Below, piece by piece: positions 1 through 64,000 of a DNA stretch of 64,000 nt. Position numbers and translations under genes: made by a program. Below the pieces are notes generated by a model that had not been told where the DNA came from, searched no databases, and was given only the letters and a program-made list of their open reading frames with translations. The stretch's first letter is position 1, and every line of letters starts with the position of its first letter. Source of the DNA: Nostoc sp. MG11 (GTDB lineage Bacteria; Cyanobacteriota; Cyanobacteriia; Cyanobacteriales; Nostocaceae); the NCBI RefSeq assembly GCF_014904695.1, contig NZ_JACXXN010000027.1:1-64000 (forward strand), written 5' to 3'.

Positions 1-403
1 TCCCCCAACCCCTTCTCCCTTGGGGAGAAGGGGAGTTCTTGTTCTTGTTCCCCTCTCCCACGGGGAGAGGGGCTAGGGGTGAGGGAATTCTTCAATTCAC
101 TGCGAACAGCAAGAGGAACTTCCCATTTATCTTGTTTACCCTCTTTACCCTCATCCCCCAACCCCTTCTCCCTTGGGGAGAAGGGGAGTTCTTGTTCTTG
201 TTCCCCTCTCCCACGGGGAGAGGGGCTAGGGGTGAGGGAATTCTTCAATTCACTGCGAACAGCAAGAGGAACTTCCCATTTATCTTGTTTACCCTCTTTA
301 CCCTCATCCCCCAACCCCTTCTCCCTTGGGGAGAAGGGGAGTTCTTGTTCTTGTTCCCCTCTCCCACGGGGAGAGGGGCTAGGGGTGAGGGAATTCTTCA
401 ATT
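1..403. repeat. 153-bp tandem repeat, about 2.6 copies, inside a coding region
   Basis: Copies start at 1, 154 and 307 and look identical; the third breaks off at 403. The period of 153 is 51 codons, so the minus-strand reading frame of the methyltransferase stays open through all copies. Each copy contains two small palindromes of the cyanobacterial CCCCTTCTCCCTTGGGGAG and CCCTCTCCCACGGGGAGAG kind. In the protein each copy reads as a Pro/Arg/Gly/Glu-rich linker containing SPSPRGRGEQEQELPFSP. The array may extend beyond the window start. Confidence 0.95.
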
Positions 404-1874
404 TCTCTTCAATTACAGGTTCTAAAGCTGTTTTTATCAGTTGTCCTACTAGCTGCGGTGGCGTATAGTAAGAGCCAGTAGTTTTTCTCTCACTACCAAA
501 GACTAATTTGAATTCATAATTTTTAGGAGAGATTTCTGGGTGAAAATCAAGCAGACTTTCATATACGCTCCCTAATTCTTCGACATCTAAGGCAGCATAA
601 TTTACCCGTCGTAATTGCCCCTTATCTTGATATAACGATAACTCCCAAATCGCTACTAGCAAGTCATGATTATCAATAGCACAATCATCTAAAGCTGGTA
701 GAGTATACGAACCAAACAAATCGCCATTTAATGGTGATAATCCTAAATATTTTCCCCGCCAATTTTCATCAAACAGCAAGAATGTAACCCGCAAACCCTG
801 CCATAAATCTTGAAAGCCTTCCCGCCGCCAATGGGGACGCTCGGCTAACTCTCGCATTCGCTCAATGCTGTAATATTCTCGGTAGATTCGTGCTTTCTCG
901 ACATCCTCACCAATTAATAAATTGCGCGACTCTGCCACCATCAAAAACAGCAGACGGTAAATCAGCCGCAACAGTTGGCGATAAAATTCCAGTTCGTAGT
1001 TGCGCTTTAGCGCATCCTGATCAAGAGGCGCTGAAGCGCAACTACGAACCCCGAATTTTTGGCGGAGGTGTTCGTTTTGCGGATGTTGGAGAAAACCAGT
1101 GCCTAGCTGTATTAGTGCTTTTTCTACCCCATCTCGGAGTCTGTCGCGTACCCGTCCGCCCTGTTGCAGTGCTTCTTGGTGGTAATATTCCAGCAAGCAC
1201 TTATCGGCATCGTCCATACCTTCAGGCAAGCGGGAACGGTGAAACAACCGATAAAATAGCCCAAACTCGGCAAAGTTCTCACCGTTGAGAATCTGTTCTA
1301 AGTCAAATTCAACGTAGGTAAGACGAGTCATCAAGGAAGAGTCGCGCAGTAACCGCCAGCGAAAACCGTTAGTTGCGATCGCCCACAAATGTTCGGTCTT
1401 GTTAAGATACTCCTGCACCAGTGCGTGTGCTGATAACCTGGGTGTGCCACTGGGAGGACGATGATCTACCTTGATGCGACAACCAATAATGTGGATGGGT
1501 GGCTTGTTTTCGCCTAATTCCGCACGATGAGAAATCGCATAGGTTTGTCCCTCTACGACTTCGGCTTTAGCAGTGTAAACAGGGTTATATCCGAGACTGC
1601 GTAGCAAGGGAACTACCCACAGTTCACGGGTGACGGTGGTAGCGGTATCATCTGCATCTAACCTGTCTAATTGCCGTTGAAATGCAGCCCAATAAGCTTT
1701 AGCATCACCCCATGCGATCGCAATTTCATCTGCTAGTTTGTCGCTTTTACTAAAACCAAAATCCTCTGGTGCTTGCCCTTTCAGATTACCCGCCAACAAT
1801 TCAGCAGTCATATCTGCTGCTAACAAATTACCTTCAATCTGAACGCCTGTTAATGTAATCCCTGCTACACTCAT
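1..1874 (-). CDS. drmMI: Eco57I-type class I SAM-dependent DNA methyltransferase, N-terminal part (window-truncated); probable DISARM drmMI
   Basis: A long minus-strand frame starts with ATG at 1874 (MSVAGITLTG) and is still open at base 1, so at least 624 residues are present without the end. The first ~480 residues are the N-terminal region typical of large adenine methyltransferases with their own recognition domain. Around residues 490-515 lies TGSYYTPPQLVGQLI, the conserved GSYYTP helix that comes just before SAM motif I in Eco57I/PglX-like enzymes. Motif I and the catalytic NPPY motif would lie outside the window. Residues ~276-294 are encoded by a 58-bp palindrome and the last ~134 by a 153-bp tandem repeat, both in frame. 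The SNF2-type helicase lies 52 bp upstream on the same strand. That order (helicase then adenine methyltransferase) matches class 1 DISARM, where drmA, drmB and drmC would follow. The DISARM assignment is inference; the methyltransferase family call is stronger. Confidence 0.72.
   Translation of the reverse strand, partial: MSVAGITLTGVQIEGNLLAADMTAELLAGNLKGQAPEDFGFSKSDKLADEIAIAWGDAKAYWAAFQRQLDRLDADDTATTVTRELWVVPLLRSLGYNPVYTAKAEVVEGQTYAISHRAELGENKPPIHIIGCRIKVDHRPPSGTPRLSAHALVQEYLNKTEHLWAIATNGFRWRLLRDSSLMTRLTYVEFDLEQILNGENFAEFGLFYRLFHRSRLPEGMDDADKCLLEYYHQEALQQGGRVRDRLRDGVEKALIQLGTGFLQHPQNEHLRQKFGVRSCASAPLDQDALKRNYELEFYRQLLRLIYRLLFLMVAESRNLLIGEDVEKARIYREYYSIERMRELAERPHWRREGFQDLWQGLRVTFLLFDENWRGKYLGLSPLNGDLFGSYTLPALDDCAIDNHDLLVAIWELSLYQDKGQLRRVNYAALDVEELGSVYESLLDFHPEISPKNYEFKLVFGSERKTTGSYYTPPQLVGQLIKTALEPVIEEKLKNSLTPSPSPRGRGEQEQELPFSPREKGLGDEGKEGKQDKWEVPLAVRSELKNSLTPSPSPRGRGEQEQELPFSPREKGLGDEGKEGKQDKWEVPLAVRSELKNSLTPSPSPRGRGEQEQELPFSPREKGLG
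992..1049. repeat. 58-bp palindromic element inserted in frame (copy 1)
   Basis: Two 22-bp arms, starting GTTCGTAGTTGCGCTTTAGC, surround a 14-bp loop; one G.T-type mismatch separates the arms. The element is read in the methyltransferase frame as VRSCASAPLDQDALKRNYE. A near-identical copy sits inside the neighbouring helicase gene at 3411-3468. Confidence 0.95.
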
Positions 1875-1926
1875 CTCTCACACCCTTGCAATTAAAAATA
1901 AAAAATACAAATTAAAATCAAGCAGC

Positions 1927-4782
1927 CTAACTCTGCTTTCGTTTCCCTGGCTGGAGAATATAAACGCCTAGAATATCCATCGGTAGCTGGGGTTTAACCT
2001 GAATCTGTCCTTCTTGGGTGATGGCTCTGACTCGCCGATGTGATTGGGAAAGAGAATGCGATCGCTCTCTAGCAAATAGTTCTAAATCAGACTCAACCTC
2101 TGTAATTTTGCGGATAAACTCTTCAATTTCCGCCTGTTTGATGCCTAGAGGCGCATCGCCCACAGGGTTAGCTTGTTCCAGCAAAGATTTTGCATCCTGC
2201 GGTGTTAGCCAGATGGGATTAGATGGAGGACCAGTAAATCCAACTACTGCACACTCCTCCGCCAGCAAACTTTGGTGTTTTGGACTGTTTAACAAATGCC
2301 GTAGCCGCAATAACAGCAAAGTCGTCCGCTTGGTGACAGTATCCGTCGTAGTAAAACCACACCGTGCTGCTATGGGGTCTTGATTATTTGAGAGTGCATC
2401 TTCAATAATGTGACGCGCTAAACCTTCTACCAATGGATGATTCCGTCCTACATATTCCACCCCTTCTGGTGCAGGGGTTGTAAAGGTGAGCAAGCGCGGC
2501 TTATCCCCCAAGGAAGGCTGGAGAAAATTAGGAATTGTGGACAATAGCCAACCCTGTTTTTTCTTACTTAACGAACAAGATAAGCGATTTGCTGCTGACA
2601 ACACGAACCGCTCCACATCCTGTTCATTACCCAGAATTTGGTCTGATTCAATCAATTCTTGCTCTACCTCCACAGGTTTGATTGACCGTTGAGCAAAGCG
2701 AGTACGACTAGTTTTTTCTCGCTCTACAGCTTTGTCCCAATTTTTATGAACTTGCTCAACAGCAGATTCTTGTTCATCTAACAAGTCCAACAGAGACAAT
2801 TGCACCGCATCATTAGCGCGGTCAAATAAAGATTTAAAAACAGCTTCCGACACTGTGGTGCTGTCCATTGGTACGGGAACAGTAATTCCCAATGTCTTGT
2901 GAATCTGTACAGCTTTACGAATTAGCACATCCAAAACTGCACCATCTACCGGATTATCTGAACCGTAAAGTAACAAAGTTTTAACTTGAGTTGCAGTTTG
3001 ACCATAGCGGTCAATACGTCCTTCCCGTTGTTCTAAACGATTGGGATTCCAGGGTAAATCGTAGTGAATCACCGCACTGAAGTGAGATTGCAGATTTACC
3101 CCTTCACTCAAGCAGTCGGTAGCTACCAAAACTCTTTGAGGATATGACTTTAACTCTTGCAAACGAATTTCTCGTTCGTCTTCTGAAAGTTCCCCAGTAA
3201 TGGCAATGACTCGAATTTGACTCCCCTTTTTTTCTAGTTTTTGCTTGAGAGTATCAGCAACATAATTTGCTGTGGCAATATAGCGACACCAGATAATCGG
3301 GTTAAAACCTTCTGAAAGTAGGGTTTGTATAGAAGCGATACATGATTGTAATTTTTGGTCTTTCTCAAAGAGTAACTTTTGGGCTGCTTGCACAAAACCT
3401 TTGAGTTTAGGTTCGTAGTTGCGCTTTAGCGCATCCGAATCAAGAGGCGCTAAAGCGCAACTACGAACAGTCGGAGTTGCATCAACAGCTTGCTCCTGGT
3501 CTGTGGAGTCGTAAACATAAGAACTCATTAAGTCTTCGTCTAAATCAGTAAGTAAACTATCGTCACCGGATTTACTCACCTGACGGTTTAACGTTGCTAC
3601 TGCGGCGGCGGGAGAAGACATCACACAACGAATCAATGCTAATGCTGACCAATAACGTCCCCGACGCTGGGCATAGCTCATGTCTTGCGTTGTAGTTTTT
3701 ACTAGCCCACGAGCAAAGTTGTAGATATCATCAAATAATTGCTTATATTCCTTTGATAACTTATAAGGCTTTTCTTCTGAATCTCTTTCAGGAAAGGGGG
3801 TTTCATTGCCCAACCACTGTTTAACATCTGCCCGCCGACGCTGAATAAAATGACTTGCCAGTTTGTCTCGCTGTTTCTCTGTTAGGCGGTCTAGGGTTAA
3901 TTGCTCAAACTCCGGCTGGAGCAATCCTAGTAGTGATAAAAAAGACTCTTCAATGCCACTGTGAGGAGTAGCGGAAAGTAATAATAAATGGCGATTATTT
4001 TTCTCGGCAATCTGCTGAATTAATTGGTGACGTTGCTGCCCAAATGTACTCTTGTTGCTGGGACGGGTACAAGTATGCGCCTCATCCACAATTACAAAAT
4101 CAGGACAATGTGTAATAAAACTTGCACGACGGCGTTCAGCCTTAGCATAGTCTAGGCTAACAATCAGGTGTCGATAGTAACTAAATATATGAGAACCATT
4201 CGGGATCGCTCTCTCCAATTTAGAAGCTGTTCCAGAACGCACTACCACAGCATCAATATGAAACTTTTCGCGTAATTCCTGCTGCCACTGGTCGCATAAA
4301 TGAGGAGGGCAAAGGACAGCTATCCGCTTTACTTCACCTCTATCTAAGAGTTCACGAGCAATTAATCCACCTTCAATGGTTTTCCCAATTCCCACGTCGT
4401 CTGCAATGAGTAGACGCACCGTTTCTAATCGTAACGCCATCAATAAAGGCACTAACTGATAAGGACGAGGACGCAAAGATAAACGTCCCAAACACCGAAA
4501 TGGCCCTGCTCCACTTCGCAACAAGTGACGTGCTGCATCCATCAGTAAAACTGCTGCTGTATGGTCTTTGATACTGATAGCGTTTGGGAAAGGAAAGGTT
4601 GCTGGTTGCAGAGTTTCTATCCCTAACTCTTGAAGCTTCTGATAAATTCCCGCAATTTCCTCTTCGTTCCCTGAGAGAGGACGCAAGCGAATAACATCTT
4701 CATTTTCAGCAGGTAATACAACCCACTGCCGATTGCGACAACTGACTATAGAGCCTGGTGTGGGATTTAACGTTTCCGTCAT
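1927..4782 (-). CDS. drmD: SNF2/SF2-family helicase, probable DISARM DrmD
   Basis: The 951-residue protein has a full SF2 helicase core: Walker A GIGKT at residues 131-135, DEAH box at 233-236, motif III SATPHSG from 270, and a C-terminal helicase domain with ATDCLSEGVNLQ followed by the arginine-finger motif EGRIDRYGQ. Family knowledge: such proteins translocate on DNA using ATP; in DISARM the SNF2-type DrmD defines class 1 systems next to the adenine methyltransferase DrmMI. Here the methyltransferase begins 52 bp downstream on the same strand, so co-transcription is likely. Residues ~439-457 (VRSCALAPLDSDALKRNYE) come from an in-frame palindrome between the two helicase lobes, in a region likely to be a surface linker. 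The start at 4782 is the first ATG after a stop-rich leader. The helicase assignment is firm; DISARM membership depends on drmA/B/C being present outside the window. Confidence 0.8.
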   Translation of the reverse strand: MTETLNPTPGSIVSCRNRQWVVLPAENEDVIRLRPLSGNEEEIAGIYQKLQELGIETLQPATFPFPNAISIKDHTAAVLLMDAARHLLRSGAGPFRCLGRLSLRPRPYQLVPLLMALRLETVRLLIADDVGIGKTIEGGLIARELLDRGEVKRIAVLCPPHLCDQWQQELREKFHIDAVVVRSGTASKLERAIPNGSHIFSYYRHLIVSLDYAKAERRRASFITHCPDFVIVDEAHTCTRPSNKSTFGQQRHQLIQQIAEKNNRHLLLLSATPHSGIEESFLSLLGLLQPEFEQLTLDRLTEKQRDKLASHFIQRRRADVKQWLGNETPFPERDSEEKPYKLSKEYKQLFDDIYNFARGLVKTTTQDMSYAQRRGRYWSALALIRCVMSSPAAAVATLNRQVSKSGDDSLLTDLDEDLMSSYVYDSTDQEQAVDATPTVRSCALAPLDSDALKRNYEPKLKGFVQAAQKLLFEKDQKLQSCIASIQTLLSEGFNPIIWCRYIATANYVADTLKQKLEKKGSQIRVIAITGELSEDEREIRLQELKSYPQRVLVATDCLSEGVNLQSHFSAVIHYDLPWNPNRLEQREGRIDRYGQTATQVKTLLLYGSDNPVDGAVLDVLIRKAVQIHKTLGITVPVPMDSTTVSEAVFKSLFDRANDAVQLSLLDLLDEQESAVEQVHKNWDKAVEREKTSRTRFAQRSIKPVEVEQELIESDQILGNEQDVERFVLSAANRLSCSLSKKKQGWLLSTIPNFLQPSLGDKPRLLTFTTPAPEGVEYVGRNHPLVEGLARHIIEDALSNNQDPIAARCGFTTTDTVTKRTTLLLLRLRHLLNSPKHQSLLAEECAVVGFTGPPSNPIWLTPQDAKSLLEQANPVGDAPLGIKQAEIEEFIRKITEVESDLELFARERSHSLSQSHRRVRAITQEGQIQVKPQLPMDILGVYILQPGKRKQS
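3411..3468. repeat. 58-bp palindromic element inserted in frame (copy 2)
   Basis: A perfect 22-bp inverted repeat (arms begin GTTCGTAGTTGCGCTTTAGC) with a 14-bp loop lies inside the helicase coding sequence. It differs from the copy at 992-1049 by only a few bases in the loop and one in an arm, and is read in the same frame, giving almost the same peptide. Confidence 0.95.
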
Positions 4783-5305
4783 CGTTTCTCTGTATTTAAG
4801 AGTAGGCAGCAGAGGATAGGCAGTAAGGATTGATTTCTTACTACCTGCGCTCTCTAAAGTGCCAATAGATATTATTTGTAATGTTTAATCGGTAACTAAC
4901 TTACCTCGTAAAATTACGATTAATATATAAAGTTCAGGCATATCTTTAATAATATAATTTCAGACAATCTACCTCAGCGATATTACGTAAAAGCAAGGTG
5001 TTTGCATTCAAGTAGTTTTCCAAAATCCAAAAACTAAATTTTAATTGCTAGGTTTCTTCAGAGCAAATTCAATTTACGGTTGTGATAGCACAACACATCG
5101 TATTCTAAAAAGCGATCGCTCTAAGAAAAAAGAATGCGTAGGCGTAGTTAGTCGTAGACATCGCCTCCGCTGTTCAACAATTACCGACATTAATTTGCTA
5201 ATGGAAATAAAAATAGACAAACGATATTATCTAGTTAATAAGACATCAATTTACGAATTGCGACATTTAATTAGCTAATGTACGAGTCTATAAGGTGAAG
5301 CATTA
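4783..5305. other. Intergenic region upstream of the helicase
   Basis: AT-rich, 523 bp, between tRNA-Ala and the defence genes. It must hold the promoter of the helicase-methyltransferase operon, but no clear -10/-35 pair or regulator site stands out. A palindrome-like stretch with GCGATCGC lies near 5110-5170. No convincing gene is seen. Confidence 0.5.
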
Positions 5306-5378
5306 TGGAGAATAACGGATTTGAACCGATGACCTCTGCGGTGCGATCGCAGCGCTCTACCAACTGAGCTAATTCCCC
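5306..5378 (-). tRNA. tRNA-Ala (anticodon CGC)
   Basis: The reverse complement folds as a standard cloverleaf of 73 nt: acceptor GGGGAAT/ATTCTCC, D arm GCTC..GAGC, anticodon stem CTGCG/CGCAG with loop ATCGCAC (anticodon CGC, reading GCG), variable AGGTC and T loop GGTTCAAATCC. The 3' CCA is not encoded. The anticodon arm contains a full HIP1 octamer GCGATCGC spanning the 5' stem strand and the loop. The gene borders the putative defence operon; tRNA genes are common integration sites, but no att duplication is seen here. Confidence 0.93.
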
Positions 5379-5732
5379 TTTTGAACAAATTAAACAAGGT
5401 ACTCTTTAACCTGTGTTAACTGTCCTCAAGCTGTCTTAATGATAACCTAATCTAGCTATATATGACTACTTGGATCGTGGAGTTAGCAGAATGAAATCGC
5501 TATCATTTCTAACCGTCAGGCTGTAACACAGGTGCTTGATGAACCAGGAAGTATCAAAGGTGGGCGATCGCGTCATCATGCCCTCGACTAATGCTTCTGT
5601 TATCGGGCTATTAAACGCCGATTCTTGAACCACTAGAAAAACAACTTCCTATGTGAATTTTAAAGTCACATTACTTGACTTTTTGCTTAAACAAAAAATA
5701 GGAATATTTACTCTGTAAACAACAACCATTGT
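5379..5732. other. Intergenic region between tRNA-Ala and ubiA
   Basis: 354 bp. A 29-codon frame at 5539-5628 on the plus strand (MNQEVSKVGDRVIMPST...) looks like the remnant start of a longer protein, but it is too short to assign. No terminator or other RNA gene is evident. Confidence 0.4.
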
Positions 5733-6614
5733 TTAAAAAGATCCGGCAATCATCCCAGCAAGTAAAGTAAAACCAATCCAGACATTTTGGCGGAACATTT
5801 GACCGTACACAGGGTTAGGTAGGTCTTGCTGCCTTAATCGTAGAGACTGCCAAACCCAGCCAGTAGTAGCCAGCACTAGACTAATCCAAAAAGGCAAGTG
5901 AAGGTTGATTACTACACCCAACCAAGCTAATAACAAGATTGTGCCTGCAAAGAAAATTCCAATAGCTACAGGAGCGTAATTACCAAAAAATAGGGCGCTA
6001 GAATTAATACCAATGCGCCGATCATCTTCGCGATCGCTCATCGCATAAAGCGTATCAAATCCCAATGTCCACAATACAGTCGCGCCCCAAAGTAGCCAAG
6101 TCGGTGAAGATAGGTTTTGCGTCACCGCACTCCAGCTGATCAATACGCCAAAACCCCAAGCAATCGAAAGCACTAATTGCGGTACTGGAAATACCCGCTT
6201 TGCCCCTGGATAAAGCAGAATTACGGGTACTGCTGCTACAGATAACCAGAAACTCAGGGGGTTAAGATAAAATGCCAGAACTGCTGCACATGCCATCGCT
6301 ACTATAGCGACGACAATCCCAACTTTCACAGACAAGGCGCGGGAAGCCAAGGGGCGATCGCGTGTTCTCTCCACTTCTGGATCAATATCTCGATCCCACA
6401 AATCATTGACAACACAACCTGCTGCACTTGTGGCCAGAGTACCCAAAATAATCACACCAACTAGAGGTAAAGGCGGTTTCCCGGAAGCTGCCAAAAATAC
6501 AGCCCAGAGGGCAGGAATCATCAAAATTAACCGCCCTTCTGGTTTATGCCACCGCAAAAGCCGAATAATCACGAGCCATACAGGTTCCTGGTTGCGTTCT
6601 GGCGTCCTTAACAT
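5733..6614 (-). CDS. ubiA: 4-hydroxybenzoate polyprenyltransferase (UbiA family)
   Basis: A 293-residue integral membrane prenyltransferase. In cyanobacteria the orthologue attaches a long prenyl chain (solanesyl type) to 4-hydroxybenzoate in plastoquinone biosynthesis. Both aspartate-rich Mg-diphosphate motifs are present: NDLWDRDID at residues 70-78 and DREDD at 194-198. Several hydrophobic helices follow in the expected pattern (about eight to nine). The length matches the family. It is transcribed away from ppx, so the 285-bp gap to 6900 must contain two divergent promoters. Confidence 0.93.
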   Translation of the reverse strand: MLRTPERNQEPVWLVIIRLLRWHKPEGRLILMIPALWAVFLAASGKPPLPLVGVIILGTLATSAAGCVVNDLWDRDIDPEVERTRDRPLASRALSVKVGIVVAIVAMACAAVLAFYLNPLSFWLSVAAVPVILLYPGAKRVFPVPQLVLSIAWGFGVLISWSAVTQNLSSPTWLLWGATVLWTLGFDTLYAMSDREDDRRIGINSSALFFGNYAPVAIGIFFAGTILLLAWLGVVINLHLPFWISLVLATTGWVWQSLRLRQQDLPNPVYGQMFRQNVWIGFTLLAGMIAGSF

Positions 6615-6899
6615 AAAAATTACTAAAAAATTAAGAACTTCACTTTAGCTAGATGAATTAATGCATCTTTACATCTATAGAATATCGTTATTTGCTATTT
6701 GTAAAAGCATAACTACAAGTGACAACTTTAAATTCGTTTAAATAGTCACTAAAGTTATAAACAGCAGGGTGAATATACTTAGCTCAGTTAGCCTCAACCT
6801 CTGGTCAACTTCAGAGCAAGTGTGTTGCAACAAATACCAGTGCCAACTACCCCGACACACCACGTCTTACCATTATTTTTGATAAAGAGAGAAAACTAG

Positions 6900-8552
6900 A
6901 TGCTAAATTTAGTTTCGGCTAGCTGGGAAAGTATTCCAACTCAACCAGTTGAGCGACATCGGATTATTGCTGCCATTGACCTGGGAACAAATTCACTGCA
7001 CATGGTAATTGTCAAGATAGACCCGACATTACCAGCTTTTAGCATTATTGCCAGAGAAAAAGATACTGTGAGATTGGGCGATCGCGATCTGTCTACAGGA
7101 AACCTGAAACCAGAGATCATTAAAAAAGCGATCGCCGCTCTAGGACGCTTCCAAAAAATTGCCAAAACTTTAAACGTTGAAACAATTATTGCAGTAGCAA
7201 CTAGTGCTGTGCGAGAAGCTCCCAACGGTAAAGATTTTTTACACCAGGTAGAAACGGAGTTGGGTTTAAGCGTTGACTTGATTTCTGGTCAAGAAGAAGC
7301 GCGACGCATCTACCTAGGGGTGCTGTCGGGGATGGAATTTAATAACCAGCCCCACACCATTATTGATATTGGTGGTGGTTCCACAGAATTAATTTTGGGC
7401 GATAGTCATGAACCGCGTACTCTCACCAGTACTAAAGTCGGTGCGGTCAGGCTAACTGGCGAGCTAATCACCACTGACCCCATCAGCAACACTGAGTTTC
7501 AGTATCTACAAGCCTATGCCCGTGGGATGTTTGAACGTGCTGTAGATGAGGTGTTAGCAAACTTACAATTTGGGGAATCTCCCCGTTTGATTGGAACGGC
7601 TGGCACGATTGAAACCCTGGCGATGATTCATGCACGAGAAAAGCTAGGTGTTGTCCCCTCCACTCTCAACGGCTACCAGTTCCATCTCAAAGACTTGCGG
7701 GAGTTGGTAAATCGCTTGCGGAAACTGAGTAACTCAGAAAGGGGTGCAATACCTGGTATGCCAGACAAGCGGTCGGAAGTGATACTTGCTGGTGCAGTAA
7801 TATTGCAGGAAGCAATGACCCTTTTGGGTGCTGAGTCGGTAACAGTATGTGAGCGTTCTCTCAGGGAAGGTGTGGTTGTAGACTGGATGCTCTCCCACGG
7901 TTTAATTGAAGATCGACTGCGCTACCAAAGTTCGGTTCGTGAGCGAAATGTTCTAAAACTTGCTAGTAAGTATCATATCAACTTAGAACACAGCGATCGC
8001 GTGGCAGCATTTGCCCACAGTTTATTTGACCAAACTCAAGGTACACTACACAACTGGGGGCAAGACGAACGCCAACTGCTTTGGGCGGCTGCAATATTAC
8101 ACAATTGCGGTCATTATATCAGCCATTCGTCTCACCACAAGCATTCTTACTATCTAATTCGCAATGGTGAATTACTCGGTTATACAGAAACAGAAATTGA
8201 AATTATTGCCAATTTAGCGCGTTATCATCGCAAATCGCCGCCTAAGAAAAAACATGAAAATTATCAGAATTTGCTGACTAAACAGCATCGTCAAATGATC
8301 AGCCAATTGAGTGCCATTTTAAGATTAGCAGTTGCCTTGGATAGGCGACAAATTGGAGCGATCGCCCAAGTGCAATGTGAATATTATCCACAACTCCGGC
8401 ACGTCAACTTGTTAATTTTTCCATCTCAAACTGCTGATGACTGTGCTTTAGAACTCTGGAGCTTAGATTATAAAAAAGGAGTATTTGAGGAAGAATTTGG
8501 AGTGAAATTAATTGCAACTCTAGAAGATTCTGCTGTTGCAACTATCTCCTAG
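6900..8552 (+). CDS. ppx: Exopolyphosphatase / guanosine pentaphosphatase (Ppx/GppA)
   Basis: The 550-residue protein hydrolyses terminal phosphates of polyphosphate or pppGpp. The actin-like ATPase fold is marked by AAIDLGTNSLHM near residues 24-35 and the second phosphate-binding loop IDIGGGSTE near 155. The C-terminal half (about 340-540) resembles the HD-like helical domain of long Ppx proteins, including HNCGHYISHSSHH. Length and domain order match cyanobacterial Ppx. The short N-terminal extension before residue 20 makes the start slightly uncertain. It is divergent from ubiA and lacks obvious operon partners; the next downstream gene is a pseudogene. Confidence 0.92.
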   Translation: MLNLVSASWESIPTQPVERHRIIAAIDLGTNSLHMVIVKIDPTLPAFSIIAREKDTVRLGDRDLSTGNLKPEIIKKAIAALGRFQKIAKTLNVETIIAVATSAVREAPNGKDFLHQVETELGLSVDLISGQEEARRIYLGVLSGMEFNNQPHTIIDIGGGSTELILGDSHEPRTLTSTKVGAVRLTGELITTDPISNTEFQYLQAYARGMFERAVDEVLANLQFGESPRLIGTAGTIETLAMIHAREKLGVVPSTLNGYQFHLKDLRELVNRLRKLSNSERGAIPGMPDKRSEVILAGAVILQEAMTLLGAESVTVCERSLREGVVVDWMLSHGLIEDRLRYQSSVRERNVLKLASKYHINLEHSDRVAAFAHSLFDQTQGTLHNWGQDERQLLWAAAILHNCGHYISHSSHHKHSYYLIRNGELLGYTETEIEIIANLARYHRKSPPKKKHENYQNLLTKQHRQMISQLSAILRLAVALDRRQIGAIAQVQCEYYPQLRHVNLLIFPSQTADDCALELWSLDYKKGVFEEEFGVKLIATLEDSAVATIS

Positions 8553-8576
8553 TTCACGATGTCATTACCCACATTT

Positions 8577-8610
8577 TCTCTACGAGAAGCCATGCCATCT
8601 CTCGTAGAGA
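8577..8610. repeat. Small inverted repeat, 11-bp arms
   Basis: TCTCTACGAGA is separated by 12 bp from TCTCGTAGAGA, just after the ppx stop codon. It belongs to the dispersed TCTCTACGAGA palindromes seen elsewhere in the window (31622, 55027, 62263, 62390). It may act as a transcript-end hairpin, but no T run follows. Confidence 0.7.
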
Positions 8611-8659
8611 AGACCGGAGTGCCTAAAATTTCGTCATCTACCAAAAGTAAGAGATTTTG

Positions 8660-8793
8660 CAATACGGTTCGGATAAGATCCCCCCGCCTGCGGCGACCCC
8701 CTTTTTAAGGGGGTAAAGATCAGAAAAAGCCCCCCTTTTTAAGGGGGGTTGGGGGGATCTTCGAGAGACAAACATGTTAACCGAACTGTATTG
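8660..8793. repeat. MITE-like element with a GATCCCCC core
   Basis: Imperfect 17-bp terminal inverted repeats (CAATACGGTTCGGATAA and the inverse of CAATACAGTTCGGTTAA) enclose a core running from AGATCCCCCC to GGGGGGATCT, with two CCCCTTTTTAAGGGG palindromes. The same core type occurs in two other elements of this window (54711-54869 and 55951-56189) with different outer ends. No target duplication was found for this copy. Confidence 0.75.
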
Positions 8794-8954
8794 AGAGACT
8801 TTGTTGAATTTGCCTGACTGCATTGCACTCACTTTTGAATTACATTTGTTTCCAATACTGGATGTACAGGTTAACTTTAGTAATTAGCTAGAACTAGAAC
8901 AACAGCTAATAGTCTTAATTTACCCTGTCAGTGTTAAATATAGGGGCGAATAAG

Positions 8955-9689
8955 ATGACAGCAACACCACAAGAGATAATTCGGTCAAGTCAATGGCATT
9001 ATCTATCTGTACAAGAAATAACTCGGCATTTAGATACAAATTTAGAAACAGGTTTAACCTCTGCTGTTGCGGCAAAAAAAACGTGACCATTTTGGTACAA
9101 ACGAACTCAAGAGTAGACCTGGAAAAAGTCCATTGCTACGATTTCTCTTGCAATTTAATCAACCGTTGCTGTACATCTTATTAATCGCAGTGCAATCAAA
9201 GCAATACTTGGGCAATGGGTAAATGCTGGGGTGATTTGGGGCGTAACTCTGATTAACGCTATTATTGGTTTTGTGCAAGAATCTAAAGCTGAAAGTGCGA
9301 TCGCACTTTCAGCTTCTTCTGTGCAAACCAATGCAACCATCATTCGCAACGGTAAAAAGGTGCAATTATCTTCCACAGAGTTAGTACCGGGAGATTTGGT
9401 ACTACTTACTTCTGGAGACAAAGTACCAGCTGATTTGCGTTTAGTGCAAGTACGGAATCTACAAGTTAATGAATCAGTACTAAAAGCTATGATTGCTCAA
9501 GAGTTGGGACTATCTGATGAAACAGAAACTCTGCAAGCTAATACACAAATGCAAATCCAGTCTGCGGTTCAAGTGCTAGGAATCTTAGCTGAAATAGAAA
9601 AAAAGCGGGGATTTACAAAAGTAGAGGTCAATGCCGCCAACTCTATACTTAAAAAGTTAGAATTTGAGTGTGTCTTTGTGGTTAATTGA
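8955..9689 (+). pseudogene. P-type cation-transporting ATPase, N-terminal remnant fused to an unrelated tail
   Basis: The frame from ATG 8955 encodes the N-terminal cation ATPase domain (VQEITRHLDTNLETGL), then frameshifts at a run of seven A near 9080 and resumes as FGTNELKSRPGKSPLLRFL and, from about 9185, as LGQWVNAGVIWGVTLINAI and the actuator region (KVQLSSTELVPGDLVLLTSG...GDKVPADLRLV). The catalytic DKTGT loop, nucleotide-binding domain and later helices are absent. After VNESVLK, where TGES should occur, the frame continues into about 65 residues (AMIAQELGLSDETETLQ...) that do not look like an ATPase, so a deletion seems to have joined it to the end of another gene. It is non-functional as a pump. 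Confidence 0.85.
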
Positions 9690-9967
9690 ATCCTATAGAG
9701 CAATTTTTGGCGTTGCTGAATCCAGGTATAAATTTACCGGGCTACGCCCCGCTTCTTTACGATACGCTCCGCGAATGCTAACACGCAGAGACGCAGCGAA
9801 AAGTTCTGTTCGCCTCCGGTCTCCGTCAGGACGAGGAGGGTTAGCCCGACCCAGGAAACTTTTCAAGACACAGGCGCAGAGAGTAAGAGTTCAAGATGTT
9901 AAGTTTTTAAATTTCATACTTCAATTCAGCAATGCCCAATTTTTGATAACTTTGCAGGGCTTCTATG
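9690..9967. repeat. Intergenic, repeat-rich
   Basis: It holds GGGCTACGCCCCGC and GATACGCTCCGCGAA palindrome types and the common ACGCAGAGACGCAG motif, then plain sequence to the end of the response regulator. No gene is seen. Confidence 0.5.
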
Positions 9968-10668
9968 TTATATCTGGTTATCTGGAGCTTTTAGACCATA
10001 ACCCATACCATAAACTGTTTTAATCCAATCTGCTGCACTAACTAACTGCAAACGATGGCGTAACTTGCGTACTAGTACAGTTAATGCATTACTTTCTGGT
10101 TCCGAACCCCATTCCCACAATGCTTCTTCAATCAGCTCACGAGTTAAAATCTGATTGCGGTGACGCATTAAGTACTCTAGCAATTGAGCTTCGCGTGGTG
10201 ATAAATCGACACTTGTCTGATTGCGTTCCACAGTTAAGTTATATAGGTGCAGTTGTAAATCTGCAACGCGAAGATTATCACCCACTGAGGCGATCGCCTC
10301 CCTAAAGCACGTACCCGCGCTAATAGTTCTACCAAATCAGCAGGTTTAACAAGATAATCATCCGCTCCCGCATCTAAACCCGTAACTTTATCCGGCGTGG
10401 TATCCTTTGCAGTAAGCATCAGCACAGGTGTAGTTTTACCACGAAGTCGGTACTGACGACAAAGACTTAAGCCGCTAATTGTGGGCAACATCCAGTCCAA
10501 AATTAACAAATCATACTCTTTTTTGGACAATAACCACTGTGCAGTTTCTCCATCTTCAACGCCATCTACAATGTATCCAGCTTCCGACAACACACCCTGT
10601 ATTGGTTCTATTTGTTCGCGATCGTCTTCTACCAGCAATATCCGCATAAAGCCACTTTTGGCAACCAA
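9968..10668 (-). pseudogene. OmpR/PhoB-type response regulator with a frameshift between its two domains
   Basis: The first frame (start 10668, or 10647 for MRILLVEDD) gives a complete receiver domain with phosphoacceptor LILDWMLP, TAKD and the lysine motif LVKPA, ending at VRALGRRSPQ. Immediately after this the frame runs into QWVIIFALQ and stops. The next frame (10285 to 9968) continues as GDNLRVADLQLHLYN and a full winged-helix DNA-binding domain ending YGMGYGLKAP. A single-base shift near 10283-10290, next to a GCGATCGC site, separates them; restoring it gives a normal protein of about 230 residues. No kinase gene is adjacent. Either this is a recent pseudogene, the domains are made separately, or the base is a sequencing error. 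Confidence 0.85.
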
Positions 10669-10743
10669 GCTTACTGCAATTGCCAGCCTCCTTGTTTAGA
10701 TTAGAAGAATCAAATCTAGCTTTCGTCTTTCACCAGTAAGATT

Positions 10744-11643
10744 TTACTCTGATGATGGTACTAATACCGTTAAACCTGCCGGAATACATTTAATTTCAAC
10801 AGGAGTATTTCCATCTATATCACCATCTAAAGCTACTTTTTGTGGAGGTTCAGTTCTCACACGCACATTTTTAGTACGTAAATGCTGAATATCATCCCGA
10901 TTGGTAGCAGCACCCGTAAAGCCCGTTCTCAGCAGATGATAACCGGCAAAGAGAGCATTTTGGCGGTTAACAGGAGCAACAATTGTCACATCTAGCAGAC
11001 CATCATCTATAATTACTCCCGCAGGCCCATGTGCCAAAATCGAAGTCGGTGCAGCTGAATTGGCAATAGTAACAGCTGAGGCTGATAAATTGATTGTTTG
11101 CTCCTCTGTTTCTACGTAAACCCTAAAAGAATCCAAATCTTTAAGTAGTTTTATTCCTGTTCCAATAAACGCCAACATTCCAAAAAGTTTTTTAGCTTTT
11201 TTATCAGTTTGTTTGATAGTTTCAGCTTCAAAACCGATCGCAGTCAAGACAATCATTGGTTTGCCATTGCACAAAGCAATATCAACTTTTCGGGGTATAC
11301 CAGTTAAAATTGTATTGCAAGCATCCTTAACTTCCGTAGAAATATTTAAAGCTTTAGCAAAGGCGTTGACGGTTCCTCTAGGAATTATACCAAAATGAAT
11401 TCCTGTGTTAATTACTGCTTGCGACGCAGCTGATACCGTACCATCACCCCCAGATACAATAATCATTTCAGTCCCACGTTCAATCGCTTCATAAGCTAAT
11501 TGAGAAGGACTAACTTCATGGGTGGGGCGAATATCTAGATTGATTTGAGGTTCCAAAACTTCTCGAATCGCTACTAAATCTTCTACAGGATCGCCTTTAC
11601 CCGCAGATGGATTAAAAATTAAACAGGCATTGCGACGAGTCAT
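10744..11643 (-). CDS. Diacylglycerol/lipid kinase family protein (YegS/BmrU type)
   Basis: A 299-residue soluble kinase of the DAGK catalytic family. N-terminal NPSAGKGD (residues 11-18) and the nucleotide-binding GGDGT at 65-69 are both present, followed by GIIPRGTVNAFAKAL, the GTxNxFA motif of the family. The C-terminal beta domain ends with PAGLTVLVP. These enzymes phosphorylate diacylglycerol or related lipids with ATP; the exact substrate cannot be read from sequence. The PQQ-type dehydrogenase ends 12 bp upstream on the same strand, so the two are probably co-transcribed. Confidence 0.88.
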   Translation of the reverse strand: MTRRNACLIFNPSAGKGDPVEDLVAIREVLEPQINLDIRPTHEVSPSQLAYEAIERGTEMIIVSGGDGTVSAASQAVINTGIHFGIIPRGTVNAFAKALNISTEVKDACNTILTGIPRKVDIALCNGKPMIVLTAIGFEAETIKQTDKKAKKLFGMLAFIGTGIKLLKDLDSFRVYVETEEQTINLSASAVTIANSAAPTSILAHGPAGVIIDDGLLDVTIVAPVNRQNALFAGYHLLRTGFTGAATNRDDIQHLRTKNVRVRTEPPQKVALDGDIDGNTPVEIKCIPAGLTVLVPSSE

Positions 11644-11655
11644 AAGTTTATCTTT

Positions 11656-12882
11656 TTATTGGGTGATGCGGAGAATTTTGTCCTGCTGTGAGGGGCAACT
11701 TCCTCGTCCATCGCAGTTACTAGTTGTGACATACAACTCGCCATCCGGCCCCATAATTGCCTCTCGAAGTCGTCCATACTTACCCTGCAAATACACCTCA
11801 TGACGCTGAACTTGTTGGGGTGATTGTGGGTTGAAAGCAACACGCTGCAAATGTTCTGAGCCGAGGGTAGGAATAATCAAGCTACCCTTCCACTCAGGAA
11901 TAGAATTTCCGGTATAAATTGCTGCTCCACCTGGAGGTAGAGCTTGACGCCAGACAATGGAAGGAGTTACCAGCCCTTTTCCTGATTCACAACGGTAAAT
12001 AGTAGGCCAGCCGAGGTTGTCGCCTGCTCTTGCTACACTGACTTTATCGTGGCCACTTCTGCCTAACTCACCACTGGGGCCGTGGTCTGTTACCCATAGT
12101 GTTGATGCATCACGCCAATCAAACCCTTGAGTGTTGCGAATACCAGTAATATATACGGGATTTTTCTCAAACGGATTGTCTGGCGGTACTTGTCCATCCG
12201 GTGTCACACGCAAGATTTTACCAGCAAGGCTATTCACATCTTGGGAACTTTGCGGATCTCTGGCATCGCCAGTACCTATATAGAGCATTCCATCAGCACC
12301 AAAGCGAATGCGACCACCGTTGTGATACACTGCCACGGGAATATCATTAAGAATTATTCTATCTGCTGAGGCACTAAGTCCATTTTGGGATAGTCGCCAT
12401 CGTTCAACAAGATTGACCTGTGAGCCATTTCTATCAGCTGTATAGTAAACGTAAAAAAGTCGGTTTTCAGCAAAGTTGGGATGAGTTGCAATACCAAGTA
12501 AACCACCTTCACCGCTATCTGTAACATCAATAGTAGCTACAGGTTTTTGGACAAGTTTACCATCCCGCACCAATCGAACCCGTCCAGGTCGTTCAGTGAC
12601 TAACATATCTTGATTTGGTAGAAAAGCAATTCCCCAAGGAACTTCAAGACCTGTTACCACTTCTTCAACTCGCACATTTACCTGTCCTTGTGACCCAAAG
12701 CCATCTTTAACTAAAGTACACGCTTGATTCTTAGTAGAAGTTTGTTGACTGACTTGTGCTGTTGTTGGTGTTTCTTGATTGTTAGTATTTGCCGACTCAG
12801 ATGTTGGTACGGTGCAAGAAGAAATTCCCAAAAATACCATACCAACAACTAATTTTCCTGCAACAATTACTGTCAGATTCAT
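11656..12882 (-). CDS. PQQ-dependent sugar dehydrogenase-like lipoprotein
   Basis: A 408-residue predicted lipoprotein: signal peptide with lipobox GISSC around residue 23, then a Thr/Gln-rich linker, then a six-bladed beta-propeller of the soluble glucose/sorbosone dehydrogenase family (WGIAFLPNQDMLVTERPGR, GLLGIATHPNF, HNGGRIRFGADGMLYIGTG, YLQGKYGRLREAIMGPDG). Family enzymes oxidise aldoses or related compounds in the periplasm using PQQ. Many cyanobacteria lack PQQ synthesis, so substrate and cofactor are uncertain. The lipid kinase gene follows with a 12-bp gap. Confidence 0.88.
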   Translation of the reverse strand: MNLTVIVAGKLVVGMVFLGISSCTVPTSESANTNNQETPTTAQVSQQTSTKNQACTLVKDGFGSQGQVNVRVEEVVTGLEVPWGIAFLPNQDMLVTERPGRVRLVRDGKLVQKPVATIDVTDSGEGGLLGIATHPNFAENRLFYVYYTADRNGSQVNLVERWRLSQNGLSASADRIILNDIPVAVYHNGGRIRFGADGMLYIGTGDARDPQSSQDVNSLAGKILRVTPDGQVPPDNPFEKNPVYITGIRNTQGFDWRDASTLWVTDHGPSGELGRSGHDKVSVARAGDNLGWPTIYRCESGKGLVTPSIVWRQALPPGGAAIYTGNSIPEWKGSLIIPTLGSEHLQRVAFNPQSPQQVQRHEVYLQGKYGRLREAIMGPDGELYVTTSNCDGRGSCPSQQDKILRITQ

Positions 12883-12963
12883 AATATTTTGATGTCCTTA
12901 TTCTTACAATGTCTTCACAGTATTGACGTTTTTATTTTTGTTTATCCATGCCAGAAAAAATAT

Positions 12964-14376
12964 TTACCGATGGGTAATTTTACGAATCTGGTTCGCTTCC
13001 TCTAATATTGTTTCAACTCCAGAATCAGCAATACTTTTGACATAGTTAATTTTGATTTCTTCTAACATATCGATAAGTAAAGATTGAAATTCTTGAATGT
13101 TATGCTTTTTCTGTAACTCCTCCTCTAAGACATCACGAAAGTTCGTAATTAAACGAGAGGTAAGTTTTGCTCCAACTGGATCTGATAGCGCCTTGATGAG
13201 ATTGTTATAAGCTAATTGAGATAAATCACGAGCCAGCTTTTCTGTGAGTTGATTCGGTAAGTGATTTAGACCAGGTATATTTTGTATTTGTTGGTAAACT
13301 GGAGATTCGTTAAAGGTGCTAGTAATACTGTGATGCATTAAGGCTTCTATCTGAGGCTGAACTTTAGGTAAAACATCATAAACACCAATGTTAACTAAAC
13401 GAGTGGCTATAGCTTTTACTTCGTTTGTTTCATTAACTTGAACATAAGGCTTGCGGCTTTCAGGATGAAATAACCAGCGTGCCAAATCACCTTTGCGAAT
13501 GGTATCTTGCATTTGGTCAATCACTTGAATACCTACCATCTCAGTTATTTCCTCAGCAAAACTCACGGCAAAGTCGTGATTAAGTTGCGATCGCAAAGGC
13601 TCAAGATTCAGTAAATCAGCTTGGTAAAGACGAATTGTGACGGGAATCACTCTTAGCCAACGCCAGAAGGGAAGTAACAAAAATATATCGTACCATCGCC
13701 GCAGCATGGCTTCTAACCAGTTTAAATCGCGATCACGACGACTGATAGTAAAAGTACGTGCTAGAAATTCTACAGCAAAAATAATTACAAAAGGTAAGTC
13801 AATCAACCAGAAATGATTGACAAAATTACCAAATTTATTAATATCTCGATAGTAGTTACTATTGATTAAGGGTCTAATTTGAGAATTAAAAAAGTTGATT
13901 TCTGATTGCCAACTTTGTTGTGATAAATAAGCTTGGCTCCAAAATCTAGTAAATGCTTCTCTGGCAGATAATTCATTAGTACGCAAGCGTATTTCATATT
14001 TAATTTTTGCTAAAGTACTACTTTTATTAGCCTCATCAAACGGATTATCCTCAATCATGTGGCTACTAAGAAGACGTAATTCATCAAGCAAACTTTCTGC
14101 TTGAGGTGAGGACAAACCAGTTTGCAAAACCTGTACTTCTAACTCTGTAACCTTGTTGAGGTAGTTTTGCGTTTCTGGATGGGGTTGAATGCCCTTAACT
14201 GGGTCATACAGTTGAGTTAAGCTTGGCAATACCTGTAGATAAAAATCATGCAAAGGTATGTAGGTTAAGTCAAAGAAGACCAAACATAAGTTCATCAATG
14301 CTAGGATGGCAACTATTCGTTCAAACCAAAGGTTGCGATGAACATGAGATTTTCTGGTATCTATTTTTGCTATCAT
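12964..14376 (-). CDS. Conserved membrane protein of unknown function
   Basis: The 470-residue protein is not assigned to a family here. Hydrophobic segments lie near residues 20-42 (RIVAILALMNLCLVFFDLTY), 193-212 (WLIDLPFVIIFAVEFLARTF) and 228-250 (YDIFLLLPFWRWLRVIPVTI). Between the first two is a helical, charged region of about 140 residues, probably outside the membrane. The C-terminal 200 residues are helical and soluble-looking. The LLPFWRWLRV segment with spaced arginines recalls the S4-like region of channel proteins, but this is only a resemblance. It stands alone between the dehydrogenase and the invertase, all on the minus strand. Confidence 0.75.
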   Translation of the reverse strand: MIAKIDTRKSHVHRNLWFERIVAILALMNLCLVFFDLTYIPLHDFYLQVLPSLTQLYDPVKGIQPHPETQNYLNKVTELEVQVLQTGLSSPQAESLLDELRLLSSHMIEDNPFDEANKSSTLAKIKYEIRLRTNELSAREAFTRFWSQAYLSQQSWQSEINFFNSQIRPLINSNYYRDINKFGNFVNHFWLIDLPFVIIFAVEFLARTFTISRRDRDLNWLEAMLRRWYDIFLLLPFWRWLRVIPVTIRLYQADLLNLEPLRSQLNHDFAVSFAEEITEMVGIQVIDQMQDTIRKGDLARWLFHPESRKPYVQVNETNEVKAIATRLVNIGVYDVLPKVQPQIEALMHHSITSTFNESPVYQQIQNIPGLNHLPNQLTEKLARDLSQLAYNNLIKALSDPVGAKLTSRLITNFRDVLEEELQKKHNIQEFQSLLIDMLEEIKINYVKSIADSGVETILEEANQIRKITHR

Positions 14377-14507
14377 GACTTAAGATAATTCGTAATTCGT
14401 AATACTCGCCCCCGGCGAGAAGCAAGCTACGTAATTTGTAATGGGCTATACTGCTGCGCTCTAAGCGTAGCTATGCGGCAGGCTTTACATAATTCGTAAT
14501 TCAAAAT

Positions 14508-15875
14508 TTATTCCATATCAAAACTAATTAATTCTAAATGATTAGCATTTGAAATTAGTTCTTTTGCTACTAAGAATCCAGCAAAAGTCCAGGTTTGATC
14601 TTTCCTTGCTTCCTTGCCAATTAATCGACCATTTTTACCATCATAGTATTCCGGCCATTTATCCTCAAATAATCGATTTTGTGCAACATCAATTGCTTTG
14701 TGGGCAATCTCTGGACGATTTATTTTTTGTGCCGCTGCTATTAGTAACCAGAGTAAAACTGGCCAATTTCCACCATTATGATATGACCAAGGCGTATTTT
14801 TGGGATCGCATCCTGTGACGATTTGCCATTCTAAACCTTCAACCGCTGGAAAACAGATTTTCATCGGCATATATCCAACTAAATCATTCCAGCGTTGCTC
14901 AATTAAATTCATAATACTTTGAGATTCTTGCTCACTGGCTAAAGAGGTGATAATAGCCATTAAGTTTCCTAAAGTAAAGAAACGAAAATCCATGCGTCCA
15001 GAGCCAAGATTACCTACTAAATAACCGCCATTGTCTGGCAGCCATTCTGTTACCCAAGCAGGTATTGAGTTAGCATAAATATTAAATCTATTTGCTACTT
15101 TTTTGCCAAATTCCTCACCTTTAAAGCGATAAATTTCATTTAAGCGATTTATGTCAATCCAATAATATTCTCGAAGATGATAAGTCAGAGGTGCTAAACG
15201 TTGATTTATCTTATTAATGCAGAAAGCATTATCATCGTTTGGTAAAAGAAGTTCTATGGCCGCGCGTAAAGTAGCATAAAATAGCACTTGAATTTCTAGA
15301 GGATGTTCATAGACACCCATACGACGGTCTATCATAAAAGCGCCATCGGGAACCAACATCGTTGGGTACATAGCAAAACGATGGACAAGACACATTTCTA
15401 AAATTAGCTTAATGCCTTGTTGAAATTCGGGTTGATGAGCAAGTGAAATATCACCTGTAGATTTAACATAAGCCCGGAGTAAAATAACCCACCATAAACA
15501 AGAATCAATAGGTGGAACTCTAGCGATCGCATGTTCTCCAAAATCAGCGCTCAAATATTCTTCGCCATCTTTTAATACTACTTTAAAACTAGCTGGCATC
15601 AATCCTGGCCCAGGCTGAAAAGAGTCCATTTGAGGCTCATGACTCTGTAATTTCAGAGTTTCTATCAAAAAATTGTGGACAATCTCTGGTTTACCACTAA
15701 TCAAAAAAGCCAGCGCCGATAAAACAAAATCACGGACAAAACATTGGTCATAATTTACTGCTTCTGTCCCTGGTTCTAAGGCTGCTACCGTTCCAATCGG
15801 ACGACCATGATAATAAATAATTGACTTATCAAGTAGCGTCCAAGCTTCTGCAATTAAATCATTTTTTGTTCTCAT
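14508..15875 (-). CDS. Alkaline/neutral invertase, glycoside hydrolase family 100
   Basis: A 455-residue cytosolic sucrose hydrolase of the cyanobacterial/plant neutral invertase type. Diagnostic stretches: [20 protein letters not shown] with [10 protein letters not shown] near residues 28-60, [14 protein letters not shown] near 98-111, [19 protein letters not shown] near 125-144, and the C-terminal [16 protein letters not shown]. The length matches single-domain cyanobacterial InvA/InvB. In Nostoc-type organisms these enzymes split sucrose in vegetative cells or heterocysts. No sucrose synthase or transporter gene is adjacent. Confidence 0.93.
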
Positions 15876-15942
15876 TATTTATATAGTCCCCCTAAAAAAT
15901 AATATGTAGAAACGTAGCAATGCTACGTCTCTACGGGATACG

Positions 15943-16098
15943 TTATGCCGAAAAATGAACAGGAATATTTGAAATTCTAGCCTGTGTATTTGTGCCTTCT
16001 GAAACTGGACGGTATTGCAACCAGGCAAATAAAGCAGCAGTACCAAGAAAAATGAAAGTTATCGTAGCTACCAGTTTAACCATGATACTGTAACGCAT
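15943..16098 (-). CDS. Small single-pass membrane protein, 51 residues
   Basis: ATG at 16098 (MRYSIMVKLVATITFIFLGT...) to TAA at 15943. It has one hydrophobic helix (residues 7-25) followed by a short hydrophilic tail. A second in-frame ATG at 16083 would give 46 residues. No family is recognised. The arrangement (helix then short tail) is typical of small cyanobacterial membrane proteins, so it may be real, but evidence is limited to the open frame and composition. Confidence 0.45.
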   Translation of the reverse strand: MRYSIMVKLVATITFIFLGTAALFAWLQYRPVSEGTNTQARISNIPVHFSA

Positions 16099-16166
16099 AA
16101 CAGCAAGTTTGAATGTGTATATTTTGTGCTAATACAATCAAGACTTTTTGGGATAAAGCATTAATA

Positions 16167-16754
16167 TTATGAATGTTTTACCCGAAAGTTCGCCCACATA
16201 ACAAAGCCATAAACTTGGCAGTCTAAATCTTGTAGCCACTCAACGATTTTGTGATTGCTATTCTGTAATAATGTATATTTTTGCTCATTTTTGACTAAAG
16301 TTAAACCTGTTTGTGAATTTTTGATGCTTGTTGCAATATTGCGGTTAAAACTTTCATCTAATAATTTCAGCAGTTGTGTTACTTTGGTTTGCGCTACTTC
16401 TAAACTTAATAGGGTATAATCTTGTTGTTGAATTATCTGCTGAAGTTCTGCAAGATTACTAAATTTCCGCCGTCCTAGAGTGCCTTGAGTTGGTAGCAAA
16501 AGTGCCGCTAACCCATTTTTTAAGTCCTGCTGATTGAGGGCAAAATAATTCCAATCACCGTAAGCATACTGAATTAATTCACCGTTGCCACTGGGTAAAA
16601 CTAGTCTGGAATGCCAGCCGTAGTCTACTACATAGATAGCGATCGCCTCAACAGGGTCAGCAGGGGGTACGATGGTTGCGGGAGACAATATCCAAACCAA
16701 TAAGATAGAAGCAACTACTATTGAAGCAAACTTAGTAATGTGGCATAAACGCAT
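16167..16754 (-). CDS. DUF2459 family protein
   Basis: About 195 residues when started at ATG 16754 (MRLCHITKFASIVVASILLV). An upstream ATG at 16874 would add 40 residues that overlap a pseudogene in another frame, so 16754 is preferred. An N-terminal hydrophobic segment (residues 8-28, signal anchor or signal peptide) precedes a domain with VVDYGWHSRLVLPSG and YGDWNYFAL, the pattern of the DUF2459 family. Function is unknown; the GWHS motif is invariant in the family. Export to periplasm or membrane attachment is likely. Confidence 0.75.
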   Translation of the reverse strand: MRLCHITKFASIVVASILLVWILSPATIVPPADPVEAIAIYVVDYGWHSRLVLPSGNGELIQYAYGDWNYFALNQQDLKNGLAALLLPTQGTLGRRKFSNLAELQQIIQQQDYTLLSLEVAQTKVTQLLKLLDESFNRNIATSIKNSQTGLTLVKNEQKYTLLQNSNHKIVEWLQDLDCQVYGFVMWANFRVKHS

Positions 16755-16774
16755 AGCTGAATCTATAAATTGAG

Positions 16775-17173
16775 TTAAACAAGATTGTAGTGTTCCATGT
16801 GGACATTGGTGACAGGTACTTCCAATTCGTGTAGAGCTTTCTCTACCTGATCCATCATTTTCGGAACAGCACAAATAAAGTAATTTCGGGTTGCAGGACG
16901 CTTAGGAATGTACTTCTTTAGCAGTTCCTTATCAACATATCCACTTTCTCCTAACCAATCCTCTGGAGGTTCCCTAAGAACGTGGACAACTGTCAGGTCT
17001 AATTTGTCTTTCAGTTCTTCAATTTCCTCACGATAAGTTATGTCTTCCCAAGTCTTATTTGCATATATGAGTAGTAATGGACGTTGCGATTGATGCGGGC
17101 TGTTAAGGCAAATTGCATTACCATCATTATTTTGTTGTTGCGATACCGCTTGTAATCGCCTATTGATTTCCGA
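16775..17173 (-). pseudogene. C-terminal remnant of an FNR-type NAD(P)-binding oxidoreductase
   Basis: The open frame from after the TAG at 17174 to TAA at 16775 reads RPLLLIYANKTWEDITYREE, then LREPPEDWLGESGYVDKELL and YFICAVPKMMDQVEKAL, ending VHMEHYNLV. This is the end of the NAD-binding half of a ferredoxin-reductase-like or ferric-reductase-like protein. The FAD domain, the NAD-binding GGIG loop and any start codon are missing. It ends 21 bp before the DUF2459 start, so it is a truncated leftover. Confidence 0.75.
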
Positions 17174-17849
17174 CTAGTTAACCACAACAAGACAATTTGT
17201 TGCCGCAGAAATTTGATGCTCATATTTTTTTTGCCTCAAAATCAAAAACTGATGCCTTGGCTTAATTAGTGATTAAAAATGGAATACTTGCTTTTTTGTC
17301 AAGTAAGTGGTGCTATGAGTCTCAAGAGAATTGAGTTAATGATTGCCAAAGCCAGTGAGCCAAGCAAAGCACTCCAAAAGCCATATCTTAAGCGAAACCC
17401 AGGTTAATAACGCAAAACTGCTGCCAGAGGAGCATCTCCGGGTACTTGCATTACAAAGAAATGAAACTTGTGCTAATCTAGTTTACTTACTGTTAATTTT
17501 TTTTGATGGCAAGCAGCTAACTATGTCTAGAGCGATCGCTTTAATGCTTAAGATTGAGAATATCTCAAAAATCAACATCTAAACATCTAAAGACATATTC
17601 TGCCGCTGATAACCTCAACTTTTATCATCTATCAAAGGAAATAGTTTTTTGATAAGAATCTATACTAATTTAGTTATACGCCTCAAATGTAACTGAAAAG
17701 TGATGATGTGGTATTAGGTTAATTGCTTTTTTGACATTTAACTAATATGTAGCTCATAAATATTCCGATGTTGTGATATTAATTATAACTAAATTCACTT
17801 GTGCAAGTGTTATGCGGCATTGTCAATATTTATTTTGTTGCAACTTTAA
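17174..17849. other. Intergenic region, 676 bp
   Basis: AT-rich, between two pseudogenes. A plus-strand frame at 17343-17582 (79 codons) starts MPKPVSQAKHSKSHILSETQ. It has no recognisable domain and no clear ribosome site, so it is probably not a gene. Nothing else is seen. Confidence 0.4.
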
Positions 17850-18329
17850 TCAATTAGGTAGCAAAGTTGCTTGTTTCAATAGCGGGTTTAACATTTGAGC
17901 AATTCGGTTAGATATAATACGATGTCCTGCCTGATTCGGATGAATTCTATCGGATAAATAACGTGGGTCGTTTAAACTAGCTAAAACTTCAGGAATTAAA
18001 TAAGCTTGAGTATCCTTCGCCACTCGTTCATACAATTTTTTGTAATATAATTAAACGATTTAACATTCATCCCCAGAACAACCGCGATCGCTCCTTGTTG
18101 TTGAATGCGAGTCATAATCTTTCGTAAATTTTGTTCTATTTGTATTGGAGGAGTAACTTCTTACAAAAAATCATTACCACCAAGAGCAACAATTACTAGC
18201 CAAGGATCTTGGGAAATCACATCTTGCTGTAAACGAGCCAAAGAAATGGGCATGATACCCTGTACGGCAGTAAGAACAGTAGCCGCAGGCGATTGTAGAG
18301 GGAACGACAACGCGATCACCTACTTTCAT
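17850..18329 (-). pseudogene. Chimeric remnant: zinc alcohol dehydrogenase start fused to SGNH/GDSL hydrolase
   Basis: Reading leftwards from 18329: the first ~26 codons ([20 protein letters not shown]..) match the structural-zinc lobe of zinc-dependent alcohol dehydrogenases, with the CxxC cysteines. At about 18252 the sequence changes to an SGNH hydrolase: LVIVALGGNDFL (block III), then a TAA stop, then PPIQIEQNLRKIMTRIQQQG, and after a further frame change YERVAKDTQAYLIPEVL and the catalytic block V DRIHPNQAGHRII. The hydrolase lacks its GDSL nucleophile block. Two gene remnants were thus joined by deletion. Confidence 0.78.
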
Positions 18330-18351
18330 TTTATAAAACTGAGAGTATTAA

Positions 18352-18383
18352 AAAGCCCTTCCAAGCGATTGTGGAAGGGCTTT
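18352..18383 (-). terminator. Rho-independent terminator of pgm
   Basis: Twelve-base arms (AAAGCCCTTCCA / TGGAAGGGCTTT) with an 8-base loop lie 25 bp beyond the pgm stop codon. On the minus strand the hairpin is followed directly by a run of T. Confidence 0.85.
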
Positions 18384-18407
18384 ATTTTAAGTTGCTGAGG
18401 GAATTTT

Positions 18408-20054
<1,647 letters not shown>

Positions 20055-20215
20055 TTAACAAAGCCTTTTTCACTATCCAGCTTTGCATAAGTTCGTAACG
20101 AAAAAAATTGCCCCGCATTAAACCTTTGCGTTTACTCTATGCTCCTGGAATGTTTCGCGCGATCGCAACGCTCAAAGGTATGGCCGCTATCAGACTGAAT
20201 ACCAAACTTAACTGA

Positions 20216-20884
20216 ATGAATCAAAATCGGATCGAGCAAATTGAGTTGAACCTACGCGCAAAAGCACTTAATCAGCGCAAAGCCGCCTTGGATGAATTGG
20301 CAGAGTTTCCATCTGAGGTGGCTGTCCCCATACTCCAGAAGCTTGCTAACGAAAAAGATGTTGCGCTTTGTCGCCTTGCTGTAATGGGTTTGGGCAACCA
20401 TCAAACTGAAGCTTCATTTCAAGCATTGCTACAGATTCTAGAGCATAACCAAGATGGTAACGTGCTAGCGGAAGCGGCAAATTCTCTTTTTGAATTTGGT
20501 GATGTGGCGATTCCCTTGCTCCAACAGCTATTTGAGCGGTCTGACAACTGGTTAGTTCGCCAAACAGTGATTTCTCTGCTGATGGAAACCGAGCATCATG
20601 AGGTTTTATTCGCCGTGGCAGTGGAATGTCTCAAAGATGAGACACAAACGGTTAAAGAAGCAGGTATTATTGCCCTTGGTCAAGTGTTAAAGACATCTTT
20701 GCAAAATCAAGCCTTGCCCCTGTTAACAGAGCTTGCAGAAGATTTATACTGGCGAAACCGATGGCAAACAGCGATCGCTCTCCACGGTTGTCAACATCCC
20801 CAAGCCAGGTATTTAATGGCCCAACTTCAGCAGGATGAACATTTTCGGGTAGTGGCAGCTGCCTTAGAAAGTGCATCAGGATAG
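20216..20884 (+). CDS. HEAT-repeat protein (PBS lyase-like)
   Basis: A 222-residue, wholly helical protein built from about six HEAT-like repeats such as EVAVPILQKLANEKDVALCR, LAVMGLGNHQTEASFQALLQ and EAANSLFEFGDVAIPLLQQL. Cyanobacterial relatives include phycobilin lyase subunits and NblB-like proteins, but the family is also a general protein-binding scaffold, so no specific job is claimed. It is divergent from pgm. Its start ATG at 20216 is preceded by AACTTAACTGA, with a weak ribosome site. Confidence 0.8.
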   Translation: MNQNRIEQIELNLRAKALNQRKAALDELAEFPSEVAVPILQKLANEKDVALCRLAVMGLGNHQTEASFQALLQILEHNQDGNVLAEAANSLFEFGDVAIPLLQQLFERSDNWLVRQTVISLLMETEHHEVLFAVAVECLKDETQTVKEAGIIALGQVLKTSLQNQALPLLTELAEDLYWRNRWQTAIALHGCQHPQARYLMAQLQQDEHFRVVAAALESASG

Positions 20885-21085
20885 GGGTTTGGTATTGGCA
20901 GTCAATCAAAAGTCGAAGCGCTAAGCTGTTACGCATTTAAATTGCACATCAACTGGTGAGGGTTGTCCTTTGTCATTTGTCCTTAGTAAACACAAATGAC
21001 TAATGACAATCTACACAGAAAATAGTGCAATATGTAGGCGCATTTAACGCCACTATACAATTAAGGTGATGTGTTTTTATTTCCT

Positions 21086-21326
21086 ATGAAAGTTAGAGAC
21101 AACACAATTAAGTTAAATCAGTTTTTAAAGTTGATGGGTATAGTGCCAACTGGAGGGCAAGCCAAGCTGATGATTCAAGGTGGCGATGTCCAAGTAAACG
21201 GTATGCTGGAAACTCGACGAGGGCGACGACTAGTACTGGGTGATCAAGGTGACAGTGGAAGGACAGACTTTTGAGGTCAATTTAGACAACAATCAAGACC
21301 AAAACGCAGTGAGTGCTGACAATTAA
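21086..21326 (+). pseudogene. S4 RNA-binding domain protein, frameshifted near the C-terminus
   Basis: From ATG 21086 the frame encodes the small S4 protein of the YaaA/RlbA type: IKLNQFLKLMGIVPTGGQAK, then VQVNGMLETRRGRRLVLGD. It then hits QGDSGRTDF and a stop. The next frame continues VTVEGQTFEVNLDNNQDQNA to TAA at 21326. One extra base near 21243, within TGATCA, explains the shift (GGTGATAAGGTGAC expected). Intact homologues are 70-80 residues. The loss removes the last beta strands. It could be a sequencing error or a recent mutation. Confidence 0.8.
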
Positions 21327-21999
21327 CTTTTGAAATAACTAGAATTATCCTGTAATCATTACCGTTCTAAACCTCTAGCGACTACATCAGCCAGTTTGCC
21401 AAATAACGCTTATATCCAGTTATCCCTAGTGATTGTAAGTAAAATCCCGTTGAATTTCAGAAAAGCCTTTGTTGATGTTCATTCTTGGTTTAGCTAAATC
21501 TACTTCTGTTGAAATCTTTTTCAGGTTCCCAAAGTCACCACCACATGATGAAATATACTTTAATCAAGTCATGAGATTTTGATATTCCCTGATAATAAGA
21601 AAATATACTCATAGCATTTTGTGAATCAAGAGTGAAAATGGCTAAAAAGATTATCAAATAAGAGTTTCTTGAATTCTGGAATCGGACATAAGTGTTCTTA
21701 TCAGAGATATAAAACGAAGCCAACTTAACATCTAAATCCCTGAACCTGATAAATGATTTACTCCCAAAGAGGAAACATTCGTCATCAACAAAATCTTTTA
21801 AAGCTTTGATTAACAAGGCTTTTAGCTAATTCGGCCTTGATCGAAATTCCCCAAAGTAGCTGAATTCACATTAAGTAGATAGGTTTAGTGATCTTGAAAT
21901 CGCCAAAATTATAGTAGCTATTGATTTCTCCAAAATAAAGTTTTAGCTTACTATTTAGTTCGCCATCTGACCGAACTGCAAAATAAGGAAGTTACTCTT
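21327..21999. other. Intergenic region, 673 bp
   Basis: Between the S4 remnant and the copper protein gene. A minus-strand frame of 93 codons (21535-21816) reads LKDFVDDECFLFGSKSFIRF and similar. It may be a transposase remnant but no known motif confirms this. The last ~100 bp before 22000 should hold the promoter of the copper protein; no clear operator was recognised. Confidence 0.4.
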
Positions 22000-22398
22000 A
22001 TGATGACTAAATCTATACTTACCGAAATGCAAGCTTGTAAACAAACATGCATCGAATGTCAAACTACTTGCATTGATACCCTCAAATACTGCAAGAGTCA
22101 GGGGGGGAAATATTCAGATATGACTATGATGTCTATGATGCGCGACTGTGCCGAAATGTGCATGATCTGCGTCAACATGATTAATGACGGTTCTGAATTT
22201 ATGGGAAATACCTGTAGTTTGTGCGCCGAGATCTGCGATCGCACTGCAATAGCTTGCGAAAATATGGGTAGCGATGCAAAGATGATGTTTTGTGCCGCTA
22301 TTTGCCGCAAATGTGCCGAATATTGTAAGACAATGGGGCTAAATTCTGCTTCCTATTTCCGTAGGTCAAGTTTGGTAACGGAAGATACACTATTATAG
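22000..22398 (+). CDS. Four-helix-bundle copper-binding protein (Csp/DUF326-like)
   Basis: A 132-residue cytosolic protein with cysteines at helix-like spacing: CKQTCIECQTTCIDTLKYCK, CAEMCMICVNM, CSLCAEICDRTAIACE and CAAICRKCAEYCKTMG. This is the pattern of copper storage proteins, whose four-helix core is lined with thiols that bind many Cu(I) ions. There is no signal peptide, as in cytosolic Csp3. A second, broken paralogue is at 45718. The next genes downstream include a decayed Cus-type efflux operon and a DUF305 lipoprotein, so this area deals with copper or related metals. The C-terminal ~15 residues are an unusual extension. Confidence 0.85.
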   Translation: MMTKSILTEMQACKQTCIECQTTCIDTLKYCKSQGGKYSDMTMMSMMRDCAEMCMICVNMINDGSEFMGNTCSLCAEICDRTAIACENMGSDAKMMFCAAICRKCAEYCKTMGLNSASYFRRSSLVTEDTLL

Positions 22399-22449
22399 TT
22401 ACATGTAGAGACGTTACATGTAGAGACGTTACATGTAACGTCTCTACAG
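22399..22449. repeat. Palindromic repeat, TGTAGAGACGTTACA type
   Basis: A 15-bp palindrome arm TGTAGAGACGTTACA occurs twice in direct order and then inverted, forming a perfect 30-bp palindrome at 22419-22448. Located directly after the copper protein stop codon. This is a common dispersed repeat of filamentous cyanobacteria and may act as a terminator-like hairpin. Confidence 0.85.
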
Positions 22450-22512
22450 GGTTTCGGGTTTTATCTATGTATTTCATTTACCTGAAATCTGCTGTATTTA
22501 TGAAAATTTTAA

Positions 22513-23421
22513 TCATAAACTAACTTCATTAAATGCTTGGCTCAACGCATCAACTAAATTTAAGTGTTCTGCCCAATTTGTTAGGTAAGCATAGTCTAAA
22601 CTTTGTTCCTGCAACTTGATTATCCCCAATACATCGCGCCACTGCTTTTCAGATTGCCTACCCCTTCCCCAGAGCAACTTTTGTAAAATCATATCCTCTG
22701 GTGAAGCTATCCAGAATGGAGGTATTCCATCTAAATCAGGTAATATCCTATGTGCCATTTGCGATATTGCAAATGGTGAAGCTTCATTAAGATACAAGTC
22801 AGCATTAGCGATAGTTTCTGTATGCGTAATGTTCAGCATTCGCTCACTGCCTCGTTTTAAATCTTCAACTGCACCTGCTGGACAATAATATCCAGCAGCT
22901 TCAAGTGTTGTTACTAATAAATCAATTTGAGCAAGTTGGACTTCAATTACCAAATCTAAATCACGAGTTGAGCGAGGTTCACCATGAATGGAACTAGCAA
23001 CACCACCACTAACGTAATAAGGAATATTAAGGGACTCAAATAGTTGATGAAGTTCGCCTGCTAGAGTAATGGAATCTTGAATCCACATACTTTCATCAAA
23101 ACCTTGTGGTTGGAAATTAGGAGTAAATTTATCTCCTAGCACAGCACGAGAAAATATGCGACGAATATCCTCCAAGGAAGCACCTCGATTCCGAGATTTA
23201 ATTCCTGCTAGGGATAACTTTTTCAACCCGCGTTCATGGGCCGCAAACATTTTTATCCGCTGAGCGAGTGAGAGTTGCCGCAGCCGAGCAAATAAATAAA
23301 TATCAGCATTTATATTTGTATCAGCAGCTTGTGAGTGGTAATTTGGTTGTACAGATATTTGTAATGAGCTAGCTTCAGTAGTTCCAGTTTTGAATTTTAT
23401 TGGTTGCTGTTTTATATTCAT
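22513..23421 (-). CDS. Nucleotidyltransferase-fold protein
   Basis: A 302-residue protein. The second half has the minimal nucleotidyltransferase signature: VSGGVASSIHGEPRSTRDLD followed by LVIEV, i.e. GG, S and the DxD metal pair, then LEAAGYYCP and a later DMILQKLLWGRGRQSEKQWRD. This resembles the AbiEii-like/DUF6036 group, which includes toxins that modify tRNA ends but also proteins of unknown role. The first ~115 residues (ARLRQLSLAQRIKMFAAHER) are helical and basic. No antitoxin-like partner is adjacent, so a toxin role is not claimed. It ends 47 bp from arfB. Confidence 0.7.
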   Translation of the reverse strand: MNIKQQPIKFKTGTTEASSLQISVQPNYHSQAADTNINADIYLFARLRQLSLAQRIKMFAAHERGLKKLSLAGIKSRNRGASLEDIRRIFSRAVLGDKFTPNFQPQGFDESMWIQDSITLAGELHQLFESLNIPYYVSGGVASSIHGEPRSTRDLDLVIEVQLAQIDLLVTTLEAAGYYCPAGAVEDLKRGSERMLNITHTETIANADLYLNEASPFAISQMAHRILPDLDGIPPFWIASPEDMILQKLLWGRGRQSEKQWRDVLGIIKLQEQSLDYAYLTNWAEHLNLVDALSQAFNEVSL

Positions 23422-23467
23422 AAGCGTGGCCTTAGCCTGAGAAGAAAAAGCGATCGCACTTTAATCT

Positions 23468-23881
23468 TTAATCAATGACTTGTCCTCTGGTAGACTTAAT
23501 CTGTCCTCGCTTAGTTTTACTGTCAAGACGTTTTTTTTGAGAGTTGCGAGTTGGTTTGGTGGGTTTGCGTTTTTGGGGCAGTATGACTGCGCTTTTGATG
23601 AGTTCTTTGAGCCGTTGCAGAGCCTCCTGCCGATTTTTCTCTTGGCTTCGGTGTTCTTGAGCCTTGATGACAACAACTCCTTCCTGAGTAAGGCGTCGGT
23701 CATTTAGCTTTAAAAGTTGTTCTTTATAAAAAGCGGGTAATGATGAAGCCTCAATATTGAACCGTAAGTGAATGGCAGTAGAAACCTTGTTGACATTTTG
23801 ACCACCTGCTCCTTGAGAGCGAATCGCGCTAATTTCGATTTCGCTATCGGGGATAATGATTTTGTGAGAAATTTGCAGCAT
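23468..23881 (-). CDS. arfB: Peptidyl-tRNA hydrolase ArfB (YaeJ/ICT1 family)
   Basis: A 137-residue ribosome-rescue factor that enters stalled ribosomes and hydrolyses peptidyl-tRNA. The catalytic loop GAGGQNVNKV has GGQ at residues 26-28, followed by the usual VSTAIHLRF. The C-terminal tail is rich in Lys/Arg (KRKPTKPTRNSQKKRLDSKT), as needed to occupy the mRNA channel. Length is typical. The gene appears single, between the nucleotidyltransferase-like gene and the broken RND pump. Confidence 0.93.
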   Translation of the reverse strand: MLQISHKIIIPDSEIEISAIRSQGAGGQNVNKVSTAIHLRFNIEASSLPAFYKEQLLKLNDRRLTQEGVVVIKAQEHRSQEKNRQEALQRLKELIKSAVILPQKRKPTKPTRNSQKKRLDSKTKRGQIKSTRGQVID

Positions 23882-23982
23882 ATTTTATATATAGCTTCTA
23901 TGTCCCCAAGAGCGCAAAGCCCCGATAGTGCTTTGCATACCAGGGGTAAAAGATGAAATCGACCAAACTGATGAATTCAATG

Positions 23983-25206
23983 TTATTGATGTAACCGATA
24001 ATATAGTATTTTAAATGGGTAAAGAGAGCGAACGCTATCAAGTGGACGGACATCAAAAGGCAACTTAATAGTAAAAGTGCTACCTTTACCGAATTCACTT
24101 TGCATATCAATGCTACCGTGGTGTGCTTGGATAATTGCTTGAGCGATCGCTAATCCTAATCCAGAACCGCCAGTACTACGGGAGCGATCGCTATTGACTC
24201 GATAGAAGCGGTCAAAAATCCGAGTTATTTCCGGTTGTTGAATACCAATGCCTGTATCTTGAACTTTAGGTAAGCCAACCTTAATTTCTGCGATCGCATT
24301 TTCCACAGCTTTAGTAACCGTGGGAGTATCATTCTGTGGCTGCTTGTTGACCATGACCACAATTGCTGGTTGACCATCCAAACTGCCATCACCACGTTTT
24401 AAAGCTGCGCCAATGCTGACATCTGCCACATCTTGTAGTAGTACAGGTGTTCCGTTTCGTGCCGTTATTGCAGACTTCCCCAGTTGCTCAATTGACTCGA
24501 TGCGCCCCAAGCCACGAATAATTAGCTCTTGGTCTGGATTGACTAAAAACCCACCAGCAGCATTGACGTTAGCTCCTCTAGCCGCAGATGTGACTTCATC
24601 TAAGGTGACATTGAAAGCTTTTAATTTCGCCGGGTTAACCAATATCTGATACTGGCGAATATCACCACCATAAGCAATTACTTGGGAAATACCCGGTACA
24701 GCTAGCAATCTATTGGTGACATCTCGGTCAACTAAGCGCCGCACTTCCATAAGTGGGGTTGTTTCAGCAGTGAAGGCGTATTGTAGAACTGTGCCAATGG
24801 GGGAAGAAATGGGAGAAATTTGAGGATTTTCTACACCCTCTGGTAATTTTTGCTGTACCTGTTGCAATCGTTCTGTTACTAGTTGACGGGCTTGATAAAC
24901 ATCAGTCCCCTATTTAAAGATCACCTTGACAACGGAAATGCTGACAGCAGAGGAAGAACGTACAGTTTCTACCCCTGGTGTACCATTAACCGCGCTTTCT
25001 ATTGGCAAGGTAATTAGTGTTTCAACTTCTTCTGGTGCTAGTCCTGGGGCTTCAGTTTGAATCTCAACTTGGGGCGGAGCGAAGTCAGGAAAGACATCCA
25101 GGGGCATTTGAGTCAGGTTATATTTACCCCAAATTGTAAGTATAATTGCGAGTAATACGACTATCCAACGTTGGATAATTGACCACTTAAGAATGGCATT
25201 GAGCAT
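23983..25206 (-). pseudogene. Cus-type HME-RND efflux pump remnant fused in frame to a histidine kinase end
   Basis: From ATG 25206 the frame encodes the start of a heavy-metal RND transporter (first helix, MPLDVFPDFAPPQVEIQTEA, GVETVRSSSAVSISVVKVIF). A TAG at about 24909-24911 replaces the Trp of the conserved FKWGTDVY. Translation would resume through the porter domain ([11 protein letters not shown] to [16 protein letters not shown]). At about residue AEIKVGLPK the sequence turns without frame change into a histidine kinase ATPase domain: [20 protein letters not shown], then [15 protein letters not shown]. About two thirds of the pump and most of the kinase are missing. A deletion inside a metal-response locus explains this. 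Confidence 0.9.
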
Positions 25207-25255
25207 ATTTTGTACAGTTGAAATTTACAGTAGTTTTCTACTTACTAAAACCACA

Positions 25256-26869
25256 CTAATTAACATTTTGCTCTGCGTCTTTGCGTCTCTGCGTGAGATA
25301 AAGCAGATGCAGTTTACTGCGGCGACTAACCCAGAAACTACCTGCGATAAAAGCTACAGTAGCTAGTGCAGTTCCTCCCCCAACTCCTACCCACCAAGGA
25401 AGTGAGAAGTTAGAAACTGCTTCTTTCCGCCCTGCTCCCCTGCTCCCCAGGTTACTGAGCACAGTCAAAGTATGCTCCTCTGCTTTCCCCCCACCTCGCA
25501 GAGATTGGGCGTAAAGTTGCGGTGCGCGTTGGCTGACAATCATATCTCCCTCGAATAAGCCACTCTTGACCTCAACCATGTCCCCAGAGGTCTGACCTAA
25601 TGTGACTTCAACTGATTGATAAGCATTGCCATTTTGGATATAGACAACTTTTTTATTATTAGCTTCTACTGCAGCCGCGCTGGGAATGGCTGAAATAACC
25701 TACGAGGTTTGGTTTGTCAAAACTTCCAACTCTGCAAACATTCCTGGTTTCAGTACACCACCAAGATTATCTATTTCAGCTTTTACAGGTACAACCTGCG
25801 TCTCACCTGCTACTACAGAATTAATTACCGCAATTCGTCCGGTAAAAGTACGATTAGGGACTGAAGCAACTTTAACCCTAACTTGTTGACCTGTTCTAAC
25901 TTTGTCTAAATCTTTTTTATATATATTCGCTGTGGCAAATACCTGATTGTCATTGATAATCGTCATCAACTTACCACCTGCATCCTCAAAGGTTTGACCA
26001 AGGGTAACTTCCCGATCAGCAACTTTGCCGGAAATCGGAGATGTTACTGTCACCAGTCCTTTGGCATTGCCACGGATTCCTAGTTGTTGCAGCCTAGTCT
26101 CATACGTGCTATTACTGAGATTTATCCGAGATTTTGCTACGTTAATAGATGCCTGAGCGCGTTTAAGTTGATTTTCAGCCTCAATAACCTCTCGGCGGCT
26201 ATTCGCTTTAGTAAGTTCAGCTTTGGCCTGGGCTAGCTGGGTTTGCGATTCCAGGGCATTACGCTTTGGTAATGCATCTTGGGCAGCTAATGCTTGATCT
26301 TTGTCATACTTTTCTTGGGCATAAGCCACTTGACTTTGAGCTTGGGCAATTTCAGAGTCGGTTATTTGTTGATAGCGATCGCGGTTTTGTTGCGCTAATT
26401 TTAAATCAGCTAAGGCTTGTTGTAAATCAGCCTGACCTTGAGCTAGTTTTTCTTGGGAGTTAACCCGCAGTTCTACCAAATCAGGACTAGATACCACAGC
26501 AACGGGTTGACCTTGTTTAACTAATGCACCAGGTTCTACCAATAACTCAACCACTTTTGCGCCTGCAATTGGTGTGGTTACTTCTACTTGTTTGCTGGGT
26601 AGAGTTTCAATTTGTCCTGTGGTTTTTATACCCACAGCTAAACGCTGGCTTTTAACTGGCTCAACTTTAATTCCCAGGCGTTGAGCAGTTTGAGTATCAA
26701 CTTGAATAGAGCTAGTTGCTGGGGTGGCTTCACTTTCTCCTTGAAATTCATTTCCGTGTCCGCTGTGGGCTAAAACTACTACGGGACTTGCCAATAACGA
26801 CAAGCTCACAAGTGTACTAGAAACACAACGCATGGTTACAATTGGTTGGAAACGCGCAGAGTTGGGCAT
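25256..26869 (-). pseudogene. RND efflux periplasmic adaptor (CusB/membrane fusion protein) split by an amber codon
   Basis: From ATG 26869 (an upstream ATG at 26917 and a later one at 26833 are alternatives) a signal peptide, a His-rich AHSGHGNEF region, a barrel-sandwich domain (AKVVELLVEPGALVKQGQPV), a long coiled coil with repeated Gln/Ala/Lys, and the C-terminal beta domain are read. TAG at 25697-25699 then stops the frame after LTNQTS. The same frame continues as VISAIPSAAAVEANNKKVVY through EVTLGQTSGDMVEVKSGLFE to 25256, where it ends with a membrane helix near WWVGVGGGTALATVAFIAG. The total fits one CusB-like adaptor. The downstream pump gene is also broken, so the export system is inactive. 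Confidence 0.87.
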
Positions 26870-27094
26870 CGCTATCAAAAATCCTGAAGTATGGAGGCAA
26901 AGGAACTGCGATCGCAATATCTAGTAAAAAAGCTAGCTTTTTTGGGGATTTTTCTGCACCTCATTCCCAGTTTTTCATCTCAAAATGAAATTGGCATGAA
27001 ATTGAGAACTGAGAAACTAGCTTTCTTTGACATCAAGAACTCTCAATTGCGTTGGTATTTGCACCCGTTCCTAAGTAGATATTGAAACTTGAGG

Positions 27095-27793
27095 CTACTT
27101 GGTATACCAAGCTTTGCGCCACTGTTTCATTTGGTTAATCTCTGCATTTTGCGCTTTGATAATTTCTTGAGCCAAGTTTTTAATTTCAGGACGCTGAGAT
27201 TTTTGCAACGCATCTTTTGCCATAACTACAGCTGCTTCATGGTGAGGAATCATCGCCTCGATAAAGCGTAGGTCAAATTCTCCATCAGCTGCACCCAAGT
27301 CCATGCTCATCATCATGGCTTGCATTTGCTCAGGTGACATCCTCATCGTATGACCCATTTTGGCATCATAAGCCACTGGTTTATCTCCCGCTTGAGGATA
27401 CCAAGCTGTACGCCACTGTTTCATTTGCGTAATTTCTTGGTTTTGGGCTTTGATAATTTCGTCTGCTAGCTTTTTGATCTCAGGGCGTTTCGATTTTTGC
27501 TGTGCTTCCTTTGCCATTACCGTTGCTCCCTGATGGTGCGGAGTCATCGCATCAATAAAGCGCAAATCATAGTTAGCATCGGCTGGCCCTAAATCCATTA
27601 CCATGCTGTGGTTCATCATGCCACTACCATGATTCATGGGTTGCTTGTCACTACTATCAGTAGCGGTGGTAGATGGTGCTTGGCTTTGGTTTTGGGAAGC
27701 AGTTGTAGAACAGGCTGTCAGCAAGCTGCTGGAAAAAGAGGCCGCTACCAAAGCAAATGTCAAAAAGCTGTTTCTCAGAGTAGGGAGTTGCAT
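27095..27793 (-). CDS. DUF305 domain lipoprotein, duplicated domain
   Basis: A 232-residue lipoprotein: signal peptide with lipobox LLTAC near residue 28, then a Ser/Thr/Gln linker and a Met/His-rich stretch (MNHGSGMMNHSMVM). Two DUF305 ferritin-like repeats follow, each with FIDAMTPHHQGATVMAKEA or FIEAMIPHHEAAVVMAKDA and a Lys-rich second helix ending MKQWR.AWY. The HH pair and Met residues suggest metal binding. DUF305 proteins are commonly found with copper and other heavy-metal resistance genes, which fits its place beside the Cus remnants. The gene looks intact. Confidence 0.88.
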   Translation of the reverse strand: MQLPTLRNSFLTFALVAASFSSSLLTACSTTASQNQSQAPSTTATDSSDKQPMNHGSGMMNHSMVMDLGPADANYDLRFIDAMTPHHQGATVMAKEAQQKSKRPEIKKLADEIIKAQNQEITQMKQWRTAWYPQAGDKPVAYDAKMGHTMRMSPEQMQAMMMSMDLGAADGEFDLRFIEAMIPHHEAAVVMAKDALQKSQRPEIKNLAQEIIKAQNAEINQMKQWRKAWYTK

Positions 27794-28273
27794 AAGGATG
27801 ATCTCAGATAATTTCCTGATTCCATTCTGGAGTCTCTAGTTAGCTAGAGAGTCAACCTTTTAAACATTTATCTTTTGCTTAGGTAATAAAATTACCCAGA
27901 TCACTGGCTGCTCAAAACGCAACTGCGGCACTCATTACATAGTTTGACAGCCAGAAATGAAATTAGGATGAAATTAGGGTTAGTGCTATTCGTGCAGATA
28001 TACAGAATGCATTTAAATATGAAATCTGGATGAAATCCTTATACCCCAGTAGTTAGAAATACTTATTACTTCATTGGTATGACGCGATACCTTCGGTGAG
28101 CTTCGCTAACGCACTCACAAATCTTTAAGGTGGGTTTAAAGGCAATAACACCTTTAAGTAAATCCAAAAAATTTTAAGATGATGCCTATTATGCAACACC
28201 TCCTTTCAACTGCTCTGCCACCAAAAACCTCGATTATTTCCTTACTGATCATCTCGAAGTACAAGCCCAGTCC
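27794..28273. other. Intergenic region, 480 bp
   Basis: Contains the promoter side of the DUF305 gene and a short repeat at 28083-28120 (GGTGAGCTTCGCTAACGCAC). The rest is AT-rich with no convincing frame or RNA. Confidence 0.4.
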
Positions 28274-29131
28274 TTAAAACGCAATATCCGAAGCAATTTG
28301 CTTCCACCGAGTAGCCAAATCCTCCGCAGTAGAAATCTCAACAGCGGCGAGGTTTAATGGATAATCTACGTTGTTTCGCTCGACCCAGCGCAGGGCTGTG
28401 AATTGCCCGTTGCTTGCCCTTAATATAAATCCAGACTCTCGGCATTCTGGAGAAGCGAGATATAACACTCCAGGGGCTACTTGATCAGGTCGCAAATCCT
28501 CTGGCTCATCTTGTACGTTCCACATCCGCGTTTGGGCTACTGGCGAAATCGCATTAACGAGAATTCCATGCTCTTTGCCTTCAACCGCGAGCACATTCAT
28601 CAAACCGATCTGTGCCATTTTTCCCATAGCATAAGAGGCGAGACCACTGAGTGCATATTGCTGATAAATAGCTCTATCCGAAGTCGTAAGCACAATCCGT
28701 CCGTAGTTTTGCTGTTTCATAATTGGAAAGGCGGCTTGAGCCAGCCATGTTGGTGCCTCTAAATTAATGCTGATAGCGCGCTGTAGAAAATCAGGTGTCA
28801 GTTCTTGCACTGACTGATAGGCGACCCATCCAGCGTTGTGGATCAAGATGTCGAGGCGACCAAACTTCGAGAGCGCAGTTTCCACTAGGCCTCGGCAGCT
28901 ATCTCTACTATCAAGGATTATGTCACTTGGGAATGCACCTCCACCTGCTTCCCGAATCCTGCTCGCAGCATTAGCCGCCACGTTCGGATCAAATCCGGTT
29001 CCATCTTTGTCAACGCCTGTGTCATGTATAACCACTCGTGCTCCTCTTTCCGCAAGCAGGCGGGCATAGGCTGCCCCCAAACCTCGACCGCTTCCAGTAA
29101 TAATCGCTACTTGATCGTCAAATCGAATCAC
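28274..29131 (-). CDS. Short-chain dehydrogenase/reductase
   Basis: A 285-residue classical SDR. NAD(P)-binding GSGRGLGAAYA at residues 13-23, the NAG-type motif IHNAGW, the catalytic serine in LTTSDRAIYQ, and the YAMGK Tyr-Lys pair are all present. The N-terminal half (DTGVDKDGTGFDP) resembles the (3R)-hydroxyacyl-CoA dehydrogenase subgroup of SDRs. It lies 90 bp downstream of the interrupted SDR and in the same direction, so the two probably formed one operon controlled by the divergent LysR gene at 44736 before the transposon came in. Substrate unknown. Confidence 0.85.
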   Translation of the reverse strand: MIRFDDQVAIITGSGRGLGAAYARLLAERGARVVIHDTGVDKDGTGFDPNVAANAASRIREAGGGAFPSDIILDSRDSCRGLVETALSKFGRLDILIHNAGWVAYQSVQELTPDFLQRAISINLEAPTWLAQAAFPIMKQQNYGRIVLTTSDRAIYQQYALSGLASYAMGKMAQIGLMNVLAVEGKEHGILVNAISPVAQTRMWNVQDEPEDLRPDQVAPGVLYLASPECRESGFILRASNGQFTALRWVERNNVDYPLNLAAVEISTAEDLATRWKQIASDIAF

Positions 29132-29221
29132 TTAACTTTCTCCTGACTTAAATTCTGAACTTTAGTGGGCGTATGCACCGTCTCATGACTAGCGAGCGAG
29201 CTTAGCTACCCAACGATTACC

Positions 29222-30009
29222 TCAGTTGTTACTATTTGTATAATCCGTACTTACAGTAACCTGCTGCCAAGCATCCAAATCCGTTTTGACCCCTGACAGT
29301 TTTTCCTGAATCAGGCTCATGGCATCGGTGCCTAATGCCAGTCGCATCGGTGGATGAGGACTTTCCACAGCTTGAATGATGGCTTGCGCCGCTGATCGTG
29401 GATTGCCAGGTTGCTTACCATCCATCTGTTTGAACCGCTGCAATGAAGCACCGCTGACCGGAGCATAGGCATCAATGGATTGTTTGGCTGCTGCCAGAGA
29501 GCGTCCGTTAAAATCTGTGCGAAATGCCCCAGGTTCAATTAAAGTAACTTTAACTCCAAAGGATTCAACCTCCTTAGCCAGGGCTTCAGACGTACCTTCC
29601 AGAGCAAATTTAGCGCCACAGTAGAGGCTGCTTCCACCAAATCCCACTAATCCTGCTGTGGATGACATATTCACAATATGACCGCTGCCTTGCTGACGCA
29701 TCACAGGCAAAACAGTTCGCATCAGACGGAGTGCCCCAAAGAAGTTGGTTTCAAAATATTGGTGAATATCAACATCACTGACTTCTTCTAGTGCGGCAAT
29801 TAGTCCATGGCCAGCATTGTTGACCAGCACATCAATTCGACCAAATGTGGCGATTACTGTATCAACCGCTGCTTGTATGTCTTGAGATAACGTTACATCC
29901 AGACGTACAGCCTTTGCGGTCTCTGGATAGTGCTCAATCAAAACGCGAAGTTGCTTTGGTTTGCGAGCAGTAGCAAGCAGGTAGTCGCCCTTCTTCAACA
30001 CTGCTTCTG
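29222..30009 (-). pseudogene. SDR oxidoreductase, main part, cut off from its start by the transposon
   Basis: Encodes the SDR from EAVLKKGDYLLATARKPKQL to the C-terminus, including VNNAGHG, the catalytic SSTAGLVGFGGSSLYCGAKF (Ser, Tyr, Lys) and VTLIEPGAFRTDF. The first strand and the glycine motif are missing here; they are at 44533-44616. The frame stays open for a few codons into the transposon end (MSSLYLPP), which is not native. Joining the two pieces with a single TTCTG copy gives FGRALAEAVLKKGD in frame, a normal SDR of about 290 residues. Confidence 0.93.
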
Positions 30010-30026
30010 GGGGTAAATATAGCGAA

Positions 30027-30166
30027 GACACTGTTGGCGAAACATTACTTAATATTTTAAACGTCGGTAAATCAGTGTTTTAGAAACTTTGGCTTTCACC
30101 GCGCTCTATCCAACCTACGGAATAATAAGGCTTTTGAGTATTAAGATATATTTCGCCAACAGCGTC
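30027..30166. repeat. 140-bp terminal module of the transposon, left copy
   Basis: Identical over 140 bp to 44376-44515 and in the same orientation on the plus strand, although the surrounding transposon ends are inverted. It is bounded by 16-bp inverted repeats GACACTGTTGGCGAAA and (inverse) GACGCTGTTGGCGAAA. Its interior holds no gene. Confidence 0.93.
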
Positions 30167-30237
30167 AGCGAAGCTGTCACCAGGGGCAAGATAGCCTGAA
30201 AGTCTTGTGAAGTCTGGGTTTGACAAAAAAGAGTTGA

Positions 30238-30657
30238 TCATTGGATTTTAGCGGTTTTGACGGGCGTTTTATAAGCACAGCCACAAATTGGACAAAATCG
30301 GTGTCTCAAAGACAACACCAACTCACCGCAATTCGCGCAGTTAACTCGAATCGGTGTACCGCAGAAATAACAAAACTTGGCTTTGACATGACCCCACATA
30401 GGGTCAACCGCCGTGCCAGGATTCCAACATTGAGGACAAAACTTAACCCCTCTAACCTGAGATACTTCCTCGCCCTTGATCACAGCAGAAAGATACTCTT
30501 GGGGTACACCAAGGGCGACGGCTATTCCTTGAAGCGTCCGGCGATTAATTTTAACCGTAAGTCCCCGCTCAATTTTCCCGACAGAGCGTCCATGTATACC
30601 AGCAGCATCCGCCAACTCAAACTGAGTTAAATTGAGTTTCTTCCTGACCCGTGACAC
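30238..30657 (-). CDS. XRE-type helix-turn-helix protein with zinc ribbons
   Basis: A 139-residue protein: an N-terminal XRE HTH (LNLTQFELADAAGIHGRSVG followed by KIERGL, residues ~8-35) and a C-terminal region with four CxxC knuckles (FCPQC, FCYFCGTP, CANCGE, FCPICGC), i.e. two treble-clef/ribbon-type zinc sites. It sits between the left end and the recombinase gene, divergent from it with a 125-bp gap. A regulatory role for transposition or cargo genes is inferred from position and fold; the target site is not known. It lies inside the transposon, so it moved with it. Confidence 0.78.
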   Translation of the reverse strand: MSRVRKKLNLTQFELADAAGIHGRSVGKIERGLTVKINRRTLQGIAVALGVPQEYLSAVIKGEEVSQVRGVKFCPQCWNPGTAVDPMWGHVKAKFCYFCGTPIRVNCANCGELVLSLRHRFCPICGCAYKTPVKTAKIQ

Positions 30658-30782
30658 GTAACTAGCAAGGGATTCATCGCTATTGGGAGTTTTAAAAGTA
30701 TCTATAAAAAGCTGTTAGCTAACTCCTTAAAAGATATATAATTTATCAATAAAAAACCAAGCGAGAGAATACAGAAACAACC

Positions 30783-31718
30783 GTGAAATCGGCTGTAACT
30801 TTAGCCACTGTCACGACCGAATTTCTAGAGCGTCCTGGTCTAGCACCAAGTACTAGAGAAACCTATGAACTGACCCTCAGACTTTTACTGCAAAAGTATG
30901 GAAGTTGGTCAATAGAAATTATCAGTAAGCAAACATTAGTTGAGTATCTAAATAATCTCAGTCATTTAAAATACACAACACACCACAAGCATCAAGCAAT
31001 ACTACAAAGTTTGCTTAACTTTTCAGTAGAACAAAGGTATATAAAATCCAACCCCATCCGGGGACTAAAACAACGTCTACCTGAAAGAGAGAAAGGCGAA
31101 CATAAAAGCGACAATACAATAAGATATCTAACACAATCACAACTAAATATACTATATTCTGCCGTAAAAGATGACTTACGTCTTAGTGCAATAGTTCATT
31201 TACTGCATCGCACAGGATGCAGGATAGGAGAGCTTTTAGCCCTAAATACAGATTCTGTAGATATCAATAACCAGAAATTTCAAGTATTAGGTAAAGGTAA
31301 CAAACAACGCTGGTGCTTTTATAGTGATGACGCAGCCGCAATGCTGGCTAAATACTTGAAATACTCACGGCATCAAAACACGAATGCCTTGTTTACGGCA
31401 CAACATCTAGTTACCCTAAAAGTAAGTAGAATCAGCTACCATACATTGCATGATTATTGGTGCGAGACAACCAACAAGTATCCGCAACTTCAAGGAGTTC
31501 GTATTCACGATTTACGACATACATTTGCTACAGAACGAGTTGGATTAATCAGTATTGAGGAATTATGCTCGTTAATGGGACATGAAAGCATTCAAACAAC
31601 TTTACGTTACGCTAAAGTCACCTCTCTACGAGACGCTCCGCGAACACAGAAATCAGAATCAGCCGCACGTCATGCCTTGAATATACTAATTAATTCCGAT
31701 CCATATGCTGACCTTTAG
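30783..31718 (+). CDS. tnpI: Tyrosine recombinase/integrase (TnpI-like)
   Basis: A 311-residue site-specific recombinase, GTG start at 30783. N-terminal SAM-like core-binding domain (APSTRETYELTLRLLLQKYG), then the catalytic domain with RTGCRIGELL (Arg I), HDLRHTFAT (His-x-x-Arg), LMGHESIQTT and nucleophile TLRYAKV. All catalytic residues are present. In Tn3-type elements with TnpI this enzyme resolves cointegrates at internal sites. The tail contains SLRDAPRTQ, encoded by a TCTCTACGAGA palindrome, an in-frame repeat insertion. The gene precedes tnpA on the same strand by 121 bp. It may also flip the 140-bp end modules; that is speculation. Confidence 0.88.
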   Translation: MKSAVTLATVTTEFLERPGLAPSTRETYELTLRLLLQKYGSWSIEIISKQTLVEYLNNLSHLKYTTHHKHQAILQSLLNFSVEQRYIKSNPIRGLKQRLPEREKGEHKSDNTIRYLTQSQLNILYSAVKDDLRLSAIVHLLHRTGCRIGELLALNTDSVDINNQKFQVLGKGNKQRWCFYSDDAAAMLAKYLKYSRHQNTNALFTAQHLVTLKVSRISYHTLHDYWCETTNKYPQLQGVRIHDLRHTFATERVGLISIEELCSLMGHESIQTTLRYAKVTSLRDAPRTQKSESAARHALNILINSDPYADL

Positions 31719-31839
31719 GGCAATTATATAGAATCAATCAGTTACACTATGTTCTTCACCAAGAAACAGCATTTTATCTCAGTTAAAGGTTTCTACCCCA
31801 AAGAAGGTAGAATACTGTTTGCTTGAAGAGTGAGACTTA

Positions 31840-34800
31840 ATGAAAAAAATCTGGCAACCAGACAGAAGAATTAGTAGAGTATTGAACACTACTCCCTCTT
31901 GAATTAGCCCTACTGAATCAGAAAAATGACGAAAATCGGTTAGGTTTTGCTATATTACTCAAGTTTTTTGAGATTTATGCCAGGTTTCCTGAGAATAATC
32001 AAGAAATATCCTTCATCGTTGTTGATTATGTTGCCAAACTTTTAGATATTTCTCCCCAAAAGTACTCTTACTACGATTGGCAAGGACGCTCCATAAAATA
32101 TCATCGCGCTCAAATCAGGGAATTCTTTGGATTTCAAGAAACCAAAGTTAGTGATGCTAAAGAGTTAACTAATTGGTTAGCCGAACAAGCACTAATTTAT
32201 GAGTTAAAGTTTGAACAGCTAAAACTTGCAGCCGTAGCAAGACTACGGAATTTAAAACTTGAACCACCGACAGATTCCAGATTAGAACGTATCATTCACT
32301 CTGCTATCAGGAATTTTGAATCTAAATTTTTTAGGGACATAACTTCCCAGTTATCTAATCAATCTAAAAATTGGATAAATGATTTTTTGAAAGAGAAAGC
32401 TTCAGAGCAGGAATTAGATGATACCACACAAGTAAATCATAATAAACAACGGAATAATCCGGGAGATATCCAATTATCTCAACAGTTAGATAACACGAAT
32501 AGCTCAAAAAATAACACTGACGTGACCATATTAACATGGGCTGAATTAAAAACAGACCCAGGGAGAATTGGTGTAGAAAGTTTTCAAAAAGAAGTTGCTA
32601 AGTTAGAGATTTTTGAGCAATTAGAATTACCAGCAGACTTATTTAAAAAAATCCCTACCAAAGTTCTCCAAGTCTATAAAAGTCGGGTAATTGTTGAACA
32701 TCCTCGTGACTTACGCCGTCACCCAGAACATATCCGTTACACACTATTTACAGCTTTTTGTTGGCTCAGAAGTCAAGAAGTTATAGATAATTTAGTAGAG
32801 TTACTCATCCAGATTGTGCATCGCATAGGTATCAATGCAGAAAAACGTGTAGATAAAGAACTTATTCAGGATTTTAAACGGGTTCATGGGAAGAATAATC
32901 TACTATACCAAATGGCAGAAGCTTCTTTGAAAACCCCTGATGGCACAATCAAAGATGTGATTTTTCCTGTGGTAAGTGAGGTAACTCTCAAGAATTTAGT
33001 GAAAGAGTATAAATCTACAGGGAATGCTTACCGTGAGAAAGTTTATACGATGATGCGCTCTTCTTATGGTGGATATTATCGGCGAATTTTACCGTTAATT
33101 TTAAACAAGCTAGAATTCCGTTCAAATAATGAAGTTCATCGTCCAGTTATTCAAGCGATATCAATACTTAAAAAGTATGCTGATAGTAAACAACGTTATT
33201 ATGATGCAGGAGAAGATATCCCCATTGATGGGGTCTTACGTAGTGATTGGCAAGAAATTATATTAGAGACGGGAGCAGACGACGAAATCAAAGTTAATCG
33301 CATTAATTATGAGTTGAGCGTGCTGCAAGCATTGAGAGAAAAGCTCAGATGCAAGGAAATCTGGGTTTTAGGAGCTAATCGTTACAGAAACCCTGAAGAA
33401 GATTTACCTGCTGATTTTGAGGCGCAAAGATTACAATATTTCCAAGCATTGAAACAACCATCAGATGTGGAAGTCTTTATTGCTAATTTGCAGCAAGCTT
33501 TGTCACAATCATTAACTTTATTAGATACAGGAATACCTAAGAACAAATTAGTCACACTGAAAACTACAGGTAAAAGTCGAATTTGTGTTTCTCCTTTGAA
33601 TCCTCAAAATGAACCAACTAATTTGGCAAGGTTGAAAACTGAAATTACTAGACGTTGGCGCATGACTAGCCTCTTAGATATTCTAAAAGAAACTGATTTA
33701 CGAGTTAAGTTTAGCCAACACTTTCAGAGTGTATCAACCAGAGAGGTTTTAGGCGACTATACTTTACAAAAACGCTTGTTACTTTGTTTATATGGTTTAG
33801 GAACGAATACTGGATTAAAGCGTTTAAGTGATGAGATTAAAGGCGATAATTATCAAGATTTACTCCATGTCAAGCGTCATTTTATTCAGAAAGAACAATT
33901 ACGCAATGCTATTGCCTGTGTTGCAAATGCAATTTTTACTGCCAGAATTTCTACTATTTGGGGAGAGGGTACAACCGCCTGCGCTTCTGACTCGAAAAAG
34001 TTTGGTGCTTGGGATCAAAATTTAATGACCCAATGGCACATCCGCTATGGTGGACGGGGTGTGATGATTTATTGGCACGTTGAGAAGAATTCTGTTTGTA
34101 TTTATTCGCAGTTAAAAACTTGTTCTTCTTCTGAGGTGGCAGCCATGATTGAAGGATTATTACGCCACTGTACCCAGATGAAAGTGGAGACAAATTATGT
34201 AGATAGTCACGGTCAAAATGAAGTGGCTTTTGCTTTCTGTCATTTACTGGGTTTTCAGTTAATGCCGCGTCTTAAACGTATCAATGTTCAGAAATTGTAC
34301 CGTCCTTCAACTGGAAATAATGATGCTTATCCAAATTTGCAACCAATTTTAACTCGCGCTATTAATTGGGATTTAATTCGCCAACAATACGACCAAATGG
34401 TGAAGTATGCTACTGCTTTGCGTTTGGGTATGGCGGAAACTGAAGCCATCTTAAAGCGTTTTACTAGGGGTAATTTATTACACCCTACTTATCAAGCCTT
34501 GGCGGAATTAGGCAAGGCTGTAAAAACTATATTTTTATGTAAATACCTGCATTCAGTTGAGCTGCGACAAGAGATAAATGCTGGACTAAATGTGGTGGAG
34601 AACTGGAATAGTGCTAACAGTTTTATTTTTTATGGCAAGGGTGGGGAGATTGCTACTAATCGTTTGTCCGACCAAGAATTAGCTGTGTTATCTCTGCATT
34701 TACTTCAGATATCTTTGGTATATATAAATACTTTAATGATTCAGGAGGTTTTGTCTCAACCACAATGGATGAAGTTGATGAAGTTGGAGGATTTGCGGGC

Positions 34801-34888
34801 GCTTTCGCCTTTAATTTGGGGTCACGTTAATCCCTATGGTACTTTTCGTTTGGATCTTAATGTCAGGTTGCCAATTGAAACGGGGTAA
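31840..34888 (+). pseudogene. tnpA: Tn3-family transposase TnpA with a damaged start
   Basis: The frame from about 31886 to 34888 encodes nearly all of TnpA: N-terminal DUF4158 ([20 protein letters not shown]), linker, and the DDE catalytic domain with [10 protein letters not shown] (Asp), [12 protein letters not shown] (Asp) and [12 protein letters not shown] (Glu). The expected start ATG at 31840 begins MKKIWQPD but a 4-bp duplication (CAGA CAGA near 31862) shifts the frame, and TGA at 31883-31885 replaces the Trp of EELVEYWTLLP. Only starts further in (e.g. ATG 32387, 833 codons) remain, which lack DUF4158. Total span is about 1015 codons, the family norm. The catalytic core looks intact, so activity from an internal start cannot be excluded. 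Confidence 0.88.
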
Positions 34889-35458
34889 ATGTGTCTAAAA
34901 ATACTAGTGTTCTTATGTTTGAAAATCTTATATAAGACTTATGCATTGACAGGAAATGGACTATGTGCATTGCCTTAAAGGGAAGTGAAGCGGGATGAAT
35001 TAGCATAGGTCAAAGCCTCATGCTGGGGAGCCTACTCCCAGTATACTTTGCCTAAAAGAAGACATTCTCGGCAAAGTTAAGCATCTAAAAATCTTTGAGT
35101 AAAACACTTGTCTAGTTATGTTTGAATGTCTAGATTGCAATAGGTGACAGCTTCCCTAGCATTACGCCAAGATACAAGCGAGAACTAACTAACTTAACAC
35201 CAATCTCATTCTTTAGTTAGAGGTTAGGTTTAGTTGAAAGCTTTAAGGTTCAGGTGTTGATTTGTAGTAGTTAATTTTTTTACTAGTCTAGAAGGCTGAT
35301 ACGAAGGGTAAATTTTTTCAAGAAACTTCTACATGCCTCTCGCTAATAAGCTCTTATCCTACACTGTTCTCCGCTCCTGGTATTAGGGTTTAGACAAACA
35401 AATTTGTCCAAACTGCGATAAACAAAGCACCATACAGCAAGCACGGGAGACAATAGAC
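34889..35458. other. Intergenic region inside the transposon, 570 bp
   Basis: Between tnpA and the first cargo gene. No open frame of note; no clear resolution site or repeat recognised. It should contain the cargo promoter, perhaps shortly before 35459 where the sequence is AT-rich. Confidence 0.4.
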
Positions 35459-35938
35459 ATGAGCCAACCAATTAAAGTTGAAAAGACGGTAACGATTAAC
35501 AAACCAGCAGAGGAACTTTACCGCTTTTGGCATAACTTTGGGAACTTGCCGCGCTTCATGAAGCATCTCAAAGACGTAAAAGTACACAATAATAAGCGAT
35601 CGCACTGGATTACCAGTGCGCCGTTAGGCGGAAGCGTTGAGTGGGATGCAGACATCATCGAAGATCGAGAAAACGAATTGATTGCATGGACTTCGGTTGC
35701 AGGCGCAGACGTGGATAACTCTGGTTCTGTCCACTTCCAGCCAGCGCCTGGCGATCGCGGGACTGAAGTAAAAGTTGTCACTGAATATAATCCGCCTGGT
35801 GGAGCAATTGGCGCTGGGATCGCCAAACTCTTCGGCGAAGAACCAGAACAGCAAATCGGAGATGATTTACGCCGCTTCAAAATGATGATGGAAGCAGGCG
35901 AGATTGCCACCACAGAGGGACAACCAAGAGGGAAATAG
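35459..35938 (+). CDS. SRPBCC/cyclase-dehydrase family protein
   Basis: A 159-residue protein with the START-like fold pattern: VEKTVTINKPAEELYRFWHN at the N-terminus, FMKHLKDVKV, HWITSAPLGGSVEWDADI, then VTEYNPPGGAIGAGIAKLFG and a helical C-terminus with DLRRFKMMMEAGEIATTEGQ. Proteins of this group bind hydrophobic small molecules; none of their ligands is evident. In many bacteria this type sits directly before zinc-dependent alcohol dehydrogenase genes, as it does here. First gene of the cargo block, 80 bp ahead of the first dehydrogenase, same strand. Confidence 0.85.
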   Translation: MSQPIKVEKTVTINKPAEELYRFWHNFGNLPRFMKHLKDVKVHNNKRSHWITSAPLGGSVEWDADIIEDRENELIAWTSVAGADVDNSGSVHFQPAPGDRGTEVKVVTEYNPPGGAIGAGIAKLFGEEPEQQIGDDLRRFKMMMEAGEIATTEGQPRGK

Positions 35939-36018
35939 TCACTCGTCCTTCGTTTATTGCTAATGACTAATGACTAAGGACTGATGTATTAATGACCAAT
36001 GACTAAGGACTAATGACT

Positions 36019-37188
36019 ATGAAAGCAGTTTGCTGGCACGGCACTCATGATGTGCGGGTAGAAACAGTTCCAGATCCAAAAATCCTCAACCCGCGCGATG
36101 CCATCCTTAAAGTTACATCAACAACCATCTGCGGTTCTGACTTGCACCTCTACGATGGCTATATCCCGACGATGCAACCAGGTGATATTCTTGGTCACGA
36201 GTTCATGGGGGAAGTTGTTGAAATTGGCAGTGAAGTCAAGAAACTAAAAAAGGGCGATCGCGTGATTGTTTCTTCTATGATCGGCTGCGGTCATTGTTTC
36301 TTCTGCAATCAGCAGATGTGGTCGCTGTGCGATAACTCTAACCCCAACGCTTGGATGCAGGAGAAGCTGTTTGGCTTTGGTACGTCGGGGATCTTCGGCT
36401 ACTCACACTTGTTTGGTGGCTATGCTGGTGGCGACGCCGAATACGTGCGTGTGCCGTTCGCTGATCATGGCGCTGTCAAAGTTCCCCAAGACATTCCTGA
36501 CGAAAAACTGCTGCCGATCACTGATGCCTTTCCCACCGGCTACATGGGGGCAGATTTATGTGACATTCAGCCCGGAGATATTGTCGCTGTCTGGGGTTGT
36601 GGTCCAGTCGGACAATTCGCCATGCGTAGTGCTTATATGCTGGGTGCAGAGCGCGTCATTGGCATCGACCGAGTTCCCGAACGCCTACAACTGGCTAGGG
36701 ATTTCGCCAAAGCAGAAACGATCAACTATGAGGAAGTCGATGCGGGTGAAGCCCTCAAAGAAATGACTGGTGGTCGCGGTCCCGATGCTTGTATTGATGC
36801 AGTGGGAATGGAAGCCCATGGTATGGGTCTGGAAGGATTTTACGATGAAACGAAGCAGAAGCTAAAGTTAGAAACTGATCGCCCTATTGTGCTGCGGCAA
36901 ATGATGCTTGCTTGTCGCAAAGGCGGCACCTTGTCAATTATGGGCGTTTACGCTGGCTTTGTAGACAAGATACCAATGGGCGCTGCTATGAACAAAGGCT
37001 TGACGCTCAAAACCGGACAAATGTTCGGTCAGAAGTACATGCCTATATTGCTGGATAGCGTTATAAAGGGCGAAGTCGATCCCTCTGCTGTGTTCACACA
37101 TCGCTTGCCTTTAACAGAAGCTCCGCAGGGCTTTGAGCTTTTCAAGCACAAAAAAGACAACTGCGTCAAGGTCTTACTTAAACCCTGA
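36019..37188 (+). CDS. Zinc-dependent alcohol dehydrogenase (formaldehyde dehydrogenase-like), copy A
   Basis: A 389-residue MDR-superfamily enzyme starting MKAVCWHG (the preceding two codons of the long frame are not needed). Catalytic zinc ligands CGSDLH and GHEFMGEV, structural zinc cysteines in [15 protein letters not shown], and the NAD-binding [11 protein letters not shown] are all present. The length and the insertion near GMEAHGMG place it with the long glutathione-independent aldehyde/alcohol dehydrogenase subgroup. It is followed by a close paralogue and then FdhA, suggesting a cargo block for aldehyde handling. The substrate is inferred only at class level. Confidence 0.88.
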
Positions 37189-37350
37189 TCAGCGTGAGCG
37201 GATTTTGGTACGCGTCAAGATTCTAAGGCGCTAAGAAAGCTTGTGATCTCTTACCCTTTGCGTCTTTGCACGCGCAGCCGCCTCAAGTTGGCGAACCCGC
37301 CCACGACGTTGCCTTCGTCTTTGCGTGAGATGAAAAAGGAGAATAACTCA

Positions 37351-38517
37351 ATGAAAGCTGTTTGCTGGCACGGTGCCAACGAAGTGCGGGTCGAAACAGT
37401 ACCCGATCCAAAAATTATTAATCCGCGCGATGCTATTGTCAAAATTACGTCAACGGCAATTTGCGGTTCTGATTTACATCTTTATGATGGCTACATCCCG
37501 ACGATGGAAAAAGGCGACATCCTTGGTCATGAGTTTATGGGGGAGGTTGTTGAACTTGGTAGCGCGGTGAAGAATGTGCAGGTAGGCGATCGCGTTGTCG
37601 TTCCCTTTACCATTTCCTGCGGTAACTGTTTCTTCTGTCAAAAGGATTTGTGGTCGCTGTGCGACAACTCCAACCCGAACGCTTGGATACCAGAAAAACT
37701 CATGGGTCATTCCCCATCTGGTCTTTTCGGCTACTCCCATATGATGGGTGGTTATGCTGGAGGTCAAGCTGAATACGCCCGCGTTCCCTTCGCTGATGTT
37801 GGTTTGTTAAAGATTCCCGATGGACTAGCAGACGAACAAGTCCTATTTCTCACAGATATCTTCCCCACTGGATACATGGCAGCGGAAAATTGCGATATTA
37901 AGCCTGGTAGTATTGTCGCCATCTGGGGCTGTGGACCAGTCGGACAATTTGCGATTAGAAGCGCCTATATGCTTGGTGCCGAGCGCGTCATTGCTATTGA
38001 TCGAGTTCCCGAACGTCTACAAATGGCGCAAGAAGGTAAGGCAGAAGTCCTCAACTATGAGGAAGTAGATGTTGGTGAAGCCCTCAAAGAAATGACGGGT
38101 GGGCGTGGTCCCGATGCTTGCATGGATGCTGTGGGAATGGAAGCTCACGGCACGGGTCCCGATTCATTTTACGACCAGGTCAAGCAAGCAGTGCGGATGG
38201 AAACAGATAGACCCACTGCCCTAAGGCAAGTAATGGTTGCCTGTCGCAAAGGCGGTACTGTATCAATTCCTGGCGTTTATGGCGGCTTTGTTGACAAAAT
38301 CCCGATGGGTGCTGTCATGAACAAAGCCTTAACATTGAAAACAGGACAGACACACGTTCATCGGTACTTGCGCCCATTACTTGAGCGCGTCCAAAATGGC
38401 GAGATCGATCCATCTTTCGTGATCACCCACCGGATGCCGCTAGAGCAAGCACCGCACGGCTACGAAATTTTCAAGCACAAGAAAGACAACTGTATCAAGG
38501 TCGTGCTCAAACCATAG
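37351..38517 (+). CDS. Zinc-dependent alcohol dehydrogenase (formaldehyde dehydrogenase-like), copy B
   Basis: A 388-residue paralogue of the preceding gene, sharing long identical stretches ([49 protein letters not shown]). Start at ATG 37351 is chosen because AAGGAG lies just before it; the longer frame to 37243 runs through repeat-derived DNA. Zinc ligands CGSDLH, GHEF, and [15 protein letters not shown] and the NAD loop GCGPVGQFA are intact. Gene duplication inside the cargo is likely. Nearest differences lie in the metal-distal C-terminal part. Confidence 0.88.
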
Positions 38518-38536
38518 GTTAAGAGAGGGACAAGTC

Positions 38537-39739
38537 ATGGCAAGTAATCGTGGAGTGGTCTATATGGGACCTTGGAAACTCGAGGTTCAAAATCTTGATT
38601 TCCCAAAACTAGTTGACCCTCGTGGTAACAAGTGCGATCATGGTGTCATTCTCAAAATCGTCACCACGAACATCTGTGGCAGCGACCAGCACATCTATCA
38701 TGGTCGTTTTGCGGCTCCCCAAGGGATGGTGTTGGGTCACGAGATGACCGGCGAGGTGATCGAGGCAGGCCGGGATGTCCAGTTCATCAAGCAGGGTGAT
38801 CTCTGTTCAGTCCCGTTCAACGTCTCCTGCGGGCGCTGCCGCAACTGCAAGGAGCGGCACACCGACGTCTGCATGAACGTCAACCCTGAGGTTGATTGCG
38901 GGGCATACGGCTTCAACCTTGGCGGCTGGCAGGGCGGGCAGACTGAGTACCTCATGGTCCCCTACGCCGACTGGAACCTCTTGAAGTTCCCTGACAAGGA
39001 TCAGGCGATGGCGAAGATCAGGGATCTCACGCTGCTCTCGGATATCCTGCCCACCGGCTTTCACGGCTGCGTGTCGGCAGGATGCAAGTCGGGGTCCACG
39101 ATCTACATCGCTGGCGCGGGACCGGTGGGTCGCTGCGCCGCTGCCGCCGCACGTCTTTTGGGTGCCTCCTGCATCATCGTCGGCGACAGAAATCAGGCCC
39201 GGCTCGATCTAGTGAAGAGCGCTGGCTACGAGGTTGTGAACACGACGCTAGAGACCCCAGTTGCCGATCAGATCGAGGCGATTCTGGGAGATCGGGAGGT
39301 CGATTGCGGGGTCGATGCCGTCGGTCTGGAGGCGCATGGTCACGGTGAGGAAGACGGAGAAGAGCATTCGGAAATAGTGCTCAACACCCTGTTTGAAGTG
39401 GTCCGTGCGGGCGGCGCGATGGGCATCCCCGGTATCTATACCAACGCTGACCCTGGGGCCCCAAAGACTGATATGGCAAAAAAAGGTCAGCTCCCCCTTG
39501 CCTTCAGCAAGGCGTGGATCAAGTCACCGCAGCTGACGGGGGGTCAGGCCCCGATTATGAAATACAACCGGGATCTGATGATGGCGATCCTGTGGGACCG
39601 GATGCCTTACTTGGGCGAGGTCATAAACACCGAGGTTATCTCGCTCGACCAAGCGCCCGATGCTTACCGAATATTCAGTGATGGCTCACCCAAGAAGTTC
39701 GTCATCGACCCCCACGGCAGCGTGAAGCAAGCCGCATAG
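38537..39739 (+). CDS. fdhA: Formaldehyde dehydrogenase, glutathione-independent (FdhA type)
   Basis: A 400-residue zinc enzyme of the Pseudomonas FdhA type that oxidises formaldehyde or other aldehydes with NAD. Motifs: NICGSDQHIYHGRF, GHEMTGEVIEAG, structural zinc CGRCRNCKERHTDVC, NAD loop GAGPVGRCAAAAA, and the subgroup insertion VGLEAHGHGEEDGEEHSE. The coding DNA is clearly GC-rich compared with flanking cyanobacterial genes (41 G/C in 39121-39180), so it was probably acquired from a GC-rich donor. It starts 20 bp after copy B and is probably in the same operon. Confidence 0.92.
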   Translation: MASNRGVVYMGPWKLEVQNLDFPKLVDPRGNKCDHGVILKIVTTNICGSDQHIYHGRFAAPQGMVLGHEMTGEVIEAGRDVQFIKQGDLCSVPFNVSCGRCRNCKERHTDVCMNVNPEVDCGAYGFNLGGWQGGQTEYLMVPYADWNLLKFPDKDQAMAKIRDLTLLSDILPTGFHGCVSAGCKSGSTIYIAGAGPVGRCAAAAARLLGASCIIVGDRNQARLDLVKSAGYEVVNTTLETPVADQIEAILGDREVDCGVDAVGLEAHGHGEEDGEEHSEIVLNTLFEVVRAGGAMGIPGIYTNADPGAPKTDMAKKGQLPLAFSKAWIKSPQLTGGQAPIMKYNRDLMMAILWDRMPYLGEVINTEVISLDQAPDAYRIFSDGSPKKFVIDPHGSVKQAA

Positions 39740-39833
39740 ATCACTCAATTTGCCTCCACACGATTGGGGGACAGGACGCATAAATATTGCAGAGAAAGAT
39801 GTAAGCAGATTTGTATTGACAGGAGATAAGAAC

Positions 39834-40403
39834 ATGGCTAATGAGAATCTCAAAGGACTGAAAGTCGCGATCCTGATCACGGACGGTTTCGAGCAGGTCG
39901 AAATGACCGAGCCACGGAAGGCTCTCGATCAGGCTGGTGCTGAAACCCGCATCGTTTCGCCCAAGGGTGATCGGGTCCGCGCCTGGAACTTCACAGACTG
40001 GGGGGACGAGTTCCCGGTTGATGTAGCCCTTGACCAAGCCCAGCCGCAGGACTTTGACGCGCTGCTGCTGCCAGGCGGCACCATGAATCCGGACATGCTA
40101 CGAGTGCAGGCGAAAGCGATCGAGTTCGCAAAAGCCTTCTTCAACGCCGGCAAACCGGTGGCATCAATCTGCCACGGTCCCTGGACTATCATCGAGACCG
40201 GCGCGGCGCGCGGGCGGCGGATCGCCTCGTGGCCGTCGCTCAAAACCGATCTCCAAAATGCCGGTGCCCAGTGGATGGATCAGGAGGTCGTGGTCGACAG
40301 CAATCTCGTAACGAGCCGCAAGCCCGACGACATCCCAGCGTTCAACCGGGAAATGATCGAGCTGTTCAGCCGTGTGCGTGGGCAGGCGCAACCCGTGGCG
40401 TGA
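39834..40403 (+). CDS. DJ-1/PfpI family protein (type 1 glutamine amidotransferase-like)
   Basis: A 189-residue protein, start at ATG 39834 with AGGAGAT upstream; the longer frame from 39750 has no function-related residues. It has the PfpI pattern VAILITDGFEQVEMTEPRKA, LLLPGG and the nucleophile elbow SICHGPWTIIE. Relatives include proteases, glyoxalases and deglycases that deal with methylglyoxal or glycated products; which one is not readable. GC-rich like its neighbours. Position between aldehyde dehydrogenase and aldo/keto reductase fits carbonyl stress defence. Confidence 0.9.
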   Translation: MANENLKGLKVAILITDGFEQVEMTEPRKALDQAGAETRIVSPKGDRVRAWNFTDWGDEFPVDVALDQAQPQDFDALLLPGGTMNPDMLRVQAKAIEFAKAFFNAGKPVASICHGPWTIIETGAARGRRIASWPSLKTDLQNAGAQWMDQEVVVDSNLVTSRKPDDIPAFNREMIELFSRVRGQAQPVA

Positions 40404-40492
40404 GGTTGCCCTAAGACGTCAGAAGTGCAGGACTAAGGATGGACGAGGATCGTCAACTTGCAAAAGCAACGAATTTAGCCAGGAGGACAAGC

Positions 40493-41332
40493 ATGGAACA
40501 GCGTCGATTCGGTTCCACCCAGCGCGAGGTCGCAGTGATCGGTCAAGGAACTTGGTACATCGACAACGGTGACCGCGCCTCTGCGATCGCCGCTTTGCGC
40601 CAAGGACTCGATCTCGGTATGACCCACATCGACACGGCGGAGATGTACGGCAGCGCCGAGGAGGTGGTCGCAGAGGCGATCGCTGGACGACGCGATCGGG
40701 TTTTCCTGGTTTCCAAGGTTCTTCCTGGAAATGCTTCTCGGAGAGGGACGATCATAGCCTGCGAGAAATCGCTCGCTCGACTTCATACCGATCGGCTGGA
40801 CTCTTATCTGTTGCACTGGCGCGGTCAACACCCACTGGAGGAGACGATCGCTGCCTTCGAGCAGCTTCAGCACGAGGGGAAGATTCTCTGCTGGGGCGTG
40901 AGCAACTTCGATGTGCCTGACCTTGAAGCAGTCCAGAAGATCGCTGGCGAGGGTTCTCTCGTCTGCAATCAAGTCCTTTACCATTTGAGAGAGAGAGCGA
41001 TCGAACACGCTGTGATCCCCTGGTGTGAGAAGCATGGGGTCGCCGTAGTCGCATACAGCCCGTTCGGTCATGGGGATTTTCCCAGCTCGCGCACAACCGC
41101 AGGTCGCGTACTACAGGAAATCGCCGCTGCTCACAATGCCACCCCTCGTCAAGTCGCGCTCCGATTTCTGGTGCGGCACCCCTCGCTCTTCACAATCCCC
41201 AAGGCATCCAACCCCGAACACGCCGCCGAAAACGCGGGAGCTGGGGAACTCAATCTCACCCAAACCGAGATCAATCGAATCGACGCAACCTTCCCGACCG
41301 GAACTCGTCCCCGCGTGCTTCCCATGCTGTAA
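40493..41332 (+). CDS. Aldo/keto reductase
   Basis: A 279-residue NADPH-dependent reductase, start ATG 40493 with AGGAGG before it. The catalytic tetrad is visible: Asp and Tyr in IDTAEMYGSAEE, Lys in VFLVSKVLP, His in YLLHWRG. C-terminal cofactor site TIPKASNPEHAAENAGA. It reduces aldehydes and ketones to alcohols. High GC and codon use like the two genes before it indicate a shared donor. Ends 12 bp before the next gene, likely same transcript. Confidence 0.92.
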   Translation: MEQRRFGSTQREVAVIGQGTWYIDNGDRASAIAALRQGLDLGMTHIDTAEMYGSAEEVVAEAIAGRRDRVFLVSKVLPGNASRRGTIIACEKSLARLHTDRLDSYLLHWRGQHPLEETIAAFEQLQHEGKILCWGVSNFDVPDLEAVQKIAGEGSLVCNQVLYHLRERAIEHAVIPWCEKHGVAVVAYSPFGHGDFPSSRTTAGRVLQEIAAAHNATPRQVALRFLVRHPSLFTIPKASNPEHAAENAGAGELNLTQTEINRIDATFPTGTRPRVLPML

Positions 41333-41343
41333 GCCACGTCATT

Positions 41344-41991
41344 ATGCGAAACTCACGAGCGTTAGCCGAGACAGACACCCAACGCCTTGAAGCGTTTAGC
41401 GACGGCATCTTTGCAATTGCCATCACGTTGCTGATCCTGGAAATTAAAGTGCCACAAGTAAACCCTAGTGAGGGAACGACAAGTCTTGCTTCAGGGCTGT
41501 TCGCGCTGTGGCCATCTTATTTCGCTTACATTTTCAGCTTTATCATGATTGGGGTTTTCTGGGCAAATCATCACTACGTCTTCAACCTCTACGAACGTAG
41601 CAATCGCATATTCAAGCTGATCAATCTCTTTTTTCTGATGTTTATTTCGTTTCTGCCGTTTCCAACAGCGGTTCTAGCGAGATACATTACGGATACACAA
41701 CAACGACAAACTGCAATTATTTTATATGCGTTGACGTTGTTCGTAACGGTATTAATGTGGCTGTTCATGTGGCTCTATGCCAGTCACAACCATCAATTGC
41801 TGAACAAAAATCTCGACGATCAATTCATTGCTCACCTCACGCGCCAGTACACAGGCACTAGCGTATTGTACTTCTTAGCGCTTGTACTATCCTTATGGAA
41901 CAGTATTGCAGGATTGACGTTGTGTGTGGGATTAACGTTGCTATACTTGCTACCGCAGAAAAAGCCGGTGTATCGTGGCAACCGCATCTGA
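41344..41991 (+). CDS. TMEM175/DUF1211 family potassium channel-like membrane protein
   Basis: A 215-residue protein with six predicted transmembrane helices. The first helix holds the family signature FSDGIFAIAITLLIL; then helices near 45-70, 75-95, 110-130, 145-165 and 185-205. Bacterial TMEM175 members form K+ selective channels. It closes the cargo group and is less GC-rich than the genes before it. The start ATG 41344 is 12 bp from the preceding stop. Confidence 0.87.
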   Translation: MRNSRALAETDTQRLEAFSDGIFAIAITLLILEIKVPQVNPSEGTTSLASGLFALWPSYFAYIFSFIMIGVFWANHHYVFNLYERSNRIFKLINLFFLMFISFLPFPTAVLARYITDTQQRQTAIILYALTLFVTVLMWLFMWLYASHNHQLLNKNLDDQFIAHLTRQYTGTSVLYFLALVLSLWNSIAGLTLCVGLTLLYLLPQKKPVYRGNRI

Positions 41992-42139
41992 ACGGGCGAA
42001 GAAAACGCCTCATCTCTGAGCAAGGCTCTAAAAAAGCAAATAGATGTAATGGTAGGTGGTTGATCGGGTTAGTCGCAGCACTGATTCTGTAGCAACATCA
42101 CAAGAACAATTGCAGTTATCACTTTATTAGGAGAATTTT

Positions 42140-42472
42140 ATGCGAATTCAAGACAATTTTATGCCTGTTAATATTGGTATTAGCGAGTCAGACAGAAAAC
42201 AAATTACTGAAGGGCTTTCTCGTCTACTTGCCGACACCTATTCCCTATATCTTAAAACTCATAACTTTCACTGGAATGTCACAGGGCCGATGTTCCAAAC
42301 CCTGCATTTGATGTTCGAGACGCAGTACACAGAGCTAGCTACAGCTGTTGATCTGATTGCTGAGAGGATCAGGGCGCTCGGCTATCCAGCGCCAGGGTTT
42401 CATAATCAGAGCGGATTTTGTCATACAAAACCGGAGTTGTACCAATCTTCTCCCAAAGGTTTTCATAGTTGA
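42140..42472 (+). pseudogene. dps: Dps ferritin-like protein, truncated by fusion
   Basis: The first ~85 residues are Dps: [20 protein letters not shown] then [20 protein letters not shown] and [17 protein letters not shown], with the ferroxidase residues of the first two helices. From about 42398 the frame runs on the antisense side of another gene fragment ([15 protein letters not shown]..) and ends. The last two helices are missing, so the 12-mer could not form. A deletion joined it to the fragment on its right. Confidence 0.85.
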
Positions 42473-42815
42473 AATTCTTGAAAGGTCTGTGCCTGACGAG
42501 GGCATCATAACTTGCCCAGAGGTAAACATCTGTCCATTGGGATGATAGTGGCACTTCAAAAGCAATTGGCATCATCAGTGCAACAACTTCGCTACTAGAG
42601 GCGAGTTTACCTACTTCTCCCTTGTCTATCTCTTGTAAAGCTGCATCTAATCTATCAACTGTGATCGCGCGCCAAACCCAAGTGGGAATTGACTGTTGCC
42701 AGCCGTTCTGCTGAGTGACAATTGGCCCAGCGATGTATTGAACAATTTCACGACTTGCTCCTGCTAGATCGAGTAGGCTGGCTGTTACAGCTTTGTTAAT
42801 CCCTTGGCTGGTTAG
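42398..42815 (-). pseudogene. Internal fragment of an unrecognised gene
   Basis: A single minus-strand frame is open throughout: LTSQGINKAVTASLLDLAGA, VTQQNGWQQSIPTWVWRAIT, then AFEVPLSSQWTDVYLWASYD and [14 protein letters not shown]. It has no stop in the frame, but no start either: its upstream end is cut by the IS element at 42815 (a few more residues continue beyond 44302) and its downstream end by the Dps fusion. I cannot assign a family. It seems to be a relic of DNA present before the last deletion. Confidence 0.6.
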
Positions 42816-44301
42816 CCCTGTTGTGTCACTTTAGGCAGAGGAAAAATAGAATTCAGCGTGAGTTAGGAAGATAAAAATTGGAGAAGTGAGCCTATAAACG
42901 ATGGCTTGAAGCTTAGAAAAACCCGAAAACAGTTGCGGAATAGGAAAAACTGTTAACCAGGGATATATGAGGTTAAATAAAATGAAAGGTTGAATAACTA
43001 AACGCAGATTGTTGAGAATATTCTTCCAACCTTTACCATGATCCCACCAGGGGTGAGAAGCAAATGTTGATTGAGGATCTGGGGGAGAAGGACGCAGAGA
43101 TTCTGAATGAAGACTAACCATGAGGTAGGCACTACATACAATCTCCCACCCTTCGAGTTCGCCAGTCGCTACAACGGGGGGAACCCCCGCAACGCGCTGG
43201 CTCACCATCGCTCAATATCTTCATAGCGAGTAAAACGATAATCAGCCCAACCTAACTCATTTTTACTTTGTTTTAAGGCATATTCTACCCATGTTCTTAA
43301 ACCATAAAAATTCCCAACCTCGCGCTTGTTAATATCTGGATACTTACTCATAACATACCAGGTAGAGTTTCCGGGTAATGTTTCAGTGTCTGTGGTAATG
43401 CCAATATCTATGTTCTCCACTTTTCCCGTGGATTATTTCTCTAATAAATCGATTTTCACTACTTAAGTCAGAGAATACTCGTTTAAACTTCTGCCACTTT
43501 AAGTATTGAGTATACTGACCTTTAAGCAAGTCTACAGAATGGTTTGAGCGAATTGCTACTAGATAGTTTAAATCTAGTTCATCTAATACAGATATGAAAT
43601 TCGTACCACTTTCACCATATAAACTATCAGCTAGTACCAAGTTGAATTTAAATCCCATCAACTGTAGCTTTCTTATCAGTATTGCTCCGATTTGAGGCTT
43701 GGTAAAATATTTATCTCCCGGCTTTAATTTTTCTCGTGGTTTGTACACTTCAAACAGTAGAGGGAATGTCATCCCGCAGAATACACCATAGTCTGTGACT
43801 GCCACTACACCATTCTCTACTTTGCCTAAATTGCCTATATATTGCCGCTTCACATAATCTGTAGTAGAACCTTTCTTTTTATCTCCCCGAAGTTCTGATC
43901 GGAGGAAGCCTCCGCTCAGACTTCTCTCTGTTTCATCAATAATTAAAATGATTGGTCTTCCTTTTAGTACCTCTAAAATTAGTTCCAATCGCAAAGCTCT
44001 TAACTGTTCTACTTCCCAAGATGATGTAGTTAAGAAATGGTGCAGTCCTTGATAGTTATCTAGCCCAACAATTTTCGCTATTTCAGGTAGACTTTTCCGT
44101 TTTAATTCAGAAATACATCCTAATATGCAGATACTTAAACGCTTCAAAATTTCTGACATCTGAAAACAGCTTTTTATACCAAAGACAATATTCATCCACA
44201 ATTTTAACGGTTTCTTTGGGTGGACGAGGCTCTACCATTCTCTGTGTCTTCGTTCTGGGCTTTGTACATCCTTATACTACCGCGATAGTGACACAACAGG
44301 G
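42816..44301. mobile_element. IS701-family insertion sequence
   Basis: 15-bp inverted ends CCCTGTTGTGTCACT (42816-42830, inverse at 44287-44301) and a 4-bp direct repeat TTAG on both sides (42812-42815 and 44302-44305), matching the YTAR-type duplication known for IS701. It lies inside the Tn3-type transposon and splits the unrecognised fragment. Confidence 0.87.
42831..44201 (-). pseudogene. IS701-family transposase, frameshifted
   Basis: The first frame (44201-43383) carries most of the DDE transposase: YQGLHHFLTTSSWEVEQLRA, ILIIDETERS, DYVKRQYIGNLGKVENGVVA, LVLADSLYGESG. It shifts near 43415 and continues as VENIDIGITTDTETLPGNST, YGLRTWVEYALKQSKNELGW (Glu region) to YEDIERW. There a repeat of about 55 bp containing GGGGGTTCCCCCCG interrupts, and the last part (WEIVCSAYLMVS to HAEFYF) follows. 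So at least one frameshift and one repeat insertion have inactivated it. Confidence 0.87.
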
Positions 44302-44375
44302 TTAGTAACTGAAATATCTAAAAGTCATTCACCGCAGTACTTTCAGGTTATCTTGCCCCTGGTGACAGCTTTGCT
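44302..44375. other. Subterminal region of the transposon right end
   Basis: Contains the 40-bp inverted copy of the left subterminal repeat (44339-44378) directly next to the 140-bp module. The part before it belongs to the unrecognised fragment. Confidence 0.7.
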
Positions 44376-44515
44376 GACACTGTTGGCGAAACATTACTTA
44401 ATATTTTAAACGTCGGTAAATCAGTGTTTTAGAAACTTTGGCTTTCACCGCGCTCTATCCAACCTACGGAATAATAAGGCTTTTGAGTATTAAGATATAT
44501 TTCGCCAACAGCGTC
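44376..44515. repeat. 140-bp terminal module of the transposon, right copy
   Basis: All 140 bases equal the left copy (30027-30166) and lie in the same plus-strand orientation, so relative to the transposon end it is reversed. Ends are the 16-bp inverted repeats of the GACACTGTTGGCGAAA type. Confidence 0.93.
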
Positions 44516-44532
44516 TTTGCTATATCTACGCC

Positions 44533-44616
44533 TTCTGCTAGGGCCCGTCCGAACCCTGTTGAACATCCTGTAATCAACCAAACTTTAGGAGCGACACGAT
44601 TTTTGTCTGAGTTCAT
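44533..44616 (-). pseudogene. SDR oxidoreductase, start piece
   Basis: From ATG 44616 it reads MNSDKNRVAPKVWLITGCST and GFGRALAE, i.e. the first beta strand and the TGxxxGxG cofactor motif of an SDR. It then enters the transposon (GVDIAKTLLAKYIL). The rest of the gene is at 29222-30009. The LysR gene upstream is divergent, with 119 bp between starts. Confidence 0.92.
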
Positions 44617-44735
44617 TTGTTTTCTCCAATACAAAAGCGCAACTGCAATTCTGTAACTTACTTTCCACATTAAGCAGCCTGAATAAATATGTCCAATATG
44701 ATTTTTGTCTTAGACTAAGACTTAAAACGTATTAA

Positions 44736-45641
44736 TTGGCAATGGAACTTCGACACTTGCGTTACTTCGTGACTGTAGCTGAGGAACTTCATTTTGGTCG
44801 CGCCGCGCAACGACTACAAATCGCTCAACCGCCACTCAGTCAACAAATCCGTCAACTCGAACAAGAACTCGGTGTAGAGTTGCTGTATCGGACAAAGCGA
44901 ACAGTCCGACTTACTGAAGCAGGACTTGCCTTCTTACAGCAGGCACGACAAATTCTAGTGCAATCTGAGCAAGCGATTGAGGTAGCCCAACGTGCAAGTC
45001 GAGGTGAAGTGGGCCGTTTAGCGATTGGATTTGTTGGATCTGCCACGTATAGTCTGCTGCCTACTGCCGTACGGTCATTTCGCCATCAGTTTCCTGATGT
45101 CCGTTTGATGCTGCATGAAATGACCACGACCGAGCAAATTGAAGCACTGCATGACGATCGCATTCAGATTGGCTTTATTCGTCCGCCCATCAGCGATGAC
45201 GAACTCAGCCTGGAAACGGTTTTACAAGAATCGTTCGTCGCTGTATTACCAGAAGCACACCCGCTTGCGACTCAAACACAACTGTCATTAGCATCACTCG
45301 CCGAGGAGTCCTTCATTTTATCTCCACGTCATCTAGGAAGCGGCTTTTACGACCAAATTATCCGTTTGTGTCAACAAGCAGGATTTATTCCCCAAGTAAC
45401 TCAGGAAGCAATTCAGATGCAAACCATTGTCAGCTTAGTGGCAGCAGAATTAGGAGTTGCGCTTGTCCCAGCTTCACTCCAGAATTTGCAACGAGCAGGG
45501 GTCGTCTACAAACCGCTCGAAGATCAAACGTTCTATGTCAAGTTGGCAGTTGTTTGGCGAAGTGCAAACACCTCACCCGTGCTACACCAATTTCTAGCGC
45601 AATCAAGAGCCGTTACACGATTTAGTTCAGCGTTTCACTAA
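44736..45641 (+). CDS. LysR-family transcriptional regulator
   Basis: A 301-residue regulator. The N-terminal winged HTH is LRYFVTVAEELHFGRAAQRL, QIAQPPLSQQIRQLEQELGV; then a linker helix and a substrate-binding domain of the PBP type (RLAIGFVGSATYSLLPTAV, SLVAAELGVALVPASL). It lies divergent to the interrupted SDR, the classical layout for LysR control of the neighbouring gene. The original target promoter lies in 44617-44735 and still contains the SDR start, so the regulator may be present without a working target. The inducer is not readable. Confidence 0.9.
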   Translation: MAMELRHLRYFVTVAEELHFGRAAQRLQIAQPPLSQQIRQLEQELGVELLYRTKRTVRLTEAGLAFLQQARQILVQSEQAIEVAQRASRGEVGRLAIGFVGSATYSLLPTAVRSFRHQFPDVRLMLHEMTTTEQIEALHDDRIQIGFIRPPISDDELSLETVLQESFVAVLPEAHPLATQTQLSLASLAEESFILSPRHLGSGFYDQIIRLCQQAGFIPQVTQEAIQMQTIVSLVAAELGVALVPASLQNLQRAGVVYKPLEDQTFYVKLAVVWRSANTSPVLHQFLAQSRAVTRFSSAFH

Positions 45642-45717
45642 GCAATGCTGTTGAGGTTTATCAAAACGCTTGTATTCACCCAATTCATAGATGCGCCCAT
45701 TTCAAGAGGCTGAATAA

Positions 45718-46115
45718 ATGGCTATACAAGAACTCACCTTGAGTCAAGTAAACCAAAAGATGCAGCAGTGCATTCAAAACTGCTTAGACTGCCATAGTAT
45801 TTGTTTAAATACCGTGACTTACTGCTTACAAAAGGGTGGTAATCACGCCGAACCTGCTCATATTCGGTTAATGCTTGATTGCGCTGATATTTGCAATACA
45901 AGTGCTAATTTCATGCTTCGAGCTTCTGACTTACATTCTCGTACCTGCGGCGTTTGCGCTGAACTGTGTCAACGATGTGCAGATGAGTGCGATGGGCTAC
46001 GCCCCGCCGGAGGCGATCGCATGGGTGACGTGACGATGCTCAAATGAAAGCCTGCGCTCAGATGTGCCGCCGCTGCGCCGATTCTTGTCGGCAAATGGCA
46101 ATGGCAACTGCATAA
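45718..46115 (+). pseudogene. Four-helix copper-binding protein (Csp/DUF326-like), broken by two small insertions
   Basis: Starts MAIQELTLSQVNQKMQQCIQ and keeps the cysteine pattern CLDCHSICLNTVTYC, CADICNTSANFM, CGVCAELCQRCADEC. Then a 24-bp element (45994-46017) adds GLRPAGGD in frame at a HIP1 site, and a 5-bp tandem duplication GTGAC (46025-46034) shifts the frame to a stop at 46047. Removing both gives CADECDRMGDDAQMKACAQM, CRRCADSCRQMAMATA and TAA at 46115, a normal paralogue of the gene at 22000. Confidence 0.88.
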
Positions 46116-46276
46116 GTCAAAGGCAGAGGGCAGAAGGAATAAGCCATATTTTGCTCAGCTAAGATTGGATGCAACGATCGCTGGATCAGACTTTTGCAAA
46201 CATACAACTTACTAGCTGAGTAGGGTTATCCCTTTCCCATAACAGTTACCTTTTTCAAAGCGGGTGTAATTTCATA

Positions 46277-47380
46277 TCAAGGTTGGTAGTACTCTGACAA
46301 AACTTGATGGAAGTGAGAAATTCCATATTCAATGTCTGCAAGCTGAAGTACACCATAAGCTTTGGAATGAACACTTGCTTGTAGTGAGCGTACCACCCCA
46401 AAGTCTTCATTTAGCACCCGCTCAAATTCAGGTCGAAAGTCATCCGGCTTGTAAGAAAATGCTTCCATCTGTGCTTTTGTTTGATAAATAAAAACCTCAA
46501 ACTTAGTTCTTGTAGGAGATAAAGGAGTCAGTCGAAAAACTGAAACTTTGTCTCTTGCAGTATTGACCATCATATTGGGAAAGATAAAGCCCTGGTACGA
46601 TTGTCCTTTTGGTTCTCCTGAAAAAGCGGGGTGATCTTTGACAAATTCATCATCTGTGAAGGGAACAAATATCTGATAGTGTCGCCCGGTTGGAGTGTAA
46701 ATAATATTCTTAGGATCAAAACACTTTAAACTTTGAGCATGAACAACAGACAAGTGATAGCACTCTAGATAATTCTCAATTGGGAATTTCCAGTTTGCTG
46801 GCTCCTCATAAAACCAGTGGTCAACCTCCTGAAGTTCCTCCCAAGGGTGCTGATATTGCTCTAGGTAGGCTGAGAATCCGGCCAAATAACTAACTAACGA
46901 TTCCCCCTCTGCTTCTGGGTGAACAAAGATAAAGCCGCCCCATGTCTGAACTCGTCCCGTGGCTAGATGGACAGCCGACTTATCTAAATTGGGAAAACAC
47001 TCAGCGCGAGGTAAACCTTTGAGATTGCCTTGCCAATCGAAGTTCCAACCATGATACGGACAACGCACTCGTTGACAATGACCCTGCCCTTGTAACATCC
47101 GCGCTCCCCGATGTGGACAAACATTGTGCATGGCTCGCAATTCGCCATTTTTAGTCCGAATCACGAACATGGGTTGATCGCCAACTTGGCAAGTTAGATA
47201 ATTTCCAGGAGCAGGTAGATCGGATTCACGTCCTACAAACTGCCAGGTATTACGCCAGATAGTTTGCTGCTCATCAGCAAAAATTTGCTCATTAAAGTAG
47301 TAATCACCAGGTAGGCCAAATTTCGGTTTATTACTATTAGCAGCTTCATCTACAAATGAAGGATGGGTCAAGATATTCAT
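46277..47380 (-). CDS. Rieske-type ring-hydroxylating oxygenase, alpha subunit-like
   Basis: A 367-residue non-haem iron oxygenase. Rieske 2Fe-2S centre: CPHRGARM and CPYHGWNFDW with the usual Cys-His spacing. The mononuclear iron ligands are in NYLECYHLSVVH and the Asp of NEDFGVVRSLQ. Such enzymes hydroxylate aromatic or other substrates and need a reductase, which is not encoded nearby. It starts 28 bp after a diiron-type gene on the same strand, so both probably form a two-gene operon. Substrate is unknown; a biosynthetic rather than degradative role is possible. Confidence 0.88.
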   Translation of the reverse strand: MNILTHPSFVDEAANSNKPKFGLPGDYYFNEQIFADEQQTIWRNTWQFVGRESDLPAPGNYLTCQVGDQPMFVIRTKNGELRAMHNVCPHRGARMLQGQGHCQRVRCPYHGWNFDWQGNLKGLPRAECFPNLDKSAVHLATGRVQTWGGFIFVHPEAEGESLVSYLAGFSAYLEQYQHPWEELQEVDHWFYEEPANWKFPIENYLECYHLSVVHAQSLKCFDPKNIIYTPTGRHYQIFVPFTDDEFVKDHPAFSGEPKGQSYQGFIFPNMMVNTARDKVSVFRLTPLSPTRTKFEVFIYQTKAQMEAFSYKPDDFRPEFERVLNEDFGVVRSLQASVHSKAYGVLQLADIEYGISHFHQVLSEYYQP

Positions 47381-47408
47381 AGTTTTAGCTTCTGTTTCAC
47401 CAGTAATG

Positions 47409-48131
47409 CTAAGCGATCGCTGTGCTAAGAGTAACCAGGGATGAGATGGCCTCTTGGGCTAATTCCTGCCACCAGTCCTCCATCGTATCTAGCATTGCCC
47501 GAAACCCTGCTGCAAACTCTCCAAATTGTTCGGGTTGTATGTATGCTGCCACAGCCGTTCTTAAGCCTGCTTCATGTTCAATTTCCCACTCATTTAAATG
47601 CTTGCTGAAGAAATATGCCAAACCTTCAGGCATTGATCCTTCCAGCAACCACTCTATAAGTTGCACGATCAGAGTTAATTCGGGAATTGAGGTTGCTTCG
47701 ATCGCATAGGTTGCTCCAAGTACATAGGGTAGTTGTTGAGCAAATACCGATTGCACAGTTGTCAGCAGTTTGGATGTAGCAACTGACGGCATTGTGTTCT
47801 TCACAGAAACACCCAACCCCTCTTCCAACCCTTGGGCTAAAAGCATATAGTGAGATACTCCTTGAGTAGTGCTACCCATTTCTTCAGCTATGTTTTCTTG
47901 GAGTTCCTGGGCAACTCCGTTCCATCCTCTTACCAGCGCTTTCTGTCTAGCTAACTCTGTGAAATACACCAACTCCTTTGGAAAAATGGAATATTGTTGC
48001 ATGACATAAGCAATCTGAGTAAAGCTTGTCTCATTAAGTATTTGTATAACAGGATTTTCTGTACTGCTAAATGCCACATAATCTTGAACGAGTAGTTGAT
48101 TAAGCTGCTTTGTTAATTGATTAAATTCCAT
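47409..48131 (-). CDS. DUF3865 / haem-oxygenase-like diiron protein
   Basis: A 240-residue, all-helical protein. It matches the cyanobacterial DUF3865 (CADD/PqqC-like) pattern: EELQENIAEEMGS, GVSHYMLLAQGLEEGL, YAIEATSIPELTLIVQLIEW, and FSKHLNEWEIEHEAGLR. The Glu/His pairs at ENIAEE, HYM, EAT and HLNEWEIEHE are placed as in haem-oxygenase-like diiron oxidases. Such enzymes make or modify small molecules with oxygen. Pairing with a Rieske oxygenase is unusual and suggests a two-step oxidation. Precedes the Rieske gene, same strand. Confidence 0.75.
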   Translation of the reverse strand: MEFNQLTKQLNQLLVQDYVAFSSTENPVIQILNETSFTQIAYVMQQYSIFPKELVYFTELARQKALVRGWNGVAQELQENIAEEMGSTTQGVSHYMLLAQGLEEGLGVSVKNTMPSVATSKLLTTVQSVFAQQLPYVLGATYAIEATSIPELTLIVQLIEWLLEGSMPEGLAYFFSKHLNEWEIEHEAGLRTAVAAYIQPEQFGEFAAGFRAMLDTMEDWWQELAQEAISSLVTLSTAIA

Positions 48132-48582
48132 CGAAATTTGAGTCCTTTATACAGATATGTCGAATGCCAATCTAGCTTTGAAATTTGCCAGCAATTAATA
48201 TATGCTTGACATTTTTTATGGCCAGAATAGCTTTCGTAACTTGATAAATCTTGAGTAAAGGTACTGAAAATAACTAAATAATTAAAATGATTAAAAGTAG
48301 TATTTTCACTATAAAAAGTTATAAAATAAGCACTATTTAAGCGATTTGTTTTTTTATTAATTACAAGTGTTGATTAACTTAGATGAAAAATGACGCAACA
48401 CAGATACAGATACCGTTTTGCACGCTCAAATTCTATAGCAATCAGTTGATGGTTTGCAAACAGAGATATTACTTATTCCCTATTACCTTCTTAATTAAAC
48501 ACAAACTTATTTTGATAGTCTGAAGTTGCTGATGGGTAATCTAGGTTAAGCAAAGATCTACTCAAACCAAGATTTACCACTT
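48132..48582. other. Intergenic region, 451 bp
   Basis: AT-rich divergent region between the diiron/Rieske operon and the sensor kinase gene. It must hold two promoters; no palindromic operator is obvious. No gene seen. Confidence 0.4.
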
Positions 48583-50796
48583 ATGAAGATATATCCATCT
48601 AGAAAAGTCCGCGGATTTTCATTACAGCTGGTTCTGATATTTCCCTTCGTGCTGCAAGTTTTTGGCATCGTAGGACTGGTCGGATATCTGTCGTTTAAAA
48701 ATGGCGAGAAAGCGGTGAACGATCTAGCGGATCAGTTGATGGAGCGAACTAGCAGTGAGGTAAATCAACATTTGGATGCTTACTTGTCGATTCCCCATAA
48801 AGTCATCCAGATCAATGCTAATGCAATTCGTATGGGATTGTTAAATGTGCGCGATCGCCTCAAAGTTGGCAAGTACTTCTGGCACGTCATGCAAGCCTAT
48901 GACCTAACCTATATCAGCTTGAACTTAGCTAATGGGGAAGGGGCTGGAGCCGCCCGTTATGATGGCAAGACGGTGACAATCGATGATAATGTGATCAAAA
49001 CGCCAAGCCTGCCAAAAAATACGAAAACTTACTTGACAGACAACGATGGCAACCCAACCCAAGTGATGACGACCAGTACTTGGGATATCCTCAATGAACC
49101 TGCGTATACTGAACCTGTCAAAGCCGGAAAACCAATTTGGGTGAGGATTTACACCTACTATGACCCAGCCTATCCTCCCTATATTGTGGCATCGGCAGGT
49201 CGTCCGGTTTATGATGCTAGCAAAAAACTGATTGGTGTAGTGGGGGCTGAAATCCACCTGTTGAAACTCAGCGAATTTTTACAAAAATTAAATGTCAGCC
49301 GCTTCGGACAAGTATTCATTATTGAGCGCGATGGGATGTTAGTTGCCAATTCTGCTGAAGAAAAGCCTTTTACTGTAGTCAATAACGAAATTAAGCGCCT
49401 CAAAGCAATCGACAGTCTTAATCCGGTAGTGCAAGGCATTGCTAAGCAGCTTCAGCAGCGCATTCCAGATTTCCAGTCCATTGCCAATACCCAAAAGCTG
49501 AAAGTTAATGTTCAAGGAGAAAATTTCTATACGCATATTGTGCCTTGGCGTGACCAATATGGTTTGGACTGGTTAGTAGTGGTCGGTATTCCAGAAAAAA
49601 CTTACATGGCACAAATCCATGCCAGCACCCAAATTAGCATCCTGCTTTGTTTTGGGGCATTGATAGTAGCAACGGCGATTGGTATATTTACCTCGCGCTG
49701 GATTGTACATCCTATCTTGCGCTTGAATCAGACCACCCAGGCAATAGCATTCGGTGATTTACAACAGACACTCCAAGAAGGCAATATCGATGAACTCAAC
49801 ACCCTTACCCACTCTTTTAATCATATGGCAGGACAATTGCGGGAATCCTTTATCGCTTTAGAAAACAGTAATGCAGAATTAGAAGAACGAGTCGAAGAAC
49901 GGACTGTTGAACTCAAAACAGCCTTGAGCGAGTTGCAGCGTACCCAAGCACAAGTTATTCAAGGTGAAAAAATGTCTAGCCTGGGTCAATTAGTAGCAGG
50001 TATCGCCCATGAAATCAATAACCCAGTCAACTTCATTCACGGCAATATTACTTATCTGGACGAATACACTCAAAATTTGTTGGAGATGATTTATCTCTAC
50101 CAAAAACGCCATTCTAGCCATGATCCAGAAATTCAAGCATTAGCAGAGAAAATTGAGCTAGAATTTCTCATCGAAGATTTACAGAAGATGCTGTCTTCAA
50201 TGAAAATGGGGACTGAGAGGATTCGTAATATTGTGCTGTCATTGCGAAACTTTTCGCGCATGGATGAAGCGGAGTTTAAGGTAGTTGATATTCATGAAGG
50301 TATCGAAAGTACGCTGTTGATTCTGCAACACCGCCTCAAAGATAAACCAGACCGTTCAGCAATTGAAGTGATTCGAGATTACGGCAACTTGCCTGAAGTG
50401 GAATGCTATCCTGGTCAACTCAATCAAGTATTGATGAACATCCTCGTAAATGCAATAGATGCTATTGATGAGGTATATATCAAGCACACCTATCAACAAA
50501 TACAAGAAAATCCCGGTCAGATTACTATTTGTACGTCCGTAATTGATTCACAGTGGGTGGAAATTGCGATCGCTGATAATGCACAAGGAATGCCAGAATC
50601 GGTTCAAAGCCGGATCTTCGATCCATTTTTCACTACCAAACCTGTAGGCAAAGGAACAGGTATGGGTATGGCAATCAGCTACCAAATCATTACGGAGAAG
50701 CATAGTGGGAAATTGCAATGTTTTTCTACTCTTGGCCAAGGCACTAAATTCATAATTCAAGTGCCTATCCGACAAAAAGCTCCTCAAGCTGTCTAA
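48583..50796 (+). CDS. Sensor histidine kinase with extracellular Cache domain and HAMP
   Basis: A 737-residue membrane kinase: helix near 12-38, a periplasmic double Cache-type sensor domain (~45-345; ANGEGAGAARYDGKTV, FGQVFIIERDGMLVAN), second helix ~350-372, HAMP, a coiled coil (ENSNAELEERVEERTVELKT), dimerisation domain with phosphoacceptor His476 in GIAHEINNP, and an ATPase domain with NAIDAID, DNAQGMPE, GKGTGMGMAI. It looks complete. No response regulator gene is adjacent, so it is an orphan. The Cache domain suggests sensing of a small periplasmic molecule. Confidence 0.92.
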   Translation: MKIYPSRKVRGFSLQLVLIFPFVLQVFGIVGLVGYLSFKNGEKAVNDLADQLMERTSSEVNQHLDAYLSIPHKVIQINANAIRMGLLNVRDRLKVGKYFWHVMQAYDLTYISLNLANGEGAGAARYDGKTVTIDDNVIKTPSLPKNTKTYLTDNDGNPTQVMTTSTWDILNEPAYTEPVKAGKPIWVRIYTYYDPAYPPYIVASAGRPVYDASKKLIGVVGAEIHLLKLSEFLQKLNVSRFGQVFIIERDGMLVANSAEEKPFTVVNNEIKRLKAIDSLNPVVQGIAKQLQQRIPDFQSIANTQKLKVNVQGENFYTHIVPWRDQYGLDWLVVVGIPEKTYMAQIHASTQISILLCFGALIVATAIGIFTSRWIVHPILRLNQTTQAIAFGDLQQTLQEGNIDELNTLTHSFNHMAGQLRESFIALENSNAELEERVEERTVELKTALSELQRTQAQVIQGEKMSSLGQLVAGIAHEINNPVNFIHGNITYLDEYTQNLLEMIYLYQKRHSSHDPEIQALAEKIELEFLIEDLQKMLSSMKMGTERIRNIVLSLRNFSRMDEAEFKVVDIHEGIESTLLILQHRLKDKPDRSAIEVIRDYGNLPEVECYPGQLNQVLMNILVNAIDAIDEVYIKHTYQQIQENPGQITICTSVIDSQWVEIAIADNAQGMPESVQSRIFDPFFTTKPVGKGTGMGMAISYQIITEKHSGKLQCFSTLGQGTKFIIQVPIRQKAPQAV

Positions 50797-51000
50797 CAGA
50801 TATTTATCTTGTTAATTGACGAGCATTATTATATGTATATTTTATTAATTACGTAATATCGGTTTTGGCTGATCACTAGAAGTATTCTTGTAATCTCAAT
50901 CTTTTGATTCTGCAAGGACAGCAAAGTCTTCAATACATTTGCTTTTTTTGCTACGCCATAGAGCGGTAAAGTGAAGTTGCAGGATTTGCCGGAGGTAGCA

Positions 51001-51363
51001 ATGGCGCGTAAACGCTTGATTATCGAGATGGGGATGGGGATAGACCAGCATGGACAAGAACCGACAGTAGCAGCGGCTAGGGCGGTACGTAACGCCATCG
51101 CTCACAATGCTTTACCCGGTGTTTGGGAAGTCGCTGGTTTGAGCGACCCTAATCAAATGATTGTAGAAGTTCAAGTAGCAGTACCCTATCCAGAACAAGT
51201 ACGAGAAGCGGAGGTACTAGCTGTACTACCCTTTGGCCGTAAAACGCTCACCGTAGAACCTGGGGGAATGGTGGTTCAAGGGCGAGCAATTCCCGAACTC
51301 AACGATAAAAATGACGAAATGTTGATCGCGATCGCTGCTGTTACAGTTCTAATCGAAAATTAG
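51001..51363 (+). CDS. Lin0512 family protein
   Basis: A 120-residue protein; start ATG 51001 with GGAGG seven bases before it, preferred over ATG 50971. Family pattern: RLIIEMGMGIDQHGQEPTVA, AVRNAIAHNALPGVWEVAGL and VQVAVPYPEQVREAEVLAVL. Function of the family is unknown. The neighbourhood (kinase before, hopanoid genes after) gives no clear hint. Confidence 0.83.
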   Translation: MARKRLIIEMGMGIDQHGQEPTVAAARAVRNAIAHNALPGVWEVAGLSDPNQMIVEVQVAVPYPEQVREAEVLAVLPFGRKTLTVEPGGMVVQGRAIPELNDKNDEMLIAIAAVTVLIEN

Positions 51364-52206
51364 TAGCTATTGCTAGCGCAACAAAGCAGAAAGAATATTG
51401 CTTGTACCAGAAATCTTAATTTTGTAGTGTGATAGGGTCTATGTCTCCGACAGGCTACGCCAGCCTCATTATTCAGCCAATCAATCAATACGGTTCAGAC
51501 AAGAACCCCTTCTTATTTATTACGTAATTAATTTTATACTGAATATTTAAATAAATTTACTTATTGACAAAATACATATTGTCTTAGTTCGTAAACGAGG
51601 TATTCGCAAGTATTTTGTTGAGTGAGCAAACATCTCACTTTTTTATTCTCAATTGAGTAAATACACGGGAACTACTAGTTCTGGTTTATAGTCAGAAGTG
51701 TCACTATCTACATTAGCGATCGCAGTTGTATATGCTTGCTCTAACCTACCTTAACCTTTTGGTAAACTCTTATTCGCGTTTGCAAGTGTATATGGTTGTC
51801 GCTGTACATTATTAGCTATTTCTAACTTGTTTTTATAGATACACTAATCCTAACTTCCTAGTCAGCTTAACGCAGAGCTAAATTAGTTTTACTCATTAAA
51901 ATAGCTCTTTGTTAAGAGAAAAAATTGAGTTAATCAATGGAATATTAGCATAATTGTTTGTATTTACCCTAAAACTTGAGGATAGCTATGCCAAAGCATA
52001 CCCCACACTCTTTTGCAACCAAAAACCTATATACTAGACTTGACTTTGATAAATCTGAAACTTTTGTTAATTGTGATACCAAAACCTATTAATTTTTAGA
52101 AGATGTTCTAGTGTATCTATAGTTTTTAAGGTTTAGTAAAAACTATATCCAGTATCATCAATAAACTGCATTAATGTGGTGCAAAAATCAAGAGGGGAGT
52201 GAAAAC
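51364..52206. other. Intergenic region, 843 bp
   Basis: The longest gap outside the transposon. AT-rich, with a small GC-rich palindrome-like repeat at about 51440-51470 (TCTCCGACAGGCTACGCCAG type). No frame or RNA gene with support. The promoter for the hopanoid genes probably lies in the last 200 bp. Confidence 0.4.
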
Positions 52207-53034
52207 ATGGATTTACGTAGAGATGCATTGCAAATCCTCAGAGAAACTAGTCGAACTTTTTATATCCCAATTAGTCTTTTACCAACAGGATTACAAGAAG
52301 CAGTTGCGTCAGCATATTTGTGTATGCGTGCCATTGATGAAATTGAAGATCATCCAGAACTGGATAACCTTACTAAGGCAAAGCTGTTACGAACAATTAG
52401 CTTGACATTACAGGCGGGGGTTGATGGCTTCACAGTCGATGCTTTCTCAGCAGGATTTAGTGAACACGAGAATACTTTAGCAGAAGTTACAGTTGGTATT
52501 AGAGAATGGTCGCTACTAGCACCTGAGACTATTGCACCTCGGATTTGGGATGCCACTGCTGCAATGGCAGATCGAATGGCTTACTGGGCAGAAAGAAACT
52601 GGAAAATTGAAACAGAGTCAGATCTTGATCGTTATACATTTGGGGTTGCAGGGGCGGTGGGCTTGTTACTCTCTGATTTATGGACTTGGTACGATGGAAC
52701 ACAAACCAACCGGACTCAGGCAATTGGGTTTGGTCGAGGTTTACAAGCGGTTAACATCTTGCGTAACCATAGTGAAGACTTAAAGCGTGGGGTAGACTTC
52801 TTCCCAGAAGGTTGGAATGCAGTAAATATGCAAGAGTATGCGCGGCGTAATCTAGCACTAGCAGAAGCTTACACAAACTCTCTTCCTACTGGCCCAGCCT
52901 TAGACTTTTGTCAAATTCCCTTCACTTTAGCTCATGGCACTCTTGATGCTCTAGCTAATGGTAAAGAAAAACTCAGCCGGAGTGATGTTTTTGCACTCAT
53001 TGAACAACTGGATGTGAACGTAAAAGCCAGCTAG
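52207..53034 (+). CDS. Squalene/phytoene synthase-family protein
   Basis: A 275-residue prenyl-coupling enzyme, start ATG 52207 after GAGGGGAGTG. First Asp-rich motif DEIEDHP (residues ~46-52) and the second region in NILRNHSEDLKRGVDFFP, with the trans-isoprenyl diphosphate synthase helices FYIPISLLPTGLQEAVASAY. It is short compared with plant squalene synthases. In hopanoid producers HpnC/HpnD of this family make squalene from farnesyl diphosphate; the location just before hpnJ supports a hopanoid role, but which reaction is done is not settled. The second Asp motif (NHSED) deviates slightly. Confidence 0.83.
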   Translation: MDLRRDALQILRETSRTFYIPISLLPTGLQEAVASAYLCMRAIDEIEDHPELDNLTKAKLLRTISLTLQAGVDGFTVDAFSAGFSEHENTLAEVTVGIREWSLLAPETIAPRIWDATAAMADRMAYWAERNWKIETESDLDRYTFGVAGAVGLLLSDLWTWYDGTQTNRTQAIGFGRGLQAVNILRNHSEDLKRGVDFFPEGWNAVNMQEYARRNLALAEAYTNSLPTGPALDFCQIPFTLAHGTLDALANGKEKLSRSDVFALIEQLDVNVKAS

Positions 53035-53131
53035 GGACTGGGGACTGGGGAGTACAAGGAGAATAAATTACTGACTGTTGACTCTTAACAAATGACTAAT
53101 GACTAACGACAACTAAAGGAGAGATATTTCA

Positions 53132-54592
53132 GTGAAGAAAACTTTATTCCTCAATCCTCCTTCTTTCGATGGATTTGATGGTGGTGCGGGTTCACGATAC
53201 CAAGCTAAGCGCGAAATTACTTCGTTTTGGTATCCTACATGGCTAGCACAACCCGCTGCGCTAGTGCCAGGTAGCAGGCTAGTTGATGCTCCTCCACATG
53301 GTCAAACATTGGAAGATGTGCTGAAAATCGCCAAAGATTACGAACTAGTAATCATGCATACCAGTACACCCTCGTTGGCTAATGATGTCAAGTGTGCTGA
53401 GGCAATCAAAGCTACAAACCCAGATGTGCAGATTGGCTTTGTTGGCGCACATGTGGCAGTATTACCAGAGGAGACACTACGCGATCGCCCGGTCATTGAC
53501 TTCGTATGTCGCAATGAATTTGACTATACCTGCAAGGAACTAGCTGAAGGCAAACCTTGGGAGGAAATCAAAGGTCTGAGCTACCGCGATCAAAACTCTC
53601 ACATCCGCCACAATGAGGAGCGCCCATTAATTCATGATTGGGACGCTATGCCTAGCGTCCTCCCAGTTTATGGGCGTGATCTAGATATTAGAAAATATTT
53701 CATCGGCTACTTACTGCACCCTTACATTTCCTTTTATACTGGGCGCGGTTGTCCGGCAAAATGTACATTTTGCCTTTGGCCACAGACAATTGGCGGTCAT
53801 CTTTACCGCCATAAAAGCCCTGAAGCTGTAGGACGCGAGATGGAAGAAGCCAAAGCCATCTTTGGCGACAAAGTGCGGGAATATATGTTTGATGACGATA
53901 CCTTTACGATTGATAAACATCGAGCGATCGCCATTAGCGAACACATGAAGCGGCTTAAGCTTACCTGGAGTTGCAACGCCCGTGCAAACTTAGATTATGA
54001 TACCCTTAAACAACTGCGTGACAACGGTTTGCGATTACTGCTGGTTGGTTTTGAATCTGGCAACCAAGATATTCTCAACCGGATTAAAAAAGGCATCAAG
54101 CTAGAAGTGGCGCGGGAATTTATGAAAAACTGCCATAAACTCGGCATCACCGTCCACGGTACTTTTATCATTGGTCTACCTGTTGAAACCCAGGAAACCG
54201 TAGAAGAGACAATCCGCTTTGCCTGCGAACTCAGTCCGCACACAATTCAAGTCTCCATCGCCGCGCCTTATCCGGGCACAGAACTTTATGAACAAGCCAA
54301 AGCCAACGGCTGGTTTACAAACCAAGCTTTAGTTGCTAACTCTGGCATTCAAACCTCGACGCTGCAATATCCCAATCTTTCTAGTGCGGCGATTGAAGAT
54401 GCAGTTGAGCAAATGTACCGGAAATTTTACTTCCGTCCCAAGGCAATTCTGCCAATCGTGCGCGAAATGCTCACCGACCGACAAATGCTAGTACGCCGCC
54501 TGCGTGAAGGTGCAGAGTTCTTCTCTTACTTGAAAGAACGTCGCACTCAATCTGCGGTTAATGCACAATCTAATCAGACAGCTGTTGTCTAA
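53132..54592 (+). CDS. hpnJ: Hopanoid biosynthesis radical SAM protein HpnJ
   Basis: A 486-residue B12-binding-type radical SAM enzyme, GTG start at 53132 behind AAAGGAGAG. N-terminal half: cobalamin-like domain with LNPPSFDGFDGGAGSRYQAK, characteristic for HpnJ. Radical SAM cluster loop GCPAKCTFCLWP binds 4Fe-4S, then GFESGNQDILNRIKKG. HpnJ acts on the hopanoid head group, in the pathway to the cyclitol ether with HpnI and HpnK. Here hpnK follows, separated by an AT-rich methyltransferase gene and MITEs. hpnI is not in the window. Confidence 0.92.
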   Translation: MKKTLFLNPPSFDGFDGGAGSRYQAKREITSFWYPTWLAQPAALVPGSRLVDAPPHGQTLEDVLKIAKDYELVIMHTSTPSLANDVKCAEAIKATNPDVQIGFVGAHVAVLPEETLRDRPVIDFVCRNEFDYTCKELAEGKPWEEIKGLSYRDQNSHIRHNEERPLIHDWDAMPSVLPVYGRDLDIRKYFIGYLLHPYISFYTGRGCPAKCTFCLWPQTIGGHLYRHKSPEAVGREMEEAKAIFGDKVREYMFDDDTFTIDKHRAIAISEHMKRLKLTWSCNARANLDYDTLKQLRDNGLRLLLVGFESGNQDILNRIKKGIKLEVAREFMKNCHKLGITVHGTFIIGLPVETQETVEETIRFACELSPHTIQVSIAAPYPGTELYEQAKANGWFTNQALVANSGIQTSTLQYPNLSSAAIEDAVEQMYRKFYFRPKAILPIVREMLTDRQMLVRRLREGAEFFSYLKERRTQSAVNAQSNQTAVV

Positions 54593-54710
54593 AGGAATGT
54601 GAGTTCGACAAGCCTCTCCTAGCTTGAATAAAAGTTCAAGTCTGTCTCTCTGGAGCGAGAGGCACAGTTTTGCGTAGTAAAATCTCTGAAACGCTAATTA
54701 ATAATAATTC

Positions 54711-54869
54711 AGGACTTACGCACTCAGATCCCCCAACCCCCTTAAAAAGGGTGCTTTAGAAGTTCCCCCCTTTTTAAGGGGAGCCAGCTCGGTGTTGGGG
54801 TCTCCCCAAGTGGAGCGACTGGCGTGGGCTAGGGGGGATCTAGGTTTCAAGCTTCAGTGCGTAAGTCCT
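54711..54869. mobile_element. MITE with 14-bp perfect ends and a 7-bp target duplication
   Basis: Ends AGGACTTACGCACT and its inverse at 54856-54869; flanked by ATAATTC on both sides (54704-54710, 54870-54876). The core runs from AGATCCCCCAACCCC to GGGGGGATCT with CTTTTTAAGGGG palindromes. It carries no gene. The same core family occurs at 55951-56189 and 8660-8793 with different ends. Confidence 0.9.
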
Positions 54870-54876
54870 ATAATTC

Positions 54877-55341
54877 TCACTTTTCACTCCGGTCTGTACA
54901 ATGTTTACTAGTCTATCTATCTCAATGTGTGTTAATAAGCTAATGCGCGTCTAGATTGTAGATTTTTGTATTAAGACTGTCTTTTGTCATTAGTCATCTG
55001 TCTTTTGAAATATTTATGACTAATACTTCTCTACGAGAGGCTACGCCAACGACTTACCTCGGCTCCGGTTGCTGAGCGCAGTCGAAGCACGCCCTTGGAC
55101 TACGCTCAGGACAAGCTCGGCACAAGTCGCTCAGTACAAGTAACTAATGATCAATGACAATCATCATGAGTCAACATACAATTTTTTATGCAAATAGCTT
55201 ATCTATTTTCACTATACTTATCTATTTTCACTATATTTTAATGGATGGATGGCTTTCTTTTTACTCTGAGCACAAAAATACCTCAAGTATTGATTGATCA
55301 AGAATATCTAGTTTCAAATCAAGTAAAACTTAGGAGTCTTT
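54877..55341. other. Intergenic region between MITE and methyltransferase
   Basis: AT-rich, apart from a repeat at about 55025-55135 (TCTCTACGAGAGGCTACGCC and GCTGAGCGCAGTCGAAGCAC motifs). A nearly perfect direct duplication of CTTATCTATTTTCACTATA lies at about 55197-55240. No gene. Confidence 0.4.
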
Positions 55342-55893
55342 ATGAGTACATTTGAGGAAAAAGCAAATTCTGAAGTAACTTTGAGCAAGGCTAATAAAAA
55401 CAAACTGCATCTAGGTTGTGGTAGAAAAATTTTGGAGGAGTATGTCAACATTGATATCTTCCCAGTGCCAGGTGTAGATTTAGTTTGTGATATAAACGAG
55501 GGAATTCCTTTTGAAGATAATTCTTTTAGTGAAGCACTAGCAGTAGATTTCATTGAACATATACAGCCGACAAAAGCAATTAATTTAATGAATGAAGTTT
55601 ATAGAGTTTTAAAGCCAGGAGGGGTTTTTAGAATACATGTTCCTGAAGCTCCTGGAATAACTGCTTATCAAGATCCTACGCACACCTGTTTTTGGAATGA
55701 AGAATCTTTTTCTTATTACATATACCAACATTATAGAAAAGAAAGATATGGTATTTACTATGGCATTATTGCCAAATTCAAATTAATTAGTTTAAAACGA
55801 AAAAGACACATGTGGCAAAAGTTTTTCAACAATTTAAATTGGAATTACTTAACAAATTATCTTCTTGATATAGAGTTAGAAGCTATTAAGTAA
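55342..55893 (+). CDS. Class I SAM-dependent methyltransferase
   Basis: A 183-residue methyltransferase of the Methyltransf_11 kind: SAM motif I LHLGCGRKIL, then VNIDIFPVPGVDLVCDI (acidic loop), DNSFSEALAVDFIEHIQP and VLKPGGVFRIHVPEAPGI. It is AT-rich compared with hpnJ and hpnK on each side and lies between two MITEs, suggesting separate arrival. Substrate unknown; a hopanoid methylase is unlikely from sequence, because known ones (HpnP) are radical SAM enzymes. Confidence 0.85.
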   Translation: MSTFEEKANSEVTLSKANKNKLHLGCGRKILEEYVNIDIFPVPGVDLVCDINEGIPFEDNSFSEALAVDFIEHIQPTKAINLMNEVYRVLKPGGVFRIHVPEAPGITAYQDPTHTCFWNEESFSYYIYQHYRKERYGIYYGIIAKFKLISLKRKRHMWQKFFNNLNWNYLTNYLLDIELEAIK

Positions 55894-55950
55894 TTATTAA
55901 TTTGAAAAAAGCAATAGTTTTTTAATAACCTGTAGGGCTTGGGGTGCTAC

Positions 55951-56189
55951 CATTGGTGTCAACTTAACGTGAAAGCCTAGTCTGATAAGCATTTCAAAGT
56001 TTTTCGATGTACCACCGAGACTTGAGATCCCCCCTAACCCACGCCAGTCGCTCCACTTGGGGAGACCCAAGACCGCGCTGGCTCCCCTTTTTAAGGGGGG
56101 AATTAGAATCGAATGCCCCCTTAAAAAGGGGGTTGGGGGATCTGAAACTACTGGAAATTGAGTGTTTGAGCTTAAGTTGACACCAATGA
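55951..56189. mobile_element. MITE with 16-bp perfect ends and an 8-bp target duplication
   Basis: Inner ends ATTGGTGTCAACTTAA (55952-55967) and the exact inverse (56172-56187). The direct repeat GGTGCTAC flanks at 55943-55950 and 56190-56197. Inside is a core AGATCCCCCC ... GGGGGATCT (56025-56143) that matches, inverted, the core of the element at 54726-54841. Confidence 0.9.
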
Positions 56190-56419
56190 GGTGCTACTCG
56201 CACCCCGACTTAAATATAAATCAAATCGAAAAATGACCTTGATCGCCACCTCTGCAACGGTATTGGTGAGGGTAAATAAGCGATACCTACAGTTCTATAG
56301 AGCCACGGCTTAGTAACGTTGTTAAAAAACATTGACTTGAAAATTCTTATATAATAGTGATTCTGAGCTTTGGTAAGAGACAAAAATTATCTTCGTTTCT
56401 TTCTTATCCCTAATATTTC

Positions 56420-57331
56420 ATGCCCAATAATCAAGTAATGTTGCGATCGCCTACGGCGGGGCGTAGCCCATCGCATCGTCGTATCATTATCAATGGTGAT
56501 GACTTCGGTTTTTCTAGCGGTGTCAATCAAGCGATTATCAAAGCGCATGAACAAGGTGTACTGACCAGTACCAGCCTGATGGTAACAGGTGAAGCAGCCC
56601 AAGAAGCGATCGCCTTGGCACGTACTCACCCCAACTTAGGAGTCGGTCTACACCTAGTACTAGTGTGTGGTCGGGCGGTTCTGCCACCTGACCAGATTCC
56701 CCACTTGGTTGACTCAAAAGGTAACTTCTCAGAAAGCCCCTTACAAGCTGGGTTGCGCTACCAATTCCATAGCGCTACTCGTGAGGAACTGCGTCATGAA
56801 ATCCGCGCTCAATTGGCAAAATTCTGCGAATCTGGGCTATCTCTGTCCCATGTTGACGGACATTTACATCTGCACGCTCATCCAGTGATCCTAAATATTC
56901 TAGTTGAGTTGGCGCAAGAGTTTGATATTCGCGTCATCCGTCTGCCATCTGAAGAACTGGCGATGACCTTGAAGCTTGACCGTCGTGGATTATTAAATAA
57001 ATTAGTCTGGTCGGGGGTATTTGGTGGACTACGCCGCTACGGTGAGGGTTTGCTGACATCTCAAGGCATTAGCTTCGCTCAACGGGTCTATGGGTTACTG
57101 CAAACTGGCAATATGACCGAGGAATACTTGCTCGGTCTGATACCCCAAATTCGGGCAGACTTAGTAGAAATTTATTCTCATCCGACAATAGTTAACATCG
57201 GGGAACCACTGAACGGTTCCCTAGGCGCGGGTGAAACAGAGCTCGCTGCTCTGTTAAGCGAGCAAGTGCGCCAAGTATTGGCTAGTAATGGCTTTGAGTT
57301 GACTAACTATATGAAAGCGAGCGGTTGTTGA
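56420..57331 (+). CDS. hpnK: Hopanoid biosynthesis protein HpnK (YdjC-type deacetylase)
   Basis: A 303-residue carbohydrate deacetylase-like protein. Metal/active-site motifs: IIINGDDFGFSSGVNQAI, GLHLVLVCGRAVLP, and HVDGHLHLHAHPVI. HpnK deacetylates the sugar head group of hopanoids before HpnJ acts. The N-terminus MPNNQVMLRSPTAGRSPSHR includes 8 residues (SPTAGRSP region) made by a 24-bp element inserted at a HIP1 site (56450-56473). The reading frame stays intact. The insertion falls upstream of the first conserved strand, so function is probably kept. Confidence 0.9.
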   Translation: MPNNQVMLRSPTAGRSPSHRRIIINGDDFGFSSGVNQAIIKAHEQGVLTSTSLMVTGEAAQEAIALARTHPNLGVGLHLVLVCGRAVLPPDQIPHLVDSKGNFSESPLQAGLRYQFHSATREELRHEIRAQLAKFCESGLSLSHVDGHLHLHAHPVILNILVELAQEFDIRVIRLPSEELAMTLKLDRRGLLNKLVWSGVFGGLRRYGEGLLTSQGISFAQRVYGLLQTGNMTEEYLLGLIPQIRADLVEIYSHPTIVNIGEPLNGSLGAGETELAALLSEQVRQVLASNGFELTNYMKASGC

Positions 57332-57349
57332 GGAGGCGTTATCAAATAC

Positions 57350-57721
57350 TCAATTTGTTGTAGTGGTATGTTTTTTCAAATCCTCCAGGTTACAGACTTC
57401 CAAAGCTCTAGCATGAGTAGCTGATAGCACAACGTGTGGAGCAACACCAGCATCGAGAGCTTCTTGCCAACGAGCAGCACACAAACACCAGCGATCGCCT
57501 GGCTTCAATCCAGGAAAATTAAAATCAGGAACAGGTGTGCTCAAGTCGTTCCCTTGTGATTTGGTGAAAGCAAGGAATTCTGCTGTTACTTGGGCACAAA
57601 CAACGTGCATCCCAAAATCTTGACCACCTGTATTACAAAACCCATCGCGATAATACCCAGTCATGGGAGAAGTACAGCAAACTTCCAGATTTGTGCCTAG
57701 TACGTTTTTAGCTTCTGTCAT
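57350..57721 (-). CDS. DUF2237 family protein
   Basis: A 123-residue protein; the start at ATG 57721 (MTEAKNVLGT) is preferred to 57733. Cysteine-rich family pattern: LEVCCTSPMTGYYRDGFCNT, GGQDFGMHVVCAQVTAEFL, and PGDRWCLCAARWQEALDAG then APHVVLSATHARAL. Function is unknown. It converges with hpnK; 18 bp separate the stops, without a clear terminator. Confidence 0.87.
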   Translation of the reverse strand: MTEAKNVLGTNLEVCCTSPMTGYYRDGFCNTGGQDFGMHVVCAQVTAEFLAFTKSQGNDLSTPVPDFNFPGLKPGDRWCLCAARWQEALDAGVAPHVVLSATHARALEVCNLEDLKKHTTTTN

Positions 57722-57816
57722 AAAAATCTCCATTTGTCATTGGTCATTGGTCATTTGTCATTTGTCATTCTTCCTGCTCCCCATTCCCCATTTCCCAGTC
57801 CCCATTCCCCATTCCC
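57722..57816. repeat. Heptamer-type short tandem repeats
   Basis: Runs of TTTGTCATTGGTCATTGG and then CCCCATT units, the STRR type common in filamentous cyanobacteria. Similar runs lie at 58545-58570, 61227-61275 and 62307-62331. Confidence 0.75.
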
Positions 57817-58545
57817 CTAGTGTCCCTTACCTACTCCTAGATAAAGTTCACCAACTTTAGGGTTATTTAACAATTCTTCACCAGGGCCGGAAATTGCATC
57901 GCGTCCAGACTCTAACACATAACCGCGATTGGCCATTTCCAAAGCTTTACGGGCATTTTGTTCAACTAAGACTATAGCTGTACCCGCTTGGTTAATTTGT
58001 TTAACCTGCTCAAACACTTGCGTTACCAAAATGGGCGATAAGGCAGCAGAAGGCTCATCCAAAAGTAGCAAGCTAGGTTCTAGCATCAAAGCTTTACCCA
58101 TCGCTAACATCTGCCGTTCCCCTCCAGAGAGTGTGCCAGCGCGTTGACGACGGCGATCGCTTAATCTAGGGAACATGGTAAAGATTTTATCCTTGAGCGG
58201 TTTCAGGGAAATATTCCGCACAAAAGCGCCCATTTCTAAATTTTCTTCAACACTGAGGGAGGGGAAGACATTGGCAATTTGTGGTATGTAGCACATTCCC
58301 CGCTGAACTATTTGATTCGACTTTAACCCCACGATATTCTCACCTTTGAAGCTAATTGTGCCTGTATGGGGAATTAAAAGTCCAAAAATAGCTTTTGCCA
58401 AGGTAGATTTACCAGCACCGTTGGGGCCAATTACTGCCACCAATTCTCCTGGTGCAACCCGAAAATTCACACCTTGCAGAATATCTACATCTTTGATGTA
58501 TCCGGCGTGGACGTTTTGAACTTCTAGCAAACAGTCATTTGTCAT
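57817..58545 (-). CDS. ABC transporter ATPase, branched-chain/neutral amino acid type (LivF/NatE)
   Basis: A 242-residue ATPase: Walker A GPNGAGKST at residues 40-48, signature LSGGERQMLAMG, Walker B LLLLDEPSAAL, and the H-loop replaced by LVEQNARKAL as in LivF. In Nostoc the equivalent subunit (NatE) belongs to the neutral amino acid N-II system. No permease or binding protein lies beside it, which is common for nat genes in cyanobacteria. Substrate follows from family, not from this sequence. Confidence 0.85.
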   Translation of the reverse strand: MTNDCLLEVQNVHAGYIKDVDILQGVNFRVAPGELVAVIGPNGAGKSTLAKAIFGLLIPHTGTISFKGENIVGLKSNQIVQRGMCYIPQIANVFPSLSVEENLEMGAFVRNISLKPLKDKIFTMFPRLSDRRRQRAGTLSGGERQMLAMGKALMLEPSLLLLDEPSAALSPILVTQVFEQVKQINQAGTAIVLVEQNARKALEMANRGYVLESGRDAISGPGEELLNNPKVGELYLGVGKGH

Positions 58546-58625
58546 TTGTCACTTGTCATTTGTCAACAGCCAATTTCAGTTATCAGTTAGCAATGAGCAG
58601 CTTGTTCACTGATAACTGTTGACTA

Positions 58626-58850
58626 TTATGGGGTTTTTTGCAACTCAGGTCGTTCTTCTGGGAGGATTGCCCCTTCTACTGGGCAAACTTGGAGACATAT
58701 ACCACAGTCGATACAAGTAGCAAAGTCAATCCAGTACCAATCGGTTCCCTTGGTATTTTTGCCTGGGCCATCATGAATGCAAGCTACTGGACAGGCATCT
58801 ACGCAGTCGGCAACGCCTTCACAAACTTCAGTAACAATTGTGTGCGACAT
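58626..58850 (-). CDS. Ferredoxin with two iron-sulfur cluster motifs
   Basis: A 74-residue electron carrier. First cluster cysteines in CEGVADCVDACPVACI, second in CIDCGICLQVCPVEGAI, i.e. the bacterial 3Fe/4Fe plus 4Fe pattern. Partner enzymes are not encoded here. Between hisZ and the ABC ATPase, all on the minus strand. Confidence 0.9.
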   Translation of the reverse strand: MSHTIVTEVCEGVADCVDACPVACIHDGPGKNTKGTDWYWIDFATCIDCGICLQVCPVEGAILPEERPELQKTP

Positions 58851-58990
58851 ATTCTTGATTCCCTCTCTTCTGTATCGGCTATTTCTAGCCTAGCAGGGGA
58901 CTGGGGACTCTTAAGAAGGGGAAAAGGTTAAAGGGTAAGGGGATAGTTTTTCCCTTTCCCCCTTACCCCTTCCCCTTTTGCCAATGCCCA

Positions 58991-60202
58991 CTAACGCAAT
59001 GATTCAATTGTGGGTGAACCATCAGCTTTGATCCAGGCAATTTGGGCGATGCTGCGATCGCGTGCATATTGTCGGATAGCGTCTGCATCCCTTCCTCCTA
59101 AATCCATTTCTACCCGCACCAGATGAGTAGAATCTCTGAGTTTTTGGGCGTAGGCAAAGGCTGCGACATCAGCATTTGGTGTTTCTGGTACTACTAACCA
59201 GTTACTAGCCGGGGTTGTTTGTGGTAATTGCTGAGTAGACAATAAAACTTGGTATAAATTTTCAATGTTGAGTACAAAACCAATTCCGGGAATATTTTCA
59301 CCTTGAGGATGATATAGCCCCAAAAGTTGGTCGTAGCGACCACCCCGCCCTAAAATTTGGGCTTGTGACTCGGTATCACTAACAACTTCAAAGACGATAC
59401 CAGTGTAATAGTCTATGGTTTGGATGAGGCTGAGGTCGAGGATTAACGGGAAATTTTTCTCTGATTCCAGTAATTCTACTAGGGATTTGAGATTATTCAC
59501 CGCCTCTTGCTGTTCGCTGTCTAGATCTAGGCTGCTGACTTTTTGTAACACATCCGCATTTTTGCCACGCAAATCTAACATGATTCTGGCACGTTCGCGT
59601 AGTTTGTCACTTAGAGGCAGAGTATCTATAGTAATGCGGTCGAGATGAGCGATCGCAGTACGAACCTGATCTTGTAAATTAACAGGGAAGGCACTAAGGA
59701 GCGATCGGGTAATTCCTGCTTCACCTAAAATTAAATGCCACCCCTTCAAACCCAGTGCTGCTAAACAATCTGCTACTAATAGCAGCACTTCTGCATTTGC
59801 CAGCAATCCGCCAGTACCTAACAACTCCACTCCAGCTTGATAAAACTCTTGCTGGCTATTGTGCTTGCTTTCCCAAGTGCGGCGAAATACATTGGCATTA
59901 TAGTACAGCCGTTGCGGATAAGTTACACCTGCCATACGAGTGACAACGGTACGAGCAATTGATGCTGTCAATTCTGGACGTAGCCCTAATTCTTCATCTT
60001 CGGTATTTTGTAGTTGAATCACCATCTGGCGCTGAATGGCTTCCCCGGCCATTAGGGTATCCATACGCTCTAGAGTTGAGGTGATAATCCTGTGATATCC
60101 CCAACGGTGAAACACCTGCTGTAACCTATCTTCAATCCAGCGTTTTTTCGCCACATCCAAGGGCAATAAATCCCTGGCTCCCGCTGCTGGTTGATACACC
60201 AT
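58991..60202 (-). CDS. hisZ: ATP phosphoribosyltransferase regulatory subunit HisZ
   Basis: A 403-residue histidyl-tRNA synthetase-like protein needed to activate the short HisG, the first enzyme of histidine synthesis. Pattern: GARDLLPLDVAKKRWIEDRL, TLERMDTL, the class II synthetase-like motif 2 region FRRTWESKHNSQQEFYQAGV, YYTGIVFEV and GGRYDQLLGLY. The catalytic anticodon-binding domain of HisS is reduced. The start overlaps the preceding stop codon (TAATG), so the J-domain gene and hisZ are translationally coupled. Confidence 0.93.
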   Translation of the reverse strand: MVYQPAAGARDLLPLDVAKKRWIEDRLQQVFHRWGYHRIITSTLERMDTLMAGEAIQRQMVIQLQNTEDEELGLRPELTASIARTVVTRMAGVTYPQRLYYNANVFRRTWESKHNSQQEFYQAGVELLGTGGLLANAEVLLLVADCLAALGLKGWHLILGEAGITRSLLSAFPVNLQDQVRTAIAHLDRITIDTLPLSDKLRERARIMLDLRGKNADVLQKVSSLDLDSEQQEAVNNLKSLVELLESEKNFPLILDLSLIQTIDYYTGIVFEVVSDTESQAQILGRGGRYDQLLGLYHPQGENIPGIGFVLNIENLYQVLLSTQQLPQTTPASNWLVVPETPNADVAAFAYAQKLRDSTHLVRVEMDLGGRDADAIRQYARDRSIAQIAWIKADGSPTIESLR

Positions 60203-61149
60203 TATTTTTTCTTCCCACCAAACAAACCACCGAACAAACCACCGCTCCCAGATTTATCTGGTTGCTTACCTCCATTATCAGCAGGTGTAGTCACTTTAGG
60301 ATTACTGGGTTGTTGTCCCAATGCTTTATCTATTTTAGGTTTCCATTGCAACGCTATTTGGTCATTGGGATCTAATTTCAAAGCGTTGTCAAAGTGAATT
60401 TTTGCCATTTTTAGCTGGTTTTGCTTTAAATACACCAATGCAATCAAGCTATGGCAGTGACTATTTTTAGGTTCTAGTTTCAGGGCATCTTGCAACTCTA
60501 CTTTGGCTTGGGCAAATTGGTTTTTGTCAATCAAAGTTTGAGCGCGACGCACATACTGTTCTACAACTGAGTCTTCTTTTGCTGGCGCTGGTGCTGGTGT
60601 ACTTGCTGTATTTGGCTTGGACGTGTCTGAGTTAATTTTGGTTTGAGTAGGTAGCGGTGCTGCGGATGATTTACCCCCATTCCGCATTAAGTACACTAAA
60701 TTCAACTCACTAACTTGGGCAATGACTTGCAGCACTTGCTGTAAAGAATCATATTGGGTTTGGGCGATTTTTGCGATCGCACTTTTATAAAAGTGATCGA
60801 TATTAGGCGCACCAGCTAACTGTTTAGCTAAGTCGGTGTTCAGTTCTACCGAGGCAGATTCTTGTAACAAGCGCCTACCCATTTGCGACAAAATTAGAAT
60901 ATATTCCGCGCGAGCCGCTTCTCCAGAAAGTTTTTCATAAGCTGGGTTAACTAGCTTTGATAACAACTCGTTGGCTAGCTGTTTTTCCGCAGCACTTGCA
61001 GTAACACTACTATCAGGGTGTAAGCGGCGGGCAATTTTGAGATAGCGTTTGCGGATATCTTTAACATCCGCGTCAATTGGAATACACAAAATTGCGTGAT
61101 GATCTATGAAATCATACTTAAAAAGTCCACGATCTATTTTAAAAGACAT
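60202..61149 (-). CDS. J-domain protein with TPR-like C-terminus
   Basis: A protein of about 315 residues; start at ATG 61149 (MSFKIDRGLF) is preferred over 61167. The J-domain is N-terminal (HHAILCIPIDADVKDIRKRY), LKIARRLHPDSS including HPD, ending near residue 85. A middle Pro/Ala/Thr-rich linker leads to tetratricopeptide-like helices (AKVELQDALKLEPKNSHCHS, AKIHFDNALKLDPNDQIALQ). The C-terminus is GGLFGGLFGGKKK. Likely a chaperone partner of DnaK. The stop codon overlaps the hisZ start. Confidence 0.88.
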   Translation of the reverse strand: MSFKIDRGLFKYDFIDHHAILCIPIDADVKDIRKRYLKIARRLHPDSSVTASAAEKQLANELLSKLVNPAYEKLSGEAARAEYILILSQMGRRLLQESASVELNTDLAKQLAGAPNIDHFYKSAIAKIAQTQYDSLQQVLQVIAQVSELNLVYLMRNGGKSSAAPLPTQTKINSDTSKPNTASTPAPAPAKEDSVVEQYVRRAQTLIDKNQFAQAKVELQDALKLEPKNSHCHSLIALVYLKQNQLKMAKIHFDNALKLDPNDQIALQWKPKIDKALGQQPSNPKVTTPADNGGKQPDKSGSGGLFGGLFGGKKK

Positions 61150-61307
61150 AGAGCGGTGTTGCACCAAAGGAGCAGTTAGATTTTTTCTAGTTTACTTTGC
61201 TTGATCAGTGATCCGTCAGTAGCAAATTGTCATTTGTCAAGGGTCGAGGGTCAAGAGTCAAAAGTCAAAAGTCATTAGTTTTCTTTGCCCCCCAGCCCCC
61301 CAGCTCC

Positions 61308-62120
61308 TCATACCCAGGTTGACAGTGGCGGAACTTGCAAAAGTTCACGACTGAGAGTGTTGTGAATATAACCATTTGTGGCGAGAATTCTACCTGACTC
61401 AATTTTTAAAGGAGTGCCATCATAAGCGGTGACTGTGCCCCCGGCTTCTTGTAACAAAATTATCCCAGCGACAATATCCCAAGGAGAAAGCCCGCGTTCC
61501 CAGTAGCCATCGACACGTCCACAGGCAACATGCGCTAAATCCAGCGCTGCTGAACCGCTACGCCTGACTCCTTGAGTGAGGTGGGTAAGGTGACAAAATT
61601 CTGCGTAGTTGTTATCAGATGTTTCGCGGCGATCGTAGGCAAATCCTGTCACAAGCAGGCTTTTTCTGAGTTCTGATGTTTGCGACACTTTGATCGGGCG
61701 ACGGTTGCGTGTTGCTCCTAAACCAGCAGCGGCCCGGAATAGCTCATCATGCAAGGGGTCATAAATTACACCAACTTGCGGAACGCCATTAATTAATAGC
61801 CCGATGGAAACCGCGAAAAAGGGATATTGATGGGCGTAGTTGGTTGTCCCATCTAAAGGGTCTATTGCCCAGAGGTATTCATTTTCTTGATTTCCTATTT
61901 TCCCTGATTCTTCCGCAAGGATAGAGTGCTGAGGAACGTGGCGGCGCAAAACGTCTAAAATCAACTCTTCTGAGGCTTTATCGGCAGCAGTGACTAAATC
62001 ACCAGGGCGTCCTTTTTCAATAATTGCATCTTCTAATTTACCTAAGTAGCCTTGTAAAAGAGCACCAGCAGCTAGCGCTGCTTCGGTGGCAATGTCTAGA
62101 AAAATTTGTAGATTTGTCAT
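61308..62120 (-). CDS. Inositol monophosphatase family protein
   Basis: A 270-residue Mg-dependent phosphatase. Metal motifs: AEESGKIG, WAIDPLDGTTNYAHQYPFFA, and SAALDLAHVACGRVDGYWER with GLSPWDIVAGIILLQEAGG. Cyanobacterial members may dephosphorylate inositol phosphate or histidinol phosphate. The closeness to hisZ makes a histidinol-phosphatase role possible but unproven. Confidence 0.9.
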   Translation of the reverse strand: MTNLQIFLDIATEAALAAGALLQGYLGKLEDAIIEKGRPGDLVTAADKASEELILDVLRRHVPQHSILAEESGKIGNQENEYLWAIDPLDGTTNYAHQYPFFAVSIGLLINGVPQVGVIYDPLHDELFRAAAGLGATRNRRPIKVSQTSELRKSLLVTGFAYDRRETSDNNYAEFCHLTHLTQGVRRSGSAALDLAHVACGRVDGYWERGLSPWDIVAGIILLQEAGGTVTAYDGTPLKIESGRILATNGYIHNTLSRELLQVPPLSTWV

Positions 62121-62475
62121 TTGTCCTCTCTTACAAAGTTCTGATCGCTATGCGGGTCGACTGCCCAACCGTTCTGAAAGAACGGTTGCCTTGTGTCTTT
62201 TAGACACAAGGCAGAGGCGCAAAGCCTTGCGCCTCTCGGCAGTAAAACAGACCATCGGAGGAAGCCTCTCTACGAGACGCTCCGCGAACCGCTCAGACTT
62301 TGCGCTTTGTCATTTGTTATTTGTCATTTGTAGCGTACCCCTACGCTTAAGCAAGCTACGCGTAGCGTCTCGTAGAGAAGTCGTTGGCGCAGCCTCTCGT
62401 AGAGAAGTATTTGTCATTTGTCTCCTACTTCCCCACTCTTTCACTTATTACTCAGCACTCAGCACTCATTAGTGT
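62121..62475. repeat. Repeat-rich intergenic region
   Basis: A dense cluster of palindromes: AACCGTTCTGAAAGAACGGTT at 62169, TTGTGTCTTTTAGACACAA at 62191, AGGCGCAAAGCCTTGCGCCT at 62214, TCTCTACGAGACGC types at 62263 and 62370-62400, plus TTTGTCATTTGT heptamers. No gene. A typical landing zone of small repeats in this genome. Confidence 0.75.
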
Positions 62476-63081
62476 TCAAAGATTTTGGCGGCGGAACTCA
62501 GCGGGAGTGAGGCGCATGGGTTTTTCTGGGTTCCAGATTCCTTGCCCCATGAGTCTAGCCCATTGTTGGGCACGTTCTAAACGCTGGTTATATTTATGGT
62601 TAGGCGATCGCCCAACGAATAGTGCATTTCCTTGTTTAACTAATTCTTCATTCAATAACACTTTATCTTTCCACACATAGGCTAGAGTCCGCCCGATTTT
62701 GTCTTTTGCTTCTAAATCAAACTCCAGTATTACAGGTTGTTCAGCATTGCCAGTCAGATCCTCTAACTGTTCTTTTGCTGCTTCTCCCCAAGGGCGCTGT
62801 CGTAAATCTGGTGCATCAACACCAATTAACCGCACTTGAGAAATTAAGTTTGGTTGTTCAGCCATACCTAACACTTCCAAACTTTGCCCACTAACTACTC
62901 GTGCTACTTTCACTTGGGCTTGATTGTCTGCAAGTTGATTTTTGTTTTGGCAACTCATTAGGAGCAATAGGCAAGTTAAAATGGCTATTTTTCGGCTCCA
63001 GATGCCAAGATATGGGGGTATGGGGTAGAATGTCTTTTTGATTTTTAGTACCCATGCAGTCAAAGTTACTAGAACAATCAT
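62476..63081 (-). CDS. Staphylococcal-nuclease-like secreted nuclease (thermonuclease family)
   Basis: A 201-residue protein with a hydrophobic segment and lipobox-like LLMSC near residue 44 and then an SNase domain: VARVVSGQSLEVLG, VRLIGVDAPDLRQRPWGEAA, KDKIGRTLAYVW, and NEELVKQGNALFVG. Residues R and E of the SNase active site (VRLIGVDAP; E in FDLEAKD) are seen. The N-terminal 25 residues before the signal may not be translated; the true start is unclear. Confidence 0.85.
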   Translation of the reverse strand: MIVLVTLTAWVLKIKKTFYPIPPYLGIWSRKIAILTCLLLLMSCQNKNQLADNQAQVKVARVVSGQSLEVLGMAEQPNLISQVRLIGVDAPDLRQRPWGEAAKEQLEDLTGNAEQPVILEFDLEAKDKIGRTLAYVWKDKVLLNEELVKQGNALFVGRSPNHKYNQRLERAQQWARLMGQGIWNPEKPMRLTPAEFRRQNL

Positions 63082-63216
63082 TATTTATAGTGAACTGGTT
63101 TGTACGCTTTTAATTTTTGGGGCGTTTTTTGAACATTTTTTGAACTCGCCAGTGTGTTTATTGGGCGACCGCCACTAAATAATTAGTACTTTGAAACTTG
63201 GGGCGATCGCTATGGC

Positions 63217-63585
63217 TTATTCCTCATCTAACGGTAAACCCGCTTTAACTTTTCCACGACCAAAATAGCGCCCAAACTGGAGTTCATAAACTTCATCTTC
63301 GTCTTGTGTCTCTACCTCTAAGTCGGAACGTGGGTAACTCACACACAGCAAAGCGTAACCTTGCCGACGCAACTCTGGCGACAAGCCGATCGCCTCTGGT
63401 TGGTAAATTTCTCCCGACAATACTCTGACAGCACAAGTGGTGCAAGCCCCATTGCGGCAAGAAAACGGCAGTTCTACCCCCTGTTTTTCGGCACTGTGCA
63501 GGATGTAGCGGTCTTCTGACACTTGCAGGGTGTGTATTTCGCCAGTGGCGCGATCGCGAACTCTAATTGTGTATGTAAGGGACAT
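63217..63585 (-). CDS. Plant-type 2Fe-2S ferredoxin (C-terminally extended)
   Basis: A 122-residue ferredoxin. The cluster cysteines are in PFSCRNGACTTCAVRVLSGE and LLCVSYPRSDLEVE. Both N- and C-terminal extensions differ from the photosynthetic PetF; it resembles FdC-type ferredoxins, whose electron partners are different. Upstream ATG at 63585 follows GGGAC. Confidence 0.88.
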   Translation of the reverse strand: MSLTYTIRVRDRATGEIHTLQVSEDRYILHSAEKQGVELPFSCRNGACTTCAVRVLSGEIYQPEAIGLSPELRRQGYALLCVSYPRSDLEVETQDEDEVYELQFGRYFGRGKVKAGLPLDEE

Positions 63586-63685
63586 GTGGATATGGGATTT
63601 TAGTTTTGAGATTAAATCTAAAAATGTCTTCTTTTATCTTTGCATTTTCTGCGATTTCAAAGTACAATCGTAACTTGTGGCACCT

Positions 63686-63772
63686 GGAGAGGTGGCCGAG
63701 TGGTTGAAGGCGCAGCACTGGAAATGCTGTTATGCAGCAATGTATACGAGGGTTCGAATCCCTCCCTCTCCG
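63686..63772 (+). tRNA. tRNA-Ser (anticodon GGA)
   Basis: 87 nt; acceptor GGAGAGG/CCTCTCC, D arm GCC..GGC, anticodon stem CAGCA/TGCTG with loop CTGGAAA, long variable arm (TATGCAGCAATGTATA) as in class II tRNAs, T loop GGTTCGAATCC. CCA is not encoded. Confidence 0.95.
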
Positions 63773-64000
63773 TTTTCAAACTTAAACTAAGTTTAATCAC
63801 TTGTACCATTCTCATGTTCATTGGGGAATGGGGACAGAGAATAATTAATGACCCTTGACCCTTGACCAATGACCAATACTCCGACTTACCTCAGCTTTGC
63901 CACTCCTCCACTCTTAATATCAGCCCAGCAATTTGCTTGATTAAGCTACACTAATTGATAAATAGAGTGGAAATGGATTTATATGCGCTTGCCTATTGTT
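63773..64000. other. Region after tRNA-Ser to the window end
   Basis: Mostly AT-rich, with ACCCTTGACCC repeats near 63850. Two possible starts of an outgoing plus-strand gene are at 63974 (MDLYALAYC) and 63983 (MRLPIV). The stretch is too short to name. Confidence 0.35.

Follow-up and report, generated by a model that had tools for sequence, protein, structure and literature searches.

A 140-bp MITE has inserted at one and the same position in each end of a Tn3-family transposon in an SDR gene of Nostoc sp. MG11; the two copies are identical, and each is flanked by a duplication specific to the end that it entered. Relatives carry intact ends of this type and an empty SDR site, and an insertion sequence (IS) clade that shares its ends with the MITE is associated with Tn3 ends. 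The locus lies in a 64,000-nucleotide (64-kb) stretch of DNA, the whole of which is referred to as the window. It is probable that a Tn3 composite took up a plasmid stress-gene block, entered the SDR gene, and was later interrupted at both ends by the MITE.

The preliminary description had placed a unit with a Tn3-family transposase, Tn3 ends, and a 5-bp duplication in the SDR gene, and this is right. The 3' part of the SDR gene lies on the minus strand at 29222–30009, and its N-terminal segment has been cut off by the insertion. The outer ends, which start at 30010 and finish at 44532, match at 29 of 33 positions as had been described, because only positions 3, 7, 15, and 21 differ. Reading of the sequence likewise bears out the TTCTG duplication, with the left copy in the SDR gene at 30005–30009 and the right copy at 44533–44537. 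The remainder of the SDR gene is found directly outside the right end (TIR3), and joining the flanks with one TTCTG yields a continuous SDR frame, as claimed. An empty SDR allele in relatives, proposed earlier as a check, was found in all five SDR loci examined in five genomes, a count that leaves out three further places at 86–89%. In these loci (87–93% protein identity) the SDR gene is contiguous with the sequence towards a LysR gene, and the target is a single TTCTG in four and TTCCG in one. The duplication and the empty site together give the 5-bp target duplication of the Tn3 family. The GC content is 42–43% in the host, 38% in the Tn3 core, and 52–54% in the cargo. None of 72,556 plasmid records covered 80% of the 14-kb unit at megablast sensitivity; parts of it were matched in 39.

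The left end, TIR1, begins on the plus strand with an outer segment (A-box, GGGGTAAATATAGCGAA) at 30010–30026, which has an uninterrupted counterpart in locus L087. It is followed by the first MITE copy at 30027–30166 (plus strand, GACACTGTTGGCGAAA...TTTCGCCAACAGCGTC) and by the second AGCGAA (30167–30172), which opens the stretch at 30167–30203 (plus strand) that holds the TIR1 inner segment (B-box). TIR3, on the minus strand, consists of the inner segment with the first TTTGCT (44370–44375) at 44339–44375 and an outer segment (A-box) at 44516–44532, whose plus strand starts with the second TTTGCT. Between them lies the second MITE copy at 44376–44515 (plus strand), in the same chromosomal orientation as the first. 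The MITE was thus inserted after base 17 in both ends of one transposon. The two copies are identical at 140 of 140 positions and are the only full copies found in the draft host genome. Their target duplications are 6 bp long, AGCGAA (the last six bases of the outer segment) in TIR1 and TTTGCT in TIR3, and each matches the sequence of its own TIR. The element has the length (140 bp), inverted arms (35 nt at 80%), and 6-bp duplications of a MITE, and a transposase gene is absent. With the MITEs set aside, TIR1 and TIR3 match at 44 of 48 positions and form the long GGGG-like inverted repeats of the Tn3 family, which are interrupted as they stand.

The 38-bp ends that had been described as Tn3 ends are actually a 17-bp Tn3 end joined to part of a separate MITE (17 of the 33 bases of the matching ends are Tn3 and 16 are MITE), and therefore a search with them would find another mobile element. 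Contiguous Tn3 ends are 47–48 bp long, not 38 bp, as seen in L087 and L161; L087 is a deletion derivative with uninterrupted ends of the same type and a tnpA fragment 94% identical to that of the window. It is highly improbable that GGGG...AGCGAAGACACTGTTGGCGAAA is the genuine 38-bp end of the window's Tn3 and that no later insertion took place. Such an end would account for the 29/33 match with a 5-bp duplication outside it, and units with a hybrid end on both sides in G336 and Calothrix membranacea FACHB-236 have 5-bp duplications of their own, CATTC and GTCTA. However, several findings argue against it: the 6-bp duplications, each of which repeats bases of the end that carries it; the contiguous ends in L087 and L161; the 94% identical tnpA fragment beside the former; and the scan described below, in which 33 of 33 GATACTG and 19 of 20 GATGCTG ends share this inner end but lack a recognised Tn3 segment. 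A role of the form GGGG...AGCGAAGACACTGTTGGCG as a functional Tn3 end would contradict the MITE-insertion account.

Uninterrupted ends of the same type flank a 416-bp TIME-like element in Tolypothrix FACHB-123, which has a TTCTT duplication. TIMEs are described as short elements with Tn3 ends, and Tn3 transposase as able to move the DNA between such ends (PMC4133298). The Tolypothrix element has the window's end type, whereas the unit in the window has a tnpA of its own, although this gene is now broken, and the MITE in it does not derive from Tn3. Many of the Tn3 ends retrieved from relatives are uninterrupted, which counts against the best explanation given here. Among eight uninterrupted Tn3-type elements with both ends read, a 5-bp duplication is present in three and absent in five, so the picture of an end plus a duplication is sometimes incomplete.

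Other identities of the 140-bp element were considered and rejected. The direct repeat at both ends had suggested a cointegrate of a circular donor, but what repeats is an independent 140-bp element that sits inside longer Tn3 ends and is flanked there by 6-bp duplications of its own. A Tn3-derived TIME is contradicted by the related GATACTG and GATGCTG ends that lack recognised Tn3 segments and go with an IS1182 transposase. A resemblance of the element's end to those of IS26 had prompted the idea of an IS6-family element; this was ruled out by the transposase result.

The transposase of the partner IS (the L133 protein) belongs to the IS1182 family: its NF033551 score of 322.6 bits exceeds the cutoff of 270, which the partial protein of L131, at 180.7, does not reach. 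The MITE and the L133 IS begin with the same 26 bases, GACACTGTTGGCGAAACATTACTTAA, and the MITE ends match ends in G216, G334, and G224 at 94–100% over 26–35 bases. Two complete cyanobacterial IS elements of the clade were found, each about 2.5 kb long with a second ORF; a complete element in G336 measures 2462 bp. An 11-row tree places its seven GACACTG rows in one clade (support 100/99). The 238 contigs of the host draft yielded a stray end and nine IS1182-type matches at 43–68% identity, of which several are fragmentary; a complete autonomous IS of the GACACTG clade was not found in them, which counts against the best explanation given here. An IS1182-family transposase is predicted to mobilise the MITE in trans.

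The link to Tn3 ends was examined in a scan of genome contigs that gave 81 ends from 80 of 107 stretches. An end was counted on its outer side at 12/17 or better to one of nine uninterrupted outer segments and on its inner side at 14/22 or better to one of ten inner segments, with a background of 5/3711 for each side. Ends of the GACACTG type, to which the MITE belongs, adjoin a Tn3 end at the base-17 position in 24 of 28 cases (20 on the outer side and 4 on the inner side); both orientations occur, and more than one Tn3 element is affected. Four failed the test, and two of the 24 passed at the lowest score. Among the sister types, one end of 53 adjoins a Tn3 end in this way (GATGCTG 1/20, GATACTG 0/33). 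The contrast between 24/28 and 1/53 suggests that an IS clade with a DDE transposase homes on Tn3 ends. The type boundary is loose, and GATACTG-like ends adjoin Tn3 segments in G191, Tolypothrix PCC 7910, and plasmid3 of Nostoc HK-01, all outside the scan. An outer Tn3-like segment lies beside an IS-type end in five of six plasmid regions inspected and is absent in H44, which came from a separate search; the plasmid matches are a biased sample because the hybrid end itself was the query.

Insertion sequences with a preference for Tn3-family ends were reportedly described by Partridge and Hall in 2003. IS4321 and IS5075 are described as preferring the ends of Tn3-family transposons such as Tn21 (PMC8269217), and IS1111/IS110 elements as RNA-guided, with a transposase of the DEDD type (PMC11187229). 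The cyanobacterial clade shares the preference for Tn3-family ends; however, the transposases are unrelated, and the clade has a DDE IS1182 transposase, a 6-bp target duplication, and cyanobacterial hosts. Additionally, in the window a short non-autonomous MITE inserts in the same manner in both ends of one transposon. The IS and MITE, with their DDE IS1182 transposase and 6-bp duplication, therefore fall outside the IS4321/IS5075 group, which has a DEDD recombinase with subterminal inverted repeats and is not known to duplicate its target. In the literature searched, this RNA-guided, IS1111-type group was the only other one found to seek Tn3 ends. Searches that largely left aside subscription journals gave no report, among the matches listed, of IS1182 elements targeting Tn3 ends. 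Within the IS1182 family, IS1272 is described as replacing inverted repeats, which are structure-directed targets, and as leaving no duplication (PMC5678879). The cyanobacterial clade resembles the family in its transposase, which scores over the NCBIfam IS1182 cutoff, and in its inverted-repeat ends, but it targets a position in Tn3 ends and leaves 6-bp duplications where a single insertion is readable.

Eight loci have both flanks of the IS or MITE readable as Tn3, and in five of these the outer segment stands on both sides, which counts against the simple scheme because a single insertion does not yield this arrangement. In a ninth locus, G224:C81, an outer segment forms one flank, and no Tn3 similarity is seen in the other. 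We tentatively suggest, at less than even confidence, that the IS1182-family clade and its MITEs evolved homing to base 17 across different cyanobacterial Tn3 elements, and that double insertion followed by recombination of direct copies produced an IS or MITE capped by two outer segments; the resulting hybrid units may still be mobile by Tn3 transposition. It is somewhat unlikely that these capped units instead arose when an IS1182-type element entered the inverted repeat of a short Tn3-derived element or replaced sequence inside it. The replacement of inverted-repeat targets described for IS1272 provides a precedent for this, whereas the window contains the two-copy precursor that recombination predicts, with direct copies in both ends, and hairpin targeting by sister elements is weakly supported. 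Such targeting, as a general property of the sister elements, was treated as weak in a set of 20 candidate both-ended cases, some with doubtful partner ends; a 6–8-bp duplication was seen in eight of the 20, and four of these had a stem score of 7–8 or p below 0.05.

The transposition module consists of an XRE HTH and double zinc ribbon regulator (30238–30657, minus strand; Pfam HTH_3 and DZR), a TnpI-type tyrosine recombinase (30783–31718, plus strand; Pfam Phage_integrase), and tnpA (31844–34888, plus strand, start approximate; NF033527 and PF01526). TnpA is a Tn3-type DDE transposase by its NF033527 score of 931 bits against a cutoff of 500. The gene families described earlier are confirmed by Pfam and NCBIfam, with the amendment that tnpA is broken by an in-frame TGA at 31883–31885, the next common start codon being at 32387; the tnpI frame, in contrast, is open. 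Tn4430 is a Tn3-family transposon with TnpA, the tyrosine recombinase TnpI, GGGG ends, and a 5-bp duplication. The window's unit shares these features and differs in its 47–48-bp ends, its XRE/zinc-ribbon regulator, its interrupted ends, and its block of stress genes. The module resembles cargo-free Tn3 elements of 4.3–5.2 kb, including one of 5154 bp with an AACTA duplication in G191 and one of 4256 bp on a Fischerella plasmid.

A diverged Tn3-type end, TIR2, is located about 280 bp after tnpA (35130–35168, minus strand). It is somewhat unlikely that TIR2 is a coincidental match or an unrelated relic, in which case the unit would be a simple Tn3 that carries passenger genes and is not composite. 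TIR2 matches TIR1 at only 28 of 39 positions and occurs with the cargo on a Nostoc HK-01 plasmid that has no tnpA within 8 kb; against this, the best unrelated 39-mer in the 64-kb window matches at 23 of 39, a similar outer segment (GGCTTAATGCTAGGGAA) adjoins an IS end in L166, and two relatives that lack cargo stop 88 and about 500 bp past tnpA. Because HK-01 has TIR2 without tnpA, TIR2 may go with the cargo block instead of with the window's tnpA, which, like the 28/39 match, counts against the best explanation given here.

The cargo genes, all on the plus strand, were assigned with Pfam and NCBIfam. They encode an SRPBCC protein (35459–35938), two paralogous zinc alcohol dehydrogenases (36013–37188 and 37243–38517), a glutathione-independent formaldehyde dehydrogenase-like protein (FdhA, 38537–39739; NCBIfam 599 bits, short of the cutoff of 637), a DJ-1/PfpI family protein (39750–40403), an aldo/keto reductase (40439–41332), and a TMEM175 family channel (41344–41991). 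The Dps/ferritin-like gene (42140–42472) keeps its family match but is truncated, the match stopping at residue 83 of a 110-aa frame. The family names make an aldehyde/oxidative-stress function a reasonable prediction. The earlier gene content is corrected at 42816–44301 (minus strand), which is an IS701-family IS with a partial transposase frame and a TTAG target duplication. The view of a single tidy Tn3 passenger package did not hold: the two module relatives with both ends readable are cargo-free, TIR2 separates tnpA from the cargo, and cargo genes also occur on plasmids and chromosomes without the window's Tn3. Part of the cargo is found on cyanobacterial plasmids, and the aldo/keto reductase is 97% identical in DNA to G224:C54 and 95% to plasmid1 of Nostoc HK-01. 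Two features of the right part, the IS701 copy and a broken junction of Dps with an unknown gene at about 42400, could point to cargo gained after the insertion, by IS701 or homologous recombination, rather than brought by Tn3. This is quite unlikely, as TTCTG brackets the whole unit, the other SDR part lies outside TIR3, and the site is cleanly empty in five relatives.

For a composite that brought its cargo, we infer the order of events, the cargo capture, the mobilisation in trans, and the loss of mobility as follows. A Tn3-family unit with XRE, TnpI, and TnpA would have lain, probably on a plasmid, next to the stress and oxidoreductase genes. Transposition would then have employed TIR1 together with TIR3, a further Tn3-type end on the far side of the cargo. 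The unit is a candidate TIME-COMP composite, a kind in which cargo between two Tn3-type ends moves with an outer duplication; TIR2 and TIR3 bracket the cargo, and the use of TIR1 with TIR3 is read from TTCTG only. Roughly 14 kb would have moved into the SDR gene, duplicating TTCTG. Later the 140-bp MITE, mobilised in trans by an IS1182-family transposase preferring base 17, would have entered each end once, with each insertion duplicating 6 bp and splitting the Tn3 end between its outer part and the inner part that serves recognition. The split ends probably lock the element, and tnpA would also have acquired its stop codon.

The locus illustrates the possible carriage of plasmid stress genes into the chromosome by a Tn3 composite, and it cautions that apparent Tn3 ends in a sequence can combine Tn3 with parasite DNA. 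If the proposed homing is true, a DDE-transposase clade would represent an independent solution to the problem of targeting Tn3 ends. It would also act as a natural brake on the spread of Tn3 and may provide a route from Tn3 transposons to solo IS/Tn3 hybrids.

The insertion of the Tn3-family unit (30010-44532) into the SDR gene is real. The preliminary description had claimed terminal matches, a duplication and a restorable reading frame, and these stand: the termini read inward from 30010 and 44532 agree at 29 of 33 bases, TTCTG is present on both flanks, and the flanks joined with one TTCTG give the SDR frame. The empty alleles that it proposed as a check exist in five related genomes, where the SDR gene runs without a break into the stretch leading to the LysR gene in 5 of 5 loci examined; the target site is a single TTCTG in four and TTCCG in one. 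This count covers SDR loci of 87-93% protein identity and leaves out three other places at 86-89%. The closest empty site, in the same genus (G390), has a left flank 92% identical and a right flank 96% identical to those of the junction.

The matching ends were read as one Tn3 end, and this reading did not hold, as they comprise 17 Tn3 bases followed by 16 bases of a 140-bp inverted-repeat element (MITE). The sequence of 30027-30166 reappears at 44376-44515, identical at every base and pointing the same way along the chromosome, and these are the only two full copies found in the 8.41-Mb draft host genome. The MITE features imperfect inverted arms of 35 nt. AGCGAA lies on either side of the left copy and TTTGCT (the complement of AGCAAA) on either side of the right copy, and these are the native variants of the left and right Tn3 end, respectively. 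Without the insert and one 6-bp copy, the left and right outer ends (TIR1 and TIR3) are identical at 44 of their first 48 bases. Uninterrupted ends of the same type were found in a deletion derivative (L087), whose tnpA fragment is 94% identical to that of the window, and in Tolypothrix FACHB-123, where a 416-bp element flanked by a TTCTT duplication has one on each side. An insert with its own duplications, together with uninterrupted ends elsewhere, therefore identifies the matching ends as part Tn3 and part MITE. The Tn4430 transposase structure is described with contacts at bases 6-15 and 21-36 of the 38-bp end (PMC9579193); because the insertion after base 17 parts these two groups of contacts from each other, the Tn3 in the window is probably immobile. 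Its tnpA additionally features an in-frame TGA at 31883-31885, a position occupied by Trp or Phe in three relatives compared; the next start codon of a common type is at 32387.

Scanning genome contigs with a 26-position pattern of the MITE end gave 107 stretches, of which 80, all bearing cyanobacterial names, were analysed for 81 ends. These fall into three types named by their first bases, GACACTG (28, the type of the window's MITE), GATGCTG (20) and GATACTG (33). Each flank was compared with a reference set from uninterrupted Tn3 ends, 9 outer segments (up to base 17) and 10 inner segments (after it), with thresholds of at least 12/17 and 14/22, respectively. GACACTG ends adjoin a Tn3 end at base 17 in 24 of 28 cases (20 on the outer and 4 on the inner side; two of the 24 have the lowest passing score), as compared with 1/20 GATGCTG and 0/33 GATACTG ends. 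Among background positions, taken 60-2000 bp upstream of these ends, 5/3711 pass as outer and 5/3711 as inner. The association is not one inherited event, since the Tn3 segments vary between cases; at L131, the flanking inner segment comes from a Tn3 that shares 94-97% identity with parts of the Tn3 in the window. A 20-base end pattern found 10 places in 8 genomes of a 388-genome class sample, partly the same genomes as in the contig scan, and 8 of the 10 lie by eye next to Tn3-like segments, weakly in G375 and G294; the exceptions are G216, which has no Tn3 flank, and G224, which has one only at the element's other end. The type boundary is not strict, as Tn3 segments also border GATACTG-like ends outside the scan, namely in G191, on a plasmid of Tolypothrix PCC 7910 and on Nostoc HK-01 plasmid3. 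Tn3 end sites are not saturated, and many are uninterrupted in the relatives retrieved. Several GATGCTG- and GATACTG-type ends (L095, L099, L115, L124, L129, L162, L170) adjoin another sequence that recurs, GGGGCGTGAGTATCAACG and its variants, perhaps the end of a further transposon targeted by a sister clade.

A complete IS with such ends was found in Richelia SL_2_1 (contig positions 5536-8041, if its two stretches adjoin as their lengths imply) and in G336 (46731-49192, 2462 bp). The Richelia transposase belongs to the IS1182 family (322.6 bits, cutoff 270) and is 78% identical to that of G336. A midpoint-rooted tree of 11 transposase fragments (180 residues or more, with the type of the end known) places all 7 GACACTG transposases in one clade (support 100/99), next to those of the GATACTG and GATGCTG types. 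On this basis, the MITE most likely derives from the GACACTG clade and would have been moved in trans. The draft host genome has nine IS1182-type matches (43-68% identity, several fragmentary), and no complete IS of the GACACTG clade was seen among them. One host contig (C218, L003 1-402) bears an IS1182-type remnant with an end and, by eye, the apparent start of a transposase frame. Elements of the GACACTG clade (L133 7440-8000, L234, L164) also contain several palindrome copies like CCATGTATTACATGG/CCGTGTAATACACGG and a second ORF of about 170 aa (MKKMKRDIQGKF...), which could be a regulator or a target-choice factor; a related 130-aa stretch from L150 had no Pfam match.

Loci with both flanks read show two arrangements. 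Outer and inner Tn3 segments with a 6-bp duplication flank three elements, two in the window and one in G095. Two outer segments flank five elements, in Calothrix HK-06, Richelia, G336, Calothrix membranacea FACHB-236 (two contigs with halves of the element that do not overlap) and the Tolypothrix PCC 7910 plasmid (second segment degenerate, end of GATACTG type); these are not products of simple insertion. At a ninth locus (G224:C81) the outer segment is on one side only, and many other loci are one-sided, often where the contig or examined stretch stops inside the IS. The double-outer arrangement would follow if the two ends of a single Tn3 each held a direct copy and these recombined, and the window is exactly the two-copy precursor for such an event. 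Alternatively, the element may target inverted repeats, as described for IS1272 (PMC5678879), or a Tn3 transposase may move a hybrid-ended unit. A 5-bp, Tn3-style duplication surrounds two of the five cases, CATTC in G336 and GTCTA in FACHB-236.

Cargo-free relatives of the transposition core include a 4256-bp XRE-TnpI-TnpA module without a 5-bp duplication on a Fischerella NIES-4106 plasmid and a 5154-bp tnpI/tnpA unit with an AACTA duplication in G191, with right ends 88 and about 500 bp after tnpA, respectively. The Fischerella Tn3 unit (L249 4056-8311) directly follows 38 bp of a MITE-type end (within 4001-4056) that adjoins a different Tn3 outer segment, a nested Tn3/MITE/Tn3 arrangement. 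In the window a diverged Tn3-type end, TIR2 (35130-35168), lies about 280 bp after tnpA with the cargo beyond it; it matches TIR1 at 28/39 bases, whereas the best unrelated match elsewhere in the window reaches 23/39. The core has a GC content of 38%, below the 42-43% of the host flanks, and the main cargo genes reach 52-54%. Nostoc HK-01 plasmid1 shares 34933-41335 piecewise at 85-96% (DJ-1 gene 72%), TIR2 included, at a locus that lacks FdhA and has no tnpA in 8 kb upstream. TIR2 may thus not be native to the window's tnpA. G224, which belongs to another family, has an aldo/keto reductase gene 97% identical to that of the cargo; in G207 a comparable cluster is present with its genes in a different order. 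The two adjacent zinc dehydrogenase genes (36013-38517) show 72-83% DNA similarity across long segments, and the pair recurs in other cyanobacteria. A conjugative plasmid of Nostoc C057 carries FdhA-BON-TMEM175-AKR next to chaperone genes; around this block lie genes for Hsp20, thioredoxin, DnaK, two YfdX, a J-domain protein and ClpB, a set that we take to be reminiscent of transmissible stress-tolerance loci of enterobacteria. In the simplest model, a Tn3 located next to a stress block on a plasmid would have carried that block along by using TIR1 and the third end, TIR3; TIMEs are described as mobilising intervening DNA between Tn3-type ends (PMC4133298). Later changes include an IS701-family element with a TTAG duplication in the right part of the unit (42816-44301) and truncation of the Dps gene at a junction near 42400. 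The truncated gene is fused to a minus-strand fragment of an unrelated gene (42400-42811), which had no match among the loci retrieved for comparison.

The closest parallel known is IS4321/IS5075, which are described as inserting in Tn21-type ends (PMC8269217, PMC11187229); however, the MITE and its partner IS, an IS1182 family member by its transposase, fall outside that group by transposase class and target duplication. Among the top-ranked literature matches, with subscription papers mostly out of reach, there was no report of IS1182 elements targeting Tn3 ends. The finding is of interest for a parasite that prefers a site in Tn3 ends and is present in both ends of one transposon, rather than for its cargo.
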